From: Lunularia cruciata
Taxonomy: Eukaryota; Streptophyta; Marchantiopsida; Lunulariales; Lunulariaceae
Length of the DNA stretch: 64,000 nt
Direction of reading: 5' to 3'
Assembly: GCA_948567375.1 (NCBI GenBank)
Contig: OX419759.1
Coordinates: forward strand, 42,188,593 to 42,252,592
The first letter of the stretch is position 1. The number at the start of each line of letters is the position of its first letter. The translations under genes were made by a program, and so were the position numbers. The notes beneath the pieces were generated by a model. That model made no database searches. It was not told the origin of the DNA and saw nothing but the letters and a program-made list of their open reading frames with translations. This document shows positions 1 through 64,000 of this stretch, piece after piece.

Positions 1-2640
1 AATGTACCTATACCTTTTAATGAGATCAATCCAATGTTCTCTAAATTGGTGTGGAATACTCGGCATTTGATCATCAACCAGGAAAATACATTGTGGTATT
101 CTATAAACATGGCAATCTATCCTGCCAACTCCTCTAAAGTGACTGTCTTTGAAATTTTAAAAATTTTGCCTTTGGACAAGACAACATCTTGACAGTCATT
201 AGGGTTGATGACTCTTTCAACTTGACTGACTCAACTTAACTCAAGTCAAACTACAGTCAAACCTCCTTCCTCTAAATCATTTTCAGCCAAGGTGATGTTG
301 TATGGGTCTTTGTCTTTGACCTCTACCTCTTAGCACTACAAGTAATTGACTTGGACTTCATCTTTGGAGTCTTCAAAAGACAAAGACAATGAATTTTTGG
401 ACTTATTTTCATCTTCCAATGAAGTTGTCTCCCCAAGGTGTAAAACCTTCATCCAACTTACAATCACCAGCTTTTGGTCTTCAAACAAAATGTCTTTAAA
501 CCTCAGCTTCTGCTGGTGCCAATCCACACCAACTTGGGCACTATACAATTAGGGTCTTCCAATCAATAGTGGATAACTATTTTTAGTCACTAGTCTCAAC
601 AAAATGTAATTTAATTTGAAGAGCATCCATCCAATGATCATAGTCATATTTGATAGCATACCCAAAGGCCGTCTCTTGATCTAGTCTGCAAACTTCAAAA
701 TTTGGGGTGTTGGTGTCTTTTGTCATGACATTCACACCAAAACCCAAATCAATGGGTATTGATGTGGTCATGCAACCCGTGATCTCCGCATCTACTTTGG
801 GAGATCCCAAATCTTCTTAGAAATTGTGGGCAAGTCTTTCTTGGTTATCTCCCTTACTTTCTTGAGGTAGAACTTAACTACTTTTATAGCTTGTTGTCTT
901 CCCATAATTGCTTGAATGTGATGTGTGCATTTGTGAATGCCTAATCTACCACAATATCATATTGGAATACTCTTCCCAACTTCACCTTCTTTGCATTCAT
1001 CTTTGGATTTGAAGTCTTGCCTTGTTCAAATTGGACTTTGGGGCACTTTATGATGGTATATGTGGTCTTGACCTGAGGTTCTTTGGGTTTACCCACCTTG
1101 GCTTGAATCAAATCCTTGATTTTGGATCTAATGTCAACCGAGAACACTAGAGGCTTCATCTTTGTATCCTCCTCCAAACTGATCTCCCAAATTTGTTATA
1201 TTGCCTCTTGTATTTCTTTCTGCAAGACCTTGGCTTTGGCTTTTGCTAGAATCTTCTCTTCCTTGGCAAAAATAATTGCTTTTGGATGTAGCCTCTTTGC
1301 CTTTCATGAAGACAAAGAAGTAGTACTCACTTCTTTCAGATCATGCTTCTTCTTACCAGAGCATGTTTCAACTTTCAAAATTTCAAGGTCCAACCATTCT
1401 CCTTCTGAAGCATGACTCCCTTCTTGAGGTCTCTCCTCCTCAAGTGTTAAAAAATTCACATTAGTATCCCCTTTTGACTGAAGCACAACATGCTCAACTA
1501 AGGTCTGTACATACTTCACCGGTGGCTTTGGATTAGGTGGTTGAGGGAATTGATTTTCAGTGTGGCCCAATCCTTTGCAATCTCCATAAAGGGAAACATA
1601 CCCAACTTGACACCGCGGCTAAGGGCAATTTGGAGACCAATGGCCCGTAGAACCAAAATTATAGCATGCACCCAATGCAACATTCTGAGGCCTATTTTGG
1701 CCACCCATTGGTAGTCTTCATTAGGAGGTGTTGTTGTTGTACTGCCTTGGTCCATACCTAAGACCTTGATACAATGTGCTTGCTTGAGGCTGTACCTCTT
1801 AGGTTTGGTACACGGCCTCCTCTTCCTCACTCTAGTCCTATCTTGGAACCTAATCAATTTTTTGCACTAGAAATTCATTATGAGTCAAACACTCCATGTT
1901 GGCATGGCTTGATTTGCCACACGCAGTGCACCATACATTTGGTTGGCCAAATGAAGGAGGCTTTCTCTGCTCTTTTGCCCCAATCATCTGGATCTTAAAA
2001 TTTGTAAACTCTTTTGTAAGAGTCTCCAGCTTATTATTGATCTTAGTAACACTTTTTGCTAGGGGTATCAATGGTTTCTTCCCTCCTTGCCTTTTTATTC
2101 TTCTTGACTTTGAATCTTCTTTGAATTTTGAAGAAGAACTAGAAGATATGGAGAATCCTTGCAAAGAAGAGGAGGTAGTGCAAAAAGCTCTTCATCTTAG
2201 CTTCTTGCCTTTCTTCTCCTAATTTCTTTGATTTTTGGAAGAATGAGAGTAGGCTGCCTTGTATTAGGTGACATGTTTGAGTACTTTGTCCAAGGAAGTT
2301 ACATTCTTCTCCTTGGTAAAAATTTGAATCTCTGGTGATAAACCTCCAAGGAACCAAGTGATGGCTTGGGCATCGGAGTAACCCATCACACTAGACTTCT
2401 TTAGAACTTGGTTCAATAGGGCTATGAACCGCTCAAGGTAGTCTCTCAACTTCTCATTCTTCCCATAGTCCAAATCATTGAGTGCCGCAAAGACACTCAT
2501 ATCATAATCAACTTCCCATAATCATTTCAAGAAACTATTTCTCAAGGCTGCCCAATCTGTTGGTTTGAACTCCTTATAGGTTATATGAGTGTACCAACTC
2601 CAAGCTTTCTTTTGGAGTAGACTTGGGAAAATGCACAGCC
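1..2640 (-). pseudogene. gag capsid, zinc-knuckle and protease-linker region of element A (broken)
   Basis: This continues gag beyond the insert. A capsid-like stretch at 2264-2500 reads MSVFAALNDLDYGKNEKLRD and ends AITWFLGGLSPEI. Residues encoded at 1889-1930 form a perfect CX2CX4HX4C zinc knuckle (CTACGKSSHANMEC). A degraded later knuckle (DCKGLGHTENQ) lies near 1540-1600. Further on, 941-1420 encodes a Lys-rich linker, and 336-560 contains YSAQVGVDWHQQKLRF, matching the segment after the aspartic-protease region in element B. At least five frame breaks separate these pieces. Gag packages RNA and the protease would mature the polyprotein. Homology to element B is seen directly; the domain names come from the family. 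Confidence 0.75.
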
Positions 2641-2649
2641 GGTGTCGTT

Positions 2650-5301
2650 GGGAAAAGGCCAGATGAGAGTGGTAAGGAGTGGTTGCAGGATTTCGAGAAG
2701 AGGAGTTGGCTGGACAAAAGCCCCAAACTGGGGTGGTTCAGCGCATAGAATAGGTGGATAGAAACTCTATGCTTGGGGAATGAGACTGTAACAACGTCCA
2801 GGTTTGGGGGTGGAGTGTTTGTTAGCCGAGGTCTGTAAGTGAGACAAGGTCCTTCCTTTCAGATTTGGGGGGGTAGGTATCAATGCCTTGGCTGCTGTCA
2901 TGAACACCAAAGTAAGCAAGCCGGAGGGCACTTTCACGTGGTGCTGAACTGCATGATGCCATTGCAGTTGGCTGGTTATAGAGTTCTGGGAGTTTACAGC
3001 ATGATCTGGGAAACATTCTCTGTTATTGGCTAGGAACAATGTAGCAGCTCCGTTGGCATTAGCTTGCACTATCCTGTGTTCATCATGGCTAACGGAGAAA
3101 GGACTGGACACCACGTGAAGAGAAAAATTTGGCATGAGGGTCCTTCGGCCAAGAGGTGCATATTATATACTTGGACCGGTGTAATGGGGTGTTTAGCCGG
3201 GAATGGAAGGCGGGTGGGAGATGATTATGGTGTTGTAATGAAAGGTTAGAAAGGTCCTGCATGTAGGAGTTCGAGAACTCTTAAGGGTGGAGGTGTCGGG
3301 GTTATAGGAAAAGTAAAGGATGATTCCTAGTGTGAGACAAAAAGGGGAGGAGCACAGAAGTATGAGTTTATGACAAGCTCATTGTTGTAGGGGAGTCCAA
3401 AAAGGAGGTGGAAGGGACTGGGTTGATTACGAAGGGGGCTTTGCGTGTATTTCTTGGCTCTCCATCTTCATGGTGAAGGATAATTGGACTGTGCAGAAGT
3501 TTTCAGCTTCTGTACATGGATGTACCGGTTGTGTTCAAATCCTCTCCACGTCCACAGCAAATGCGGGTTCACATGCTCTGCTGTGTTTGAACACACGGAA
3601 GTCGAATTGCTCACCGTTTAGTTGACTTTTTCTTGATATATGTCGACTAAGAAGGATTTTGCTACAACGAGATTGTGGAGCAGGCCAGTTTGGGTCCCTG
3701 TGGTTGATGAATGTGGACAGGAACTGGGTATCATTGGGTCTTAGATTCTAGGGTCATGCAAGAAGATCCCGTGTTTCTCTCCTGGGCCGAGAGGGAAGTT
3801 GGCAAGGTTGGGCAGGAGTTGAGTTTTTCACAGTGAGAAGGACTGCCAGTGTTGGGAAATGAGGAGACGAGTTTTGGGAAAGTGCAAGGGATTTCGAGAG
3901 AAACAGTAGGGAAATGATGGAGAAATATTGAAAGTGAGAAGAGCTGCCAAATTTCGGGAAATCCAAAGAGGAGTTTCAGAGAGAGAAAATTGCAGAAGAT
4001 TTCAAGAAAGGACAGTAGGGTTTTCGGGAAAGTGCAGAGGATTTCAAGAAAAGAACAGTAGGGTTTTTGGGAAAGTGCAGAGGATTTTGAGAGAAGACAG
4101 TAGGGAAGTGATGGAGAATTATCAAAAGTGAGAACAGCTGCCAATTTCAAGAAAGTGCAGAGGATTTTCGAGAGAAGACAGTAGGGAAGTGATGGAGAAA
4201 TATCAAAAGTGAGAAGAGCTGCCAGTTTTGGGAAATAAGGAGAAGAGTTTTGGGAAAGTGCAGAGGATTTTGAGAGAAGACTGTAGGTAAGTATTGAGAA
4301 TTATCGAAAGGTGAGAACGGCTGCCAGTTTTTGGGAAATCAAGAGAGGAGTTTCAGAGAGAGAAAGTTGCAGAAGATTTCTAGAAAAGAACAGTAGAGTT
4401 TTCGGGAAAGTGTAGAGGATTTCGAGAGAAGACAGTAGGGAAGTGATGGAGAAATATCAAAAGTGAGAAGAGCTGCCAGTTTCGGGAAATGAGGAGAGGA
4501 GTTTCAAGAGAGAAAGTTGCAGAGGATTTTGAGAGGGAAGTTGGCAAGGTTGGGCAGGAGTTGAGTTTTTCACAGTGAGAAGGACTGACAGTTTTTGGGA
4601 AATGCCAGAGGAGTCTCAAGAGAGAAGTTTGTAGGAACTTTTGAGAGAGACAGAGGGTGTTTAGAGGAGAAAGCATTGATGCAAGTGCTGCTGGGAGGTG
4701 AAGGAAGAAGTCCAGAGGGTGAGTCGTCTTTACTGTTATTGGACAGAGTGCGTGTGAAGGCACCAGCTGAAATGATTTTCTGTCATAATTTAGTGCATAC
4801 ACTATATGAACTGGAGTTGGTTGGCTTTTCCAAACTTGTGAACCTTGCAGTTGGAATTTTATGAATGACAAATCCTGAGAAAATGGTGTGTTTGATCTGT
4901 GACTAGCGCCAAGGAAGTTCCATTTTAGGAGCTCTCATTCCGTCTATATGAATGGTTTGGTTCAGTAGTCTGGGTGCCGGGTTGAGCCAAATAGAATACT
5001 ATTTGTTGTCTGTGAAATTCCCAGCCATTCCTAGGGACCGTCGGGTCCAAAACCGTAGCAGAACCTGCATGAACTAGCCAGTTCTGCGAAGGCCAAAGAC
5101 AAACACAAACCCTCAAGAAGCCCAACATCAGGAAACAAAGGAAAACCCAAAATTTTACAGAGTTGAGATTTCCAACACACTAGGAATAGGAAGAAAATGA
5201 TAGTCTACGAGAAACTCTAAATCAACTACAATAACCGCACACTAAGCACAAGCAGCCAGGTGCTCGGTGCACTCTCGAGGCCAGCAAATTCCCCGACACA
5301 G
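2650..5301. mobile_element. 2.65 kb insert in gag of element A, probably a non-autonomous element
   Basis: Comparison with element B gives both edges: the element A sequence stops at about 2645 and resumes at 5302. The insert ends in short inverted termini (TGTCG at 2650, CGACA at 5297-5301). The flanking bases ACCTG and ACCGG (read on the minus strand) could be a mutated 5-bp target duplication. No recognisable transposase, gag or pol is present. The centre (3789-4660) is an irregular tandem array. The outer parts (2650-3788 and 4661-5301) resemble nothing else in the window. TGTCG...CGACA ends would suit a short LTR-type or other non-autonomous element; I found no partner LTR. Confidence 0.6.
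3789..4660. repeat. irregular tandem array, seven variable units, in the 2.65 kb insert
   Basis: Units begin with (A)GTGAGAAG(A/G)(G/A)CTGCC at about 3831, 3930, 4128, 4209, 4310, 4463 and 4577. They continue with recurring modules: GGGAAAGTGCAGAGGATTT, GAGAGAAGACAGTAGGGAAG and TGATGGAGAAATATCAAA. Units vary from about 80 to 200 bp because modules are duplicated or lost. A 50-bp module starting GAGAGGGAAGTTGGCAAGG occurs almost unchanged at 3789 and 4531, so a larger block of about 742 bp was also duplicated. Purines dominate the plus strand. Confidence 0.85.
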
Positions 5302-6085
5302 GTCAGTAGAGTCATGCGCCTTATTGATGAAGGAGATGACTTTGAATTCTTTTATGAATTCATCAGGGTCTTCATCTTGCTCCAACCCCTTGTACTTTTG
5401 ATAGGCATGTCAGGTAACAAGTAGCAAAGTCATTTTGTAACTTTGCAAAACAGGCTACGGTAATGTGGGGCTTGATGAACCCAAGGTTATGGTTGGTGAT
5501 TTGTGTAAAATTGAGCCCAAAGGTTCACCAAGTTCAAGATGGGGTCTTCATCAATAGATTACTTTTCTGTTGGTGAGTTGACTTCAACTAGAGTTGGAGA
5601 CAGAGGTTCAATATCTTCAGATGGCTCTTTGAGATACCTTCAAACAAGTGGAGGAATTGTATGAAGAAGATAATGACACTCTTCTTCTATCAGAATTCAT
5701 GTTGTCTTTTCACAAATGAATTATTCTATAAAACCGTCTCCCTTGATAGCTCTTGAGGAAGTAGGTGTATTGGGTCATAGTGAATATATTTGTCCACTTG
5801 CATCTTTCTTCTTCTTGGGATTTAGAAATGAAAAGTAGCCTTGCCACCTGAGCTCTTGTTTCTTCTTGAGGTCTATCAAAGCTTCTTGAACTTTGTGAAA
5901 AAGTTGCAAATCCAATGCCTCCTTCTCAACTTCATCAAAGGTGATATGGCTCTTTTTGGCATTCTTCTTCTTCATGATGCAAAGTTCATTTACAAACTCT
6001 CTCTTCCCATTGTTCTCTCAATGCAAACATTGATATTTGTTGGACATTCAATTTTAGAATTGGCTTTGTATTCTTGCACTCCCAA
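5302..6085 (-). pseudogene. gag N-terminal part of element A (broken)
   Basis: This is the first segment of gag, starting shortly after the primer-binding site. The best open stretch (5775-5975) reads MKKKNAKKSHITFDEVEKEA..., Lys-rich and followed by LDLQLFHKVQEAL. The same segment occurs in element B at 18352-18597 (FDETKLKVLDFQLLHKVQEAL), which shows it is a conserved protein region and not chance. It continues with frameshifts down to 5302, where the 2.65 kb insert interrupts it. Gag would form the cytoplasmic virus-like particle. The function is inferred from position and from the capsid and zinc-knuckle region beyond the insert. Confidence 0.7.
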
Positions 6086-6092
6086 GATTTTT

Positions 6093-6111
6093 ATCCTTGG
6101 CAATGGCACCA
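6093..6111 (-). other. primer-binding site of element A (tRNA-Asp type, mutated)
   Basis: On the minus strand the bases directly after the LTR end (TTGTCACA, then TGATTTT) read TGGTGCCATTGCCAAGGAT. This matches the tRNA-Asp type site of plant Athila/Tat elements, TGGCGCCGTTGCCGGGGAT, at 15 of 19 positions. All four differences are C-to-T or G-to-A changes. Confidence 0.75.
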
Positions 6112-6118
6112 AAAATCA

Positions 6119-7549
6119 TGTGACAACCAGGCAAATATCACTTTTGTGATAATTAGTAAGTAAAGTTTGTTCACACATAGAAACTGATGAGAAATGGTCA
6201 CATACAAAGTAAAAAATAACAATTTAGCTCTTCTTGAGTGCTTCTTCAATCTCTTATTGAAAAACCACACCCAAAAGAGAGTAAAAAGCATTGATTACAA
6301 TCTTGTCACAAATTACACACTCATAATCACAATACTTCCAATTTTTTCTGAACAAATTGCAATTGTGATGATTTAGATTCTTCCAAAGAAGGCAACTTCA
6401 CTACAAAACAAATTCACCTCAAAATTATGTTCCACCTCTCCACTAAAGGCACAACTTCTTTGATCAAAATTTCTTCACATTAACCCCATATTGCGCTCCC
6501 AAATGAAAAATACTACCAACACTACAATTCCTCATGGATCTATCAAGGCATTGCTTTGATTTCTTTCTACTCAAGATCAAACACATAGAATGAAATCAAA
6601 GTTGTGGCATCCAATTTCCAACATCCAAGAAGCTCACTGACTTGCATTTCAAAAATATCCAAACACTCATAAACACACACACACACGATTGATACTTAGA
6701 ATTAAGCTAAAATGACGAGCACTAAGTTATAGCACTTTGCTTTACTCAACTTTGAAAATACAAATATTGAACAACAACACATTGCAAGTGCTTCCTTTAA
6801 ATAGGCTAAGCACTTTGATAATTATCTAACTAATATACCATTTCCTAATAATATCCAAATCCAAAATGGCAACCCACTCTTCATAACTGTCAATTCAAAT
6901 CTCAAACTAGCTATGAATCCAATCCAATATCTACCTCTTCTTCTTCTAAAATTGATGTAACTTCCCTTGCTTCTTGTACTTTGAATCTATCAACTTTACA
7001 AGTTCTTCTATTTCTCTAATCTCTTCAGTCTAAATTGCAACTGACTCATAAGCATTCTATTTATCTCCTTAGCTTCCAACCCACTTACTCCTAATCACTC
7101 AGATAACTCCTCCAAAGGCACTTGCACTCCTACCTCTCTTACTTCACCTTGGGTTCCTAACTTCAAACTACTCCAAATCTACTCTGACTCAGATTTCACT
7201 AAATCTAATATGATACACACATTTTCTCCCACTTCACTAATTTTCCTATCTACTTGATCTGTAAGTTGAATCAAAAGATTGTTGAGATTCGTATCCTTTG
7301 CCTTTCTCTTCCTCATCTCCTGCACTAACAACCTCATCTCATGCAGGCATACTTCTTCTACCTTCACTTTGGCTTTGGCTTTGGCTTTCAGCATCATACT
7401 AAGCTTCTCTATTACTCCCCCTACCTGCTTTGATGTATGATCTTGAGCTCTCTCCACCTGCAATTCTTCATAGTACATCTTTAATGCATCTTTGAACTTG
7501 GCTTTCAATGCTTCCATCTCCTCCATGTATTGGGCAAGTTGGGCTTCCA
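6119..7549 (-). mobile_element. 5' LTR of element A, truncated
   Basis: The LTR begins on the plus strand with TGTGACAACC at 6119, directly abutting the primer-binding site. It aligns over its length with the other minus LTRs at 7649 and 29450. A TATA-like motif (minus-strand CTATTTAAA) lies at 6796-6804. The LTR breaks off near 7549, where plus-strand pol sequence of element D begins. About 2 kb of LTR, including its outer end, is therefore missing. The break falls in the coiled-coil coding part of the LTR. Confidence 0.75.
6960..7549 (-). pseudogene. LTR-encoded coiled-coil protein, C-terminal part (LTR A)
   Basis: This is a remnant of the protein carried in the LTRs of this family. The open stretch from 7549 down to 7179 encodes a coiled coil (AQLAQYMEEMEALKAKFKDA), then the conserved block VCLHEMRLLVQEMRKRKAKD and NLNNLLIQLTDQVDRK. 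The frame is broken near 7179, and an acidic tail continues to about 6960. The coding frame reads on past 7549 into the neighbouring pol fragment, so an open frame spanning 7179-7613 is a chimera and not a gene. The function is unknown. The same block recurs in at least five other LTR copies here. Confidence 0.65.
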
Positions 7550-7648
7550 TATTAATGACAAGACCAGTTTCTTGATGAAGAACTTTATTATTTGATGACA
7601 ATACAAAGTACAATGTATGCTATAGAGTACCACTCTCTACATACTTTC
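7550..7648 (+). pseudogene. element D pol fragment upstream of integrase, left of solo LTR S1
   Basis: These about 100 bases align with element B 22810-22900, the linker between RNase H and integrase (both share a TTTC(T/C)TGATGAA(G/A)A stretch and an ACAAAGTAC-like stretch). The alignment resumes at 13207 after the solo LTR. The fragment is therefore the left half of a pol gene split by the insertion. Its left edge at about 7550 is an abrupt junction with LTR A. Confidence 0.65.
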
Positions 7649-8439
7649 TATGACAACCCAGCAAGCATCACTTCTGTAGTAATCAGTAAGTAAAGTTCAT
7701 TCCCACAACAATATGAGTCAAAAATGGTCAAATATGAAGTTAAACAATAACCAACCAGCTCTTCTTGGTTGTGTCTTTAATCTCTCGAGTAGAAACTATA
7801 CCCAAAAGAGAGTAACAAGCGCTCAATAGCAATTCTTGTCACAAATTACACACCCATAATCACAATACTTAAAATCTTTTGAAACCAACTTTGATTGTGA
7901 TGATTTAGTTCTTCCCAAAGAAAGCTACTTTACCACAAAATTACTTTGACTCAAAATTTTGTTCCACCCCTCCACTGAAGGCACAAATTTTTAATCAAAG
8001 TTGCTTTCCATCAACCCCGATCTGATCACAAATGCAAAATACTACCAACACTAAAATTCCTCATAGATCTATCAAGGCATTGCTTTGATTGCTATTTCCT
8101 CAGGATCAAACACACAAAATGAAATTAGAAATATGGAATCTAACATTCAACAAGCACTTCAAATTTCTCCAAACACTCACAAACACAAAGAAGATTGTTA
8201 CTCAAAAGCAAGTTGAAACAACGAGCACTAAGTTACAACACTTTGCTTTACTCAACTTTGAAAATATAAGTACTTAACAACAACTCACTATGTATGTCTC
8301 CTTTAAATAAGCTTATCACTTGATGGCTATTAACTAAAATACCATTTCCTAACAACTTTACCAACCTATAGATCCGAAATGAAAAAACCACATGCCTCTT
8401 CATATCTACCTCTTCATATATCAAAACTATAACTAATCC

Positions 8440-9111
8440 AATCTAATGTCAACCTCAACTTTTGCTTCTACTTCAATCACTTCACCTTCTTTAGGTCTAT
8501 CAAATACCACTACTTCATCCACTATTTCTACTTTCTCTTCAATCTAAAATGAAATTAGAATGATAGCTAACCTATCATTGTTCTGATTTTCTAACCCAAT
8601 CTCTCCTAATGTCTCAAACAACTCACACAAAGACACATGCTCTCCTACTTCTACAACTTTGGACTCCTTATCCACCTTCATCTCACTACAAAGTCATCTA
8701 AATCTGATCCAACAAAATTTAATATGAGAAAATATTGTCTCCTACCTCTAACATCTTCTTTGCCACTTGATCTCTCAAACAAATCAGAAGATTGTTCATA
8801 TCAATGTCTTTCACTTTCCTCCTTCTTGTCTTCTGCACCAACAATTTTAATTTTTGCATCCTCACCTCTTCCAACTTACTCTCATTCTCAATACTCAGCA
8901 TGGACTTCAACTCCCCCACAGCTACTCTTATCTGACTCCATACTTAGAACTATCATCTCTTTACTTTGTTCTACCTCTAATTTGTTCCAATACATCATCA
9001 ACTCATCTTTGAATTCTACCCTCAGCACTTCCTTCTCTTCTACATACTAGACTTGTTGACCTTCTACACTTTTGAGCAAAATCCCCAATTGATCTTCCTC
9101 CCAATGTCTGT
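8440..9111 (-). pseudogene. LTR-encoded coiled-coil protein, C-terminal half (S1)
   Basis: This is the C-terminal half of the LTR protein in S1. The stretch 8719-8919 encodes ELKSMLSIENESKLEEVRMQ, then KLKLLVQKTRRRKVKDIDMN and NLLICLRDQVAKKMLEVGDN, the block conserved in all copies. Coiled-coil sequence continues to 9111, where solo LTR S2 cuts the frame; the N-terminal half resumes at 10949. An acidic tail reaches about 8440. Several stops and frameshifts make it a pseudogene. The function is unknown. Confidence 0.65.
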
Positions 9112-10948
9112 TGTGGTGCCCACATTTTTCATTTTGGACAAGTTTTAAAGAAGAAATGCATTACTGAAACCAAATTGAGAAGAAATGATGAGAACTCTGT
9201 ATTTTGATTTGACCCAAAGAAGTTGACTTCATGTTAGAGGAAGAGGGACTCAGATTGGATTGAAGGAGTGCACACCCAAAGAAGGAATGGAAGTTGCAAG
9301 TAAGGATTCTTGTGGGGGTTGTATCTCAATGATGACATGTCTAAATCATGTGTGCTATATCTCGTTGGAAGTGTCTCGTCCAGGGCTTTCTATTGCTACC
9401 AAAAGTGTAGAGTTTGGAGGTTTGTAGAAGAAGTTATAAGTATTTGAAGTTTTGGGAGTAATGTATAGAGTAGTTGAGTGTCTTTGGGTTCATAGTATTG
9501 CGGGTCTATACGACTTTGGACTTCGGGTTTACATGACTTCGGGTCAAGAGACTTTGCCTCAAGATGAAAGTGACTAGATTGGAGGTAGTCAAACCTTGGA
9601 GTGCAGTGAAGGTGACTTTGGGAATTTTGCTAGAGGCATCAAAGGAAGTAAGAGTAGGGAAAGAAGATATTTAGGATACCCATGACTTCAATTTCAATTC
9701 AGATTGAAGATGGGATAGAAATTGAAGGAGAAGTAGTAGTAGTGAATGAACCCAAAGTGCAAGATTAGACAATAAATGTCTTTGGGTCAATTACATGAGT
9801 GATTAGGGGACAATGGGTGACAAATTAAAGGTGTAGATAGTGTACCCATGCTTTCAATTACAATTCTTGATAAGAATATAATAGAATTAGCAAAGGAATT
9901 GATAGTAGTTAGACATAAAGTAACAAAGATAGGAGTGCAGGTGTCTTCAGCTTTGACATTTGACACTTTAGAGAAGAGTGGGTTGGAAGATAACGAGTTA
10001 GATAGGATACCTACTAGTGCAATTGTGGTTCTGAGTGAAGAAATTATAGAAATAGAAGAGTTAGGAGTAGGATCAAATAGACCCGAGGATGGTGAAATTC
10101 TCAAGGGATCATCGGGTTTGAAAGTCAAGGTCGAGGTAGACATTGGATTGGAGTAGTAATAGTTTTGAGATTTGAAAGGCAGATATGAAGATGTGCATTG
10201 TCATTTTGGATTTGTAGGTTTGTAGAGTTGTTGTAGAACGGTATAGTTGTTAGTAACTATCGATAGCTTCACTATTTAAAGGAGCATTCATAGTAAAATG
10301 TTGTTCAGTACTCATATTTCTAATAATAGATAAAGCAAAGTGCTATGAAGTAGTGCTCATCATTTGAGCTTGATTCTGAGTATCAATTTTGCATGTGTGT
10401 TTGTGAGTGTGTGGAGAATTTTGAAGTGCAAGTCAGTGTGTTTGTTGGATGTTGGATTCCATAGCCTTGATCTTCATTTTGTGTGTTTGATCTTGAGTAG
10501 AGTGCAATAAAAGCAATGCCTTGATAGATTTGAGAGGAATTGTAGTGTTGGTAGTATTTTGCATTTGTGAGTGAAGCGCAATGTTGATGTGAAGCAATTT
10601 AGATTGAGGAAGTTGTGCCTTCAATGGAAGAGTAGAACACAATTCAGAGGTGAAGTCATTTTGTAGTGAAGTGCCATTTTCAAAAGAGACGGAATCATCA
10701 CAATCAAGATTGTTTGGAAAGATTTGATGGAGTTGTGATTAAGGAGTGTTAATTTGTGACAAGATTGCAAATCAGTGATTGTTACTCTCTTCTGGGTGTA
10801 GTTTCTACCTGAGAGATTAAAGACACAACCAAGAAGAATTGCTTGTTACCATTTGACTTTGTATTTGGATATCTCTGATCAGTTTCTCTATGGGAACAAA
10901 CTTTACTTACCTGATTATTGCAAAAGTGATATTTGCCGGGTTGTCACA
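9112..10948 (+). mobile_element. solo LTR S2 nested in S1
   Basis: The LTR begins TGTGGTGCCCACATTTTTC at 9112 and ends GGGTTGTCACA at 10948. The flanks TCTGT (9107-9111) and TCTAT (10949-10953) are a 5-bp target duplication with one G/A difference. S1 coding sequence is continuous across it. At 1837 bp it is half the usual LTR length. The first 120-200 bp and the last 1.3 kb match other copies, but most of the protein-coding middle is missing. Bases about 9300-9640 have no clear match elsewhere in the window. Confidence 0.85.
9640..10156 (+). pseudogene. LTR-encoded protein, acidic C-terminal tail only (S2)
   Basis: The open stretch 9848-10156 encodes the tail that follows the conserved LHELKLLVQ block in other copies: VQVSSALTFDTLEKSGLEDN, ...DRIPTSAIVVLSEEIIEIEE, and a final SGLKVKVEVDIGLE. 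This matches 17033-17419 (ending SGLEAKVKVNIRLD) and 33557-33844. The upstream coiled coil and N-terminal module are deleted in this LTR. An immediately preceding segment (9660-9780) looks like a second, partial copy of the same tail. Confidence 0.6.
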
Positions 10949-12690
10949 TCTATCTACCAACACTCATTGCTAAGCTTGATCTGCTCTCCAACTCTTGCTC
11001 CATCATTTTTGCAATTGCCTTTGAGTGTATGAATTCTATCCTTGCATCAACAATTTCATGCTTCATCTTCTTGAAAAATGCCTTTTGCTCCTTTAGCTCT
11101 ACACCTCTCTTCAAGAAGTTCTCTTGCAAGGTATCAAAGCTCTTCTTTTGAAGCACTACTTTGACCTAAAGTTCTTTGGCTTCCTTCTCTCCTTGGGTTA
11201 GCTTACTCTTCAACTCCGAGGTCTATTTACTTCAATGCCCTACTACTTCTTACTCATCCTTCACTCTAGGATGATCCTTCTTCAACTTTGCTTTCTTCTT
11301 CTATAGCTGCACCAACAAAGGACAAACAATCTTTGATAGATACTCGACTCCAATGTCTCTTCCTTCATCATCTTCTACATCTTTGTCTTGGGTAGGTGCT
11401 TCTTTGGCTGGTACTTTACCTCAAAGACACAATCTTCTTACCTTCAACGTCATACCATTTGAGCTCTCTCCTTCTTCTTTGACTTTGCTCAGACCTGCAA
11501 CTACAGCTTGAGCACTTCCCTTTGATCTTGCTGCCCTTGGAAATACCAAGGTAGCCTCTTTTGCTTGTTCATGTTCTAACTTGACTGCAAGCAACTCCAA
11601 ACAAGGCTTATCTCCTCCTTCCATGTGGTCAATTGCTTTGTGGAACTCTTGCTCTTCTTCTCCAACAACCTCTTCCCTCAATTGCTAAACTTTGGGTCTC
11701 CTTCAATCTCGCTGATGGACTCTCCACTCTATAGAGTGAACTCTTCTTCTGCTCCTGAGTCTTCACACTTTGACTCAATTTCTCCCTTTGATTCATCCTC
11801 TGAAGATGGTTCCTTCACTACTACTGGTGTTGGCTTTGGATTCAGCCTTCTTATCTTTTGTGGCTATATTTGCATTATTTGTCCTTTGGGTCTACTTCTC
11901 TTGCTTGGCATGGGAATGTCCACTCACACTATTCTCTCTCTCTTGCTCTTGAGGTAGTAGTCTTTTCCTTCTTGAACCCACTTAATATAATAATGCTCAT
12001 CTCTATCTGCTTCTCTTTGTAAGCTGGGATGAAAGTGGAAACCATCCGTCCTCTCTCCTCTAAGCTAAGTAGGTTTAATCCAAAGTAGAAGTGGCTGCAA
12101 AGGGCACAAAGTAGTAGGGAAATATATTCATTCTCCAATTGGTAATCATTTGGCCTAAGTGTTTGTGTAAATACTTTGCCCAATCTACCACCTCTCTTGC
12201 AAACAAACATCTAGTGGAAGAATACCACCTGTTGCATCATTACATAAGTGGTTTTCTTTTGGCTTAAACATTGCCATCATCATGCTGACAATCCTCCTTT
12301 GTATTGGGTGTTTATAATTATCCACCTTGTACCCGCTTTTGGAGCAAGGTCTGTTGAAAGAATTCTTCACCTTGGCATTTTCTTCCGGAGACACACTTCC
12401 TATAGAAGGTGACTCCTTGTACTTCTCATACTTCTCTTCCTAGAACTAATCTCCAATCCAACTCAGTCCATCGAGCCGGATTTTCTCTCTGCTCTTCATG
12501 CTTAGGCCTACCTATGCAATTTTTGGGAGCAATTTATGCCATGAAACTTGGAAAGCTCAAATTCCAATTCCAAGCCAAAAATGTGATGCAAAGTCTATTC
12601 AAGACTTTGATCCTTACCACTACATCTAATCAATGAATTGCAAGACCCCTCACCACACTCTACTTATTCCCTTTTGGGGCCATTGTGTGC
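10949..12690 (-). pseudogene. LTR-encoded protein, N-terminal module, linker and start of coiled coil (S1)
   Basis: Read on the minus strand, the coding remnants start near 12690 (MAPKGNK, then stop). They run through the N-terminal module: 12185-12394 contains KSGYKVDNYKHPIQRRIVSM, MMAMFKPKE and a following CNDA segment. The stretch 11929-12210 contains CALCSHFYFGLNLLSLEERG. A Lys/Glu-rich linker follows, then a segment with LEHEQAKEATLVFPRAARSK (11421-11681). Coiled coil starts at 11156 (ENFLKRGVELKEQKAFFKKM). The order matches the copies in G and B. I do not recognise the N-terminal module as any named family. Frame breaks show it is no longer functional here. Confidence 0.65.
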
Positions 12691-13206
12691 TTCCTCACTC
12701 TTGGTCTCCAAAAGATCAAAGCTTCTCCAAAACTTGAGATTCTACCTCCTTTGGGACAACTATTGAGAGGCATAGGATATTTTTGTGACATTTCAAAATA
12801 CACGCAACAAAGTCTCAATTTTATAGTCTTTTGCTTATTGGTCATTCTTGAGTCAATTGTCAATTGACATGACAATTCTGCATGTATTTTTTCTATCACT
12901 CTCAATGTCATCTTGATCTCAAGGTTGTTGCTTTCTTTACATGTATTTTCTTGATTTTTGATGTCAAGGAAAAGTTGTTATAGGTTCTACGGATCAGGTT
13001 GTGCATCCCAACACCAAGTCCTCTATCTTTGGCTTCATACTTCTATCAATCTGACCCAAGTCCTTCCAACTTTGACTTGAGGTCTACTTTGCATCTATGC
13101 CAAACACACAATTCTTCTTGTTTCTTCCCCATTTAGCCTTCTTTTGGCTTTAACAATGCACTTCTCCTTTAAAACTTGTTAAAAACAAAAACATGTGAGT
13201 ATCACA

Positions 13207-14457
13207 CTTGCTAGTGTCCTAAGGGGCTAGCCTTGGAGCAAAGGGCAGTCTTTCTCAAGAAAATGAGGTTGTATCCGCTGCACAACATTTAAGATGTGCG
13301 CTTCTTAAAGTAAAGTACTTTGTAGGTGCTTAGAAGCATACAAAGTAGGAGTAATTGAGTCTTTACATTCAGAAGCATCAAGAGTACACAATGCCCTAAA
13401 GAGCACAAGAAAGAAAATTCTTGTAGCAGGATACTATTGGCCTACAATGTATAGAGATACTCAAGACCATATCCAAAGTTGTGATGCTTGCCAAAGAACT
13501 AGAAAGCCGACGGCTACTTCCCAATAGCCTTTGAGACCAGTTTTGCCAACAGCCTCATTTGAGAAATGGGGAATTGATTTTTTGGGTCTTATTCAATTTG
13601 TGACCTAATTCACAAGGAAAAGATAATTTTAGTATGCATTGACTATGCAACTAAAATGGTTGAAGCTAAAGCAACTCAAAGAAATCATTTTTCCAAATTT
13701 TTCTTTTGCAATATTATTTCTTGTTATGGATGTGCTCTAGAATTGGTTAGTGACCAAGGGACTCATTTTTTGAGCTCACTTGTGGAGGCATTAACCAAAT
13801 ACTTTTAAATTAAACATTGGAAGATGACTCTTTGCAACCCAAAGCTAATAGATTGACATAGAAGGCAAATGGATTGTTATGTAAAATTTTGAATAAGGTG
13901 ACTATCAACTATGCCTACAAATGGGATACAAAGCTACCTATAGCTTTATGAGCATACAAAGCCACTAAAAAGATTACCACCAAGCAAACCATTTATTTTT
14001 TAACATATGGATTGCATCTCATACTATCAGTTGAATTTGAAGTATTGTCATATCATATCTTATGTGAGGAACAATTGTCAAAGGAGGAAAGTCAGGATCT
14101 TTGGATCCATCAGCTGATGGGGTTAAAAGAGAAAAGAGACAGTGTAGTGCAAACCACAAAGGAGATACAAGATCAAGGGAAAGTTAGGCATAATAAGCAA
14201 TTATAGCTTGTTGTTGTTTGGGAGGGAGACTAAGTGTTGTTGTATGCTGCATATTTTTTCCAGGCAAGTTGCACCTAAGGTGGATGGAGCCATACCATAT
14301 ATTTCACATTTATGATAAGGGCTCTATTCAACTAGTATACTTGGAGGGAAATCCTTTTGCTACCTGAGTAAACAAGTGGAGAGTCAAAAGATATTTGACC
14401 ATGGATGTGAACATGTATAGAAGAGAAGAAGACAATGTTCATGAGGATGCTCACATT
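13207..14457 (+). pseudogene. integrase of element D (broken)
   Basis: This holds the C-terminal part of pol. The zinc-binding tail reads QSCDACQRTRKPTATSQ (about 13474-13530). The catalytic core begins FEKWGIDFLG (13558) and has the first catalytic Asp in CIDYATKMVEA (near 13645) and the second in LVSDQGTHFL (near 13748). The third acidic residue lies in a damaged stretch around 13860. Further on, LTYGLHLILSVEFEVLSY (14000-14050) matches the usual end of plant Gypsy integrase. Integrase would join element DNA to the host chromosome. Stops and frameshifts are frequent. The sequence leads into a polypurine tract and the 3' LTR of element D. Confidence 0.8.
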
Positions 14458-14473
14458 AAATTGAGGAGGTATA
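14458..14473 (+). other. polypurine tract of element D
   Basis: The bases AAATTGAGGAGGTATA stand directly before the 3' LTR start TGTGGTACCC (14474). Gypsy elements prime plus-strand DNA synthesis at such a tract. The call rests on position and purine content. Confidence 0.55.
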
Positions 14474-14686
14474 TGTGGTACCCATATTTTTTTATGAGTT
14501 TTAAAGAAGAAGTGTTTTGTTGAAGCCAAATGGAGAAGAAAATAGAAGAATTGTGTGTCGGTTCCAACTCAAGGAATTTGACTTCAAGTCAAAGGAAGAA
14601 GGACTCAAATTGGACTTATAGGGGGGTAGACCCAAAGTAAAGAGTCTTTGCATGAGAGGGATTGACCCAATTCAAAGAAACTGTAA
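14474..14686 (+). mobile_element. 3' LTR of element D, first 213 bp
   Basis: This starts TGTGGTACCCATATTTTTTT after the polypurine tract and matches the first 200 bp of S2 and the outer end of E (a shared AAAGGAAGAAGGACTCA-like stretch). It is cut at 14686 by the 5' LTR of element B, which also starts TGTGGTACCC. The rest of this LTR is not found to the right, so its far side was lost or lies beyond the rearranged region. Confidence 0.7.
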
Positions 14687-15339
14687 TGTGGTACCCACAT
14701 TTTTTGTTTTTTTTAAGTTTTAAAGAAGGAGTGCGTTGGTAAGGCCAAAGGATGGCTAAATGGGAAGAAAGATGAGGAAATGTGTGTTTGGCTTAAACCC
14801 TAAGTCAACCTCGGGTCAAGTCCAAAGGACCCAAGTTGGACAAGATAGAATAAAAAGACAAGAACTTCATATTAGGTAGCGCAACTTGATCCAAAGACCC
14901 TATAGCAAACTTCTTTGAGTTTTGCCAATCAAGAAAGTATGCGGGAAGAAAGTGATTGCCTCGGGACCAAGATGATCTTGAAAGTGACAAAAAACAACTT
15001 CACAGAATTAGTGAGAGATGTGGAGCAGCAACTAAAGAATGACCAATCAGCAAAGGACTATAAAAATTGAGATTTCTGCAAGGAAGCATTGCAATGTCTA
15101 GATGTTATGCTATTCCTATTCAGAGTTGACCCAAAGGAATGCAAATTTTGAATATCCAAGAGTGGGTTAGAATCTTGGGTATGACCTTTCATAGGCAGAG
15201 AGTGAGGAAGCACTACAATGGCCCTGAAAGTGAGTAAGAAGAGTGCTATGAGAGGTCCTGCAATGCATAGATTGGATGTAGTGGCAAAGATCAAGGTCTT
15301 ATCAAGACTTTGTATCACCTTTTTGGCTTGGAACTAGAA

Positions 15340-17419
15340 CTTTAGCTTTCCAAGTTTCATGGCAGAGATTGCCGTGAGTGATTGCAAGGATGGGCTGAAG
15401 CACAAAGGAAAGAGAGGAAATCCTGCTCATGGACTGAGTTGGATTGGAGATTAGTCTTGGGTAGAGAAGCCAAAGAGGTAGGGGGTGCCACCTTCTATTG
15501 AAAGTGTGATGCATCAAAAGAAACTGCCAAGGTGAAAAATTCCTTTAATTGACCATGCACAAAGAATGGGTATAAGGTGGATAGTTATAGAGACCAAGTG
15601 CAAAGAGGGATCGTGAGTGCGATGATGGTGATGTTCAAGCCAGAGCAAACCACCTATGTCACAATGTAGTAGGTAGTTTTCTTCCATCATATGTTTGCAA
15701 GTGAAGTGGTGGATTTGGCAAAGTGTCTAAACCAACGGGTGGGGCAGATGATTTTGGGGTGAAGAATGGATATACAACTACATTACTTCATACCCTTTGC
15801 AATTCACTTCTACTTTGGGCTGAATCTGCCTACTTTAGAGGAGAGAAGTAGAATGCGGTCTCATTTTCATTTTGATTTGCACAAGGAGGTAAATGTGGAT
15901 GAATGATATTACATGGAGCGGGTTCATGAAGAGGATGAGTATAATATGAAGAGAGTGAAGGAGAAGATAGTATCAGTCAATCTTCCTCTGCCCAAAAAGC
16001 AAAGTAGACCCAAAGGATGAGTTGTATGAATAGCACCACAAAAGAAGCAAAAGCCTAATCCAAAGCAAGTGTTAGTGAAGATAAAAGAATTGATTCCCAA
16101 GGAGGAGCCAAAAGGAGAAACCAAGTCAAAGGGAGAAGCCTCAAGAGGAGAAGAAAAGTTCACACTACAAAGTGAAGGGTTGAGCAATGGCAATGAAGGA
16201 GAAGTTGAAGTTCACAGCAAACAAGAGGAACAGTTGTGGAAGCAAAGAAGACAAGTCCAAGGATGTCCACATTCAAGCAAGGGTGTGAGAAGGAAGATAG
16301 AGGTGTCTTGGTATGTCAAAGAGGTGCTAGGGGGAAGAGGAGTGTTCAAGATGTCACCGTTGGACCAAGTAAGGTTACTATTGAGATTGAAGAGAGCTTG
16401 GATGAAGAAACTTTGAAGATACAAAGATCGTCTGTTCGGGGTAAAGTTCCAATCAAGGAGTTACCTGCAAAGGGCAAAGATGGCAGAGCCAATGATGTGA
16501 TGGAGTAGAGTATATGTCAAAAGTGGTATGTCTCTTATTGGCATTTTTTCAGCAAAAGAAGTTGGAGATAGCATTGGTCAAAGTGCTAAAGAGTGAAATT
16601 GTTGATGCACGAGTGGAGACGATGCATTCAAAGGCAAGTGCAGCAATGATGGAGCATGAATTGGAGAGTATGAGAAAGAAAGTGGCCAATAAAGACCAAG
16701 CCTAGCATTGAGAGTTAACAGAGCAAAGTTGGGAGGAAGAGCAATTGTGAGGATTGTTGAGAGTAGCGGAGGATCAACTTGTGCTGAGTCAACAAGAGAA
16801 GGAGGTAATGAAGGTTGAATTTGAAGACAAGTTGATGATGTATTGCAATGAGCTAGAAGAGGAGAGGAAGAACAAGAGAGTGGAGCCGGTTGTGGAATCA
16901 AATGTAGTGGGAGCAGTGGTGAGCGAGTTGAAGGCGCTATTGAGTACTAAAGTTGAAGGGAAGTTGGAAGAAGCAAGACTGCATGAGTTGAAATTGTTGG
17001 TGTAGGAGGAGAGGAAGAGGAAGGCAAAGGACATGAAGTTGAATAATCTGTTGATTTGTCTACAAGATCGTGTAGATAGGAAAATGTTAGAGGTAGGAGA
17101 CAATGTCTATCTCAGATCAGATTTTGTTAGATCAAACTTATTTAGACTTTGTAATGAGATAAGATTAGAAAAGAAGTCAAAAGTAGTAGAAGTAAGAGTG
17201 CAAGCATCATTGGGTGAGTTACTTGAGACATTAGAGAAGAGTGGGGTGGGAGATCAAGAGATAGATAGGTTACCCATGACCTCAATTGTAGCTCAGGGTG
17301 AAGAAGTCGTGGAAATAATGGAGGATGTAGTAGAATTCGATAGACCTAAAGAAAGAGAAGTGATAGGAGGATCATCGGGTTTGGAAGCCAAAGTCAAAGT
17401 TAACATCAGATTGGATTAG
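15340..17419 (+). pseudogene. LTR-encoded coiled-coil protein in 5' LTR of element B (broken)
   Basis: The order matches G and S1. An N-terminal module begins near 15360 (MAEIA-like) with the MGIRWIVIETKC region near 15570 (the frame-shifted GYKVDSYKD block). A Lys/Glu-rich linker follows at 16069-16250 (KELIPKEEPKGETKSKGEAS). Next comes a segment at 16236-16508, then coiled coil at 16514-17005 (MMYCNELEEERKNKRVEPVV, then VGAVVSELKALLSTKVEGKL). The conserved block spans 16980-17110 (LHELKLLV, NNLLICLQDRVDRKMLEVGD), and the tail at 17100-17419 ends GLEAKVKVNIRLD. No signal peptide or membrane segment is evident. The protein is long, soluble-looking and mostly helical; its function is unknown. 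The N-terminal half has many stops and the C-terminal half only a few. Confidence 0.7.
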
Positions 17420-17534
17420 AAATAGATTTGAGATTTGAAGAGGCAGATATGAAGATGTGCATTGTCATTTTGGATCTGTAGGTTGGTAAAGTTATTGTAG
17501 AACGGTATAGTTGTTAGTAATTGTTGATTGCTCT

Positions 17535-17545
17535 ACTATTTAAAG
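17535..17545 (+). promoter_or_regulatory. TATA-like core promoter motif in LTR
   Basis: CTATTTAAAGG occurs about 680 bp before the LTR end. It is kept at the same relative place in S2 (10271), LTR A (minus, 6796-6804), S1 (minus, near 8300) and G (minus, near 30131). Conservation among otherwise diverged copies supports a role as the LTR promoter. It lies downstream of the LTR's coding region. Confidence 0.55.
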
Positions 17546-18222
17546 GAGGCATTTTGCAGTCTTATGTTGTTTAGTATTCATTATTCTTGAGAATAGATAA
17601 AGCAAAGTGCTATGAAGTAGTGCTCATTGCTTGAGCTTAACTCCAAGTATCAATCCTATGATTGTGTTTGTGAGTGTGTGGAGAATTTTGAAGTGCAAAT
17701 CAATATGCTTATTAGATGTTGGATTCTACAGCCTTGATCTTCATTCTATGTGTATGACCTTGAGTGAAGTGCAATCAAAGAAATGTCTTGATAGATCTAG
17801 GAGGAATTTTAGTGTTGGTAGTATTTTGCATTTATGAGTGCAACGCTGAGTTGATGTGAAGCAATTTTGATTGAGGAAGTTGTGCCTTCAGTGGAGGAGT
17901 GGAACACAATTTTGAGGCAAAGTCATTTTGTAGTGAAGTAGCCATGTTAGGGAGAGATTGAATCATCACAATCAAGATTTTTTTGGACAAAATTGAATGA
18001 GTTGTGATAAAGGAGTGTTAATTTGTGACCTACTGTGATCTAGTGTTTGTTGCTCTTTTTGGGTGTAGTTTCTACCTAAGAGATTAAAGATGCAATCAAG
18101 AAGAACTACACTAAGACTTTTTTACTTCATATTTAAATTTTTTTACTTGTATCTCTATGAGAACAAACTCTATTTACCTTATTACCACAAAAGTGATACT
18201 TGTTGGGTTGTCACATGATTTT

Positions 18223-18241
18223 TGGCACTACTACCGGGGAT
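18223..18241 (+). other. primer-binding site of element B (tRNA-Asp type, mutated)
   Basis: TGGCACTACTACCGGGGAT follows the LTR end by 7 bp. It matches the tRNA-Asp type site TGGCGCCGTTGCCGGGGAT at 14 of 19 positions, with only transitions. The same site at the same distance in element A confirms the family. Confidence 0.75.
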
Positions 18242-18347
18242 ACACACCTCGGAAGTGGAAGAATACAAAGCCAAATTCTAAATTGGGTTTTGAACCAATA
18301 TGAATGTCTACATTGAGAGAACAATGGGAAGAGAGAGTTTGAAGATG

Positions 18348-20225
18348 AAAATTGCATGGTGAAGAAGAAAAATGCAAGAAGATCCAATTTACTTTTGATG
18401 AAACCAAACTGAAGGTGTTGGATTTTCAACTTCTCCACAAAGTTCAAGAAGCCTTGCAAGAAAACACAAAGGTAGGTAGCAAGGATACTTCTTATCTCTA
18501 CCTTCCAAGAAGAAGAAAGACCCCAACAAACAAGCATACTCATTACAACCCACTACACCGACTTCCCCTAAAGTTGTCAAGGAAGTCAAGTTTATAAAGA
18601 AATTTATTTGTGAAAAGATAACACAAATTTTAACGGAAGAAGAGTGCCAACGTCTCTTACAAAAAATTCCTTGGTTGGCTTGAGGAAATTTTCAAGAGCA
18701 CGCTAAAAGTGTTGAACCTCTTGCTCCATTTCCAGTCAAATTTGACACTATCAAACAAGAAGAATCTATCAACAAAGAATCTACTTTGAACTTGACTAAT
18801 TGGGACCCTTGGGCTGTCAATACAACTTCAATAACAACCAGTTCCTTTGGTCCATCAAGTTCAAACTTACAATAGCAGATTCCTTAGAGCAAAAGAGTGA
18901 CTTTGTTACCTATTACCTGACACACCTATTAGAAGTATAAGGGGACAAAACAAGACAAAGATCTTGATGGATTATCAAAGAATTTGAAGTCATTTCCTTT
19001 ACCAATAAGGAACATGACTTTGTAGATCATTTTTTCATTTTTCCAAGTCTAGTCCGAAAGAAAGCTCAGAGCTGGTATACACATGTAACCCGGAAGGAGT
19101 TCACACCAGCCGATTGGGAAGACTTGCAAAATGGCTTCCTACAACAATTCCGAGAAGTTGATTATGATATGAGTGTCTTTGTGGCACTCAATGATTTGGA
19201 TAGAGGGAAGAAGGAGAAGTTGAGAGACTACTTTGAGCGGTTCATGGCCCTTTTGAACTGTGTCTCAAAGCAATCTGGTGTAGCGGGTTACTCCAATGCC
19301 CAAGCCATTACTTGGTTTCTTGGAGGACTTTCACCAAAGATTTTTTTCTTTGCCAAGGAGAGGAATGTAACTTCCCTGGAAAAGGTCCTCAAATATGTCA
19401 CCCAATACAAGGTGGCTCACTCTCACTCTTCGGTAACAAAAGAAATCAAGAGAAGAAAGGCAAGAAGCCAAAAAGAAGAGCTTCTTGCAATACATCCCCT
19501 TCTTAGGAGGAATCCTCCACATCTTCAAGTTCTTCTTTGGAATCCAAAAAAGATTGTAAGCCAAGGAGAATAAAAAGGTGTAGACAAAAGAAGCCAATAA
19601 CACCTCCAGCAAAGATTTTAAATAAGGCTGATCAAAAGCTGGAGACTCTTATTAAAGAGTTTGTAGATTTCAAGATCCAAATGATTGGGGCTAAGGACCA
19701 AAAAAAGCCTCCTTCATTTGGCAGACCAAATGTAGGGTGCACTACGTGTGGCAAATCCAACCACACTTATACGGTTGTTTGACCCGCATTGCATTTCCAA
19801 TGCAACAAATTGATTGGGTTCTAGGTTGGGACCAAAGTGAGGAAGACAAGGTAGTGTATCGGACCCAAGAGGTATAGCCTTAGGCAAGCACATCATATCA
19901 AGGTCCAGGATATAGACCAAAGGAGTACAACAACAATGCTCCTCCATGAATACCACCAATGGGCGGCCAAAATAGGCCTCAAAATGTTGCATTGGGTGCT
20001 TGTTATAATTGTGGCTCAATGGGATAATGGTCTCCAAACTGTCCAAAGCCAAGACGGAAAATTGGGTTTGTTCCTTTATGTGGAAATTGTAAAGGATTAG
20101 GTCATATTGGAAATCAGTGCCCACAACCACCAAACCCGAAGCCGCTTGTAAAGTATGTACAAACCCCAGCTGAGCGTGTTGCGCTCCAGGCAAAATGGGA
20201 TACAAATGTAAATTGTATAACACTT
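18348..20225 (+). pseudogene. gag of element B (broken)
   Basis: The N-terminal Lys-rich segment at 18352-18597 (FDETKLKVLDFQLLHKVQEA) matches element A. The capsid-like region at 19124-19573 contains MSVFVALNDLDRGKKEKLRD and AITWFLGGLSPK. A first zinc knuckle near 19738 (CTTCGKSNHTYTV) has lost its last Cys. A second near 19998 (CYNCGSMG, stop, WSPNC) is broken. A third at 20079-20120 (CGNCKGLGHIGNQC) is a perfect CX2CX4HX4C. Three knuckles in one gag is more than the usual one or two. Gag would assemble particles and bind the RNA genome. Stops lie between the blocks, so no full-length protein is possible. Confidence 0.8.
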
Positions 20226-21290
20226 GAAGAGGAGAGACCTCAAGAAGGGAGCTCGGCTTTTGAAGGCAAATGGTCAGACCTCAAAATTTTGAAAGTTGAG
20301 ATGTGCTCAAGTAAGAAGAAGCATGATCCCAAAGGAACAAGTACTATCTCTTTGTCTTCACGAAAGGCAAAGAGATTGCGCCCAAAAGCTATTCTTTCTA
20401 CCAAGGAGGAAAAGATTCTTGCAAAAGCTAAAGCTAAAGCTTTGCAAAAAGAGATTAAAGAAGCAATACATAGAACTTGGGAAATGAGTTTGGAGGAGGA
20501 TACAAAGATGAAGCCTCCCATCTTTCCAACGGACATCAGATCCAAAGTGAAGGATCTGATCCAAGCCAAGGTGGGCAAACCCAAAGAACCTTGGGTCCAG
20601 ACCACTAGTACTCCGGTCACCATCTTGAAGCACCCCAAAGTCCAACTCAAACAAGGAGAGACTTTGAACCTAAGGTCAAAGGCAAAGAAGGTGAAGTTGG
20701 GGGGAGTACTCCAATATGATATTGTAGCAGATTTGGCCTCTATGAATGCAAATGTCACATTCAAGCAATTGTGGGAGGACAACAAGCTATACAAGAAGCA
20801 GTTGAGTTCAACCCTCAAGAAAGTAAGGGCGATGACCAAGAAAGACTTACCCGCAATTTATTGTATTGAACAAGAAGATTTCGGATCAAACAAGGAGACG
20901 GCCTTTGGGCATACTATCAAATATTCTATGATCATTGGAGGGGAGCCCTTCAAGTAAAACTACATCATGTTATGACCAGTAACTAAAATTGGTTAACCAT
21001 TGTTGATTGGTAGACCCTTGTTGTACAATGCTCAAGTTATTGTGGATTGGCACCGGCAAAAGTTAAGATTTAAGGACATCTTGTCCAAGGACCAAAAGCT
21101 GGTAACTATGAGTTGGACGAAGGTTCTCCATCTCAAGGAAACAACCTTGTCAAAAGATGAAGATGAATCCAAAGACAAAGTCCAAGTCAATTACTTGGAG
21201 TGCTACGAGGTAGAGGTTAAAGACAAAGACCCATACGACATCACCTCAGGTGAAAATGACTTGGAAGAAGGAGTTTGATTGTAGTTTGAC
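20226..21290 (+). pseudogene. gag-pol linker and protease region of element B (broken)
   Basis: The open stretch 20289-20957 (222 residues) is Lys-rich and probably helical (EEKILAKAKAKALQKEIKEA), with several K/P/Q-rich segments. After a frame break, 21000-21278 reads LIGRPLLYNAQVIVDWHRQK, the usual end of a retroviral-type aspartic protease domain, followed by an acidic, Asp/Glu-rich linker. The catalytic DTG-like motif is not visible and is presumably lost in the frame-broken stretch at 20880-21000. The same protein blocks occur in element A at 336-1420 on the minus strand. Confidence 0.65.
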
Positions 21291-21479
21291 TCGAGTAAAG
21301 TTGAGTCAGTGATGTGGAAGGAATCATTAACCTTGATGACTATCAAGATGTCATCTTGACTAAAGGAAAAATTTGAAGATTTCAATGACAATCACTTTGG
21401 AGGAGTTGGCAAGCTACACTACCTTTTTTATAGAGTACTAGGATGTATTCACTTGGTCTATTGATCAAATGTCGGGTAT

Positions 21480-22350
21480 TTGACACAAATTTGGAGAACA
21501 TTAGATTGATCTGGTTGAAGGTGTTGTTCCGGTTTGGCAAAGATAGTACTGCATGAACCCAAAGTACTCACTGACATAGACATAGACAAAGATGACATAG
21601 ACAAGTACTTAGGGGCCAGAATAATCTTTCCCGTTTTGAGCAATGAGTGGGTCTCCTCCATTGTCATTGTTCCAAAGAAGAAGATTGGGAATATTTGAGT
21701 GTGCTAAGATTTTTGCAAGTTGAATGCAGTCACAAGAAGGGATCATCATCCCTTGCCTTTCACCAATACAATTTTGGATCAAGTAGTTGGTCATCCTTGG
21801 TACAGTTTTCTCGATGGATTTTTAGGCTATAATCAAGTATCTATCCAAGAAGAAGACAAGGACAAAACCACATTCACTACCAATTCAGGCACTTTTGCTT
21901 ATAGTCAAATGCCCTTTGGGTTGTGTAACGCTCCTACTACTTTCTAGTGGATGATGAATATAATCTTCAAAGATTTTCCATGCAAATTTTTGGACGTCTT
22001 CATTGATGATTTTTGTGTGTTTGGGCAAAGAGAAGTACATTTGGATTACCTTCACCAAACTTTTGAAGGTGCCGTTTTGCCGGTTTGTCATTACACCTAG
22101 AGAAATGCTTCTTTGCAATGAAGGAAGGAATTCTTTTGGGGCATTGGGTGTCAAGCTGAGGTATTGAAGTCAATGTTGAGAAGGTAAAAGTAATCTCAGC
22201 TTTGGAATCCCATACAAACGTTTGGGAGCTGAGAGCCTTCTTGGGACATGTCAGATACTATAGACACTGTGTATCAAACTACATGGTGCTTGCTGCACCG
22301 CTCACAAACCTCTTGAAGAAGTCCAAAGACTATTTATGGGAAGTGGAACA
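21480..22350 (+). pseudogene. reverse transcriptase of element B (broken)
   Basis: RT motifs appear in order. IIFPVLSNEWVSSIVIVPKK is near 21620 and NAVTRRDHHPLPFTNTILDQ near 21723. FLDGFLGYNQVSIQEEDKDK (about 21807) carries the first catalytic Asp. TFAYSQMPFGLCNAPTTF follows near 21890, and FIDDFCVFG (about 21998-22025) is the catalytic Asp-Asp box. The enzyme would copy element RNA into DNA. The sequence is best preserved at 21720-21947 and has stops before and after. The FIDDF form and GYNQ spelling are typical of plant Athila/Tat Gypsy elements. Confidence 0.85.
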
Positions 22351-22810
22351 AGAGAAGCTTTCCAAGTATTGAAAAATAAACTGGTTGAAGCACCAATTAT
22401 GAGGGCCCTAAATTGGAATGTCCCTTTTCATATGTATGTGGACACTTCATCCATGGCAATCAGAGTCATCTTAAGTTAGAAGGACGAGAAGAAGAAGGAT
22501 TACCCAATTTATTATGCCAACCAACAACTTTCCATTTTTGGAAAGAATTGTTTGATGAGTGAAAGAGAAGCACTTGGAATGGTGTATGCCTATAAGAAGT
22601 TTCACCATTATTTGTTGGGATACAAATTTGTCTTCTATGTTGACCATTATGCGTTGCAACATTTGGTCAACAAGGTATATTTGTCTCAGTGAATTGCAAG
22701 ATGGATCGTGTTGTTACAAGAGTTCACCTACATTGTACAAGTAAGGAAGGGAGCTTTTCATTCAATTTCAGACTTCCTATCTAGGTTGGAAACTCAAGAC
22801 CAAGAATTGG
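22351..22810 (+). pseudogene. RNase H of element B (broken)
   Basis: The RT connection (REAFQVLKNKLVEAPIM) is followed by an RNase H with MYVDTSSMAI near 22433 (first Asp), MSEREALGMVYAYKKFHHYL near 22555 (Glu) and FYVDHYALQHLVNK near 22633 (Asp; usually TDH). A final KGAFHSISDFLSRLET near 22750 matches the usual end of the domain. It would degrade the RNA strand of RNA/DNA hybrids. At least two stops interrupt it. Confidence 0.8.
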
Positions 22811-23461
22811 AAGTCAATGATCAATTTCCTGATGAAAAGTTGCACCATTTAATGGCAATGCAAAGTACGAGGTATGCGGCAGAATATCATTACATGCATA
22901 CTTGCCATTGTCTTGAGGGACTGGACCCAGAGCAGAGCGCAGTCTTCCTTAGGAAGATGGGACTCTACCAGCTAAAACCAAACATTTTATTTAAGATGGG
23001 TGAAGATGAAGTACTTTGGAGAGGCTTGGAGGCATACAAAGTTGGAGGAGTAATTGAGTCCTCACACTCTAAAGCATTGAGAGGACACTATGCCTTGAAG
23101 AATATTGTAAACAAGATTCTTTCATCAGGGTATTTGTAGCCTATGATGTATAAGGATACTCATGCCTATATACAAAGTTGTGATGCTTGCCAACAAACAG
23201 GAAAACCGATAGCTCCTTCTCAATGGCCTTCAAGACCAATTTTGCCATTGGCTCCATTTGAGAAATGGGGTATTGATTTTGTGGGTCCAATTCAACCAAT
23301 GACTCAAGTCATGAGGAAGTGATATATCTTGGTGTGCATTGATTATGCTACCAAGATTGTGGAAGCTGAGGCCACTTGGACAGATGATGTGGAAATAGTT
23401 GTAGAATTTTTCTTCCAAAACATCATTTCATGTTAAGTGTGTCCTCTAGAGTTGGAGAGAA
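22811..23461 (+). pseudogene. integrase of element B, C-terminally truncated
   Basis: A linker at 22811-22980 is followed by the zinc-binding domain: GHYALKNIVNKILSSGYL (His part) and QSCDACQQTGKPIAPSQW (Cys part, near 23173-23226). The core begins FEKWGIDFVGPIQP near 23260 and keeps the first catalytic Asp in VCIDYATKIVEAEA near 23333. The sequence stops at about 23461, before the second and third acidic residues, where LTR-derived sequence joins. It aligns with the element D integrase (13207-14457), which shows what is missing. Confidence 0.8.
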
Positions 23462-23492
23462 GTTGCCAACCCAACGAGTATCACTTTTGTGA
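23462..23492 (-). mobile_element. 31-bp scrap of an inverted LTR end
   Basis: CAACCCAACGAGTATCACTT at 23468, continuing TTGTG, matches the inverted LTR terminus: the reverse complement of 18190-18211 differs at about two of 25 positions. It lies between truncated integrase and a 5'-truncated plus LTR. It is probably the inner end of minus LTR E, whose remainder resumes at 26423 after a deletion. Confidence 0.55.
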
Positions 23493-26422
23493 AGAAAGGG
23501 ATTTGTTTGGCCCAAAGGAAAGTGGTTGGAAGCTTGGGGAGAGAAGTTGGAGATGCAAGAGGAGTCACCTTCTATTGGAAGTGTGATTTGTTGAAGAAGA
23601 CCAAAGAGGTGAAGAATTCCTTCAATGCTCCTCAAACTAAGAATGGGTACAAGGTAGAGACTTACAAAGATCCAATAAGGAAAGGTATTTTTGGGGCTCC
23701 AATGGTGATGTTTAATCCAAACTACATCACCTATGTGACAAAGTAGGCGGTGTTCATCTACCATGTGTTTGTAGGCAAAAAGGTGAATTGGGCAAAGTGC
23801 TTTCACCAAAGAGTGGGACAAATGATAAAGAATTAGAGGATGAACTTGCCACCCAACTACTTTGTGCCATTTGCAGCCCATTTCTATTTGGGGTTGAACC
23901 TACTCAGCTTGGAGGAGAAGGAGAAGATGGTGTTGCACTTTCATGCAGATTTCCATTGAGATGCAAAAGTGGATGCGCAATATTATATAAGATACATCCA
24001 AGGAGGCAATAAACACTTTTTCAAGATAGGGTAGCAGAAGACAGTGGCGGTAAGTATCCAAATGTTGAGGAAGTAGAGTAGGCCCAAGGAGGTAGCATCA
24101 TCCATTCAGCCAACAAAGACTAGGATATTGAACCCAAGGCAAGAGACGGCGGTTAAGGCAAAGTCAAGTTTAAGGGAGGAAGGAGAAGCCAAGTCTGAGT
24201 GCAAGAACTCAAGAGAAGAAGAAGAAGAGCTCACTCTATAGAGTAAGGAGCCAAGCAATGAGAGTAATGGAGAACCCAAAGTCCAGCAATCAATGGAAGA
24301 AGGGGTTGAGGAAGATGATTAGGAGTTCCATGCGCAAATTGAATGCATGGAAGGAAGAGATAGCCTACACTTGGAGTTTCCCAAGGTGGATATCCTAGAG
24401 GAGAGAGAAGAGTAGCCAGTACTAGTGTTTTGGAGAGGGATGAGATCAAAGAGAAGTTTGTAGCTCACAATGGTAGGGATGAGTTGAGCCAAAGAAGACA
24501 AAGAAAGCTTGGAGGAGATCAGTTTGAAGGTGAGAAGATCATGACTTTGAGGTAAGGCACCAATGGAAGAATTGCTTGTCAAAGCTAAGGACAAAGAGGA
24601 CAAAGGTGAGGTAGAAGAGTTTAGTGGAGTATATTATCTATCAAAGGTCATTTGTCCTTTGTTGTTGCAACTAAAGAAGAAGAAGGCAGATCTAAAGAAA
24701 GAGCATCTAGAGGTGAAGGATGAATTGCAGGTAATGAAGTATCTGGGTGATGAAGTAGTGGAGTCCAAGAAGAAGTTAACCCGAGGAGAGGAGGAAGCCA
24801 AAGTACTTTTTGGTTGATGTTGTACTTTGGAAGAAGAGCTTAGATAACTTGTAGGAGAATTTTACAAAGCAAGGAGGTGATCTGGAATGTCAAGCTGAAG
24901 AATTGAGAGAACTGAAGGCAACATTTGAGAAGTTGAAGGTAGACCTTGTTGCAACCTCTCCTCTTCACAACTTCTACTCACCAATTTGTATTGCTGGGAC
25001 CGATCCTTCTCCACTAGAATCTGTTGCAATAGAGAAGGATTGGGCTTGGCAATGCAAATTGGTGAGTGGAAGTTGTGAAGAGGAGAGGTTGCAAGGACTG
25101 ATCAAAAGCATGCAAGCTCAACTTATTCAATATATAGAAGAGAAGGAAGTGTTAGAGGTGGAGCATGAGGAGGAATTAAAGATGTACCGGGATGAGTTGG
25201 AGTCAAAAAGAACTTAAGAGAAGTTAATTCTGGGGAAAACATCTGCACAGGTAAGAAAGATCATCAAAAGGATGAAAGCAACCCTTAGCACTCAAGCCAA
25301 AGCCAAGTTACAAGAAATTTATTTACATGAGCTGAGGTTATTAGTGCGGGAAACTAGAAAGAGGAAAGTGAAGGAAACCAAACTGAATAATCTTTTGATT
25401 TGCTAGAGAGATAGAGTAGACAGGAAGATGGTTGCAGTAGGAGACAATGTCTAGCTCATATTAGATTTAGTTAGATTAGAATTAGATAAAATTTATAGTT
25501 GTGTAAAGGTAGTAACCCAATGTGAAGTAGCTGAAGTACTAGTGCAAGTAACTTTGGTTGAGTTATATGAGTGAGTTGAAGAAGTTAGCGTAGCAAAAGA
25601 GACTATAGTAAGTAGGATTATGAATTTAGTTGCAATTCAGACTGAAGATATGACATAAGTAGAGGAAGATGTAGAAGTAGTGGATGAACAAAAAGTGTAA
25701 GAGACTATTTAGTTTAGATAGTTTCTAATTGTTGAGTGCTTTGCCTATTAAAAGAAGGCATTTCTAGTGTTATGTTGTTCATTATTCATAATTCATATTC
25801 ATATTTGAAGTTGAGTAGAGTGAAGTGTTGTAACTCAATGCTCGTCATTTGAGTTTAATTTTGAGTGTCAATCTTGTATTTGATTATGATTGTTAGGGGA
25901 AGTTTAAATTGCAATCTGAGTGTGTAAGATGTTGGATTCTATAGCTCTTATTTCCATTCTGTGTGTTTGATCTTGAGTATAATGCAATCAAGGCAATGCC
26001 TTGACAAATATGTGAAAAATCATAGCATTGGTAGTAGTTTTTGCATTTGTGATCATATGTTGGATTCATGCAAAGCAACTTTGATTGAGGAAGTTGTGCC
26101 CTTAGTGGAACACAATTCTGAGGAAAAGTCATTTCATGGTGAAGTAACCTACTTTGGAAGAATTGAATCATCACAATCAATATCAATTTGGAAAGAGTCT
26201 GAAGAATTATGATTATAGGTGTGGTTTATTTATGAAAAGACTACAAATTGAGTGTTTTTTACTCTCTTCTATATGTGGTTTCTACCCAAGATGCTAAAGA
26301 AGAAACCAAGAAGAACTATTTGTTGCTTTTACTTCATATTTGACCATTTTTTACTAGTATCTTATGGGAACAAACTATTACCTATCAATTATTGCAAAAG
26401 TGATACTTTTTGGGTTGTCACA
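23493..26422 (+). mobile_element. plus-strand LTR fragment, 5'-truncated
   Basis: This is LTR sequence of the long family, lacking its first about 750 bp. It aligns with LTR B from about 15430 onward and ends TGGGTTGTCACA at 26422. No primer-binding site or gag follows; minus LTR E interior begins at once. It could be the displaced 3' LTR of element B or an independent insertion into E. The truncated left end prevents a target-duplication test. Confidence 0.7.
23500..25700 (+). pseudogene. LTR-encoded coiled-coil protein (23493-26422 fragment, broken)
   Basis: The N-terminal module is comparatively well kept. The stretch 23489-23746 reads FNAPQTKNGYKVETYKDPIR, with GAPMVMFNPNYITYV further on. 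The stretch 23788-24012 contains an AICSPFLFGVEPTQLGG block equal to HFYFGLNLL in other copies. A Lys/Glu-rich linker (24050-24560) leads to coiled coil at 24563-25217 (LLQLKKKKADLKKEHLEVKD; then YIEEKEVLEVEHEEELKMYR). The conserved block follows near 25320-25450 (LHELRLLVRETRKRKVKETK, NNLLIC). A degraded tail reaches about 25700. The family is not recognised. The pattern of conserved blocks separated by variable charged linkers is the same as in G. Confidence 0.7.
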
Positions 26423-27480
26423 TCCTACACCCACTACTTTGCATTGGGTTCCTACATTCATCTTCCAACTATTATGAAGTTCATCTAACTTTGTGATAAC
26501 TAAGTCTAATATGAGACTAACATTATCTCCTACTTTAGTTATCTTCCTATCTACTCTATCTCTAAGACAAATCAAAAGATTATTTATTTTTATGTCTATT
26601 GTCTTTCTCTTCCTTGTCCCTTGCACCAACAACTTCAGCTCATGCAATCTAGACTCCTCCAATTGTACTTTAGCTTCAATGTTAAAAATTTCCTTCAACT
26701 TATTGATGATCTCATGCATTGATCCCGATGGCTTTTCCAACATGGACTCCTCCCATGTCCTCTCTCCTTCCAATTCCTCCCAAAGCATTTTCACTTGTTC
26801 ATCATGCTTTGATTCTATTGACTTCTTCTCTTTCTACTTGGTAAACAATCTGAGCTTCTATGCTTTTAATCAGATCCCACAACCTTTCTTCTTCTCAATC
26901 TCTACTTGCCAATTCTTGTTGCCAAGCTCGATCCTTCTATGCTGCAACCGATCTCAATTTCTCCAACTCTTGCTCTCTTACCACAACTATGGCTTTGGAT
27001 TGCATTGTGTTGAGCTGCACATCATTGAACTCTATATTTAGTCTCTTGAACTCTGCCATTTTGATCCTTCAATTCTTTTGCTTGTCATTCAAGAACACCT
27101 CCACACTTATCCAAACGCTCATGCAAGTTTTTCAAAAATTCTTACAAACTACCATGTCAACCCAAAGTACTTCAACTTGGGTTCTTGGGTTTCTTCTTCA
27201 CCTTGGGTTAATTTTTCCTTCAACTACAAGACTTAATTGCTTAGATGCTTCACCACTTGCAACTCATCCCTCACCTCTAGATGATCTTTCTTTTAACTCT
27301 TCCTTCTTCTACCAATTGCTGGACTTTGGGTTCCCCTTCACTATCATTGCTCAACTCCTTGCTCTACAAAGTGAGCTTTTCTTCTTCTTTAGAGTCCTCA
27401 TACTTGGACTTTGCTTCTCCTTTTGATTTTGTGCCTAACAACAAGTCATCCACCGCTGTGTTGTACCTTAGGTTCAATCT
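26423..27480 (-). pseudogene. LTR-encoded coiled-coil protein, C-terminal half (E)
   Basis: The open stretch 26378-26794 encodes KMLWEELEGERTWEESMLEK, then VQLEESRLHELKLLVQGTRK, then INNLLICLRDRVDRKITKVG, the conserved block. Upstream on the minus strand, coiled-coil and charged-linker sequence is traceable to about 27480, with stops. The N-terminal module continues in the right part of E after 34642. The function is unknown. Confidence 0.65.
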
Positions 27481-27762
27481 TTGAGTCTTCTTTGGCTAAA
27501 GTGGTGATTCCAATTCTATGAGTTGACCTCACTTCTTGGTCTTGGGATGGTTACAACCACTATCTTAGCTCATCCAGTTTTGGCAAAGTAGTCATTGCCT
27601 TCTTGAATCTGCCCCATGTAATAGTACTCATCTTCATCTGCATCTCGATGAAGATCTGGATGGAAGTGAGATACCATCTTCTCCTTCTCCTCTGAGTTGA
27701 GCAAGTTCAAACCCTAATAGAGATGCGCCACATATGGTATGCAGGAATGTGATGACATGTTC
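26423..27762 (-). mobile_element. minus LTR E, left part
   Basis: This is interior minus-strand LTR sequence, aligning with LTR A from about 7150 onward. It continues at 34642 after solo LTR F. It contains the C-terminal half of the LTR protein. Its inner about 1 kb, including the LTR end, is missing at 26423 apart from the scrap at 23462-23492. Confidence 0.7.
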
Positions 27763-28244
27763 TATGGAGCCCACATTTTTTGTTTTTAACAAGTTCTAAA
27801 GAAGAAGTGCATTGTTTAAGCCAAAGGAAGGCTAAATGGGGAAGAAACAAGAAGTATAGTGTGTTTAGCATAGACCTAAAGTTGACCTTGGGTCAGACAA
27901 ATGGAAACATGAAGCCCAAGATAGGGGAATTTGTATTGGGATGTGCAACCCAATCCAAAGAACCTATAATAATTTTCCTTGGGTTCAGCCAATCAAGAAA
28001 TTATGTGTAAAGAAAGCGACTACCTTGGGATCAAGAAGACATTGAGAGTGATAAAAAATAGACACGCAAAATTGTCATGTCAATTGAAGATCAATTGAAG
28101 AATGACCAATTGGTGAAAGATTATAAAATCATGATGTCATTGTGGGCATTTTGAGTATCACAACAATATCCTAAGCCTCTCAATAGTTGTCCCAAAGGAG
28201 TTAGAATCTCAAGTTTTGGGGAAGGTTTGATCTTTTACAGACCA

Positions 28245-29449
28245 AGAATGGGGAAGCATGCAATGGCTCCAAAGAGGAATAAGTAGAGAGTGGTGAGAGC
28301 TCTTGCAATTATTTGATTAGATGTAGTGGTAAGGATCAAAGTCTTGAATAGACTTTGCATCACATTTTTGGCTTGGAATTGGAATTTTTCCAAGTTTCAT
28401 GGCAGAAATTGCTGCCAATAATTGCAGAGAGGGGCCCAAGCATGAATGGAAGAGAGGAAATCCAGCTCAATGGACTGAGTTGGGTTGGAAATTAATCTTG
28501 GGGAAAGAAGCAAGAGAAGTAGGGGGAGTCACCCTCTATAGGAAGTGTGAGTCTTTGGAAGCAACTACCAAGGTGAGGAAATCTTTCAGCAGACCCGTAC
28601 CAAGAATAGGTACAAGGTGGATAGTTATAAGGACCCAATACAAAGGAGGATTGTCACCATGATGATGGCCATATTTAAGCTAGAGCAAACCACCTATGTA
28701 ATGGGAGAGGCTGCCTTGGTATTTCCAAGGACAGCAAGATCAGAACAAAGTGCTCAAGCTGTAGTTGCAGGTCCGAGCAAAGCCAGACAAAGAAGAGAGC
28801 TTGGATAGTGTAACATTGAAGGTACAAAGATCACATCTTTGGGGTAAAGCACCAGCCAAAGAAGCACCTACCCAAGATGAAGATTTGGGGGACAATGAAG
28901 GAAGACACATCAAAGTCAAGTATCTATCAAAGATCATGTGTCCTTTGTTGGTGCAGCTACAAAGGAAGAAGGAAGAGTTAAAGAAGGATCATCCTAGAGT
29001 GAAGGATGAGTTGGAAGTGGTAAGGCACTAGAGTGGAGAGAACCTCAGAGTTGAGAAGTAAGATAACGCAAGGAGAGAAGGAAGCCAAAGCACTTTGGGC
29101 TAAAGCAGATCTTTGGAAGAAAAGCTTTGATATTTGCAAGAAAACTATGTGAAGCGCAATGAAGAGCTAAAGGAGCATATGATGTTGGTCAAGAAGATGA
29201 AGCATGAAATTGTTGATGCCAAGGTAGAATTCATACACTTGAAGGCAATTGTGGCAGTAATGGAGCAAGAGTTGGAGAGTTTGAGGAAGTGCAGCAAAGA
29301 AGGATAAAGCCTAGCAATGGGAGTTAGCAGATAGACATTGAGAGGAGATCGATTGCAAGGGTTGATTAGAAGTGTAGAAGGTCAACTAGTCCAATATGTG
29401 GAGGAGAAGGAAGCACAAAAGGCCAATTCAAGGACAAGTTGACAATATA
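28245..29449 (+). pseudogene. LTR-encoded protein, N-terminal module and start of coiled coil (F)
   Basis: The first coding sign is MAPKRNK (stop) near 28270. MAEIAANNCREGPKHEWKRG at 28399, with GNPAQWTELGWKLILGKEA and the VRKSF / YKVDSYKDPIQRRI blocks, follows to about 28700. The next block after the TTYV motif is short, so the HFYFGLNLL part is deleted. A Lys/Glu linker and coiled coil run to 29449, where solo LTR G interrupts the frame inside the coiled coil. It resumes at 33263. Confidence 0.65.
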
Positions 29450-32400
29450 TGTGACAACCCGGCAAATATCACTTTTGTGGTAATCAGGTAAGTAAAGTTT
29501 GAGTTTGTTCCTGCAAAGATACTGGTAAGAAATTTCCAAATACAAAGCAAACAATAACAATCTTAGTTCTTCTTGGTTGCGTCTTTCATCTCTTAGGTAG
29601 TAACTACACCTAGAAGAGAGTAACAAGCACTTATCCGCAGTCTTGTCACAACAATTTGTCACACTTAATCACAACTCCATCAAATCTTTCCAAACAATCT
29701 TGATTGTGATGATTCAGTCTCTCATGAAAATGGCACTTCACTGCAAATGACTTTGCCTTAGAATTGTGTTCCATCTCTCCATTGAAGGCACAACTTCCTT
29801 GATCAAAATTGCTTCACATCAACTCAACACTACACTCACAAATGCAGAATACTACCAACACTACAATTCCTCTCAGATCAAGGCTGTCAAGGCATTGCTT
29901 CGATTGCACTTCACATAGGATCAAACACATAGAATGAATATCAAGGTTGCAGAATCTAACATCCAACAAGCACACTAACTTGCACTTTGAAATTCTCCAC
30001 ACACTCACAAACACAATCACAAAGTTGATACTCAGAATCAAGCAAAAACGACGAGCACTACTTCACATCACTTCACTTTATCTATTTTCAAAAATTATGA
30101 GAACTAAACAACGTATTCCTACAAATGCCACCTTTAAATAGGCAGAGCTCTTCAGCAGTTACTAACAACGATACCGTTCTACAACAAGTATTCCTACATG
30201 TAGATCCAAAATGACGATGCACCTCTTCATATCTGCCTCTTCAAATGTCAAGATTGTTTCTACTCCAATCCGATGTCTTCCTCTTCTTCAGCTTCCAATC
30301 CCAAAGTAACTTCACACACTACTCTATCCTCGGGTTTCACAACTACTAATTCCTCTACCAATTCTAACTTTTCTCCTTCCTGATCTACAATTCCCATTAC
30401 AAGTACTTCTTCTACTTCTCTATCTCTTGAACCACTCTTCTCTAATATCTCCAATGGTAATTCTGAAGATATTTATACTCCTATGTCATCTACTTTGGGC
30501 TTTGCTCTTACATCCTTCCAAAGTTTATCTATCTCTAACTTCACAAAATCTAATCTAATAGGGATATTACCTTCTACTTCTAATATCTTCCTATCCACAC
30601 AAGGTCTGAGACTAATTAGCAAGGCATTCAAGTCCTTATCCTTTGCATTCCTCCTCCTTATCTCCTACACCAGCAACTGCAACTCATGCAATCTTGTTTC
30701 TTCAATCCGCATGTTGGCTTATATACTCAGCATTGCGTTCATCTTTGTAACTATCTCCTTCAATGGCTCAAGTCTCATTCTTCTCTCCAGTTCTTGATCT
30801 GCAAGCCAATCTTCTCGATACATTGCCAAATCTGCCTCAAACTTGGCTTTCACTATCTCCTTCTCCTTCTCCTTCTCCTTCTCCTTCTGAATTATCTTCT
30901 CCTCTAGACTACAAAGTAACTCTCTCAATCTTTCTTCCTCTCTATATCTTGCTGTCAACTCTCTTTGCCAGAGTTGCTTCTTCTCCTCTACATTCTCCAT
31001 CATTCTATCAAGCTCTTGCCTCTTCTTTGCTACTCTTGCCATAACATGAATAATCTCTAATTGTGAATCAGCAAATTGTTGTTTCAAGATCTCATTCTCC
31101 ACTATCTATCTTTCTCTTGCTATGACATTCTGCTCTATGATTTTCTCCCTACTCCCCACTTCCTTTTTTAAGTTTTCAATTACCTGATTCAATACTACTG
31201 CATCTACTCGTAGTATTTCCCTCTCCTCCTCACCTTGGATTATACTCTTCTTTAACTCCGAGTTCTCTTCCTCTAATCTTGCTAACACCTACAACACAAT
31301 CTTCACCTCCAGACATTTTGACTGCATCTCTTTCTTTTTCTGATCCAACTTCACTAACAATAGGCATACAACCTCCCACAGATACTCTACTCTCTCACTT
31401 GAATTTACCTAACCTTGCGGACTCTTCTCCTTCTTCCTCTCTTCTTCATTTGATACTCGTCTTATCACCTGCAATTACCTTAGGGGAACAGATTCTTTGC
31501 TCCCCAAACTTCCACTCTCTACTTCTCTTACCTTACTTAGTCCCGCTTCATACTTTGCCTTTCTTTTAGAACAAACTCCCTTATGAATAGTCACCCTCTT
31601 CTCCTCCTGCTCTAGAACTTCATCTTCTGGTCTCGGGTTACCTTCTTCTTCTGTCTCTATCTTCACTGTTCCCCCTTAGGTACCAACTGCATCTCCACTC
31701 CATCTTCACTTTTGCTGCTCGTTTCACCACTCTGCAACATGAATTTGGGTTCTTCCTCCTTCTTTGATTCTTTTGACTTGCACTTGGCCTCCCCTTTTGA
31801 CTCTTTGCCCAATGATGCAATTACCACCAAGCCTTTCCTTGGGTTTACCATTTTGGTCTTCCAAGGTCTTGCCACCGCTACTTCTTCTTCTTCTTCTTGT
31901 CAACTCTTCTTCTTCAACTATAGAGTGTTCACCTTCAATTGCATGCTTTGCAACGTCTGTGCATAGTACTCATCATTGCTCTTTATTTGCAAGATGTACT
32001 GTTGCTCCTTTGCATCAGCATCTTGTCTCAAATCAAGGTGGAAGGGTGACACCATCTTGTGTCTCTCCGCCGCATTCAGCAAGTTCAGTCCCAAGTAGAA
32101 GTGGGCTACAAATGTCACAATGTAGTGTGGAGGTGACCTATTTTACAAGTTCCACACCATCTGCCTTGTCTGTTGATGACAGCACTTTGCCCAATTGATT
32201 GGCTCTCTTGCAAACATCTTGTGGAAGAACACAACTTGATGTTTCATACATAAGTCATTTGCTCTGGCTTGAAGATAGCCATCATTGCACTTTTGATGCC
32301 TCTCCTCATAGGATCTTTATAACTCTCCACTTTGTAGCCATTCTTTGTGCGCTTTGAAGAGAAGACGTCTCTCACTTCTTGAGTTTCTTCTGCTACTTCT

Positions 32401-33262
32401 CCCTTCCCCAAGAACGTGGCTCCATGATCCATGCCCACCTCTCTTTTGAGTACTAATCTCCAATCTGACTCTATCCATTGAGCCGGATTTCCTCTCGTTC
32501 CTTCTTCCTCAGGTCCATCGAGACACTTACTCTTGATGATCTCCATCATGAAACCTGGAAAGCTAATATTCTAGTTCCATGGTAGGAATGTGATCCAAAG
32601 CTTGCTCAAGACTTTGATTCTTGCAATCACATCTAATCTCCAAATTGCATGATTTCTCATTGCAAATTCAGAGTTCTTCTTCCCACCTCCCATCTTACTC
32701 TCCTCCACTCTGGAATAGTGGCTACTCTTCTAACTGATTCCTAGACTAACTCTTCTGACTTCCTCTCAACACACCAAGTGTCTCTTACTACACTTCCCTT
32801 TCCATGATCTCCCTCAAGACAACTTCTTAACAGCGATGGAAAATTACTCATCATCCCTTTGTCTCTATCCCAAGTTTTATAGTGGTGCGCCTTCTCCGTC
32901 TTTCTTCACTTCAAGTTTCTACCAAGAAATCACACCTCCTGCATGCTCCTATCACTATCAATTTTCCCCCCACTTGTATGATAGCCATTTTTGTGTGCGG
33001 TACCTTCTTGAATGTCCAACCCTAAAGGAAAGTTGTTACATTATCCTCGCCTTGGGTTGAGCACCCCCGAGACAAAGTTTCCTTACTTTGGGTTGCATGC
33101 TAATAGGGCACTTTTGAGTACCCCGCCTTCTGACACAAAGTCACTTTACCTTGGGTTACAACTTGAGGACACCTTTCTTTGCCTTTTAATGCCATCCAGG
33201 AGCAATACTACTTCTTCTGTACACTTCTTCTTAAAAAAAAGAAAAAAAATGTGGGAATCACA
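29450..33262 (-). mobile_element. solo LTR G nested in F (3813 bp, best-defined long LTR)
   Basis: The ends are TGTGACAACCCGGC (29450) and ATGTGGGAATCACA (ends 33262). The flanks ATATA (29445-29449) and ATGTA (33263-33267) are a 5-bp target duplication with one G/A difference. After removing one copy, the F sequence realigns with LTR B at 16826-16850. These flanks define the true LTR limits and show that the internal coding region belongs to the LTR itself. Confidence 0.9.
30260..32690 (-). pseudogene. LTR-encoded coiled-coil protein, most complete copy (G)
   Basis: Blocks on the minus strand, N to C: 32244-32549 (RGNPAQWIESDWRLVLKREV; TKNGYKVESYKDPMRRGI; MMAIFKPEQMTYV); 31918-32118 (FVAHFYLGLNLLNAAERHKM, continuing with FHLDL and DEYYAQTLQSMQLKV); a Lys/Glu linker at 31475-31875; coiled coil at 31106-31288 and 30719-31102, with a (KE)5-like run encoded by repeated CTTCTC hexamers at 30850-30890; the conserved LHEL / NNLL block near 30560-30720; and an acidic tail ending EEEEDIGLE at 30260. 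The intact protein would be roughly 750-800 residues. No catalytic motif, signal peptide or membrane segment is seen. The family and function are unknown. Only a few stops and shifts separate the blocks. Confidence 0.75.
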
Positions 33263-33844
33263 ATGTACCTAAACAAATTGGAGGTAGAGCAAAGTAAGGA
33301 GAAGATAATTCCGAGTGTAGAGTCAGATTTAGTAGGAGCAGTCATGGAAGAATTAAAGGTGATGCTCAGTACTAAGGCCAAGGGTAAGATAAAAGAGGTA
33401 AGGCTACATGAGTTGAAGTTGCTAGTGCAAGAAACAAGAAGAGGGAAGGTGAAGTATATCTACTTGAACAATCTTTTGATTTGCCTAAGAGATTGTCTAG
33501 ATAGAAAGATATTAGAAGTAGGAGATAATTTTTGTCTCAGATTAGATTTAGTTTGATTGGATCTAGATAGACTTTGTAGTGAGATGAAGGTAAATAGGAA
33601 GTCCAAAGTTATAGAAGTAGGAGTGCAAGTATCTTCAAGAGAGTTACCTAAGACATTAGAGAAGAGTGGGTTAATTGATAAAGAAGTAAATAGATTACCC
33701 ATGACTTCAATTGTAGTTCAAATTGAAGAGATAGTAGAAATAGTGGAGGAAGTAGTTGTATTAGATAGACCCAAAGAAGGAGAAGTATTTGAAGGAACCT
33801 TGGGTTTGGAAGCCAAAGTTAAGGTTAACATTAGATCAGATTAG
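33263..33844 (+). pseudogene. LTR-encoded protein, conserved C-terminal block and tail (F)
   Basis: This resumes the F coding frame after G. It reads VESDLVGAVMEELKVMLSTK, LHELKLLVQETRRGKVKYIY and NNLLICLRDCLDRKILEVGD (to about 33556). After one stop comes the tail DRLCSEMKVNRKSKVIEVGV, ending GLEAKVKVNIRSD at 33844. It is nearly collinear with 16900-17419 in LTR B. The stop between block and tail lies near the same place in the E, B and F copies, just after the VGDN block. Confidence 0.7.
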
Positions 33845-34641
33845 AAACAAATTTGAGATATGAAGAGACAAATATGAAGAAGTGGTTTGTCATTTCGGAT
33901 CTACAGGTTGGTAAAGTTGTTGATAGAATGGTATGTTATTAGATAAGTATCAAGTGCTTTGCCTATTTACATGAAGCATTTTCAATGTTTCGCTGTTCAA
34001 TATTCATATTTTTGTAGTTGAGTAAAGCAAAGTGCTGTAACTTAGTGCTCATCATTTCAGCTTAATTTTGAGTATCAATCTTATGTGTATGTTTTGTGAG
34101 TGTTTGGAGAATTTCAAAGTGCAAATCAATGAGCTTATTGGATGTTGGATTCCGCAACTCTGATTTCATTCTATGTGTTTGATCCTAAGTGGATAGCAAT
34201 CAAAGCAATGCCTTGATAGATCTAAGAAGAATTGTAGTGTTGGTAGTATTCTGCATTGGTGAGTGCAACATTGGATTGATGCAAAGCAGCTTTGATCAAG
34301 GAAGTTGTGCCTTCAATGGAGGAGTGGAGCACAACTCTGAGGAAAAGTTGTTTTGTAGTGAAGTAACCTTCTTTGGGAGAGTCTAAATCATCACAATTGA
34401 AGTTTGTTTGGAAAGGTTTGAAGTATTGTGATTAGGAGTGTGATTTTTTTGTGATGAGGTTGTGAATCAGTGCTTGTTACTCTCTTTTGGGTGTGGTTTC
34501 TACTTGAGAGATTAAAGATGAAATCAAGAAGAAATAATTATTACATTTTACTTTGTATTTGACCATTTCTAAATTATATCTCTTTGGGAACAAACTTTAC
34601 TTACTAATTACCGCAAAAGTAATATTTGCTAGGTTGTCACA

Positions 34642-35720
34642 TTTTCATTCTCCAATTCACAATCATCTACCTTGTTTGTTTGTGAAAACACATTGCCTAG
34701 CTCATCTTCTCTCTTGCAAACATTTGATGAAAGAACACCGCCTATTGCTTTGTCATGTAGGTGGTTTTCTCTAGTTTCAACATTGCCGTCAAAGCCGTAA
34801 TGATACTTTACCTTATTGGGTCTTTGTATATCTCTACCTTGTACCCATTCTTGGTATGAGGCACACTGAAGGTATTCTTCACCTCTTCAATCTCCTCCAA
34901 AGAATCACACTTTCAATAGAAGGTGACCCCGGCTGCATCCCCTACTTATCTCCCCAAGATGAGTTTCCAATCCAACTCAATCCATTGAGTTGGATTTCCT
35001 CTCTTCTCCTTTGCCTCAAGACCATCTTCACAATTGTTGGCAATTGTTTTTGCCATGAACCTTGGAAAACTCAGGTTTTAGTTCTAGGGCCAAACATTGA
35101 TATGAAGTATGCTAAGGACGTTCATCCTAGCTACCATGTCTAATCTTTGAATTGCAAGATTCCTCACCACAAGTGATGGAATCTACCTATTGCCTTTCCT
35201 TGGCATCATGTATTATCTACTCCTTGGTCTCCCACAAATTAAACTTCCAACTCAACTTGTGATTCTAACTCCTTCAAGATAACTCTTAAGAAGCATAGGA
35301 TATCATCTTGACATTTCATAGCTTCCTCAACAAAGTCTCAACCTTATAGTGCTCCAATGCATGGTCATGTTTAGTCAATCCTCAATTAAACCCACAAATT
35401 CTGCATGCTTTACCCTTTTCACTCTTGAATTTTTGTCCTCACAAAGTAGCTATTTTTGTTGAGTGTACCTTCTTGATTGGTTTGGCCCAAAGAAAAGTTG
35501 TTGCAGTTTCTTTTGATTAGGTTGATCATTCCGATGCAAAGTATCCTTACTTCAGGTCTACCACCCTTCAAGTCTGATCTGAGTCCTTCTTCCTCTAGCA
35601 CAAATTTGACTTCCTTGGATTGGATCCAAACACATGATTCTTCTTGTTTCTTCTCCATTTGGCTTCACTTCGGCTTTAATAATACATTTAAAACTCATTA
35701 AAAAAAATTTGTGGGAACCA
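34642..35720 (-). mobile_element. minus LTR E, right part with outer end
   Basis: This continues LTR E beyond F and runs to its outer terminus TTGTGGGAACCATA (ends about 35720; ATCACA in other copies). It includes the N-terminal part of the LTR protein, frame-broken, at about 34642-35200 on the minus strand: the region equal to EN.L.LLL / NWAKC in S1, then YKV.IYKDP near 34830. The sequence after 35720 is not recognisable as integrase, so the expected target duplication could not be checked. Confidence 0.65.
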
Positions 35721-36779
35721 TAGTATGGGACTCCAATTTTTGGGGATTCCTAGATGAGAGACCACACATGAGCCTTCTATCAAATGTAGGCCCAATTCTT
35801 TGCTCTTGCTAACAAAGAGAAGAAGAAAAAGTAGTAGCTTTCCTAGGGTGCAAGTTCTTAAGAGAGTGCTATGTGTCAAAAGCCTTAGGTGAGGACCCAT
35901 CTGCGAGAAGCCTTAGGCATCTATAAGAAGTCCCAAATTAGAAGTGTAATTAAGAACCAGTAGTACCCTATCAAGTTAGATTAGGATCATGCAAGAAAAC
36001 ATCTAATGGAAGGGATAGAAGTAGCATGAAGGGCGGGCCGCCTCCTATAAGCATAGCAATTAGAGCTTAAGTAAAATTTATTTTAGGCTTAACTTAGATA
36101 CTTAAGAAAGAGACAGAGAGGAGAGTGTGGTTTTTCTGTCTTGAAGGTCTAGGAGGTTTCCCTCTCCCTGTGAGTATAGAGCAATAAAGAACTACAAAAG
36201 TGACTAGTAACATCAAACATACATTGTAATAGGAATGGTAGTAAAGAAGACTCAAGCCATTGAAAGGCAATAAAAAGGGGAATTCCATGTGATTGTTGTG
36301 TTTTTTTGGGTGATTGAATGTATGGCAATGTTGGAGTCAATATAATTTTGTTCATGAGCAGTACTCCTTGTTCCTTATTGCACTATGGTCCCAATTAATT
36401 GGGAGGATAGTAAGTTCTTTCCCTTATCAACTTGCTATTTGAAGGATGAGTGAGACAATACAAAGAGTCAAAGGTTTCATGGGAGTGGTAGCCCCTTGAA
36501 CTATCTCCAAGTTAAGTGTCTAGTGGGATTTCCTATTCCTTAGTGAAGAAATACCCGACTATGGGAGTTTGGACTAATCCCATCCCAAGCCACATTGAAG
36601 GTTGGCCATGCACAAGGCTGTAACTCACCTTCCCTACATCCTAGAGTCCATTGTCCTTCCATTGCATGATAAAATTACATGATGTCAATGTCCAAGACGC
36701 TACTAGTGTATCGAGACAATGACCCAACCTTGACAATTACAAGTGCCTAATAGACTTGTTACACAATCAAATCTAGAAG
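35721..36779. other. no gene recognised
   Basis: About 1 kb of anonymous AT-rich sequence. Short open frames on both strands show no conserved motifs. It may be the outer non-coding part of the older LTR-like unit that follows, but I could not align it convincingly. Confidence 0.5.
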
Positions 36780-37965
36780 GCCTTTTGGGAGAAGTTGGGA
36801 GCAAAGAAGGAGTTGATTGAGGCTCATGTTGGTATTGTGCACCTAGAGACTCAACTAGCTAAGCTCTGGGGACATTGCCAATCCCTCAAGTAGAAATTGG
36901 ACCAATTGGCGGCTTGTGAGGTCATGTCATTTAGAGAGGGGTCCATGATCACAAGAGGGAGAAGTTGTCACCATGAGCAAACTTTGGCAAGTTGGACCAA
37001 ACAAGGAGAAATGGTCATGGGTGCCAACTTGTCACAAGTTTACAAGTTCAAGGTGGCTTTGGAAAAATGGACATGGAGCTATGAAGCACCAAAGGAGAGG
37101 AGGATATCTTGTCTACAAACCAGAAGGTGTAGAAGAAGGACATGGACAGCTTGCTGGAACAGTACCAAAATAGTTGCACCAAGTGAAGGCTAAACTTGCA
37201 ATGATGAAGGTTGGTACTACTTAGCATGAACAAGCATTTGTAGACTACAAGGTGGCCCAAGAAGGTAAATTGAAGAAGGAGGAAGGAGAGATAGACCTGA
37301 TGAAGAAAGAAATATCAGGAGCACAATAGAAAATTGCATGTTTATATTCCAACATACTAACACGTAAGAGGTAGTCCAAGCATCATGTTGAGGAGATGAA
37401 GAAGAAGCATAAGGAGCAGCTGAGTGTTAGAGATGAGGCAATGGCATCTCTCAAGTGGGAACTAAAGGTTCTCCAAAGCTTAAGCACCAAAGACAAGCAT
37501 GTCCTTAACATAGAGGTGGAGAAGGCCCGGATGTGCATTGAGGAATTGACCTTGATTGCCAATGGCCACAATGACCATGAGAAAATCTACCATGTGCAAA
37601 TCAAGCATGAGGTGGACATGGAGGTCCAATCTATTTGGTATACCCAAATGTGAAGCAAATGCAAGTGATTATAGTAGTGGAGGATACCAAAAACCAGCTA
37701 AAAGTGCAAGTGAGAGAAGCAATGCTAACCCAAGTTAATCAAGCAAAGCTCTAGGAGTTCAAGCTAGAGATACATGCCTTGGGAAGAGAGAAGTATACAT
37801 TGAAGCAATTGGCCAAGTAAGATGAGAAGTTGTGGAATCATATTGATGATAAATTCAATAGGTCCTATCCAAGGTCAGCAAGAGCTAGAAGAATATGGGG
37901 AGCATGTAGATGAGCTTATCCTAAGATGCAAGGGAGAAGATATGTCAAGAAAGCCAAGTGGGTTA
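36780..37965 (+). pseudogene. decayed coiled-coil coding sequence
   Basis: Frames on the plus strand contain LGAKKELIEAHVGIVHLETQ, LAKLWGHCQSLK near 36790-36895, and EEMKKKHKEQLSVRDEAMAS, VLQSLSTKDKHVLNIEVEKA at 37390-37540. The heptad-like charged pattern resembles the coiled coil of the LTR protein. I could not align the conserved LHELKLLVQ block. Several stops and shifts are present. It may be a diverged version of the LTR-encoded protein; a decayed host coiled-coil gene is the alternative. Confidence 0.45.
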
Positions 37966-39231
37966 GGGAGCAGAACTTGCTAAAGCTATTTACATATGTA
38001 AGATAGGTTACACCCTTGGAGTGCAATCATTATGCAACAACTATTGGAGTTGTCTGACCATCAAAGTCAACCTTCATCATGGTGAGACACCATCATAGTC
38101 AAGCATCATCATGTTGGCTTTCCACGTGGGGATCAAATTTTAGCAAAAGAATGACATGTATATAAGTGATGCAATGGTCATGAACAATATGATAGTTTTG
38201 TCATTGCCATGTCATTATGACTCCTCTTTCAACATCTAGTTGGAAGTCCCAAATTGGTAGAGTGTACAATAGATGCTTTTTTGTAGGTGGCTCTATCACA
38301 TCATTAATTGGGATAGGATAGAGTAGATACATTAGGGTTAGTACCAATTGGTTTAGAGCTTAATCTAGGGATTGTAGCATTACACAATTGTGGATGCACC
38401 GCATCATTTTTTAGTAGAAAGTACAAGAAGAATCACCCCAATATAATACTAGTTTAGTGTTCAATGTTTAGAGCATTTTTTAGCTCATGCTTGTGCAGAA
38501 TTACAAGCTTCATCATTTTGTTACCCATAGTTGTGTGTATGATCAAGTTGTGATTTTGTGTGTATGTATGAATGAACCTCTATGTTGGAGACAATGAGAT
38601 AAGGACCTCTACAATCCTTAACATGTCTAAGTCAATATTGTGTGTATGATTTGTGATTGTTGGGTGGAGTAGTGGTGAGGAACTCAAAGTAAGAATGCAA
38701 GTGCTTAGTGTGCAGGAAGGTAATCAAGCTTGATTAGAGTGTTGGATCCTTGGTGTTCTGAAGTATCAATGTGATACACTGACCGACCACAAAGGCTATG
38801 AGTGTCAAGAAGTATCATGAGTAACAAAAAGCCCCTTTGGTCACAAACTTGTAGTATAGTTGTGGAGTATGCCTTATATGAAGTGTAGAACATCTTCATT
38901 TGCATTGTTGTATGCACGATATAGGTGACTATGAGGGTATAGACCTTTAGGGCCAATGATCTCCAATATATATTGAACCATCACCTTTAGGAGCCAAGAG
39001 CCAAAATATCTTTTGTGAATATGATTTGTATGTGTAGTTTTCTTTTCTGTATTGTGCAACCATGGGATCCAAGACCCTCTTATGGGAATTATCTCACCCA
39101 AGAGGATAAAGACTACTTGTGACAAAGTGACACTAATTCCTTCATGACTAGCCATTTCTAAATTGTAACCTTGTGGGAACAACCTATTCCTGCCAATTAT
39201 GCTATTAGTATGTTGACATTGGATTGTCATA
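36780..39231 (+). mobile_element. older, diverged relative of the long coding LTR
   Basis: The right end (39146-39231) resembles the last 80 bp of the long LTRs: GACTAGCCATTTCTAAATT, TGTGGGAACAACCTATTCC and GGATTGTCATA parallel GACCATTTCTAAATT, TTTGGGAACAAACTTTACTT and AGGTTGTCACA at 34561-34641. Upstream lies about 1.2 kb of plus-strand coding remnant rich in coiled coil (36780-37965), then about 1.2 kb non-coding, the same order as in LTR B. The left limit is not defined. It is probably an LTR of a related but older family. Confidence 0.45.
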
Positions 39232-42200
39232 TTCTTAATTCTTTCTAATACAATGAAGTTGAAAGAAAAAGGTGTACTTTGGAAAGAGATGAGGTTTCAT
39301 AGTCTTTGTAGCAAATCTAGATGTCACCACTCTCTCCTTCCCCATGTTCAGCTCAATGCTCTCTTCAAATTTGAAGACCATTGCCAAAGTTGATGAGGTA
39401 GCTTACACCAACATAACATCACATATTCTACATTGTAGCTCCTTTCAAATATCCCATATTAGGATCAAACTACATGGCCATTAGCAATTCCTTTATTACA
39501 TTTGACAAGACATCTCTTGTGAGTGTATGCCTTGCATAGGTCTCTCTAGAACTCTTACAAGCTCTTCAACTTGTCAATCCACACTCCTTGGTAGTTCTAC
39601 CTCAAGCACTAGAAGAAATCCACCATGGAGTTAAACTTTGGTATTGCGTCACCTCTTATATTAGTGCCTCCACTTGTAGTAGTGCCATCTCCTACTAGTA
39701 CACCTCCACTAAACTAGAACTTGTGGGTATTGATGGTCTGCCTTTGAAGAAACTAGTTTGAAGTGCTGGAGATATAATTTAGAGACCAACAATGTCTCCA
39801 TAGCTCAATTTCCTCCAATTGTTCTCTCTTGAACTTGTGGTAGTCATTCATTGGTGGAATCTCCAAGTGCTCAAAGAACCTCCTCCTTGTTATGAATTTT
39901 GTTCATACCCTTCATAGAATGGAGGGTTTTGCATGTGTTGCAGATCACACCAACTATCAAACTCTTCGATGAAATCATCCAACTCAATGGTATCCACTAT
40001 ACCAAAGTAGCTTGGGGCCTTTGGAGGCCTCATAAATCTAATCCATGTCCCACAACAATAGTGTGGACACATAATATCCACTCTCAATTGAATCAACTCT
40101 TGTGTCAAACTCCAGATTGGAATCAATCTCCTCTCTCATTGGGACTTGAGATATAGGTTGATATTGAGTGCCACTCTATGTAAACCCATTGTGCACTACA
40201 GAAAATTTTCTCAAGAATCCCCAAAGAACTTCATGACAATGTACCCCAAACCGCAACCATAACCACATAGTACCACCAAAAACCAAACACCACTCAGTAA
40301 TGTAAATCTAATTGTGAGAACTACACTAAAGGAAAGTACAACTTGTAACTTACCATCACAACATGAACTCTCATTGTTTACATATCATCACCACTTGTCT
40401 CATTGGAAACAATTATAGGTAGTCTAATTAGTCATCACTCGAGTCTCACTATCAAAAGCACACTAAAACACCAATGTTCTGGATATCAAGGCACCTCACA
40501 CAAACATGGTGTAAAAATAGAGAATAAAGAGGGTCCAATCACAAGAAATCCAAACAGTAACCTTCCCTCTGACAAATCCAATCAGACTTACTCGATCACC
40601 ATTTGACATAATAGAAACATTTGTCTATTCTTATACTACAAAGATCACCAAGGATGAGATTGATTGTCATCTCTTAGCCAAAGCTACATAGGTATAGATA
40701 TAAGTCCACCATTCTCCTAGACAGCATGTGAAGGTGGACTAGTTGACTAAGGCACCATAGATCTAAGGTTCAAGCTATGTGCACTAATGGGAGTGGGCTA
40801 ATTTTGCCAAAAGATTACCATAAATGATCAAAAATAGAAAACCTCATGCTAGCAAGCTAGCTTGCTTGCACTTCTAGGCCTTTATAGCCTCTCGTGCATG
40901 TGTATTATGCTTCAAAGCCTCTAAATGCCAAAATTTAGCCAAATGCAAACCCTTTCCAATCTAGCTAATCTCCAAATCTAGCATACCTGTACCAACTCAA
41001 ACCTCTAAATTAGGTCAATCATTGGCTAATCTGACAAACCTCCAAACCATTTGCTAAAATACCCAATCATTCTAAGTTGATGGATAAAGATTTCCAAATC
41101 CCTAATTTGAGAGGATGGGTTTCTCAATCCATCTCTAATTTTGCTTTTGGATCCAATTTGCAACATCTAGGCCTTCAATTTCACTCTCTTGCACTCAAAT
41201 TGAACAATCATTGATTCAATCTTCAAAAAATTTGCATTGCTTTTGCACTTGGTCCTAAATCAATAAAGTCTCCAATGCAAATTTGACAAAGCTTACTAAC
41301 ACTTTCACTCTTAGGGAAATCAAGCACAATGATTGAGTGCATCAAATGATCTCCTAGGCCTAAAGTACCACCCAACTCCATATTTCTTGCATCCAATTTC
41401 TCCTTGACTCATTTCTTTCATATAATGAATAGATCATAAACTCAACTTGGATCAAAATCACAACACTCAACTCAATATAGTGCAAACAATGGACTTTGAT
41501 TACACTGTCAAATCACACCCACTCTCACTAAAAGACTTCAAGTGATGCTTCCTAGCTTCTGTCCGCCATAACTAGGAGCTCAAACTCTCACCATCAAAGA
41601 AATGAGTTCTTAGGAATTGTACTTCAAAGGTAGACCCTTTGAAATGACTTGGAACTATAACCTTAATTGCGCATCTAATGGTTCACTTTATATTGCAAAC
41701 TAGAGCTCTATTAATTTGATCAATAGCCATAATACAAATCTAATTGCCATTAAATAATCTATGAGTAATTATTGATATAACTATAGTTGCCAAGATTAAT
41801 ATTCCAATGTCCAAATAAACTAATTTTGGTGTTGCAAATATAGTGACACAATTGGTAGTTCATCATGAAGCATATAGATACATGATGCAATTTCAATGTC
41901 CCATTTTACTAGTTGCTGGGATGTATTCTTAGAATGTTAGTTAGTTCCTAATTCCTTAAGAATTAGAATTTCCAAACTATATTATGAAGGGTTCTTGAAA
42001 TTGCATCCGTCCTCAAAGCACACGTCCCAATTATTCAGCAAGCAACCGGTAGTGCTGAACTTAACTGAGCATCAAAGCAAAGGACAAATGTAGAGACATT
42101 CAAGGTTATGCTAATGAAGGACTGATACGTATGGAGTACTAGATTCTTCCATGCACGTACCCGTGACTAGAAAACAGAACTATCTGTTTAGATAAGTTTT

Positions 42201-42555
42201 TGAAGAAAGTTTACATGTATTCAGACGGTGGTGTGTAGACAGAGGCTCGCCTTTGCAATATTGAAAGTCAATAACAAGTGAAGCGCTACTTGAAGTCCTT
42301 CTTGACATGGTTCTTAGCCTATAGTCAGAATCTTCCCGCAGCTACAAATTCAGAGCACATTGTTTCATGACTCTAGTCACGACATCACCACATTATTACT
42401 ATAGCACAATAATGAACACACTATATTCCTCTTGTTTGTGGATGTATAAAGATCTGAATCACAAACTCAACAACATGGTTGGGAAATTGCTGATCACGGA
42501 ATGACAAGATATTACAGCAAAATCTTCCACAAAAAATGAAATAGTGAATATCTGA
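39232..42555. other. no gene recognised; possible gag scrap on minus strand
   Basis: Anonymous AT-rich DNA. On the minus strand at 39890-40126 a 78-residue frame contains PPKAPSYFGIVDTIELDDFI, then EEFDSWCDLQHMQ, which recalls the start of Gypsy gag proteins. Degraded frames continue to about 39300. The likeness is too short to name an element. The rest (40200-42555) shows no coding pattern on either strand. Confidence 0.35.
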
Positions 42556-43422
42556 TGGCATTTTGAATATATCGGCACACCAACGTATCTACATACGTAT
42601 GCTCTGTGTCACAGGTTAACATGCGACTAAAAGACTTGGGTGATGAATCTGAATGTGGAATTCATTACCCGTACTACTAAAATTTCTCAATGTATGATAC
42701 TAGGAGGTTCCAAATTTGAGATCGACTGATTTATATGGATTTTTAATGGCATCCATAAAATATTTATAGAAATTCATAGAGAGGACTCGATGTTAAAAAA
42801 GAATATTCCATAAGAATTTTGGGACGGGATAAAATATTTTAAATTTAAATTATACATAGCTCAAATTTGGATTAGAAGATTTTATGGATGATCTCGTAAC
42901 CATACAAGATAATGGGTCAAGTTTAGATTACCCAAAAGATAAATGTATGATTATGGAATTTCACCCTTACAAAATTACTATACTCCCTCCCGAGCGCTGC
43001 CCACAAAGTTTTTATAGACTATCCGTAAAATCATTTATGGATTTATCCGGATATGGGGAAAGCTAAATATCAAACCTCCTGACGTACTCAAGAACTTAAT
43101 TTCTAGCTACATATCAGTCAAGGTCTTGACAGGTGATTCAAGTTCAGAAGAATACTTTCAACTATCATGCCAATTCATTATTGGCTTTCTGAATATGTCG
43201 GCACACCAACGTAGCTATATACATATACTCGGTGTCACAGGTTACCATTGCGACTAAAAGCCTTAGGTGATAGAATCTGAATTTGGTATCCATTACCGTA
43301 GTATTGAAATTTCTCGAATTCATCATGCGACAATGTACTGTACTCTAGAACTTAATTTCTAAGTACCTGTCAATCTTGACGGGCGATCCAAGTTCAGAAG
43401 GATACTTCCAACCATCATACTA
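42556..43422 (+). repeat. tandem direct duplication of about 240 bp, one arm holding a MITE
   Basis: Copy 1 (42556-42701 plus 43081-43175) and copy 2 (43183-43422) share CGGCACACCAACGTA, GTGTCACAGGTTA and GCGACTAAAAG, then ACTTAATTTCTA and GATTCAAGTTCAGAAG-like stretches in the same order. Copy 2 is continuous where copy 1 is split by the element at 42702-43080. No coding content is seen. Confidence 0.75.
42702..43080. mobile_element. MITE-like element, 379 bp
   Basis: The ends are inverted repeats: AGGAGGTTCCAAATTTGAG at 42702 and, reversed and complemented from 43080, AGGAGGTTTGATATTTAG. The uninterrupted copy of the host repeat shows the insertion was precise. The target duplication is unclear (candidates near TACT on both sides). 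It has no coding capacity for a transposase, as expected for a MITE. I cannot assign the superfamily. Confidence 0.6.
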
Positions 43423-44994
43423 AGCCCTACAACAATCCTCATAGATTAAAGGAAGGGGATGTAAGGCTTCATATGATGGTTGGGCATGCGTATTCTCACA
43501 AAAGTATTATCTGTCAATACTATATCTTAAGTTTGCCATATAGAATTGCCACAGTTATTTGGAGTATATCCTTTAAGCCTACCAAACTTCTGCTATCTCA
43601 CCAAGTTATTTGTTTTCCTTTTATCTTTACTTTGCTTTCTTTTTTATTCTTTTTTTCTAGTTTGTAGTTTTTGTTTAGTATGTTCCATCTTTTTTTTTAT
43701 ACATTATTCGTTGTATTTTGTACTTGGGAATATTTTATAGAATATCTTACGATTCTCTTTTTTATTCTTTGGCATTTATGGGGATTACTACGGGGATGTT
43801 CCTCCTCTTACATCCCATATTGCTTATGTCCAATCAAGGAAGGGAATAGATTTTGCCGTCCACAAATTTTTCAACACACATGTAATTGATCAAGTTTGTC
43901 TAAATGGAATCCCTTTGTCCCATGCCACATACTTGGCACATACTAGTGGGTTGATTCTACTATGGATAATCTCACCTCCACTATCAAACCACACCCATTC
44001 TTGATCTCCCCACTACACTCTTCCCCCTAGCTCTACCAACCCACTATCGCCACCACAAGGTCATATTGTTCCACTTATATCATTGGCATGCCTTTACATC
44101 AATTATTCCCTTAGTTGGAGAATAGACATGTTGTATATTCTACTCTCACAAGATATTATATCCCTTGAGTCTCCTATATGGTATGTAAGTACTTATCCAC
44201 CTATAGATATATTTTTGTCTCATATGAAACATACTCCTTGCCTTTTATTGAATTTATATTAGTATACTATAGGAGGATTCAGGTGGATCTTAATGAGCAC
44301 ATGCACATTTACAACCTTACCAACATCCTCATTGATATGCCTTTACCTAATAGAGATAAGAGAAACCTTTCTCTCATATGGTGAGAAAGATTTTGGAGCT
44401 TGGCTCCATACTTCCTCCTTGATTGAGTATTTTTGCTTCACATTCAAGAAGTTTACTATAGCACTATACCTGCATTTGGGTTTACCACATCCATCACTTC
44501 TAGGACCGTCAGACCAATGTGCTTATAGATCTTTATATAACATTCGTAGCATATATACTTTGCAATGTGCTTTAAGAGGCAACACATTAGACTTTATGAT
44601 ACCATCCAAGATACAATAGCTTAGATCCTCTAATCTGCATAGTCCTAAGTATAGATTGAGTGGTGATTGTATCTGCTTAGAGCACCTCCTTGGCATATGA
44701 GAGCAGATATAATGACCTACACAAATGGTTGATGTACTCTATTTGATGAGTTTGTTGCAAACTCCTTGCGAGTATAGTCATTGGGAAGAGCAAGCATTAA
44801 GGGGAAAAAAAGATATCATTGCCACCATGGGAAAGAGTATTATTACTCATTGCAACTGTCCTTTGATAACTTTGTCATGTTAGCTATAGAGATTTTTGTG
44901 CATTTTCACCACCAATTTGATGATCTCCTTCAAGAAACAACACAAGGTACCTTGCAAAGGAGAGGAATTATGGTTATCTCTCCAACCATATTCA
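43423..44994. other. no gene recognised
   Basis: AT-rich DNA. A plus-strand stretch (43473-43889) gives hydrophobic open frames, but these come from T-rich low-complexity sequence (TTTTTTT, CTTTTT runs) and show no conserved pattern. Nothing convincing is visible elsewhere. Confidence 0.5.
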
Positions 44995-45600
44995 TGTAAT
45001 CTTCCAAGGATAGGAACCTAAAGAGAAACATAAGAGAAGAAACACAAAGCTTCACATTCAATACTCCGATTTCCCAAAAGAGCACCTTGACTTTATTATA
45101 TAGCAAGGAGGATCCCTCAAAAGAAGCTCCACCCTTGGATTGGATGAGGTACATGGATAGGTGACATGTTAGCGGCTCTACCCTTAGATTACTTGTATGC
45201 ATGAGTGACATGTCGGTTCTGATCCTATCTAGTTGGTCAAACAATCTTTGACCAGAAATACTATTGTATGCATGGTTACACCCAAAATTATATAGAGATA
45301 TTGTTGGAAAGCTCTCGATGAGACAAACAAGAGGGAGGGGGAAATTCAGAGTCAATTTTGGAGGCCTTAATGGATGAATTAGACCTCAACATGCCCTTTA
45401 AATCTATTTAGGCCTCCAAAATTGGCTTTGAAGTTTTCAGGTTATTTTTGGCTCTTGCCTTATGAGTAAAAGTACTCGTTTGGTTACACCTCTATCTGAT
45501 CCACCTAACCCATTATACATAATTTCCTTCTAGATGTTACCAAACCCAATTTTCACCTCTAGATAATATATCTAACTATTATCTAACTATTTGTATTATA
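44995..45600 (+). mobile_element. solo LTR, second family, copy 1
   Basis: This runs from TGTAATCTTCC to GTATTATA and is flanked by perfect 5-bp duplications ATTCA (44990-44994 and 45601-45605). It aligns along its length, in the same orientation, with 60644-61393. Shared stretches include CTTTATTATATAGC, GGTGACATGT, TTGGTCAAACAA, CTTTGACCAGA, TTGGAAAGCTCTCGA and AGATGTTACCAAACC. A TATA-like TTATATAGC is near 45094. There is no internal coding sequence. Size is 606 bp. Confidence 0.8.
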
Positions 45601-47802
45601 ATTCACCTCATATTTTAGATAAAAAAGTTCAATCATTGACAATTCATAAACAAACAATATAAACATAATAATAAGTATCATATATATCTATAATAATAAT
45701 AATAAATATATAACTAAATATAAATAAATACATCAATAATAACTCCCATCAAGTCTAGGATCCTCCCGATCTACTTCACATATCATTGAATGATCTATAT
45801 CATGCAAGTTCAACTGTAGGTTACTTGGTTTCTTTCCGTTTGTTTTGCTTTGAGTACCATAATTTTGCATGGTATTTTAAACTTTTGATGCCTTGTATTC
45901 CTTTTCCTTTTTTTACTTCCGGGGTATAATACTTGGCCGAGTCCTCAAAACTTTACAACGCTATGAAATCAACAACGTCTTAAGGGTTGAGGACATTGAA
46001 TTCAGGCCTCTCCCTTTGGTTATCAAGCCCAGATAATTTCCTCAAAGTGGCTTACAATGCAATCTGCCATCACTTAAAACAGAAACAATATGCAACCCTT
46101 ATGCTTCAATAGTTAGTAACCACCGTTGGTGAACGTATATATATTTGTAGTGAAAGCGGAATAAACCAGGAACGTAACGTGGAAATGTTTTGAGCTGTAC
46201 ATTCATAATGGTCACTTTCGAATTACGTACTCTGGACAGATGTATTAAAGGACCAGGTATATTCTATGTACCAAGGTATAGAACTAGTTCGCATACATTT
46301 ATTTAGGAACATTCTCCTCAAGTCCTTTCTTCTCCGACGACGCGAGGGTGAATGGAATCTCGTACGCTAGCATAAAAGAGTCATAACTTGGATTGGCAAA
46401 CGGCCAGTTAAGAACTTATCAAAGTTCTCATAGCTTTTTGGGTAAACATTCTGTATGTATGCAGAAGCTGTTTCCTTCCTAGACCCCAATTTTCTCGATG
46501 TTCAGCTCTTCATCCACCATAACCTAACATATCTGAAGCATAAATTCTCCAATGTGTCACTTCTACATGTTTGAAGGTAGGGTGCAATCCGACACCTTGA
46601 TACGATTGCACTTGTTGCTGCCTTTTGATCTTTCATTGTGACTTTTCAGTTGGCTTCCTTGTACAGAGCAGGGATCCGTCCATCACAGTTGGATCTAAAG
46701 TCCATGTGCAGTGGCTACAACCTGCATCCTTTTCGTTTCAGGTGACTTGATGGAGCTCCGTGAGGTACAAAGGCTTCAGCAGGATGCTTTTGTATACATA
46801 TTCAGGGATAGATACAAAGGCATAAGAGAACATGCTCTCCTGATTCCAACAACATCTTTTACCTCCTTCCAATAATTATACTCGGCGAACGTCGTTAATC
46901 CGGATCATCCTGCAGAACATTTAGAACCTCCGATTGCAGCTCCGGTCACCAATTGGAACTAGGTTCTCTTTGTTCACGGTCTGCAATTAAACTTGAGGTT
47001 TGGTGCCAACGCGTCGTATTCACCAGTAAGAAATTCCCGTGCAAATTTGCATTTAGCAACAGTAGTGCTCCTTGTTTGTTTAATGACTTGCAATCTAGAA
47101 TCTTCGAATCAGGATAATGAATTGCATAGCCATTTCTCATCAGTTGTTAGCAGCATTTCATGGGCTTCAATCTACCTGCGTCATGTCATCTCTGTAACTT
47201 GACTGTAACCTTCATGTATTCCATCGCAAGCTCAGATTTGGACACAGCTGTTTTAGATCATCTAAAAGATCAAATCAAAAACCTGAAATCAGGCCCTGAT
47301 CTTATTAGCCAAACAAAATTGCAACATGACCACTGCTATGTTCAACTGCTGCGTCTGATAAACTTTAACTCCGCACAGACATGGAAAATAGCACCCGTTC
47401 CCCACTCTGTCATCTCTTCCTCATCAACCTCTGCGACGATGTATGTAAAGTCTACTCCTGTGTGACCAGGAGAACCTCTCAAAGCCATATCATTAATGTT
47501 CTAACTCAGGTTCTTTCAACCTGAGCCACACAATAGTCGGATGCTCAGATAATCGTCAGACTTTACTAGGTCCCAAGCAACGGCAGTACACGATTGATGT
47601 AATGTCGCCCTCTTGCATCACCTTCTTGAATCGACACTACAATATGGTTCCGTGCTTCACAACTTCCGAATTGCAGCTAGTTCGGGGATGGTATTGCTGA
47701 ACTCCAGCTTTGTTGAGTGTATTTCTTTATGCTTACTATTTCAAATAGTAGAAAACATTATAAGCATTAAGAAATGCATCGTAGTCATTCCGAAAAAAAT
47801 CC
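45601..47802. other. no gene recognised; downstream flank of DRC2
   Basis: A 45650-45740 stretch is AT-rich (ATAATAATAATAA). From about 46000 the sequence has more CpG and more balanced composition than the retrotransposon stack. A plus-strand open frame at 47160-47465 (101 residues) has no recognisable motif. The first few hundred bases left of 47803 should hold the 3' UTR of the minus-strand DRC2 gene; I see no canonical AATAAA signal there. Confidence 0.5.
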
Positions 47803-49293
47803 TCATGTAGCATGCGCATAAGGCTGCTCCCTTGGTGTCAAGTTATAGTCAGTCATCAAATTGGAAAACTTGAACCTGCGCTTTATCACTGGACTCATAT
47901 CGAGGTAATTCTCCAGTCTTTTCTGCAAATGATAATTCACTTCCTTCAAACGTTTCCTCTCTAGATTGATTGCCATCTTCTCCAGCATGACTTTGTTGAA
48001 TCGGCAGTTAAGATTGTCAAAGTACCGTTCCTCTGTCACTTCCTCTCCGTACTCATCTAATGCATAGGAACTGAACCGCAGAGTCCTTCCTAGATGAGCT
48101 TTGTCATATGCATCATCCGGAAGTGGCTTTTCATTCTGCGATATCTCCACTTTTTTGGTTCTGGGAGGATCATCTGTCCCTTCTTGGGGCACTAAACAGT
48201 GGAAAAGCTTGTCATAGTCTGTCTCTAGTTTTTTGTTCAAAGCTCCTAATGTCAGGATCCGCTGAGCCAGATCCAGCTTCTTGGTTAAGTCTACCATAAC
48301 ATCCCCACTCGCTTTCGAAATTGCTTTGAGCTTGTCATGCTCTGAGTTATGCATTCGATTGAGAGATCTCTTCAAATCTTGGTAATGTTTATTGATCCTG
48401 TCCTTCTCCTCTTTCATCGTCTTGTTCATTGCCTCCCATTGCCGAGTATTTGTCGCAATTCTTGCGCGCCAGTAGGCTAAGCTCTCATGTAACCTTATAA
48501 GCTTCCTCATCCTCTGTTCCACCAACCGAGCGGTGATGGTGTCCTTTTTCACCATCTGTTTGAATTGAATGGTCTTTGCCTCCGTGCTTGCCAAATATGC
48601 TTGATGCGTTTCCTGTATCTGGTTTTCAAGATCTTCTACTTGACTTTCGAGCCCTATTTTGGCTACATTGTATTCTTCTGTGCTTTTGTTTTTTAATTCC
48701 TCTCGTATGCTCTCAAATTTGTGGCGCAGCTCTTTCATTGTCTGCTCAAACTCTTCTTTCATAGCTTTCATCATACTGGTCAACTCCTTCTCGTTTCTCG
48801 CTTGCATATTCATGATATAATCTCTCTCTTTGCTGAATTCTTCTTTCAATTTCTGCAACTGTTTCTGAAAGTCATTCTCCATAATCTGCACACGCGTATG
48901 GTGCAAGTCGATCAGCGTGTCTAGGGTCTGCATATGGTTATTGCTGGCGAAGTCGTACTGCTCATCCGCTTCTTCTATTCTCTCCCGAAGATGCTTAATC
49001 GTTCTCTCTTCCTTCGCACAGTCGTTCTCAAATTTCTCCATAATACCGGCTACGCTTGCTTTAATCTCATCTGCCTTCGCCATTCTCATAACTTCTCGCC
49101 ACTTCATGTGGACAGTATACATATTGTTTTTGCTTACAGTCTCTTCGACCTGCATGCTTTTCAACATGTCGTCTCTCTTTTGTCTGGTTTTCTGTTTCCT
49201 CTGTTCTTCAGCTTTCAAAGCTTTCAATTCTGCTTTCGCATGTTTCTCTTCGTCGGTGAGTTCCCTCTTCACTTTCTTCTTCTTTCGATCCAT
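47803..49293 (-). CDS. DRC2: DRC2 / CCDC65 (FAP250)-like dynein regulatory complex subunit
   Basis: A 496-residue, uninterrupted, largely coiled-coil protein. DRC2 pairs with DRC1 to form the base of the nexin-dynein regulatory complex, which links outer doublet microtubules and controls axonemal dyneins. Features: basic start MDRKKKKVKRELTDEEKHAK; the DRC1/DRC2-type N-terminal helical region at residues about 60-160 (MKWREVMRMAKADEIKASVA; EADEQYDFASNNHMQTLDTL); continuous heptads to about 350; and a C-terminal NLNCRFNKVMLEKMAINLER...NYHLQKRLENYLDMSPV block, the most conserved part of the family. Length is close to animal and algal DRC2 (about 480-500). The start has a good context (AAGAATGG). 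It is a single exon, which is unusual if relatives have introns. In land plants it should act only in sperm flagella. DRC1 is the main alternative but is much longer. Confidence 0.85.
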   Translation of the reverse strand: MDRKKKKVKRELTDEEKHAKAELKALKAEEQRKQKTRQKRDDMLKSMQVEETVSKNNMYTVHMKWREVMRMAKADEIKASVAGIMEKFENDCAKEERTIKHLRERIEEADEQYDFASNNHMQTLDTLIDLHHTRVQIMENDFQKQLQKLKEEFSKERDYIMNMQARNEKELTSMMKAMKEEFEQTMKELRHKFESIREELKNKSTEEYNVAKIGLESQVEDLENQIQETHQAYLASTEAKTIQFKQMVKKDTITARLVEQRMRKLIRLHESLAYWRARIATNTRQWEAMNKTMKEEKDRINKHYQDLKRSLNRMHNSEHDKLKAISKASGDVMVDLTKKLDLAQRILTLGALNKKLETDYDKLFHCLVPQEGTDDPPRTKKVEISQNEKPLPDDAYDKAHLGRTLRFSSYALDEYGEEVTEERYFDNLNCRFNKVMLEKMAINLERKRLKEVNYHLQKRLENYLDMSPVIKRRFKFSNLMTDYNLTPREQPYAHAT

Positions 49294-50577
49294 TCTTTAG
49301 AAACAGAATCAACTAGAATCGAAAAAAATTAATTTCCAAACTCAATTTGAATTATCCCTAGGAACCACATTGCTCATGCCTTCCCAACATCTCGTTCAAT
49401 TCCCCTGGCATTGTCCTCGTAACGCTCTCTGGCAGAAGACATCGACCTGGTTTAACGCAATTTCACACCCTGTAGTTTCTATCTGGCTTCCAGTTGCACT
49501 TAGGGACGAGATTGCACTGGCTATCAATTGCACTTCAAGTGAAGTTCGCAAATCACTAAGATTAGTTTGAACGACGAAAATGAGATGTCCATCGTTTCTA
49601 TCTACCTAGAAAACTGGCAGATGCCTGGAACCCACGGACTGTCTACAAACAAGCTGTGGACAGAATCCGCCGGCTGTCAACCATGGACGGGTTCCCGTTC
49701 GGCTAAAGCAAAGAAATGCCGCCCTAGTCGGGTCTGGCCGGAGAGGCCCTATTTCACGTACAGTACTGGCCTGTAAAGGTGAGGAGCAAGTGTAGGAGAA
49801 TTACTGTACACTCTTGGTAGTGCCTTCATTTGTTCCGGTACCTTCTCTTTTCCCAGGTGCTCTTCTATCAATCACTAGGTAGTGGCCTACTTTTTAGCCA
49901 TAAGTTGCAGATGTTTAAGAGTAGGACCAGATAGAATATCACTAGAGTACTTTCCATTTCAATGATAGTCCTGAAAGAGCCAGTGGGAGGGGTTTCTTAG
50001 TATTGTCTAGAGATAAGAATGCTTAGTAGCAGTAAAGATGATTCATTTTTCTAGGGAAATATCTAGAATATAAGAAAACTTTATAAACAGTAAACTGTTT
50101 TACTAAAACTTAGGAAAAAGACGTAATTTATTTTATGTAAAGTTTACTCTAAATATTTGTTCTCTTTGGACAGGCTCACTCTCATCTTTGTGATTCTTGT
50201 GAATATTTCTCTAATGTAGGTTGATGAGTTTGTTACTTGTCTATCGGATTACATACATGTGCAAAGCGCTGAAACTAGTTGAGCATCCAATTACACTAAG
50301 TAGTGAAGAGTATTTTACAGTTGTCCAAGTTCTTTACACCGACGTGTTATAGCTTGAATTCATAAGTCTAAAAAGACAGAGGAAGAGAATGAGGGTTTTA
50401 GTTGGGGGTGTATGTGTACCCATAAAGTTATTCTGAAATTCTTTTATGGGCAGGTCCCTTTGCCTTAAAATGGCTAAGAGAAGTTGAAAACATGACCCGT
50501 AAAAATCTTATGGGTTTTGGCTAGATTACAAATGTCCATAAATTTTAATCGAGGTATTAGTTTGATTCAAATTTAAA
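49294..50577. other. upstream flank of DRC2; no other gene recognised
   Basis: This should contain the DRC2 5' UTR and promoter (minus strand). Composition at 49300-49780 is richer in CpG than the surrounding DNA. I find no convincing TATA box. Short plus-strand open frames (49370-49776) lack conserved motifs. From 49900 the sequence becomes AT-rich and anonymous. Confidence 0.45.
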
Positions 50578-51179
50578 TGTGACACATGTCATCATTAGAA
50601 TGCTTGTAAGGGAATCCTTGAGAGTGAGTGGCATTCAAGTTTCAAAATCAAAAGAGAGGAACCACAAGGGTTTTCAATGATAGTGTGGTCTAGGAAATTG
50701 AACAAGTGGGTGTTCAATGGTAGTGTGTAATAATATGGAGTTAGATGAAGAGTTGGTAGGAGCTAATAAGTTAGCAAAATTGTTAATTATAGCTAGAAGG
50801 AGATAGAACTAACATAATGCCCAGAATATTCTAAAAGTATCAAGGAAGATTCTTAGTAAAATCTATTGGAAACACTTAGAAAACTTCCTTGCAAGAAGCT
50901 TTTTGAATTTCCCAAGGTTTTAGTAGTTTGTATGTGAAGTAAATAGCTAGCTTAACTTGCATGTCAAGTAGATGGTTAGCTTGGCTTGCATTCAAACAAA
51001 GACTACTTTTAGAAAGAACTTTCCTTGGAAGCTTGTTAGGAATCTTGTCTTTAGCTTCTCTATAAATACCAAAGCCTAAGCTCATGACATGCATTTTGGA
51101 GTTTCCTTCAATTGAGAGTTTCAATATGACCTCCCATTCTTATCCTCTATTCTCATATTTCTCTCCTTGGTCTTTTACA
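50578..51179 (+). mobile_element. probable 5' LTR of a Gypsy remnant
   Basis: The candidate limits are TGTGACACATG (50578) and TCTTTTACA (ends 51179). A TATA-like CTCTATAAATACC lies at 51057-51069. Directly after comes TTGGTATTACA, which resembles the initiator-tRNA-Met primer site TGGTATCAGAGC in its first half. Gag-like sequence follows at 51560. No second LTR was found. The left end is uncertain. Confidence 0.4.
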
Positions 51180-51559
51180 TTGGTATTACAATAAGAATGG
51201 GATGGATGGAATCTATGGATCACCAAATTAAACTACTCCCAAACATTGAAATTTTTGTATCCATGTGCTACCCAAAGCACTCTTTCTAGCCATTCATTAC
51301 CTCACACTTTAGCCAAGGCTTTTTGAATATGATCACCCTATTTGATGGTGGACATACAACATCTACATGGTAATCTAAATAATTGCAAGTAGATAATTAG
51401 TAGAGTAGTAGTCATGGCAATGATGCACAAAGTTCTCATTGCTATGCAACAATACATAGAGCATTTTACTTGATTGTTGGAAGAGAGATATTTGTGAGCA
51501 ATTGGAGAGAGCAATGTTTTGTGAGGCAGAAGATAGTTTTATTTCCAACACAAAAGGCA

Positions 51560-52250
51560 TTTGAAGGCAAGAATCTATAAGGTGTGATAGAGAATTTTAT
51601 AATCAATTTTGTATGTTATTTTGAAACCACAACTCTTTTAGATGATCTAAGACAAATCTTCTTAGCTTCAAGTCAACTAGATAGAGCAACAAAACTGTGG
51701 TGGCAATTTTTTATTCCAATTTTGACATAGGAAGACTTCAAGCGTGCAATTATTAGGAGATTCCAAGTTGGGCAGGTTGCACTAGTTGATTGGCAGAATT
51801 GATGCAAGTAGGTGAGAACTTACATTTCTCAATTCCAAACCACTATGATGTTGATTTACAAGGAGGTGAAATTTTGGATTGGTTTGTGAAAGGCTTGAAA
51901 TCATGACCAAATCAGAAGTAATCATGCACCAATCCAAACATCTAGAAGAAGCCAAGCAAATGGTTGAGTGCTATGAATACTTTGTTGCCATAACTTGATC
52001 TTGATCTCAACTTCTACAAAACTTGCAAACACACCAAGCACAAGTGGATGAGCCAACACCAATGGAGAACATTGCCATCCAATGGAGACCACTTGGCATA
52101 GTAGACCATGAGTGGTTGTAACAAAATAGTGTTTGCTTTCATTGTCACCAAATTGTACATTGTACATTGCGGCCATCTTTCTCCAAAATAATTAGAGTTG
52201 CAGATTGTGTTTTTCAAACTCCTTTTTGCTCTTATCAGCTTCCATCTACC
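51560..52250 (+). pseudogene. gag remnant of a Gypsy element (broken)
   Basis: Plus-strand translation around 51610-51760 gives FVCYFETTTLLDDLRQIFLA, SSQLDRATKLWWQFF and, after one stop, EDFKRAIIRRFQ. This is the pattern seen in Ty3/Gypsy gag: hydrophobic L-A repeat, A..WW, then ..W.DF...I..RF. Later frames (YISQFQTTMM near 51825, then a GL-K-like stretch) fit the following part of the domain. No zinc knuckle or pol is visible downstream, so the element is truncated. It is separate from the long-LTR family. Confidence 0.55.
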
Positions 52251-55200
52251 ATTTGATTAGCTTTTGGGCCCAATGTCATGCATTTGTAGCGTCACACCTA
52301 GATTTCTTGGACTCTAGAGTAGTAGTGTTGGTAGTCAGGAGTATTTGGATAGATACTCATAGACTACTTGTTGATTTATAGATTTCATGTTTGGGGTACT
52401 AACTACATGGTGGGGCCCAACATCACTTGCACCGTTTGGACCATCGAGTATGCCGTCAATGGGAACATTAGGGTTTGAGACCTAGCTCAAGTCCAAGGGT
52501 TATAGTTTGAAGTGTAGCTCAAGAGAGCTCACTTCTCTTATCATGAGCCTTTGAGTTCTTGGCTATGGTGGACAAAGGTCGGTGAGCATCACCTAGATTC
52601 TCTTAGCTAGAGTGGATGTGGCTTGATTGTAATCAAGGCCCAATTGTTAGCAGATTATTGAGTGACAAATCAAGTATTGATTGGATTGAGTGTGATTTGA
52701 GTTGTGTAAACAAATTGATTACATCAGAGAAGTGAGATCAGGGAGAAATTGGTGTAGGAATTGAGAGTGTTGGTGGTATTCCAAGACTCGTTGATAGTTG
52801 GTAGCTTGATCAAAGTTAAGGTTTCCCATAGTGTGCAGAAGCTTGTTTGATTGATGCAGATTTGGTAGTGAGACAAACAGTGTGTGAACTGCTGACCAAA
52901 TTTTGAGCAAAGAGAAACAATTTTTGAGTAGTGGTTGTGATTTTGAGCTCAAGAGGTGAAAGCATGACCAATCTGGTGCAAGTTGGGCTCAGAAAGTGAA
53001 ATTGAAGGTGGAGTTGGGAACCCATCCCCGTGAATTTGTGATTTGGAGAAACCCTTGCTTTTCTTTGGAGCCATAGTCTTGCTTTGGTATTTAACCGTTT
53101 TTTGTTGTTGGCCTTGAGCTCTTTATCCCATTTTGCACTTGCTAGTGCCTTGTATTCCTTTTTTGTTTCCTTTGGAGCATATTATGAGACCTCTAGCCTT
53201 TCAACCCTCATACTTGGAGAGTGTTGATGCCTTAGTTGATATCAACATAGCCCTTATAAAAGTGGTTTTTTGTTAGAGTATTGGCTTTAAGTTCTTGAGG
53301 TTGAATAATAAGGAATGTTTTGAGAGAATATAATCTCTAAGAATAATTTGAGATAACATGTTTGCTACTTTAGTGTTTGCTAAATAGAAGAATTATTGTG
53401 CTTACTTTTGAACTCAAGCTTGCATCAAATGCTATGATTTATTGACTCTAGCATCCATCAACTTGATTCATGAGTAATTTTACTCTGCTCCAGCATTCAT
53501 CCTCTTAAATAACAAGGAATTGCACTTTTCTAGTTAGTACTTTGAGGCATGTTGAAAAAATAGAAAATTTATTATCGGCATTTAAGCTGAACTCTATGAT
53601 AAGCATGCTTTAATTTTACTCCAAGTTATAATTAATTTTTTTAGGTAACTCAAATCTCAATGGATTGCTTGCAATGGCACCAATGCCTTCTCTCCATGCT
53701 CAAGAAGGTGCAATGCCTTCTCTCAAAGAATTTTAGGAATCACACCACCATCTTCTCTCCTTGCCAAATAGCATGCAACACATACTCTCAAGGGATTGCT
53801 AGAGATTGCTCCAATAGTTATTCTAGTGCAATCTTTCAACTCGTAGTGGAAATTGGAGAGACAACATGTGGATAGTGTAACATAGATTAGAAAATTTTCT
53901 GCCTTCATTGTCTTTTTAATTTTGAAAAGGCAACATGTGGTGATGCTTGTCACAATGTACATAGTGATAAGCGTCACTATGCATTCAAAAAATTGCCTAT
54001 ATCAAGCAACTTGACTTGAAAAAAGTATAAGTTTGTGAGTTAGCAACCACATAGTATAACAAGAAGGATAAGAACCCTATTAAACTAGTCAAGGACAACA
54101 CCTATGAGGTAACATGGGGCTGAGCTCCAATAGTATTGGTATGAGAAATATGTCCTATTTCACTTAAGATATCTAAGTTGTGCACATTGGATGGTTTATA
54201 TACTATTGGAGCATCCAAAGGAGATGACCTAGTGTGATTTTTCTCTTATGGATTGCACCTGCTAGTGCTCTCTATAAAGCAATGGATGCACATTGTTTAA
54301 AATATGCTACAAAGTAGGAAAGTGAGAGTGGTACTCCTTGATGTTTATTACTAATACTACTATGAGAAGCTCTTGTGCACTCACCAAAAAATGTGTCAAA
54401 TGCTATATCCATTTCTTTATATAACTCCAAGGTTGGAGGAACCAAGAGGTGATCTTAGTGTATACCCTTATACTTGGAGATCTTGGTTGTTGCCACTCCG
54501 CTTCTTGCATATCTAGAAGGATGAGTAACCATTCCTTCTAAAATTATTTCATGTATGGGATCCAAATACAAGTCTCCTTTGACTCATTTTATCCACTTAG
54601 TCACATATGTCTCCAAGATTGTCCTTTCAACAACCATGAAATTGGAGGAAAGTAGAGGTGGCAAGATAGTTCAACTACCAAAAAATGCTAAAATTACTAT
54701 CTCCTCAAGAGATAGTAGGCTTACTCCTTTTCACAATATTACCAGAGATGTTTCTCTATGTGCCAAATCCCTTGTCACACTCTCAATTCTCTAGTCCAAT
54801 GATAACACCAAAGATTCTCATGATCCTCTTATCAAAGCTCTCAAACATGATAGGAAGGTTGGAGATGTGGAAATTGTATGGATTAGGTAAGTTGGTCAAC
54901 TTGCAACTAGAGGAGAATATACCAAATGCCACCTATGGGTTACCTAGTAGAGGAAGGTCATCCATATGCTACTGATCACCTAGTAGAAGAAGTTCATCCA
55001 TATGAAGAATATCCTCTACAAGGGTAGCTTCTAAGAAGTGTGTGACAAAATCCTTGGATCTTATTGGCACCCCAAAATATGTAGGCCATTTGTGGATGTG
55101 ATACACCTCTCTTGAAGCTAGAGGCATGGAGGGATACTTAAATAAGACAATGCTCTATACTTTGACACCTTAACTCTCAACACTACAAGATGAAGCTTGG

Positions 55201-57875
55201 TAGTCAAGTGGTCAAAAGCTTGCCAAATTTGATCTACAAAGCTCACAATGTGTATCGTTTGTCAAGAAAGAAAATACACACCTTAGCATAACCAAAGTAG
55301 TACATAAGAGAGTTATAAAATGAACTATGGCAAATAAAATCCCCTAGAAGAATCTACTTATCTTATATCAGCAATCAACTCCAAGACGATGACTCCTTCA
55401 CATGAGAAAGAAACCGTAATGGTAATAGAGGGAAGAAAAAGAGCAATAAAAAGACATGTACAAAATGAATAAGACTAGTTAAAATGTATCATCCCAAAAT
55501 AGATATTTTGGTATGATGTATTTCAATTATAACCTTAGTTTGTCTTGGTTTTCTAAATGATTTGATTTGGTCTCAAGGGATTGAATTTATTTGACAAAGC
55601 AACCTTAGTTTTGGGGGCCCTAGTTGTTATTCCCTACATGTATTGCCTCTTGGAAGACCCTTATCTGCTCCTCCCTCCACAAAAGCAGGTCATTTATATG
55701 AATTCTACAATGATAGCTTTCTCTTATTGAAATCATCTTTTGTCTCTCCCTTGTGCGGGCTTGATAAGGTCTTCCCATCCTTCATGTGTTCTATGTGGTC
55801 ACCAATTTCTCGCTTTCCCTTATTTGGAGGGATTCCTTCACTTGCCATTCTTATCCATCTTGGTTTTCTTATTCCATTCACTCCTTGCCGTATGAGTTTC
55901 ACGTGAAAAGTAAACAGGCAATTGTCTCCTTTGGGTTTTGACCGCTATCAACAAATGACCCTTGAACAACTCTAAGTATCAGAAATGGTGTAACAAACCA
56001 CGAACCAGCTCGATCGATGTGAACTCTTCCTAGCTAACGTATAAACTTTCAAGTTCTCATTAATCCGACCCACATGAGTTAAGGATCGTGAATTCAAATA
56101 CTGGCCTGGTTTCGTAGCTGACGAGCTGACGAGAGTGAAGTCCACCGGAGTTCGGTAATTTTTCCTCTTTTGAATCTATTGGAACTTTGCATCCGTATCA
56201 TCATAGGTCCACATAAACCAATTATCTAAGTGACACAATCATACCTTCCAATTATGCAAGCATTTTAGCAGAGTTACAGTAGTTAAATAAAGCTCCGAGG
56301 AATAACTAAGTTGTAGTTGTTACCGACAAAATATTTAAAAATATTACAGACTAATTTTGCATCTTTCAAGTCGATGTCAGTCCTACTTATCTAATTATTG
56401 AATTAATATCTGGATGCCGAGTAATGTGACCAAATTACCTGATATTTAGATTTGGAAAATAATACAAATATAGTTTTAGTATGGACAAGCTTTAATGTGG
56501 GTTGTTTATCGATCGCGAACCATTTAGAGGACTGGGCCTTTAGTACGCCAGTAAACAAGACTGCAGAAAGCGTCATTAGGTAGATCTAGAACAGTGTAGA
56601 TTTGGGTGTTCCAAAGTCTATTCTAGTAGACAAGGCAGACTGTATGAACATTCTAGTGTTCATCGTCAAGCTGATCAGTGCACGACTGTGAACAAACCGC
56701 AGCACTCCGTAGTATCTTCAATAGTTGTGCTTGAATAGTGGAGTGTAAGGGGAAGTACGGTTGCAAGGCACTTAAGCGACACCACCTGACCACGAATAGT
56801 TGAAACTTAACGGCTTCAGCGATGAATGAACGAGTGCAGAAACCAAAGTAAACAGCCGTATTTCTACCTTCCGCAAGGTCACCGCGTGGTCCGCTTTGAC
56901 ACTGCCTGGCGAAGCAAACAAATCCTCCTTTTACGTCCTTCAGGAAACGCAAGTGGACTTGATGTCACAAACCCAGCAGTTGCGTCACCTACCATGCATG
57001 GAGATTCAGTTCAGAAACTTCACCTACATAGGACCCTACAGCAGAAGATGCAACGTGTGTTGCTTCTGTCAGTTCTCCGACCTGTACTTGGACAAGAGGA
57101 GAGATTCTTGTGTAGACAGAAGGGGTTTCAGAAATAGTTATACGCAGTTTTATAATTTTTCATATAGATTGTTATGAAGTGTTGACTAAATGGGTATAGT
57201 TGACTAAATGGGTACGGTGCATGAAGTGTTGACTAAATGAGTACGGGAGGTAGAAAAGGTATTGTTCCGGAGTTTGGGCCATGTTCTTTATTATTAACAC
57301 ACTCCGTATGAGATGGTTTTTAGAAAATAAGGGATAAGGAATTTTTTGTTAACACTCGGTAGTACATTGATTGCATATTAGGGTTAGAGTGAAAGTGACG
57401 GCCACCAAAGGGAACATCCATGATGTTTGAGAACACCCATGGTAATCAAATGACGAGCGGCAAATTTTTTACCACCAAGGAAGATTGGAGGGAGCATGAG
57501 TGGAAAGTGAGTGCATGCAAAAATTGACCACCCAATGAAGATTTGAGAGACCCATAGCTAGAGTTGGAAGGGGGAGTGAATTCGTTTGGAATGGGAAGAT
57601 TTGAGTGCGGGCAGTGGGAAGGTTAGTAGGAAAAGTGATTTTGTTTGAAGTGTTACTCTCGATTTTATTATTTAAAAAAGTTTAATTGATGATCGTTGTC
57701 TCTTGTACGAGTATGAAATGTATGCTCTTCTTCCCCCTTGAGTGATGAAATGAAATACATGAACTTGTTTTCTTGTTACAGAATGAAATTGATGAGATTG
57801 TTTTTTTGTGTGCATAAAGAATAGAGATGCCCCTTTGTCTATAAGGAGTTATCCGTGGTGATTAAAAATTGAGTA
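52251..57875. other. no gene recognised
   Basis: About 5.6 kb of anonymous DNA. Plus-strand frames at 54555-54975 and 55643-55906, and overlapping frames at 56826-57177 (containing a Cys-rich stretch YSRRCNVCCFCQFSDLYLDK), show no family pattern I recognise. The 56650-57130 stretch has higher CpG than its surroundings and could be a gene fragment. A short GTTGACTAAATGGGTA(T/C)(A/G)G unit is repeated about three times at 57180-57245. Confidence 0.4.
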
Positions 57876-59193
57876 AAGTCATGCCGAGATTAAAAATTGA
57901 GTAAAGTCATGCCGAGAGGGAGCACTCGTTTAGAACTAACCAGAAATATTCTAAAATGTATTCAATGGATGATTTGGTTAGATTTGGAGATATCATTACA
58001 AGCATTAAAAGATGAAGACGAAAAATTAGGAGGAGATTTAGATATGCTAGAATTTTTTATTAGTGGGTGGGAGTATGCACATACTCATCGATACTTGGAA
58101 CCCCGTGTTACTTACCCTCATAGTAGAGAGTTTGTGAAGGAGTATCTTAGAAATCTAGATACTATGGCCTTTCGCAAACTTACTAGAATGGATGGGGATT
58201 CTTTTTCAACATTAGTGGATTTAATTAAGACACACAATTTTTGAGAAAAGCTACCAAAGAGAGCAAACACCAGTGTGGATGCAAGTTGCCCTAGCCTTTG
58301 ATAGATTTGGGCATCACGACAATGGAGCTTGTGTTGCACGGGGTTTAAATATTTGGTGCATTAGTGCTGGTTCAACAATTGCTTTTATGATAGAGTTATG
58401 ACAGCCATATTAGATGTGATGAGGAGTCAAGTTGCTTGGCCCGAGCTCTAGGAGAGGAGGAGGATATCCACTATTTTTGCACAGAAAGGTTTTCCTGGTG
58501 TGTTGGTTTGGTAGATGGAACATTGTTTCCTCTTGCAGCCCGGCCAATGGTGGATGGGGAAATATATTTCAGCCGCAAGGGTTCATATTCTATAACGGCC
58601 AAGTTATTTGTTAGGTATTTTTGCAATGCATTGGTGATCCTTTTTGTATAGTTTACTAAAAGTATGGCCTGATTTGTTTATTTGCATGAATGCTAAGGTC
58701 ATGTCATGACATGACTTGTTTGAAGAAATAGTCACTATGGAATGATTTGAACCTAAGAGGGAATTGTCGCACTTTTGAGGCAAAGGAGTACCTTTTAGGT
58801 GTACCCATGCATCACCTAGTCCTCGCTTTCAAGCAGGCTTGATCAGAGGACAAGCAAGAGTTTAATAAATATTTAGCAAAGGCAAGAGTGATAAATGAGC
58901 ATTGTATAGGAGTATTGAAAGCTAGATGGGATTCTCTTCGTGAGCTAAGAGTTTAATTGAAAGACAATAGTAGAAATGCTTATTTGTTAAAGTGGGTATC
59001 GGTGTGTATTATTTTACATAATTTTTAATCAATAGGTCTGACCTTTGGTCAGAGGACAATGGCGGATTTATAGAGGAAACTCAAAGAGATTCAGAAATAT
59101 CTTTTCATTGTATAGAACTTGGTAGAGAAGAAAGTAGATCAAGGGTGATGCAACATTGCCTTGGTTATAACAATGATGATATACTTGATTGAC
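57876..59193 (+). pseudogene. PIF/Harbinger transposase (broken)
   Basis: Plus-strand blocks align with plant Harbinger transposases. LEPRVTYPHSREFVKEYLRN and AFRKLTRMDGDSFSTLVDLI (58090-58240) are followed by MQVALAFDRFGHHDNGACVA (58278), ISAGSTIAF, and CVGLVDGTLFPLAARPMVDG (about 58500) with the first catalytic Asp. Next come EIYFSRKGSYSITAKLF, a damaged second Asp region near 58790 (LLGVPMHHLVLAFKQA), and ARVINEHCIGVLKARWDSLR (58885) with the third acidic residue. The C-terminal end reads GREESRSRVMQHCLGYNNDD (to 59193). The enzyme would cut and paste its element. Stops and shifts break it at least six times. I could not find the terminal inverted repeats or the 3-bp target duplication. 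Confidence 0.75.
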
Positions 59194-60643
59194 AGAGATT
59201 CCATATAATAAAAAATATATTTTTTAGTTATTCATCTCATATCCTATAGTCTAGTAACTTAGATAATGAGTCTTTATCTTAGGCCATGAGTGTATCTTGG
59301 TGTAATATTGGGATAAGAATTCAAAGGATGTAAAAAGAATTCTGTGAAGCTTAATTTGTACATTTGTAAGGCCTGAGCTAACACTTACACGGTGTGGTGT
59401 TTAGCAAGTTTACACTTGAAAGTCACTTGTCGGATGTTGTTGGAAAAAAGTGTGCCGATGTTGTAGACACCGTGAGACGGCGCTCATACAAGTTGGGGGC
59501 CGCTCATAAACTTAAAAAACTGCTTGGGGGCCATCAAGTGGCACCTGCCGGTGTCACTCGATGGCGCTTATAGACGCTGGGGACCGCACTCCAAGATGAA
59601 CAAATAATAAATGCACTGGTAGGTGCTGTGTGAAATATGCAATGCTTACCTGTGGCTGGTTGGCAACGTGGAGTGCCACATGTTTCCGCTTGGGATTTGA
59701 GTTCTTTTGGTTGAAACATGAAAGTGTACATTTTGGATGTTTGGTATTCACTTTTTTTTCCAGCTGTTTGGGTTATATAAACCTTCTTCTTTTCAATTCA
59801 TGTCATTCTTGTGGGTGTGTGGGTGTAAGAAAGCCTCATTTTGTGAGTGGGGTGTCGGAAGGAAGCATACTCCCTTGAAGGAGGCAAACTCGCTGAAGCC
59901 CAACTTGAAGGAGACAAACTCGCTGTGGGGGGCCTGGGAGAGCTGGAATTTGTGGGGCCATAGAGTTGGAATTTTGAAAATTTAGTTAAGAGGGAGAACT
60001 CCAGTCAAATTTCTAATTGAAGGAGTGCTTTGGAGACTCTAGAGAAATGACAAGAGAATATTTGAGAGATTGAGAAGAGAGATAAGGAGAGCATTTGAGA
60101 GATTGAGAGCAGACTCAATTTGAACCATGGCAGAAATCTTGGGATATGAAAAGATATTTGACGGGCCCAACATGAGAAATACTTAGGAAGGAGATTGGCT
60201 CATAGCATTTCATTGCATTCAACACCTAGCAAATTTCATCAAGTTGGACAAACATCAGATTTGAACTGCTGTCTCTGGAATTCAGGAGATTGATCTAGAC
60301 GTAATGGGACTCAAAATTACTCTTGGACTTCACTATCCACGGCTAGTGGTATTCTTCAAACCTTCTTCATTGTTTGCTCTTCATTTCTCTCTACTTTCAA
60401 TCGTTCCAATACCTCAAGATTTTGATTTATGCATGTTAATGGCTTTCAAATTATCAGCGCCTCCTAGCCTGTCCCGCAGCACCTCCTAGTGTCCTCCTGC
60501 ATCCGTCAGCAACATCTTGTGCCATCCCTAAACCCTAAACCCCCATGTGCACAAGCACCTTCTAGTGACTCCGCACGGCACCCAACATTTTTGCACGTCT
60601 GTGCGTGGCTCCTTGTGTATCCCTTCCTTTCCCGCAGCGGCAT
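59194..60643. other. no gene recognised; LTR-like promoter motif and telo-box
   Basis: A CpG-rich patch at 59460-59600 precedes a TATA-like GGTTATATAAACC (59769-59781), so this may be LTR or promoter sequence of an unrecognised element that the second-family solo LTR (60644) later split. At 60526-60543 CCCTAAACCCTAAACCCC is a short telomere-like motif (two and a half plant repeats), often seen in promoters. No coding frame is convincing. Confidence 0.4.
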
Positions 60644-61393
60644 TGTAATACTCCAAGGACAAAAGAAGAGAGAAAACAAAGATTGCACACTCAAACCATC
60701 GATGCCCCAAGGGAGCACCTTCTCTTTATTATATAGCCAAAGAGGATCTCCTCCAAGGAAGCTCCATCATAGGATTAAGGACACAGATAGGTGACATGTC
60801 AGCAAGCTCCACCCTTGGATTACTTACTTGGATGGGTGACATGTCTTGTCTAGGTCCTATCTGGTTGGTCAAACAAGCTTTGACCAGAGGGAATCTTTTA
60901 GGGAATCTTCCTGTAGGAATCTCAGAATCACGTAAGGTACCATTGGAAAGCTCTCGACGAGACAAAGCAGGGGGAGGGAAGGTCAACCTTTCCTTTGTTG
61001 GGGGGGGGGGGCATCTACACTTTTTGAGGCCTAATTCATCCGTTTAGGCCTCCAAAATTGCCTTCAAAGATTTCAGGCATATTTCGGTTCCTACTCTATT
61101 AAGAGAAGTCCCCTTTTGGTGATACCTCTTTCTGATACATCTTTCTGATCTGTTTAGTCCATCATGTGTAACATCCTTCCAGATGTTACCAAACCAATTC
61201 TCACCTTTAAATCATATGTCTAGCTATTGGTTCTAAGGTTCTCAAGTCTATTTCGGTTTCTGCCCTATTAGTAGAAGTACTCTTTTGGTGATACTTCTAT
61301 CTGATCTATTTTGACCATCATGTATAACATCATTCTAGATGTTACCAAACCAAATTTCACATCTAGATCATATGGCTAGCTCTTGGTATTACA
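60644..61393 (+). mobile_element. solo LTR, second family, copy 2
   Basis: This runs from TGTAATACTCC to GGTATTACA (eight-base inverted ends) and is flanked by GGCAT (60639-60643) and GGGAT (61394-61398), a 5-bp duplication with one mismatch. It aligns with 44995-45600. It is longer (750 bp) because a terminal segment of about 140 bp (TATTTCGGTT, TTTTGGTGATAC, AGATGTTACCAAACCAA) is repeated in tandem at 61081-61220 and 61251-61380. An 11-base G run stands at 61001-61011. Confidence 0.75.
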
Positions 61394-61569
61394 GGGATCC
61401 AGCGCAGCTGCACCTACGGGCGGTGTCGGCAAGCGCCTATGCGCAACGTTGGCTGTCCGCCTAGCGTCGTGTAAGGAGCACCCCCGAGCGGCTCCAAATT
61501 GCGGCAACTAGCGGCTGCCCGTGGCGCTTTTGAGGTTTCTATTCTCCGAGGGCGTCTTTGAGCGGCAGC

Positions 61570-62085
61570 AAGTGGCACCCTTGAGCTTGAGTCCTTGGGT
61601 GAGAAGTTTGAGCTGATTTTTTGGTGGGTTTTGCAGGTCCTTCCATGTATAGAGTTTGTGAGTTCATGGGACAAGGTCTCTTGTACAGGTTTGGTAAGAG
61701 GTAGGCAGTTTCAATTGACTGCAAATATAGTTAGAGATGCACTTGCCAAGAGGGACAATACCAAGACGGAGGACAGTTCCTTACACAACTGTTTCAGACT
61801 GGTTTCCACAAAGGGACAAGGTTGCAAAAAGATATCTTGCAAGGCAATGTGTATATCTTGCATTCCATGCTTTCTTCCAATTGATGGGTGCACTTGTTGC
61901 ACCCAATATTAGGCCCAAGATTGTCCATGGGCATTTGGTACTCAACACCAAGAACAAGTTGAGGAAATTTGGTGTGGAGGATTATGATTGAGGAGAGTTA
62001 GCTTTTAGAGCTATCATTGCAGAGGTGGGGAGTTTGCAAAGCCGATTGAGGAGTCCTAAGGGGCCTAGGTTCAGGGATTTTTGAT
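61570..62085 (+). pseudogene. unrecognised decayed coding sequence, possibly a retroelement gag
   Basis: Two plus frames join across a shift. First: LGEKFELIFWWVLQVLPCIE, FVSSWDKVSCTGLVRGRQFQ, LTANIVRDALA (61595-61750). Then: YTTVSDWFPQRDKVAKRYLA, RQCVYLAFHAFFQLMGALVA, IVHGHLVLNTKNKLRKFGVE (61790-61990), with ELAFRAIIAEVGSLQSRLRS after a stop. The codons and long conserved-looking stretches suggest a real protein ancestor. The layout (a globular domain followed by coiled coil) recalls plant retroelement gag-like proteins, but I do not recognise the family. Confidence 0.45.
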
Positions 62086-62148
62086 GATAGGGAGGATGAG
62101 GGAGAGGATGAGGATGGTGAGTCATTGATTGATTCGGTTTGAGCTTTG

Positions 62149-62185
62149 TCATATATATATATATATTTGTATATATTTGTATGTT
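62149..62185. repeat. AT microsatellite
   Basis: ATATATATATATATATTTG followed by a second TATATTTGTATG stretch; a simple repeat in non-coding DNA. Confidence 0.9.
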
Positions 62186-62433
62186 GCAAAACATAAAAAG
62201 TTCTTTTGTATATACCATTACCGGACTTAATAAATGAGTTCATTTAAGAAGCTTGAATTAATGAACTTATGAACTTGTATATTTTAAATTCAAATGTGAA
62301 TTTGTGGTTGATGGATAACTAAATGTACCACTTGTGAACATGTGTTCAACAGATTTGTGTTTAGACACAACACTTATCCTTTGTTGAGATAATTCTTTTT
62401 CACTCTTCTTCCCCTTCACCACTTTCTCCATCT

Positions 62434-62448
62434 GGGGGGGGGGGGGGG
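62434..62448. repeat. poly-G tract
   Basis: A run of about 13-14 G bases next to GTTGGTGACC. Such runs are prone to length errors in sequencing and assembly. Confidence 0.85.
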
Positions 62449-62499
62449 TTGGTGACCCCACGCATTTCAAAGTACCTTCACCTCCTTCTTGTTTTGTTG

Positions 62500-63770
62500 A
62501 CATCACTCGCATTTTAGATGATTGTGTTCAAGTGGCTAAGTGTAGAGAGAGAAATCTCCTTGAGCGTAAGAGTAGATTGGAGAGTGTAGATGAGAGAGAA
62601 AAATTAGTGCTAGAGCAAGAGAGACTCCTTTGTGAGCAAGAGGATTACTTGTTGCAAAGGTGGAGAGACATCTGACCTTGCTTACTTCTAAGATGGAGAG
62701 AGAGCAGAGATTAGCTGACTTGGACATGGACAAACTAAGTGCCGCTGCCATGGCGGAGGGTTACAGGCTCCAGTTACAGAATTAGGCACAAGAGTTAGCA
62801 TATGCTATAGAGAGGTGTGAGAGTGCACATGTTCAGGTAGAGGAGAGCGAGAGTAGTCTAGCTCATTTGAGGGCTCATGTGGCTTATCTTGGACCCAGAC
62901 TACATACTATTGCTTGCCAGACCCATACTTGTCATGAGATGCAGACCTAGACTGATGCCACCCATGTGTTACCTCATAGTGTGGAGACTCAGTGCACTCA
63001 GACTGAGTTTAGAGAGAGGATTTGTCTATTAGGAGAGTATATTCCACGTATCCTCTTCCCCGGCTTCCTACGGAAGAAGATTATTATTGTGGATGTTACT
63101 TGTATGGCATCATTCTGGATTCATAGTGCTATTGGTTTCCATGCATGGGAGAGCAGGACGACTAGGCATGGTTGATGACCTCACACACAGTCCAGGCATG
63201 TAGGGTGGGTAGCCCGTCCTAGTGTTAGCCATTTCATCCAATTTCTATTTGCTACACTTTGAGGTTATCTTGTGGATAGATCTTACTTTTGATGGAGTGG
63301 AGTGATTGCTACGGAGCGTGTGGCAATGGTCTGAACTCCCAAATGGAGTTCACACCGGGTCTTGCCTCATGGTCTGTTTGTGTTCTACAGATATCTAGCG
63401 AGATTTTGAGTTCAAAGGATTTAGAGTGAGATCATATGAGCATCTTACTTCATTAGGTTTACCTCTTCATGATCTTTTGATCATAGATAGTTATGCACTC
63501 TCTTATTATAGGAATCATCCACATGGTGCTATCCATCCTACCCACTTCCGTCCTTATAGGTTACGTAGAGCATCATACACTTGGTCATTTGACCCTTTGA
63601 TGAGTGCTTTGGACAGATTTGTCCATGACGATAGGTCTGCTATTAGTTGGGCAAAAGAGGAGTGGACATTAGGTAGATTGAGTTCTTATAGTTGTGGCCC
63701 ATATCCTCTTCTTGCTAGCGGTATCAAGCATCGGGACTTGGATGAGAGCGAGTGACCCCTATGATGGTCA
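62500..63770 (+). pseudogene. unrecognised decayed coding sequence with coiled coil
   Basis: Probably the continuation of 61570-62085. The first part (62540-62900) is Glu/Arg-rich and helical: REQRLADLDMDKLSAAAMAE, then QELAYAIERCESAHVQVEES. The next, 62966-63175, reads EFRERICLLGEYIPRILFPG. The last, 63426-63755, reads HLTSLGLPLHDLLIIDSYAL and STRP-like histidine-rich sequence, then SALDRFVHDDRSAISWAKEE. Frames are broken by several stops. No enzyme motif is seen. It could be the gag or an accessory frame of an element extending past the right edge. Confidence 0.4.
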
Positions 63771-64000
63771 TTGAGTCCATTTAGGATTCAACATCATGTA
63801 TACTGTCGTAGACTTGAGGATGCAGTAGTAGTACTTAGACACCATGGTGCATCTCCCTCTTCTTCTTCACCTCCTCGACCTCCATAGTCATAGGTTTAGG
63901 TTCTATTGGCTCCCTATTTACATACATATTATGGTCATTTATCCCCATGTATACATTTATGTTTTAGTTTACACTTGTGAACTCTCATATTTTTGTCTAA

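What the first reader, a model, noticed from the sequence alone, without database searches (positions are those of the whole stretch)
14687..18215. LTR retrotransposon whose 3.5-3.8 kb LTRs encode a protein inside U3
The LTR limits are fixed independently by the primer-binding site after 18215, by the 3' LTR start after the polypurine tract at 14474, and by target duplications around solo LTRs S1, F and G. Between those limits every long copy holds plus-sense remnants of one protein in the same block order. Several copies stand alone as solo LTRs without gag or pol, so the coding region belongs to the LTR and is not an internal gene next to it. In a full element the gene would be present twice and would be transcribed from the body of the element into the 3' LTR. 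Accessory genes in U3 are known from some animal retroviruses, but I know of no described plant Gypsy family with a conserved coding sequence of about 2 kb in its LTRs.
Basis: partly seen in the sequence, partly recalled or inferred. Interest (0 to 1): 0.88.

Follow-up and report, generated by a model that had tools for sequence, protein, structure and literature searches.

The report
Retrotransposon gene inside its LTRs
An abundant plant jumping element carries a real, selectively maintained protein gene inside the long repeats at its two ends, so a complete element has two copies of it and even a lone leftover repeat keeps one, an arrangement so far best known from an animal retrovirus.

Summary
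Confirmed and strengthened. Window 14687-18215 is a complete Ty3/Gypsy LTR (PBS directly after it) with decayed plus-sense coding blocks at 15210-17416, upstream of TATTTAAA (17537), hence in U3. In the window's own genome, solo LTRs with perfect 5-bp target duplications carry the same region. So does a complete element (TSD AATAT, PBS, PPT) whose two 3.78-kb LTRs are 96.5% identical end to end. One search scored 86 copies (the query's own included); 16 have no stop in 501 codons. Between elements, differences peak at codon position 3 only over LTR nt 553-2826 (six B copies: 624/510/1267). LTR flanks, and the paired LTRs of one element (30/21/27), are flat. So the gene was under purifying selection while elements were active and drifts after insertion. 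No family was recognised for the protein, and its structure model was poor. A TATA box 127-189 nt before the ORF in 23 of 30 copies suggests a U3 gene promoter, so solo LTRs may be self-contained genes (inferred; no transcript data). Plant extra ORFs in the papers seen lie in the internal region; MMTV sag is the nearest analogue. Function unknown; a trans-acting accessory protein is my guess.

The parts
14687..18215 (+). complete LTR of the family (copy A), TGTGGTACCCACA...GGTTGTCACA
15059..15066 (+). TATAAAAA box in U3 upstream of the coding region (candidate gene promoter; CCAAT 16 nt before it)
15210..17416 (+). decayed U3 open reading frame (blocks in three frames, several stops)
17537..17544 (+). 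TATTTAAA, candidate core promoter of the element RNA
   Evidence: (rank 31 of 793 seven-base windows in A; the B counterpart 18 of 886)
18223..18240 (+). primer-binding site (TGGCACTACTACCGGGGA; TGGCGCCGTTGCCGGGGA in the C6 element)
   Evidence: tRNA-Asp assignment recalled, and by analogy with PMC1142308
18968..19570 (+). gag (Retrotrans_gag PF03732, E 1.9e-9)
20028..20954 (+). zinc-knuckle part of gag-pol (zf-CCHC E 0.015, below its cut-off here; 5.8e-9 in the homologous L024 piece)
21600..23440 (+). pol remnant, cut off in integrase (domains named from homologous copies)
23533..26422 (+). LTR copy lacking its first ~770 bp, with U3 ORF blocks
13240..14440 (+). pol end (integrase by homology) of another element
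14474..14686 (+). first 213 bp of that element's 3' LTR, directly after its polypurine tract
7649..13206 (-). solo LTR with U3 ORF blocks, split by the plus LTR 9112-10948; flanks GCAAG/GAAAG
9112..10948 (+). internally deleted solo LTR nested in the former; flanks TCTGT/TCTAT
29450..33262 (-). near full-length solo LTR of subfamily B (74.3% to the L017 LTR over 3828 columns); flanks TACAT/TATAT
27763..34641 (+). solo LTR split by the 29450-33262 insertion; flanks TGTTC/TTTTC
6118..7369 (-). 3' part of a 5' LTR of a minus-strand element; PBS-like TTTTTGGTGCCATTGCC and gag-pol homology lie at lower coordinates

Best explanation
A high-copy Ty3/Gypsy family of a plant with flagellated sperm has 3.7-3.8 kb LTRs whose U3 contains a third gene besides gag and pol. 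LTR map (subfamily B): nt 1-552 without coding signal, with a TATA box at 388; ORF from about ATG 553 to about 2889 or a little further (some 780 codons or more); TATTTAA at 3105; then R and U5 to 3782. SHOWN: the coding region is inside both LTRs of a complete element and inside solo LTRs; it was kept as protein by purifying selection while the families diverged; after insertion it drifts. INFERRED: the gene is transcribed from its own U3 promoter and ended by the LTR's own signal, so each LTR, solo ones included, is a self-contained gene; the protein (N-terminal region of unknown fold, D/E-rich middle, highly charged coiled-coil-like C-terminal part) acts in trans on the element's RNA, chromatin or silencing. 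With the gene in U3, reverse transcription copies it into both ends, and recombination to a solo LTR removes gag and pol but keeps it.
For: LTR limits: PBS directly after five LTR ends read as sequence (window A, L017, L024, L031, L038) and PPT directly before seven LTR starts (window 14474, L016, L023, L032, L035, L039, L043). Solo LTRs with perfect 5-bp TSDs: C1 TTTGT, C10 TTGTT, C2 CAAGG, and a C8 copy with an internal duplication, GTGCT. Complete C6 element. A second element with TSD GTAGT and the ORF at both LTR positions. Selection: segments under 78% identity 1698/1233/2873 of ~6770, after the ORF 0.209/0.207/0.196; segments at 78% or more 333/269/676 of ~2292, after the ORF 0.145/0.151/0.139; B 624/510/1267 of ~4480; A 266/194/383 of ~900; paired LTRs 30/21/27 of 758, p 0.43; no flank class with data significant; pN/pS 0.21-0.27 in four B comparisons of 152-491 codons against neutral simulations averaging 0.67-0.71. 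Abundance and open frames. TATA: 23 of 30 distinct copies at -127 to -189 against 7.6% in shuffled sequence; no 7-mer of 534 better conserved in B (about 6 copies).
Against: No transcript, protein or function evidence here. Paired-LTR pN/pS is 0.467, not 1; a transition-rich neutral spectrum gives about 0.70 (range 0.41-1.11 at that divergence), so the pair is within, but low in, the neutral range. LTR nt 403-552 shows no significant coding signal, so the start codon is uncertain. The TATA box ranks only 151 of 516 in A (one column at 0.13, probably an indel); the 30 copies include both LTRs of one element. Only one complete element was read in full at both LTRs, and both of its ORF copies are broken. 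Of three other candidate pairs, none showed all four expected edges.
Confidence: 0.85

Rival explanations
1. Same U3 gene, but expressed as in MMTV sag: a spliced subgenomic RNA from the 5' LTR promoter that reads the ORF in the 3' LTR; the U3 TATA box is incidental.
Against: A TATA box 127-189 nt before the ORF in 23 of 30 copies. Splice sites were not tested.
Confidence: 0.3
2. The coding region is an internal (pol-to-LTR) extra ORF beside a short LTR, and the reader misplaced the LTR boundary.
For: Plant extra ORFs are described in the internal region (PMC7264820, PMC6317226).
Against: Paired 3.78-kb LTRs containing it twice; PPT before it and PBS after it; solo LTRs with TSDs that contain it.
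Confidence: 0.02
3. A captured host gene carried passively in the LTR, with no role for the element.
For: No related protein family was recognised, so the origin is open; LTR elements do capture genes (PMC3726574, passages).
Against: The third-position excess persists between subfamilies that differ at about a third of coding nucleotides, which a passive passenger would not keep.
Confidence: 0.05
4. The protein is a structural or env-like third gene rather than a trans-acting regulator.
For: Sense-strand extra ORFs of plant elements are often called env-like (PMC7264820, part 1 of 3 read).
Against: The open pieces are charged and coiled-coil-like (C part 42% K+R+D+E, 2% P+G), and no env or gag domain appeared in Pfam. 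Transmembrane segments were not tested with a dedicated program.
Confidence: 0.15

Closest known systems
MMTV sag (U3-encoded superantigen)
   Same: A protein gene lies inside the LTR and lengthens it (PMC3026287, passages).
   Different: MMTV is an animal retrovirus with LTRs of about 1.3 kb; here 3.8-kb LTRs, a product of some 780 aa or more, no Pfam match to it, a TATA box before the ORF, and a plant Ty3/Gypsy element.
Extra ORFs (eORF/aORF) of plant Ty3/Gypsy elements: Ogre, Athila, Retand, RIRE2, Grande
   Same: A third coding region of unknown function present across copies; OTA elements can also have LTRs up to about 5 kb (PMC6317226, PMC7264820, passages).
   Different: Those are described in the internal region, before gag or between pol and the 3' LTR; none of their Pfam domains (plant mobile domain, Transposase_28, ATHILA) appeared here.
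Athila-group elements such as Diaspora and Calypso
   Same: Very long TG...CA LTRs and a tRNA-Asp-type PBS a few bases after the LTR (PMC1142308, passages).
   Different: For Diaspora the other five reading frames gave no lengthy ORFs (PMC1142308). No RT tree was made here.
Orchid Gypsy elements with an ALKBH-like 2-ODD domain
   Same: Plant Gypsy family with an extra gene kept across copies (PMC9289625, passages).
   Different: Its extra ORF is in the internal sequence although the LTRs are 6.4 kb; different domain.

Membership tests
Ty3/Gypsy LTR retrotransposon | Paired TG...CA LTRs, 5-bp TSD, PBS and PPT | tested here: met
   C6 element: 3781/3782-bp LTRs 96.48% identical, TSD AATAT; first base of the 5' LTR mutated (CGTGG)
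Ty3/Gypsy LTR retrotransposon | gag with CCHC, then RT, RNase H, integrase in that order | tested here: met
   PF03732, PF00098, PF00078, PF17919/PF17917, PF17921 on pieces of several copies; RT lies before RNase H and H2C2 in L028. The integrase core (rve) was not matched in the pieces tried.
OTA superclade (Athila/Tat) | RT phylogeny; tRNA-Asp type PBS | tested here: inconclusive
   PBS letters fit (assignment recalled; tRNA searches unanswered); no RT tree made
Plant eORF/aORF-bearing Gypsy elements | Extra ORF in the internal region | tested here: not met
   ORF lies in both LTRs and in solo LTRs
Plant eORF/aORF-bearing Gypsy elements | PMD, Transposase_28 or ATHILA domain | tested here: not met
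   Five U3-ORF pieces, Pfam up to E 10: none of these
U3-encoded accessory gene (MMTV sag type) | ORF inside U3 of both LTRs | tested here: met
   U3 inferred from TATTTAA downstream, transcription start not mapped
U3-encoded accessory gene (MMTV sag type) | Homology to Sag | tested here: not met
   No such Pfam match
U3-encoded accessory gene (MMTV sag type) | Spliced subgenomic mRNA | not testable with these tools
   no transcript data
Non-coding long-LTR derivative (LARD) | Lacks coding capacity | tested here: not met
   gag-pol and U3 ORF present

The most novel reading that the evidence does not exclude
Each LTR is a mobile gene with two promoters: a U3 promoter drives a trans-acting element protein, and a second drives the element RNA. 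Solo-LTR formation, normally the death of an element, then leaves very many stand-alone genes for a retrotransposon protein that can act on all relatives, which would help explain the family's abundance.
Probability: 0.4. Interest if true: 0.88.

Novelty: new variant of a known kind. Interest (0 to 1): 0.77.

Why it matters
LTRs are usually treated as non-coding control regions, and plant extra ORFs as internal genes. A conserved gene in U3 of a very abundant plant Gypsy family changes how such LTRs should be annotated (solo LTRs could be mistaken for host gene families), gives the element a gene that survives LTR recombination, and offers a test of what plant retrotransposon accessory proteins do. 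Paired LTRs provide a built-in neutral control, so selection on the gene can be measured directly.

Tried and rejected
Protein search of 5.8 billion sequences with the 501-aa open piece: the 8000 candidates sharing most words were scored, none at E 0.001. Control: an RT piece of the same family found only 1 protein among 24 candidates, so that set holds few plant elements and the negative says little. Pfam up to E 10 on five pieces: three sub-threshold names (RecT 0.032, GNAT 0.085, HIND 0.43), taken as chance. PDB: one match at E 0.43. AlphaFold2 on the N-terminal 260 residues with 21 rows: mean pLDDT 46, pTM 0.25, mostly helix; too poor, so no fold search was run. The idea that window 14687-18215 and 23533-26422 are the two LTRs of one element: their flanks do not match and they differ at 28-33% in the aligned pieces; not supported. 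The idea that the ORF starts at an ATG at nt ~415: no significant codon bias at nt 403-552. Host species: 566 Mb in 74 contigs, a sperm-tail gene and many Gypsy copies would fit the liverwort Lunularia cruciata (580 Mb, Gypsy bursts; PMC9985172, passages), but this is inference only.

Papers: that no plant or Gypsy U3 gene was seen in print rests on the listings of ten searches, of which some were aimed at it; on part 1 of 3 of the review PMC7264820 plus a term search of it; and on passages of PMC6317226, PMC9289625, PMC11963269, PMC3726574, PMC1142308, PMC3026287, PMC12885004, PMC9985172. Subscription papers are mostly not held.
Full report
What was claimed and checked. The finding is an LTR at 14687-18215 with protein-coding remnants inside U3. 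The limits are right: TGTGGTACCCACA starts at 14687, GGTTGTCACA ends at 18215, and TGATTTTTGGCACTACTACCGGGGA, with a primer-binding site, follows. A frame with a gag domain (PF03732, E 1.9e-9) begins about 750 bp later. blastn of this LTR against the window returned 18 rows, itself included. Stop-free pieces of its plus strand match other copies in the same order by tblastn. Several copies are solo LTRs, some nested in each other; the four I checked have 5-bp flanks that match in 4 of 5 bases.

The window alone already shows coding. I compared the 14687 copy with 16 other segments in the window. Differences at codon positions 1/2/3 are 448/400/719 (of 1889/1890/1887) in the coding blocks and 392/375/351 (of 1739/1741/1744) in the noncoding LTR ends. 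Frames were assigned by hand from the shared blocks and short junctions were left out; segments under 80 columns and the self match were dropped.

Own genome. The window lies at C8:42188593-42252592 of a 566-Mb assembly. A 134-base piece gave 1976 first-look candidates, 40 of them scored. Twenty stretches of 10 kb were fetched around ten of those 40 places, one of them an extension. They hold many copies. Two main kinds appear: A (like the window copy, LTR about 3.7 kb) and B (LTR 3.78 kb). They are about 66-68% identical in the coding part and mostly 72-80% after it.

LTR limits, tested three ways. (a) Solo LTRs with perfect 5-bp TSDs: C1:28075137 (TTTGT), C10:4241754 (TTGTT), C2:19476747 (CAAGG), and a C8 copy with an internal duplication (GTGCT). 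(b) PBS directly after the LTR end in five places read as sequence, and PPT (TTTGAGGGAGGGGGTA in the C6 element) directly before the LTR start in seven. (c) A complete element on C6: 5' LTR 3781 bp, PBS TGGCGCCGTTGCCGGGGA, PPT, 3' LTR 3782 bp, TSD AATAT, LTRs 96.48% identical with 132 mismatches. Only its two LTRs and their edges were fetched. The edges of three further candidate pairs were checked. All three 3'-position LTRs are complete (3779, 3779, 3783 bp). One pair also shows the 5' start with TSD GTAGT, but its 5' LTR end was not where expected. One shows the 5' LTR end with PBS but not the start. The third pair's other copy had neither edge.

The gene. In B the coding part runs from ATG at LTR nt 553 to about nt 2889. 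In the C6 element both LTR copies are broken (three in-frame stops before nt 2889 in the 3' LTR) and both end near nt 2889; L017 seems to read a little further in another frame. A 501-codon piece is open in L027. Searching the own genome with it gave 27,853 first-look candidates, of which 86 were scored. All 86 cover 499-501 residues, the 85 besides the query's own place at 90-94% identity. Sixteen of 86 (own place included) have no stop in the matched part, and 3 of 86 combine that with a listed open frame of 878 codons.

Selection. Against the L017 LTR, segments below 78% identity differ at 1698/6778, 1233/6792 and 2873/6735 sites for codon positions 1, 2, 3 in the ORF, but 1092/5219, 1084/5230, 1021/5204 after it. 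Segments at 78% or more give 333/2292, 269/2292, 676/2293 in the ORF and 355/2443, 369/2442, 336/2422 after it (segments under 120 columns dropped; the 78% split puts some B-type copies, such as window 33262-29450 and part of L028, into the lower class). Against the 3' LTR of the C6 element, six B copies give 624/510/1267 (of about 4480) and three A copies 266/194/383 (of about 900). LTR nt 1-402, 403-552, 2827-2960 and 2961-3782 show no significant phase difference; A copies had no aligned sites at 403-552. The two LTRs of the C6 element differ 30/21/27 in the same ORF (of 758 each, p 0.43): after insertion the gene drifts.

pN/pS is 0.211, 0.272, 0.259 and 0.222 for L024, L017, L027 plus and window 32711 against the L027 piece, 0.34-0.41 for the two C6 LTRs, 0.481 for the pooled more distant pieces (synonymous sites near saturation, pS 0.70), and 0.467 for the paired LTRs. 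Because 70% of noncoding LTR differences are transitions, neutral simulation (60 runs each) gives pN/pS of about 0.70 rather than 1 (0.41-1.11 at 3.5% divergence, 0.55-0.90 at 16.5%) and a third-position share of at most 0.44 and 0.39 there, against 0.53 observed for the B copies. The p-values treat copies as independent, which they are not; the flat flanks and the flat pair are the better controls.

Promoters. Upstream of the ORF, TATAAA lies at -127 to -189 in 23 of 30 distinct copies, against 7.6% in shuffled sequence; of the 7 others, one has nothing TATA-like there and six have only one-off words (the 30 include both LTRs of the C6 element). In B no 7-mer of 534 is better conserved (about 6 copies), but in A it ranks 151 of 516, one column being low, probably an indel. 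TATTTAA after the ORF ranks 31 of 793 and 18 of 886. It is the natural promoter of the element RNA, which places the ORF in U3. A U3 promoter for the gene is inference.

The protein. Pfam up to E 10 on five pieces gave only three sub-threshold names; no PDB relative (one match at E 0.43); none in the large protein set, whose lack of plant elements an RT control suggested. The N-terminal 260 residues gave a poor, mostly helical model. The middle has 23% D+E, and the last part is 42% charged with 2% P+G, coiled-coil-like by eye.

The host element. Pfam on pieces gives Retrotrans_gag, zinc knuckle, RVT_1, RT_RNaseH, Integrase_H2C2: Ty3/Gypsy. The PBS resembles the tRNA-Asp type described for Diaspora and Calypso (PMC1142308, passages), so Athila/OTA kinship is plausible but untested.

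Against what is known. [quoted passage not shown] part 1 of 3 read, rest by term search) and the survey PMC6317226 (passages) place them in the internal region. MMTV sag is the known LTR gene (PMC3026287, passages). None of ten paper searches (six of them aimed at this) listed a plant or Gypsy U3 gene, in a library without most subscription journals. I therefore rate it a new variant of a known kind: a U3 accessory gene, in a plant Gypsy element, with no recognised relative.

How it probably works. Shown: position in both LTRs, survival in solo LTRs, selection before and drift after insertion. Inferred: transcription from U3, action in trans. A gene needed only in cis could sit anywhere in the element; keeping it in U3 doubles it and lets it outlive gag and pol, which suits a trans-acting helper such as an anti-silencing or RNA-binding factor. 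That last step is a guess.

Noticed in passing
window 47803-49296 (-): 497-aa open frame with the sperm-tail domain NYD-SP28 (PF14772, E 1.4e-10), DRC2/CCDC65-like by recall: the host probably makes flagellated sperm.
   Followed up: partly
window 3731-4934 (-): Two ORFs of 184-189 aa that overlap or adjoin tandem repeats (TRF 3987-4353, periods 21-103); a similar repeated reading is in L028:7213-8152.
   Followed up: no
C8:27040427-27046375 (L013/L014): A solo LTR with an internal tandem duplication (about LTR nt 326-2347) enclosed by one TSD, GTGCT.
   Followed up: no
L018:4083-8925 and L022:5451-9553: Long open frames (219-512 aa) that by eye are gag-pol of a different LTR retrotransposon family, less decayed than the family studied (not run against Pfam).
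   Followed up: no
LTR nt 1201-2520, A against B: The middle of the U3 coding region diverges so far between subfamilies that no A copy aligned there at the nucleotide level, while B copies keep the third-position excess.
   Followed up: partly
window 36801-37700 (+): A charged, coiled-coil-like plus-sense reading with few stops, resembling the U3 gene's C-terminal part by eye but in no matched LTR copy; perhaps another element's gene.
   Followed up: no
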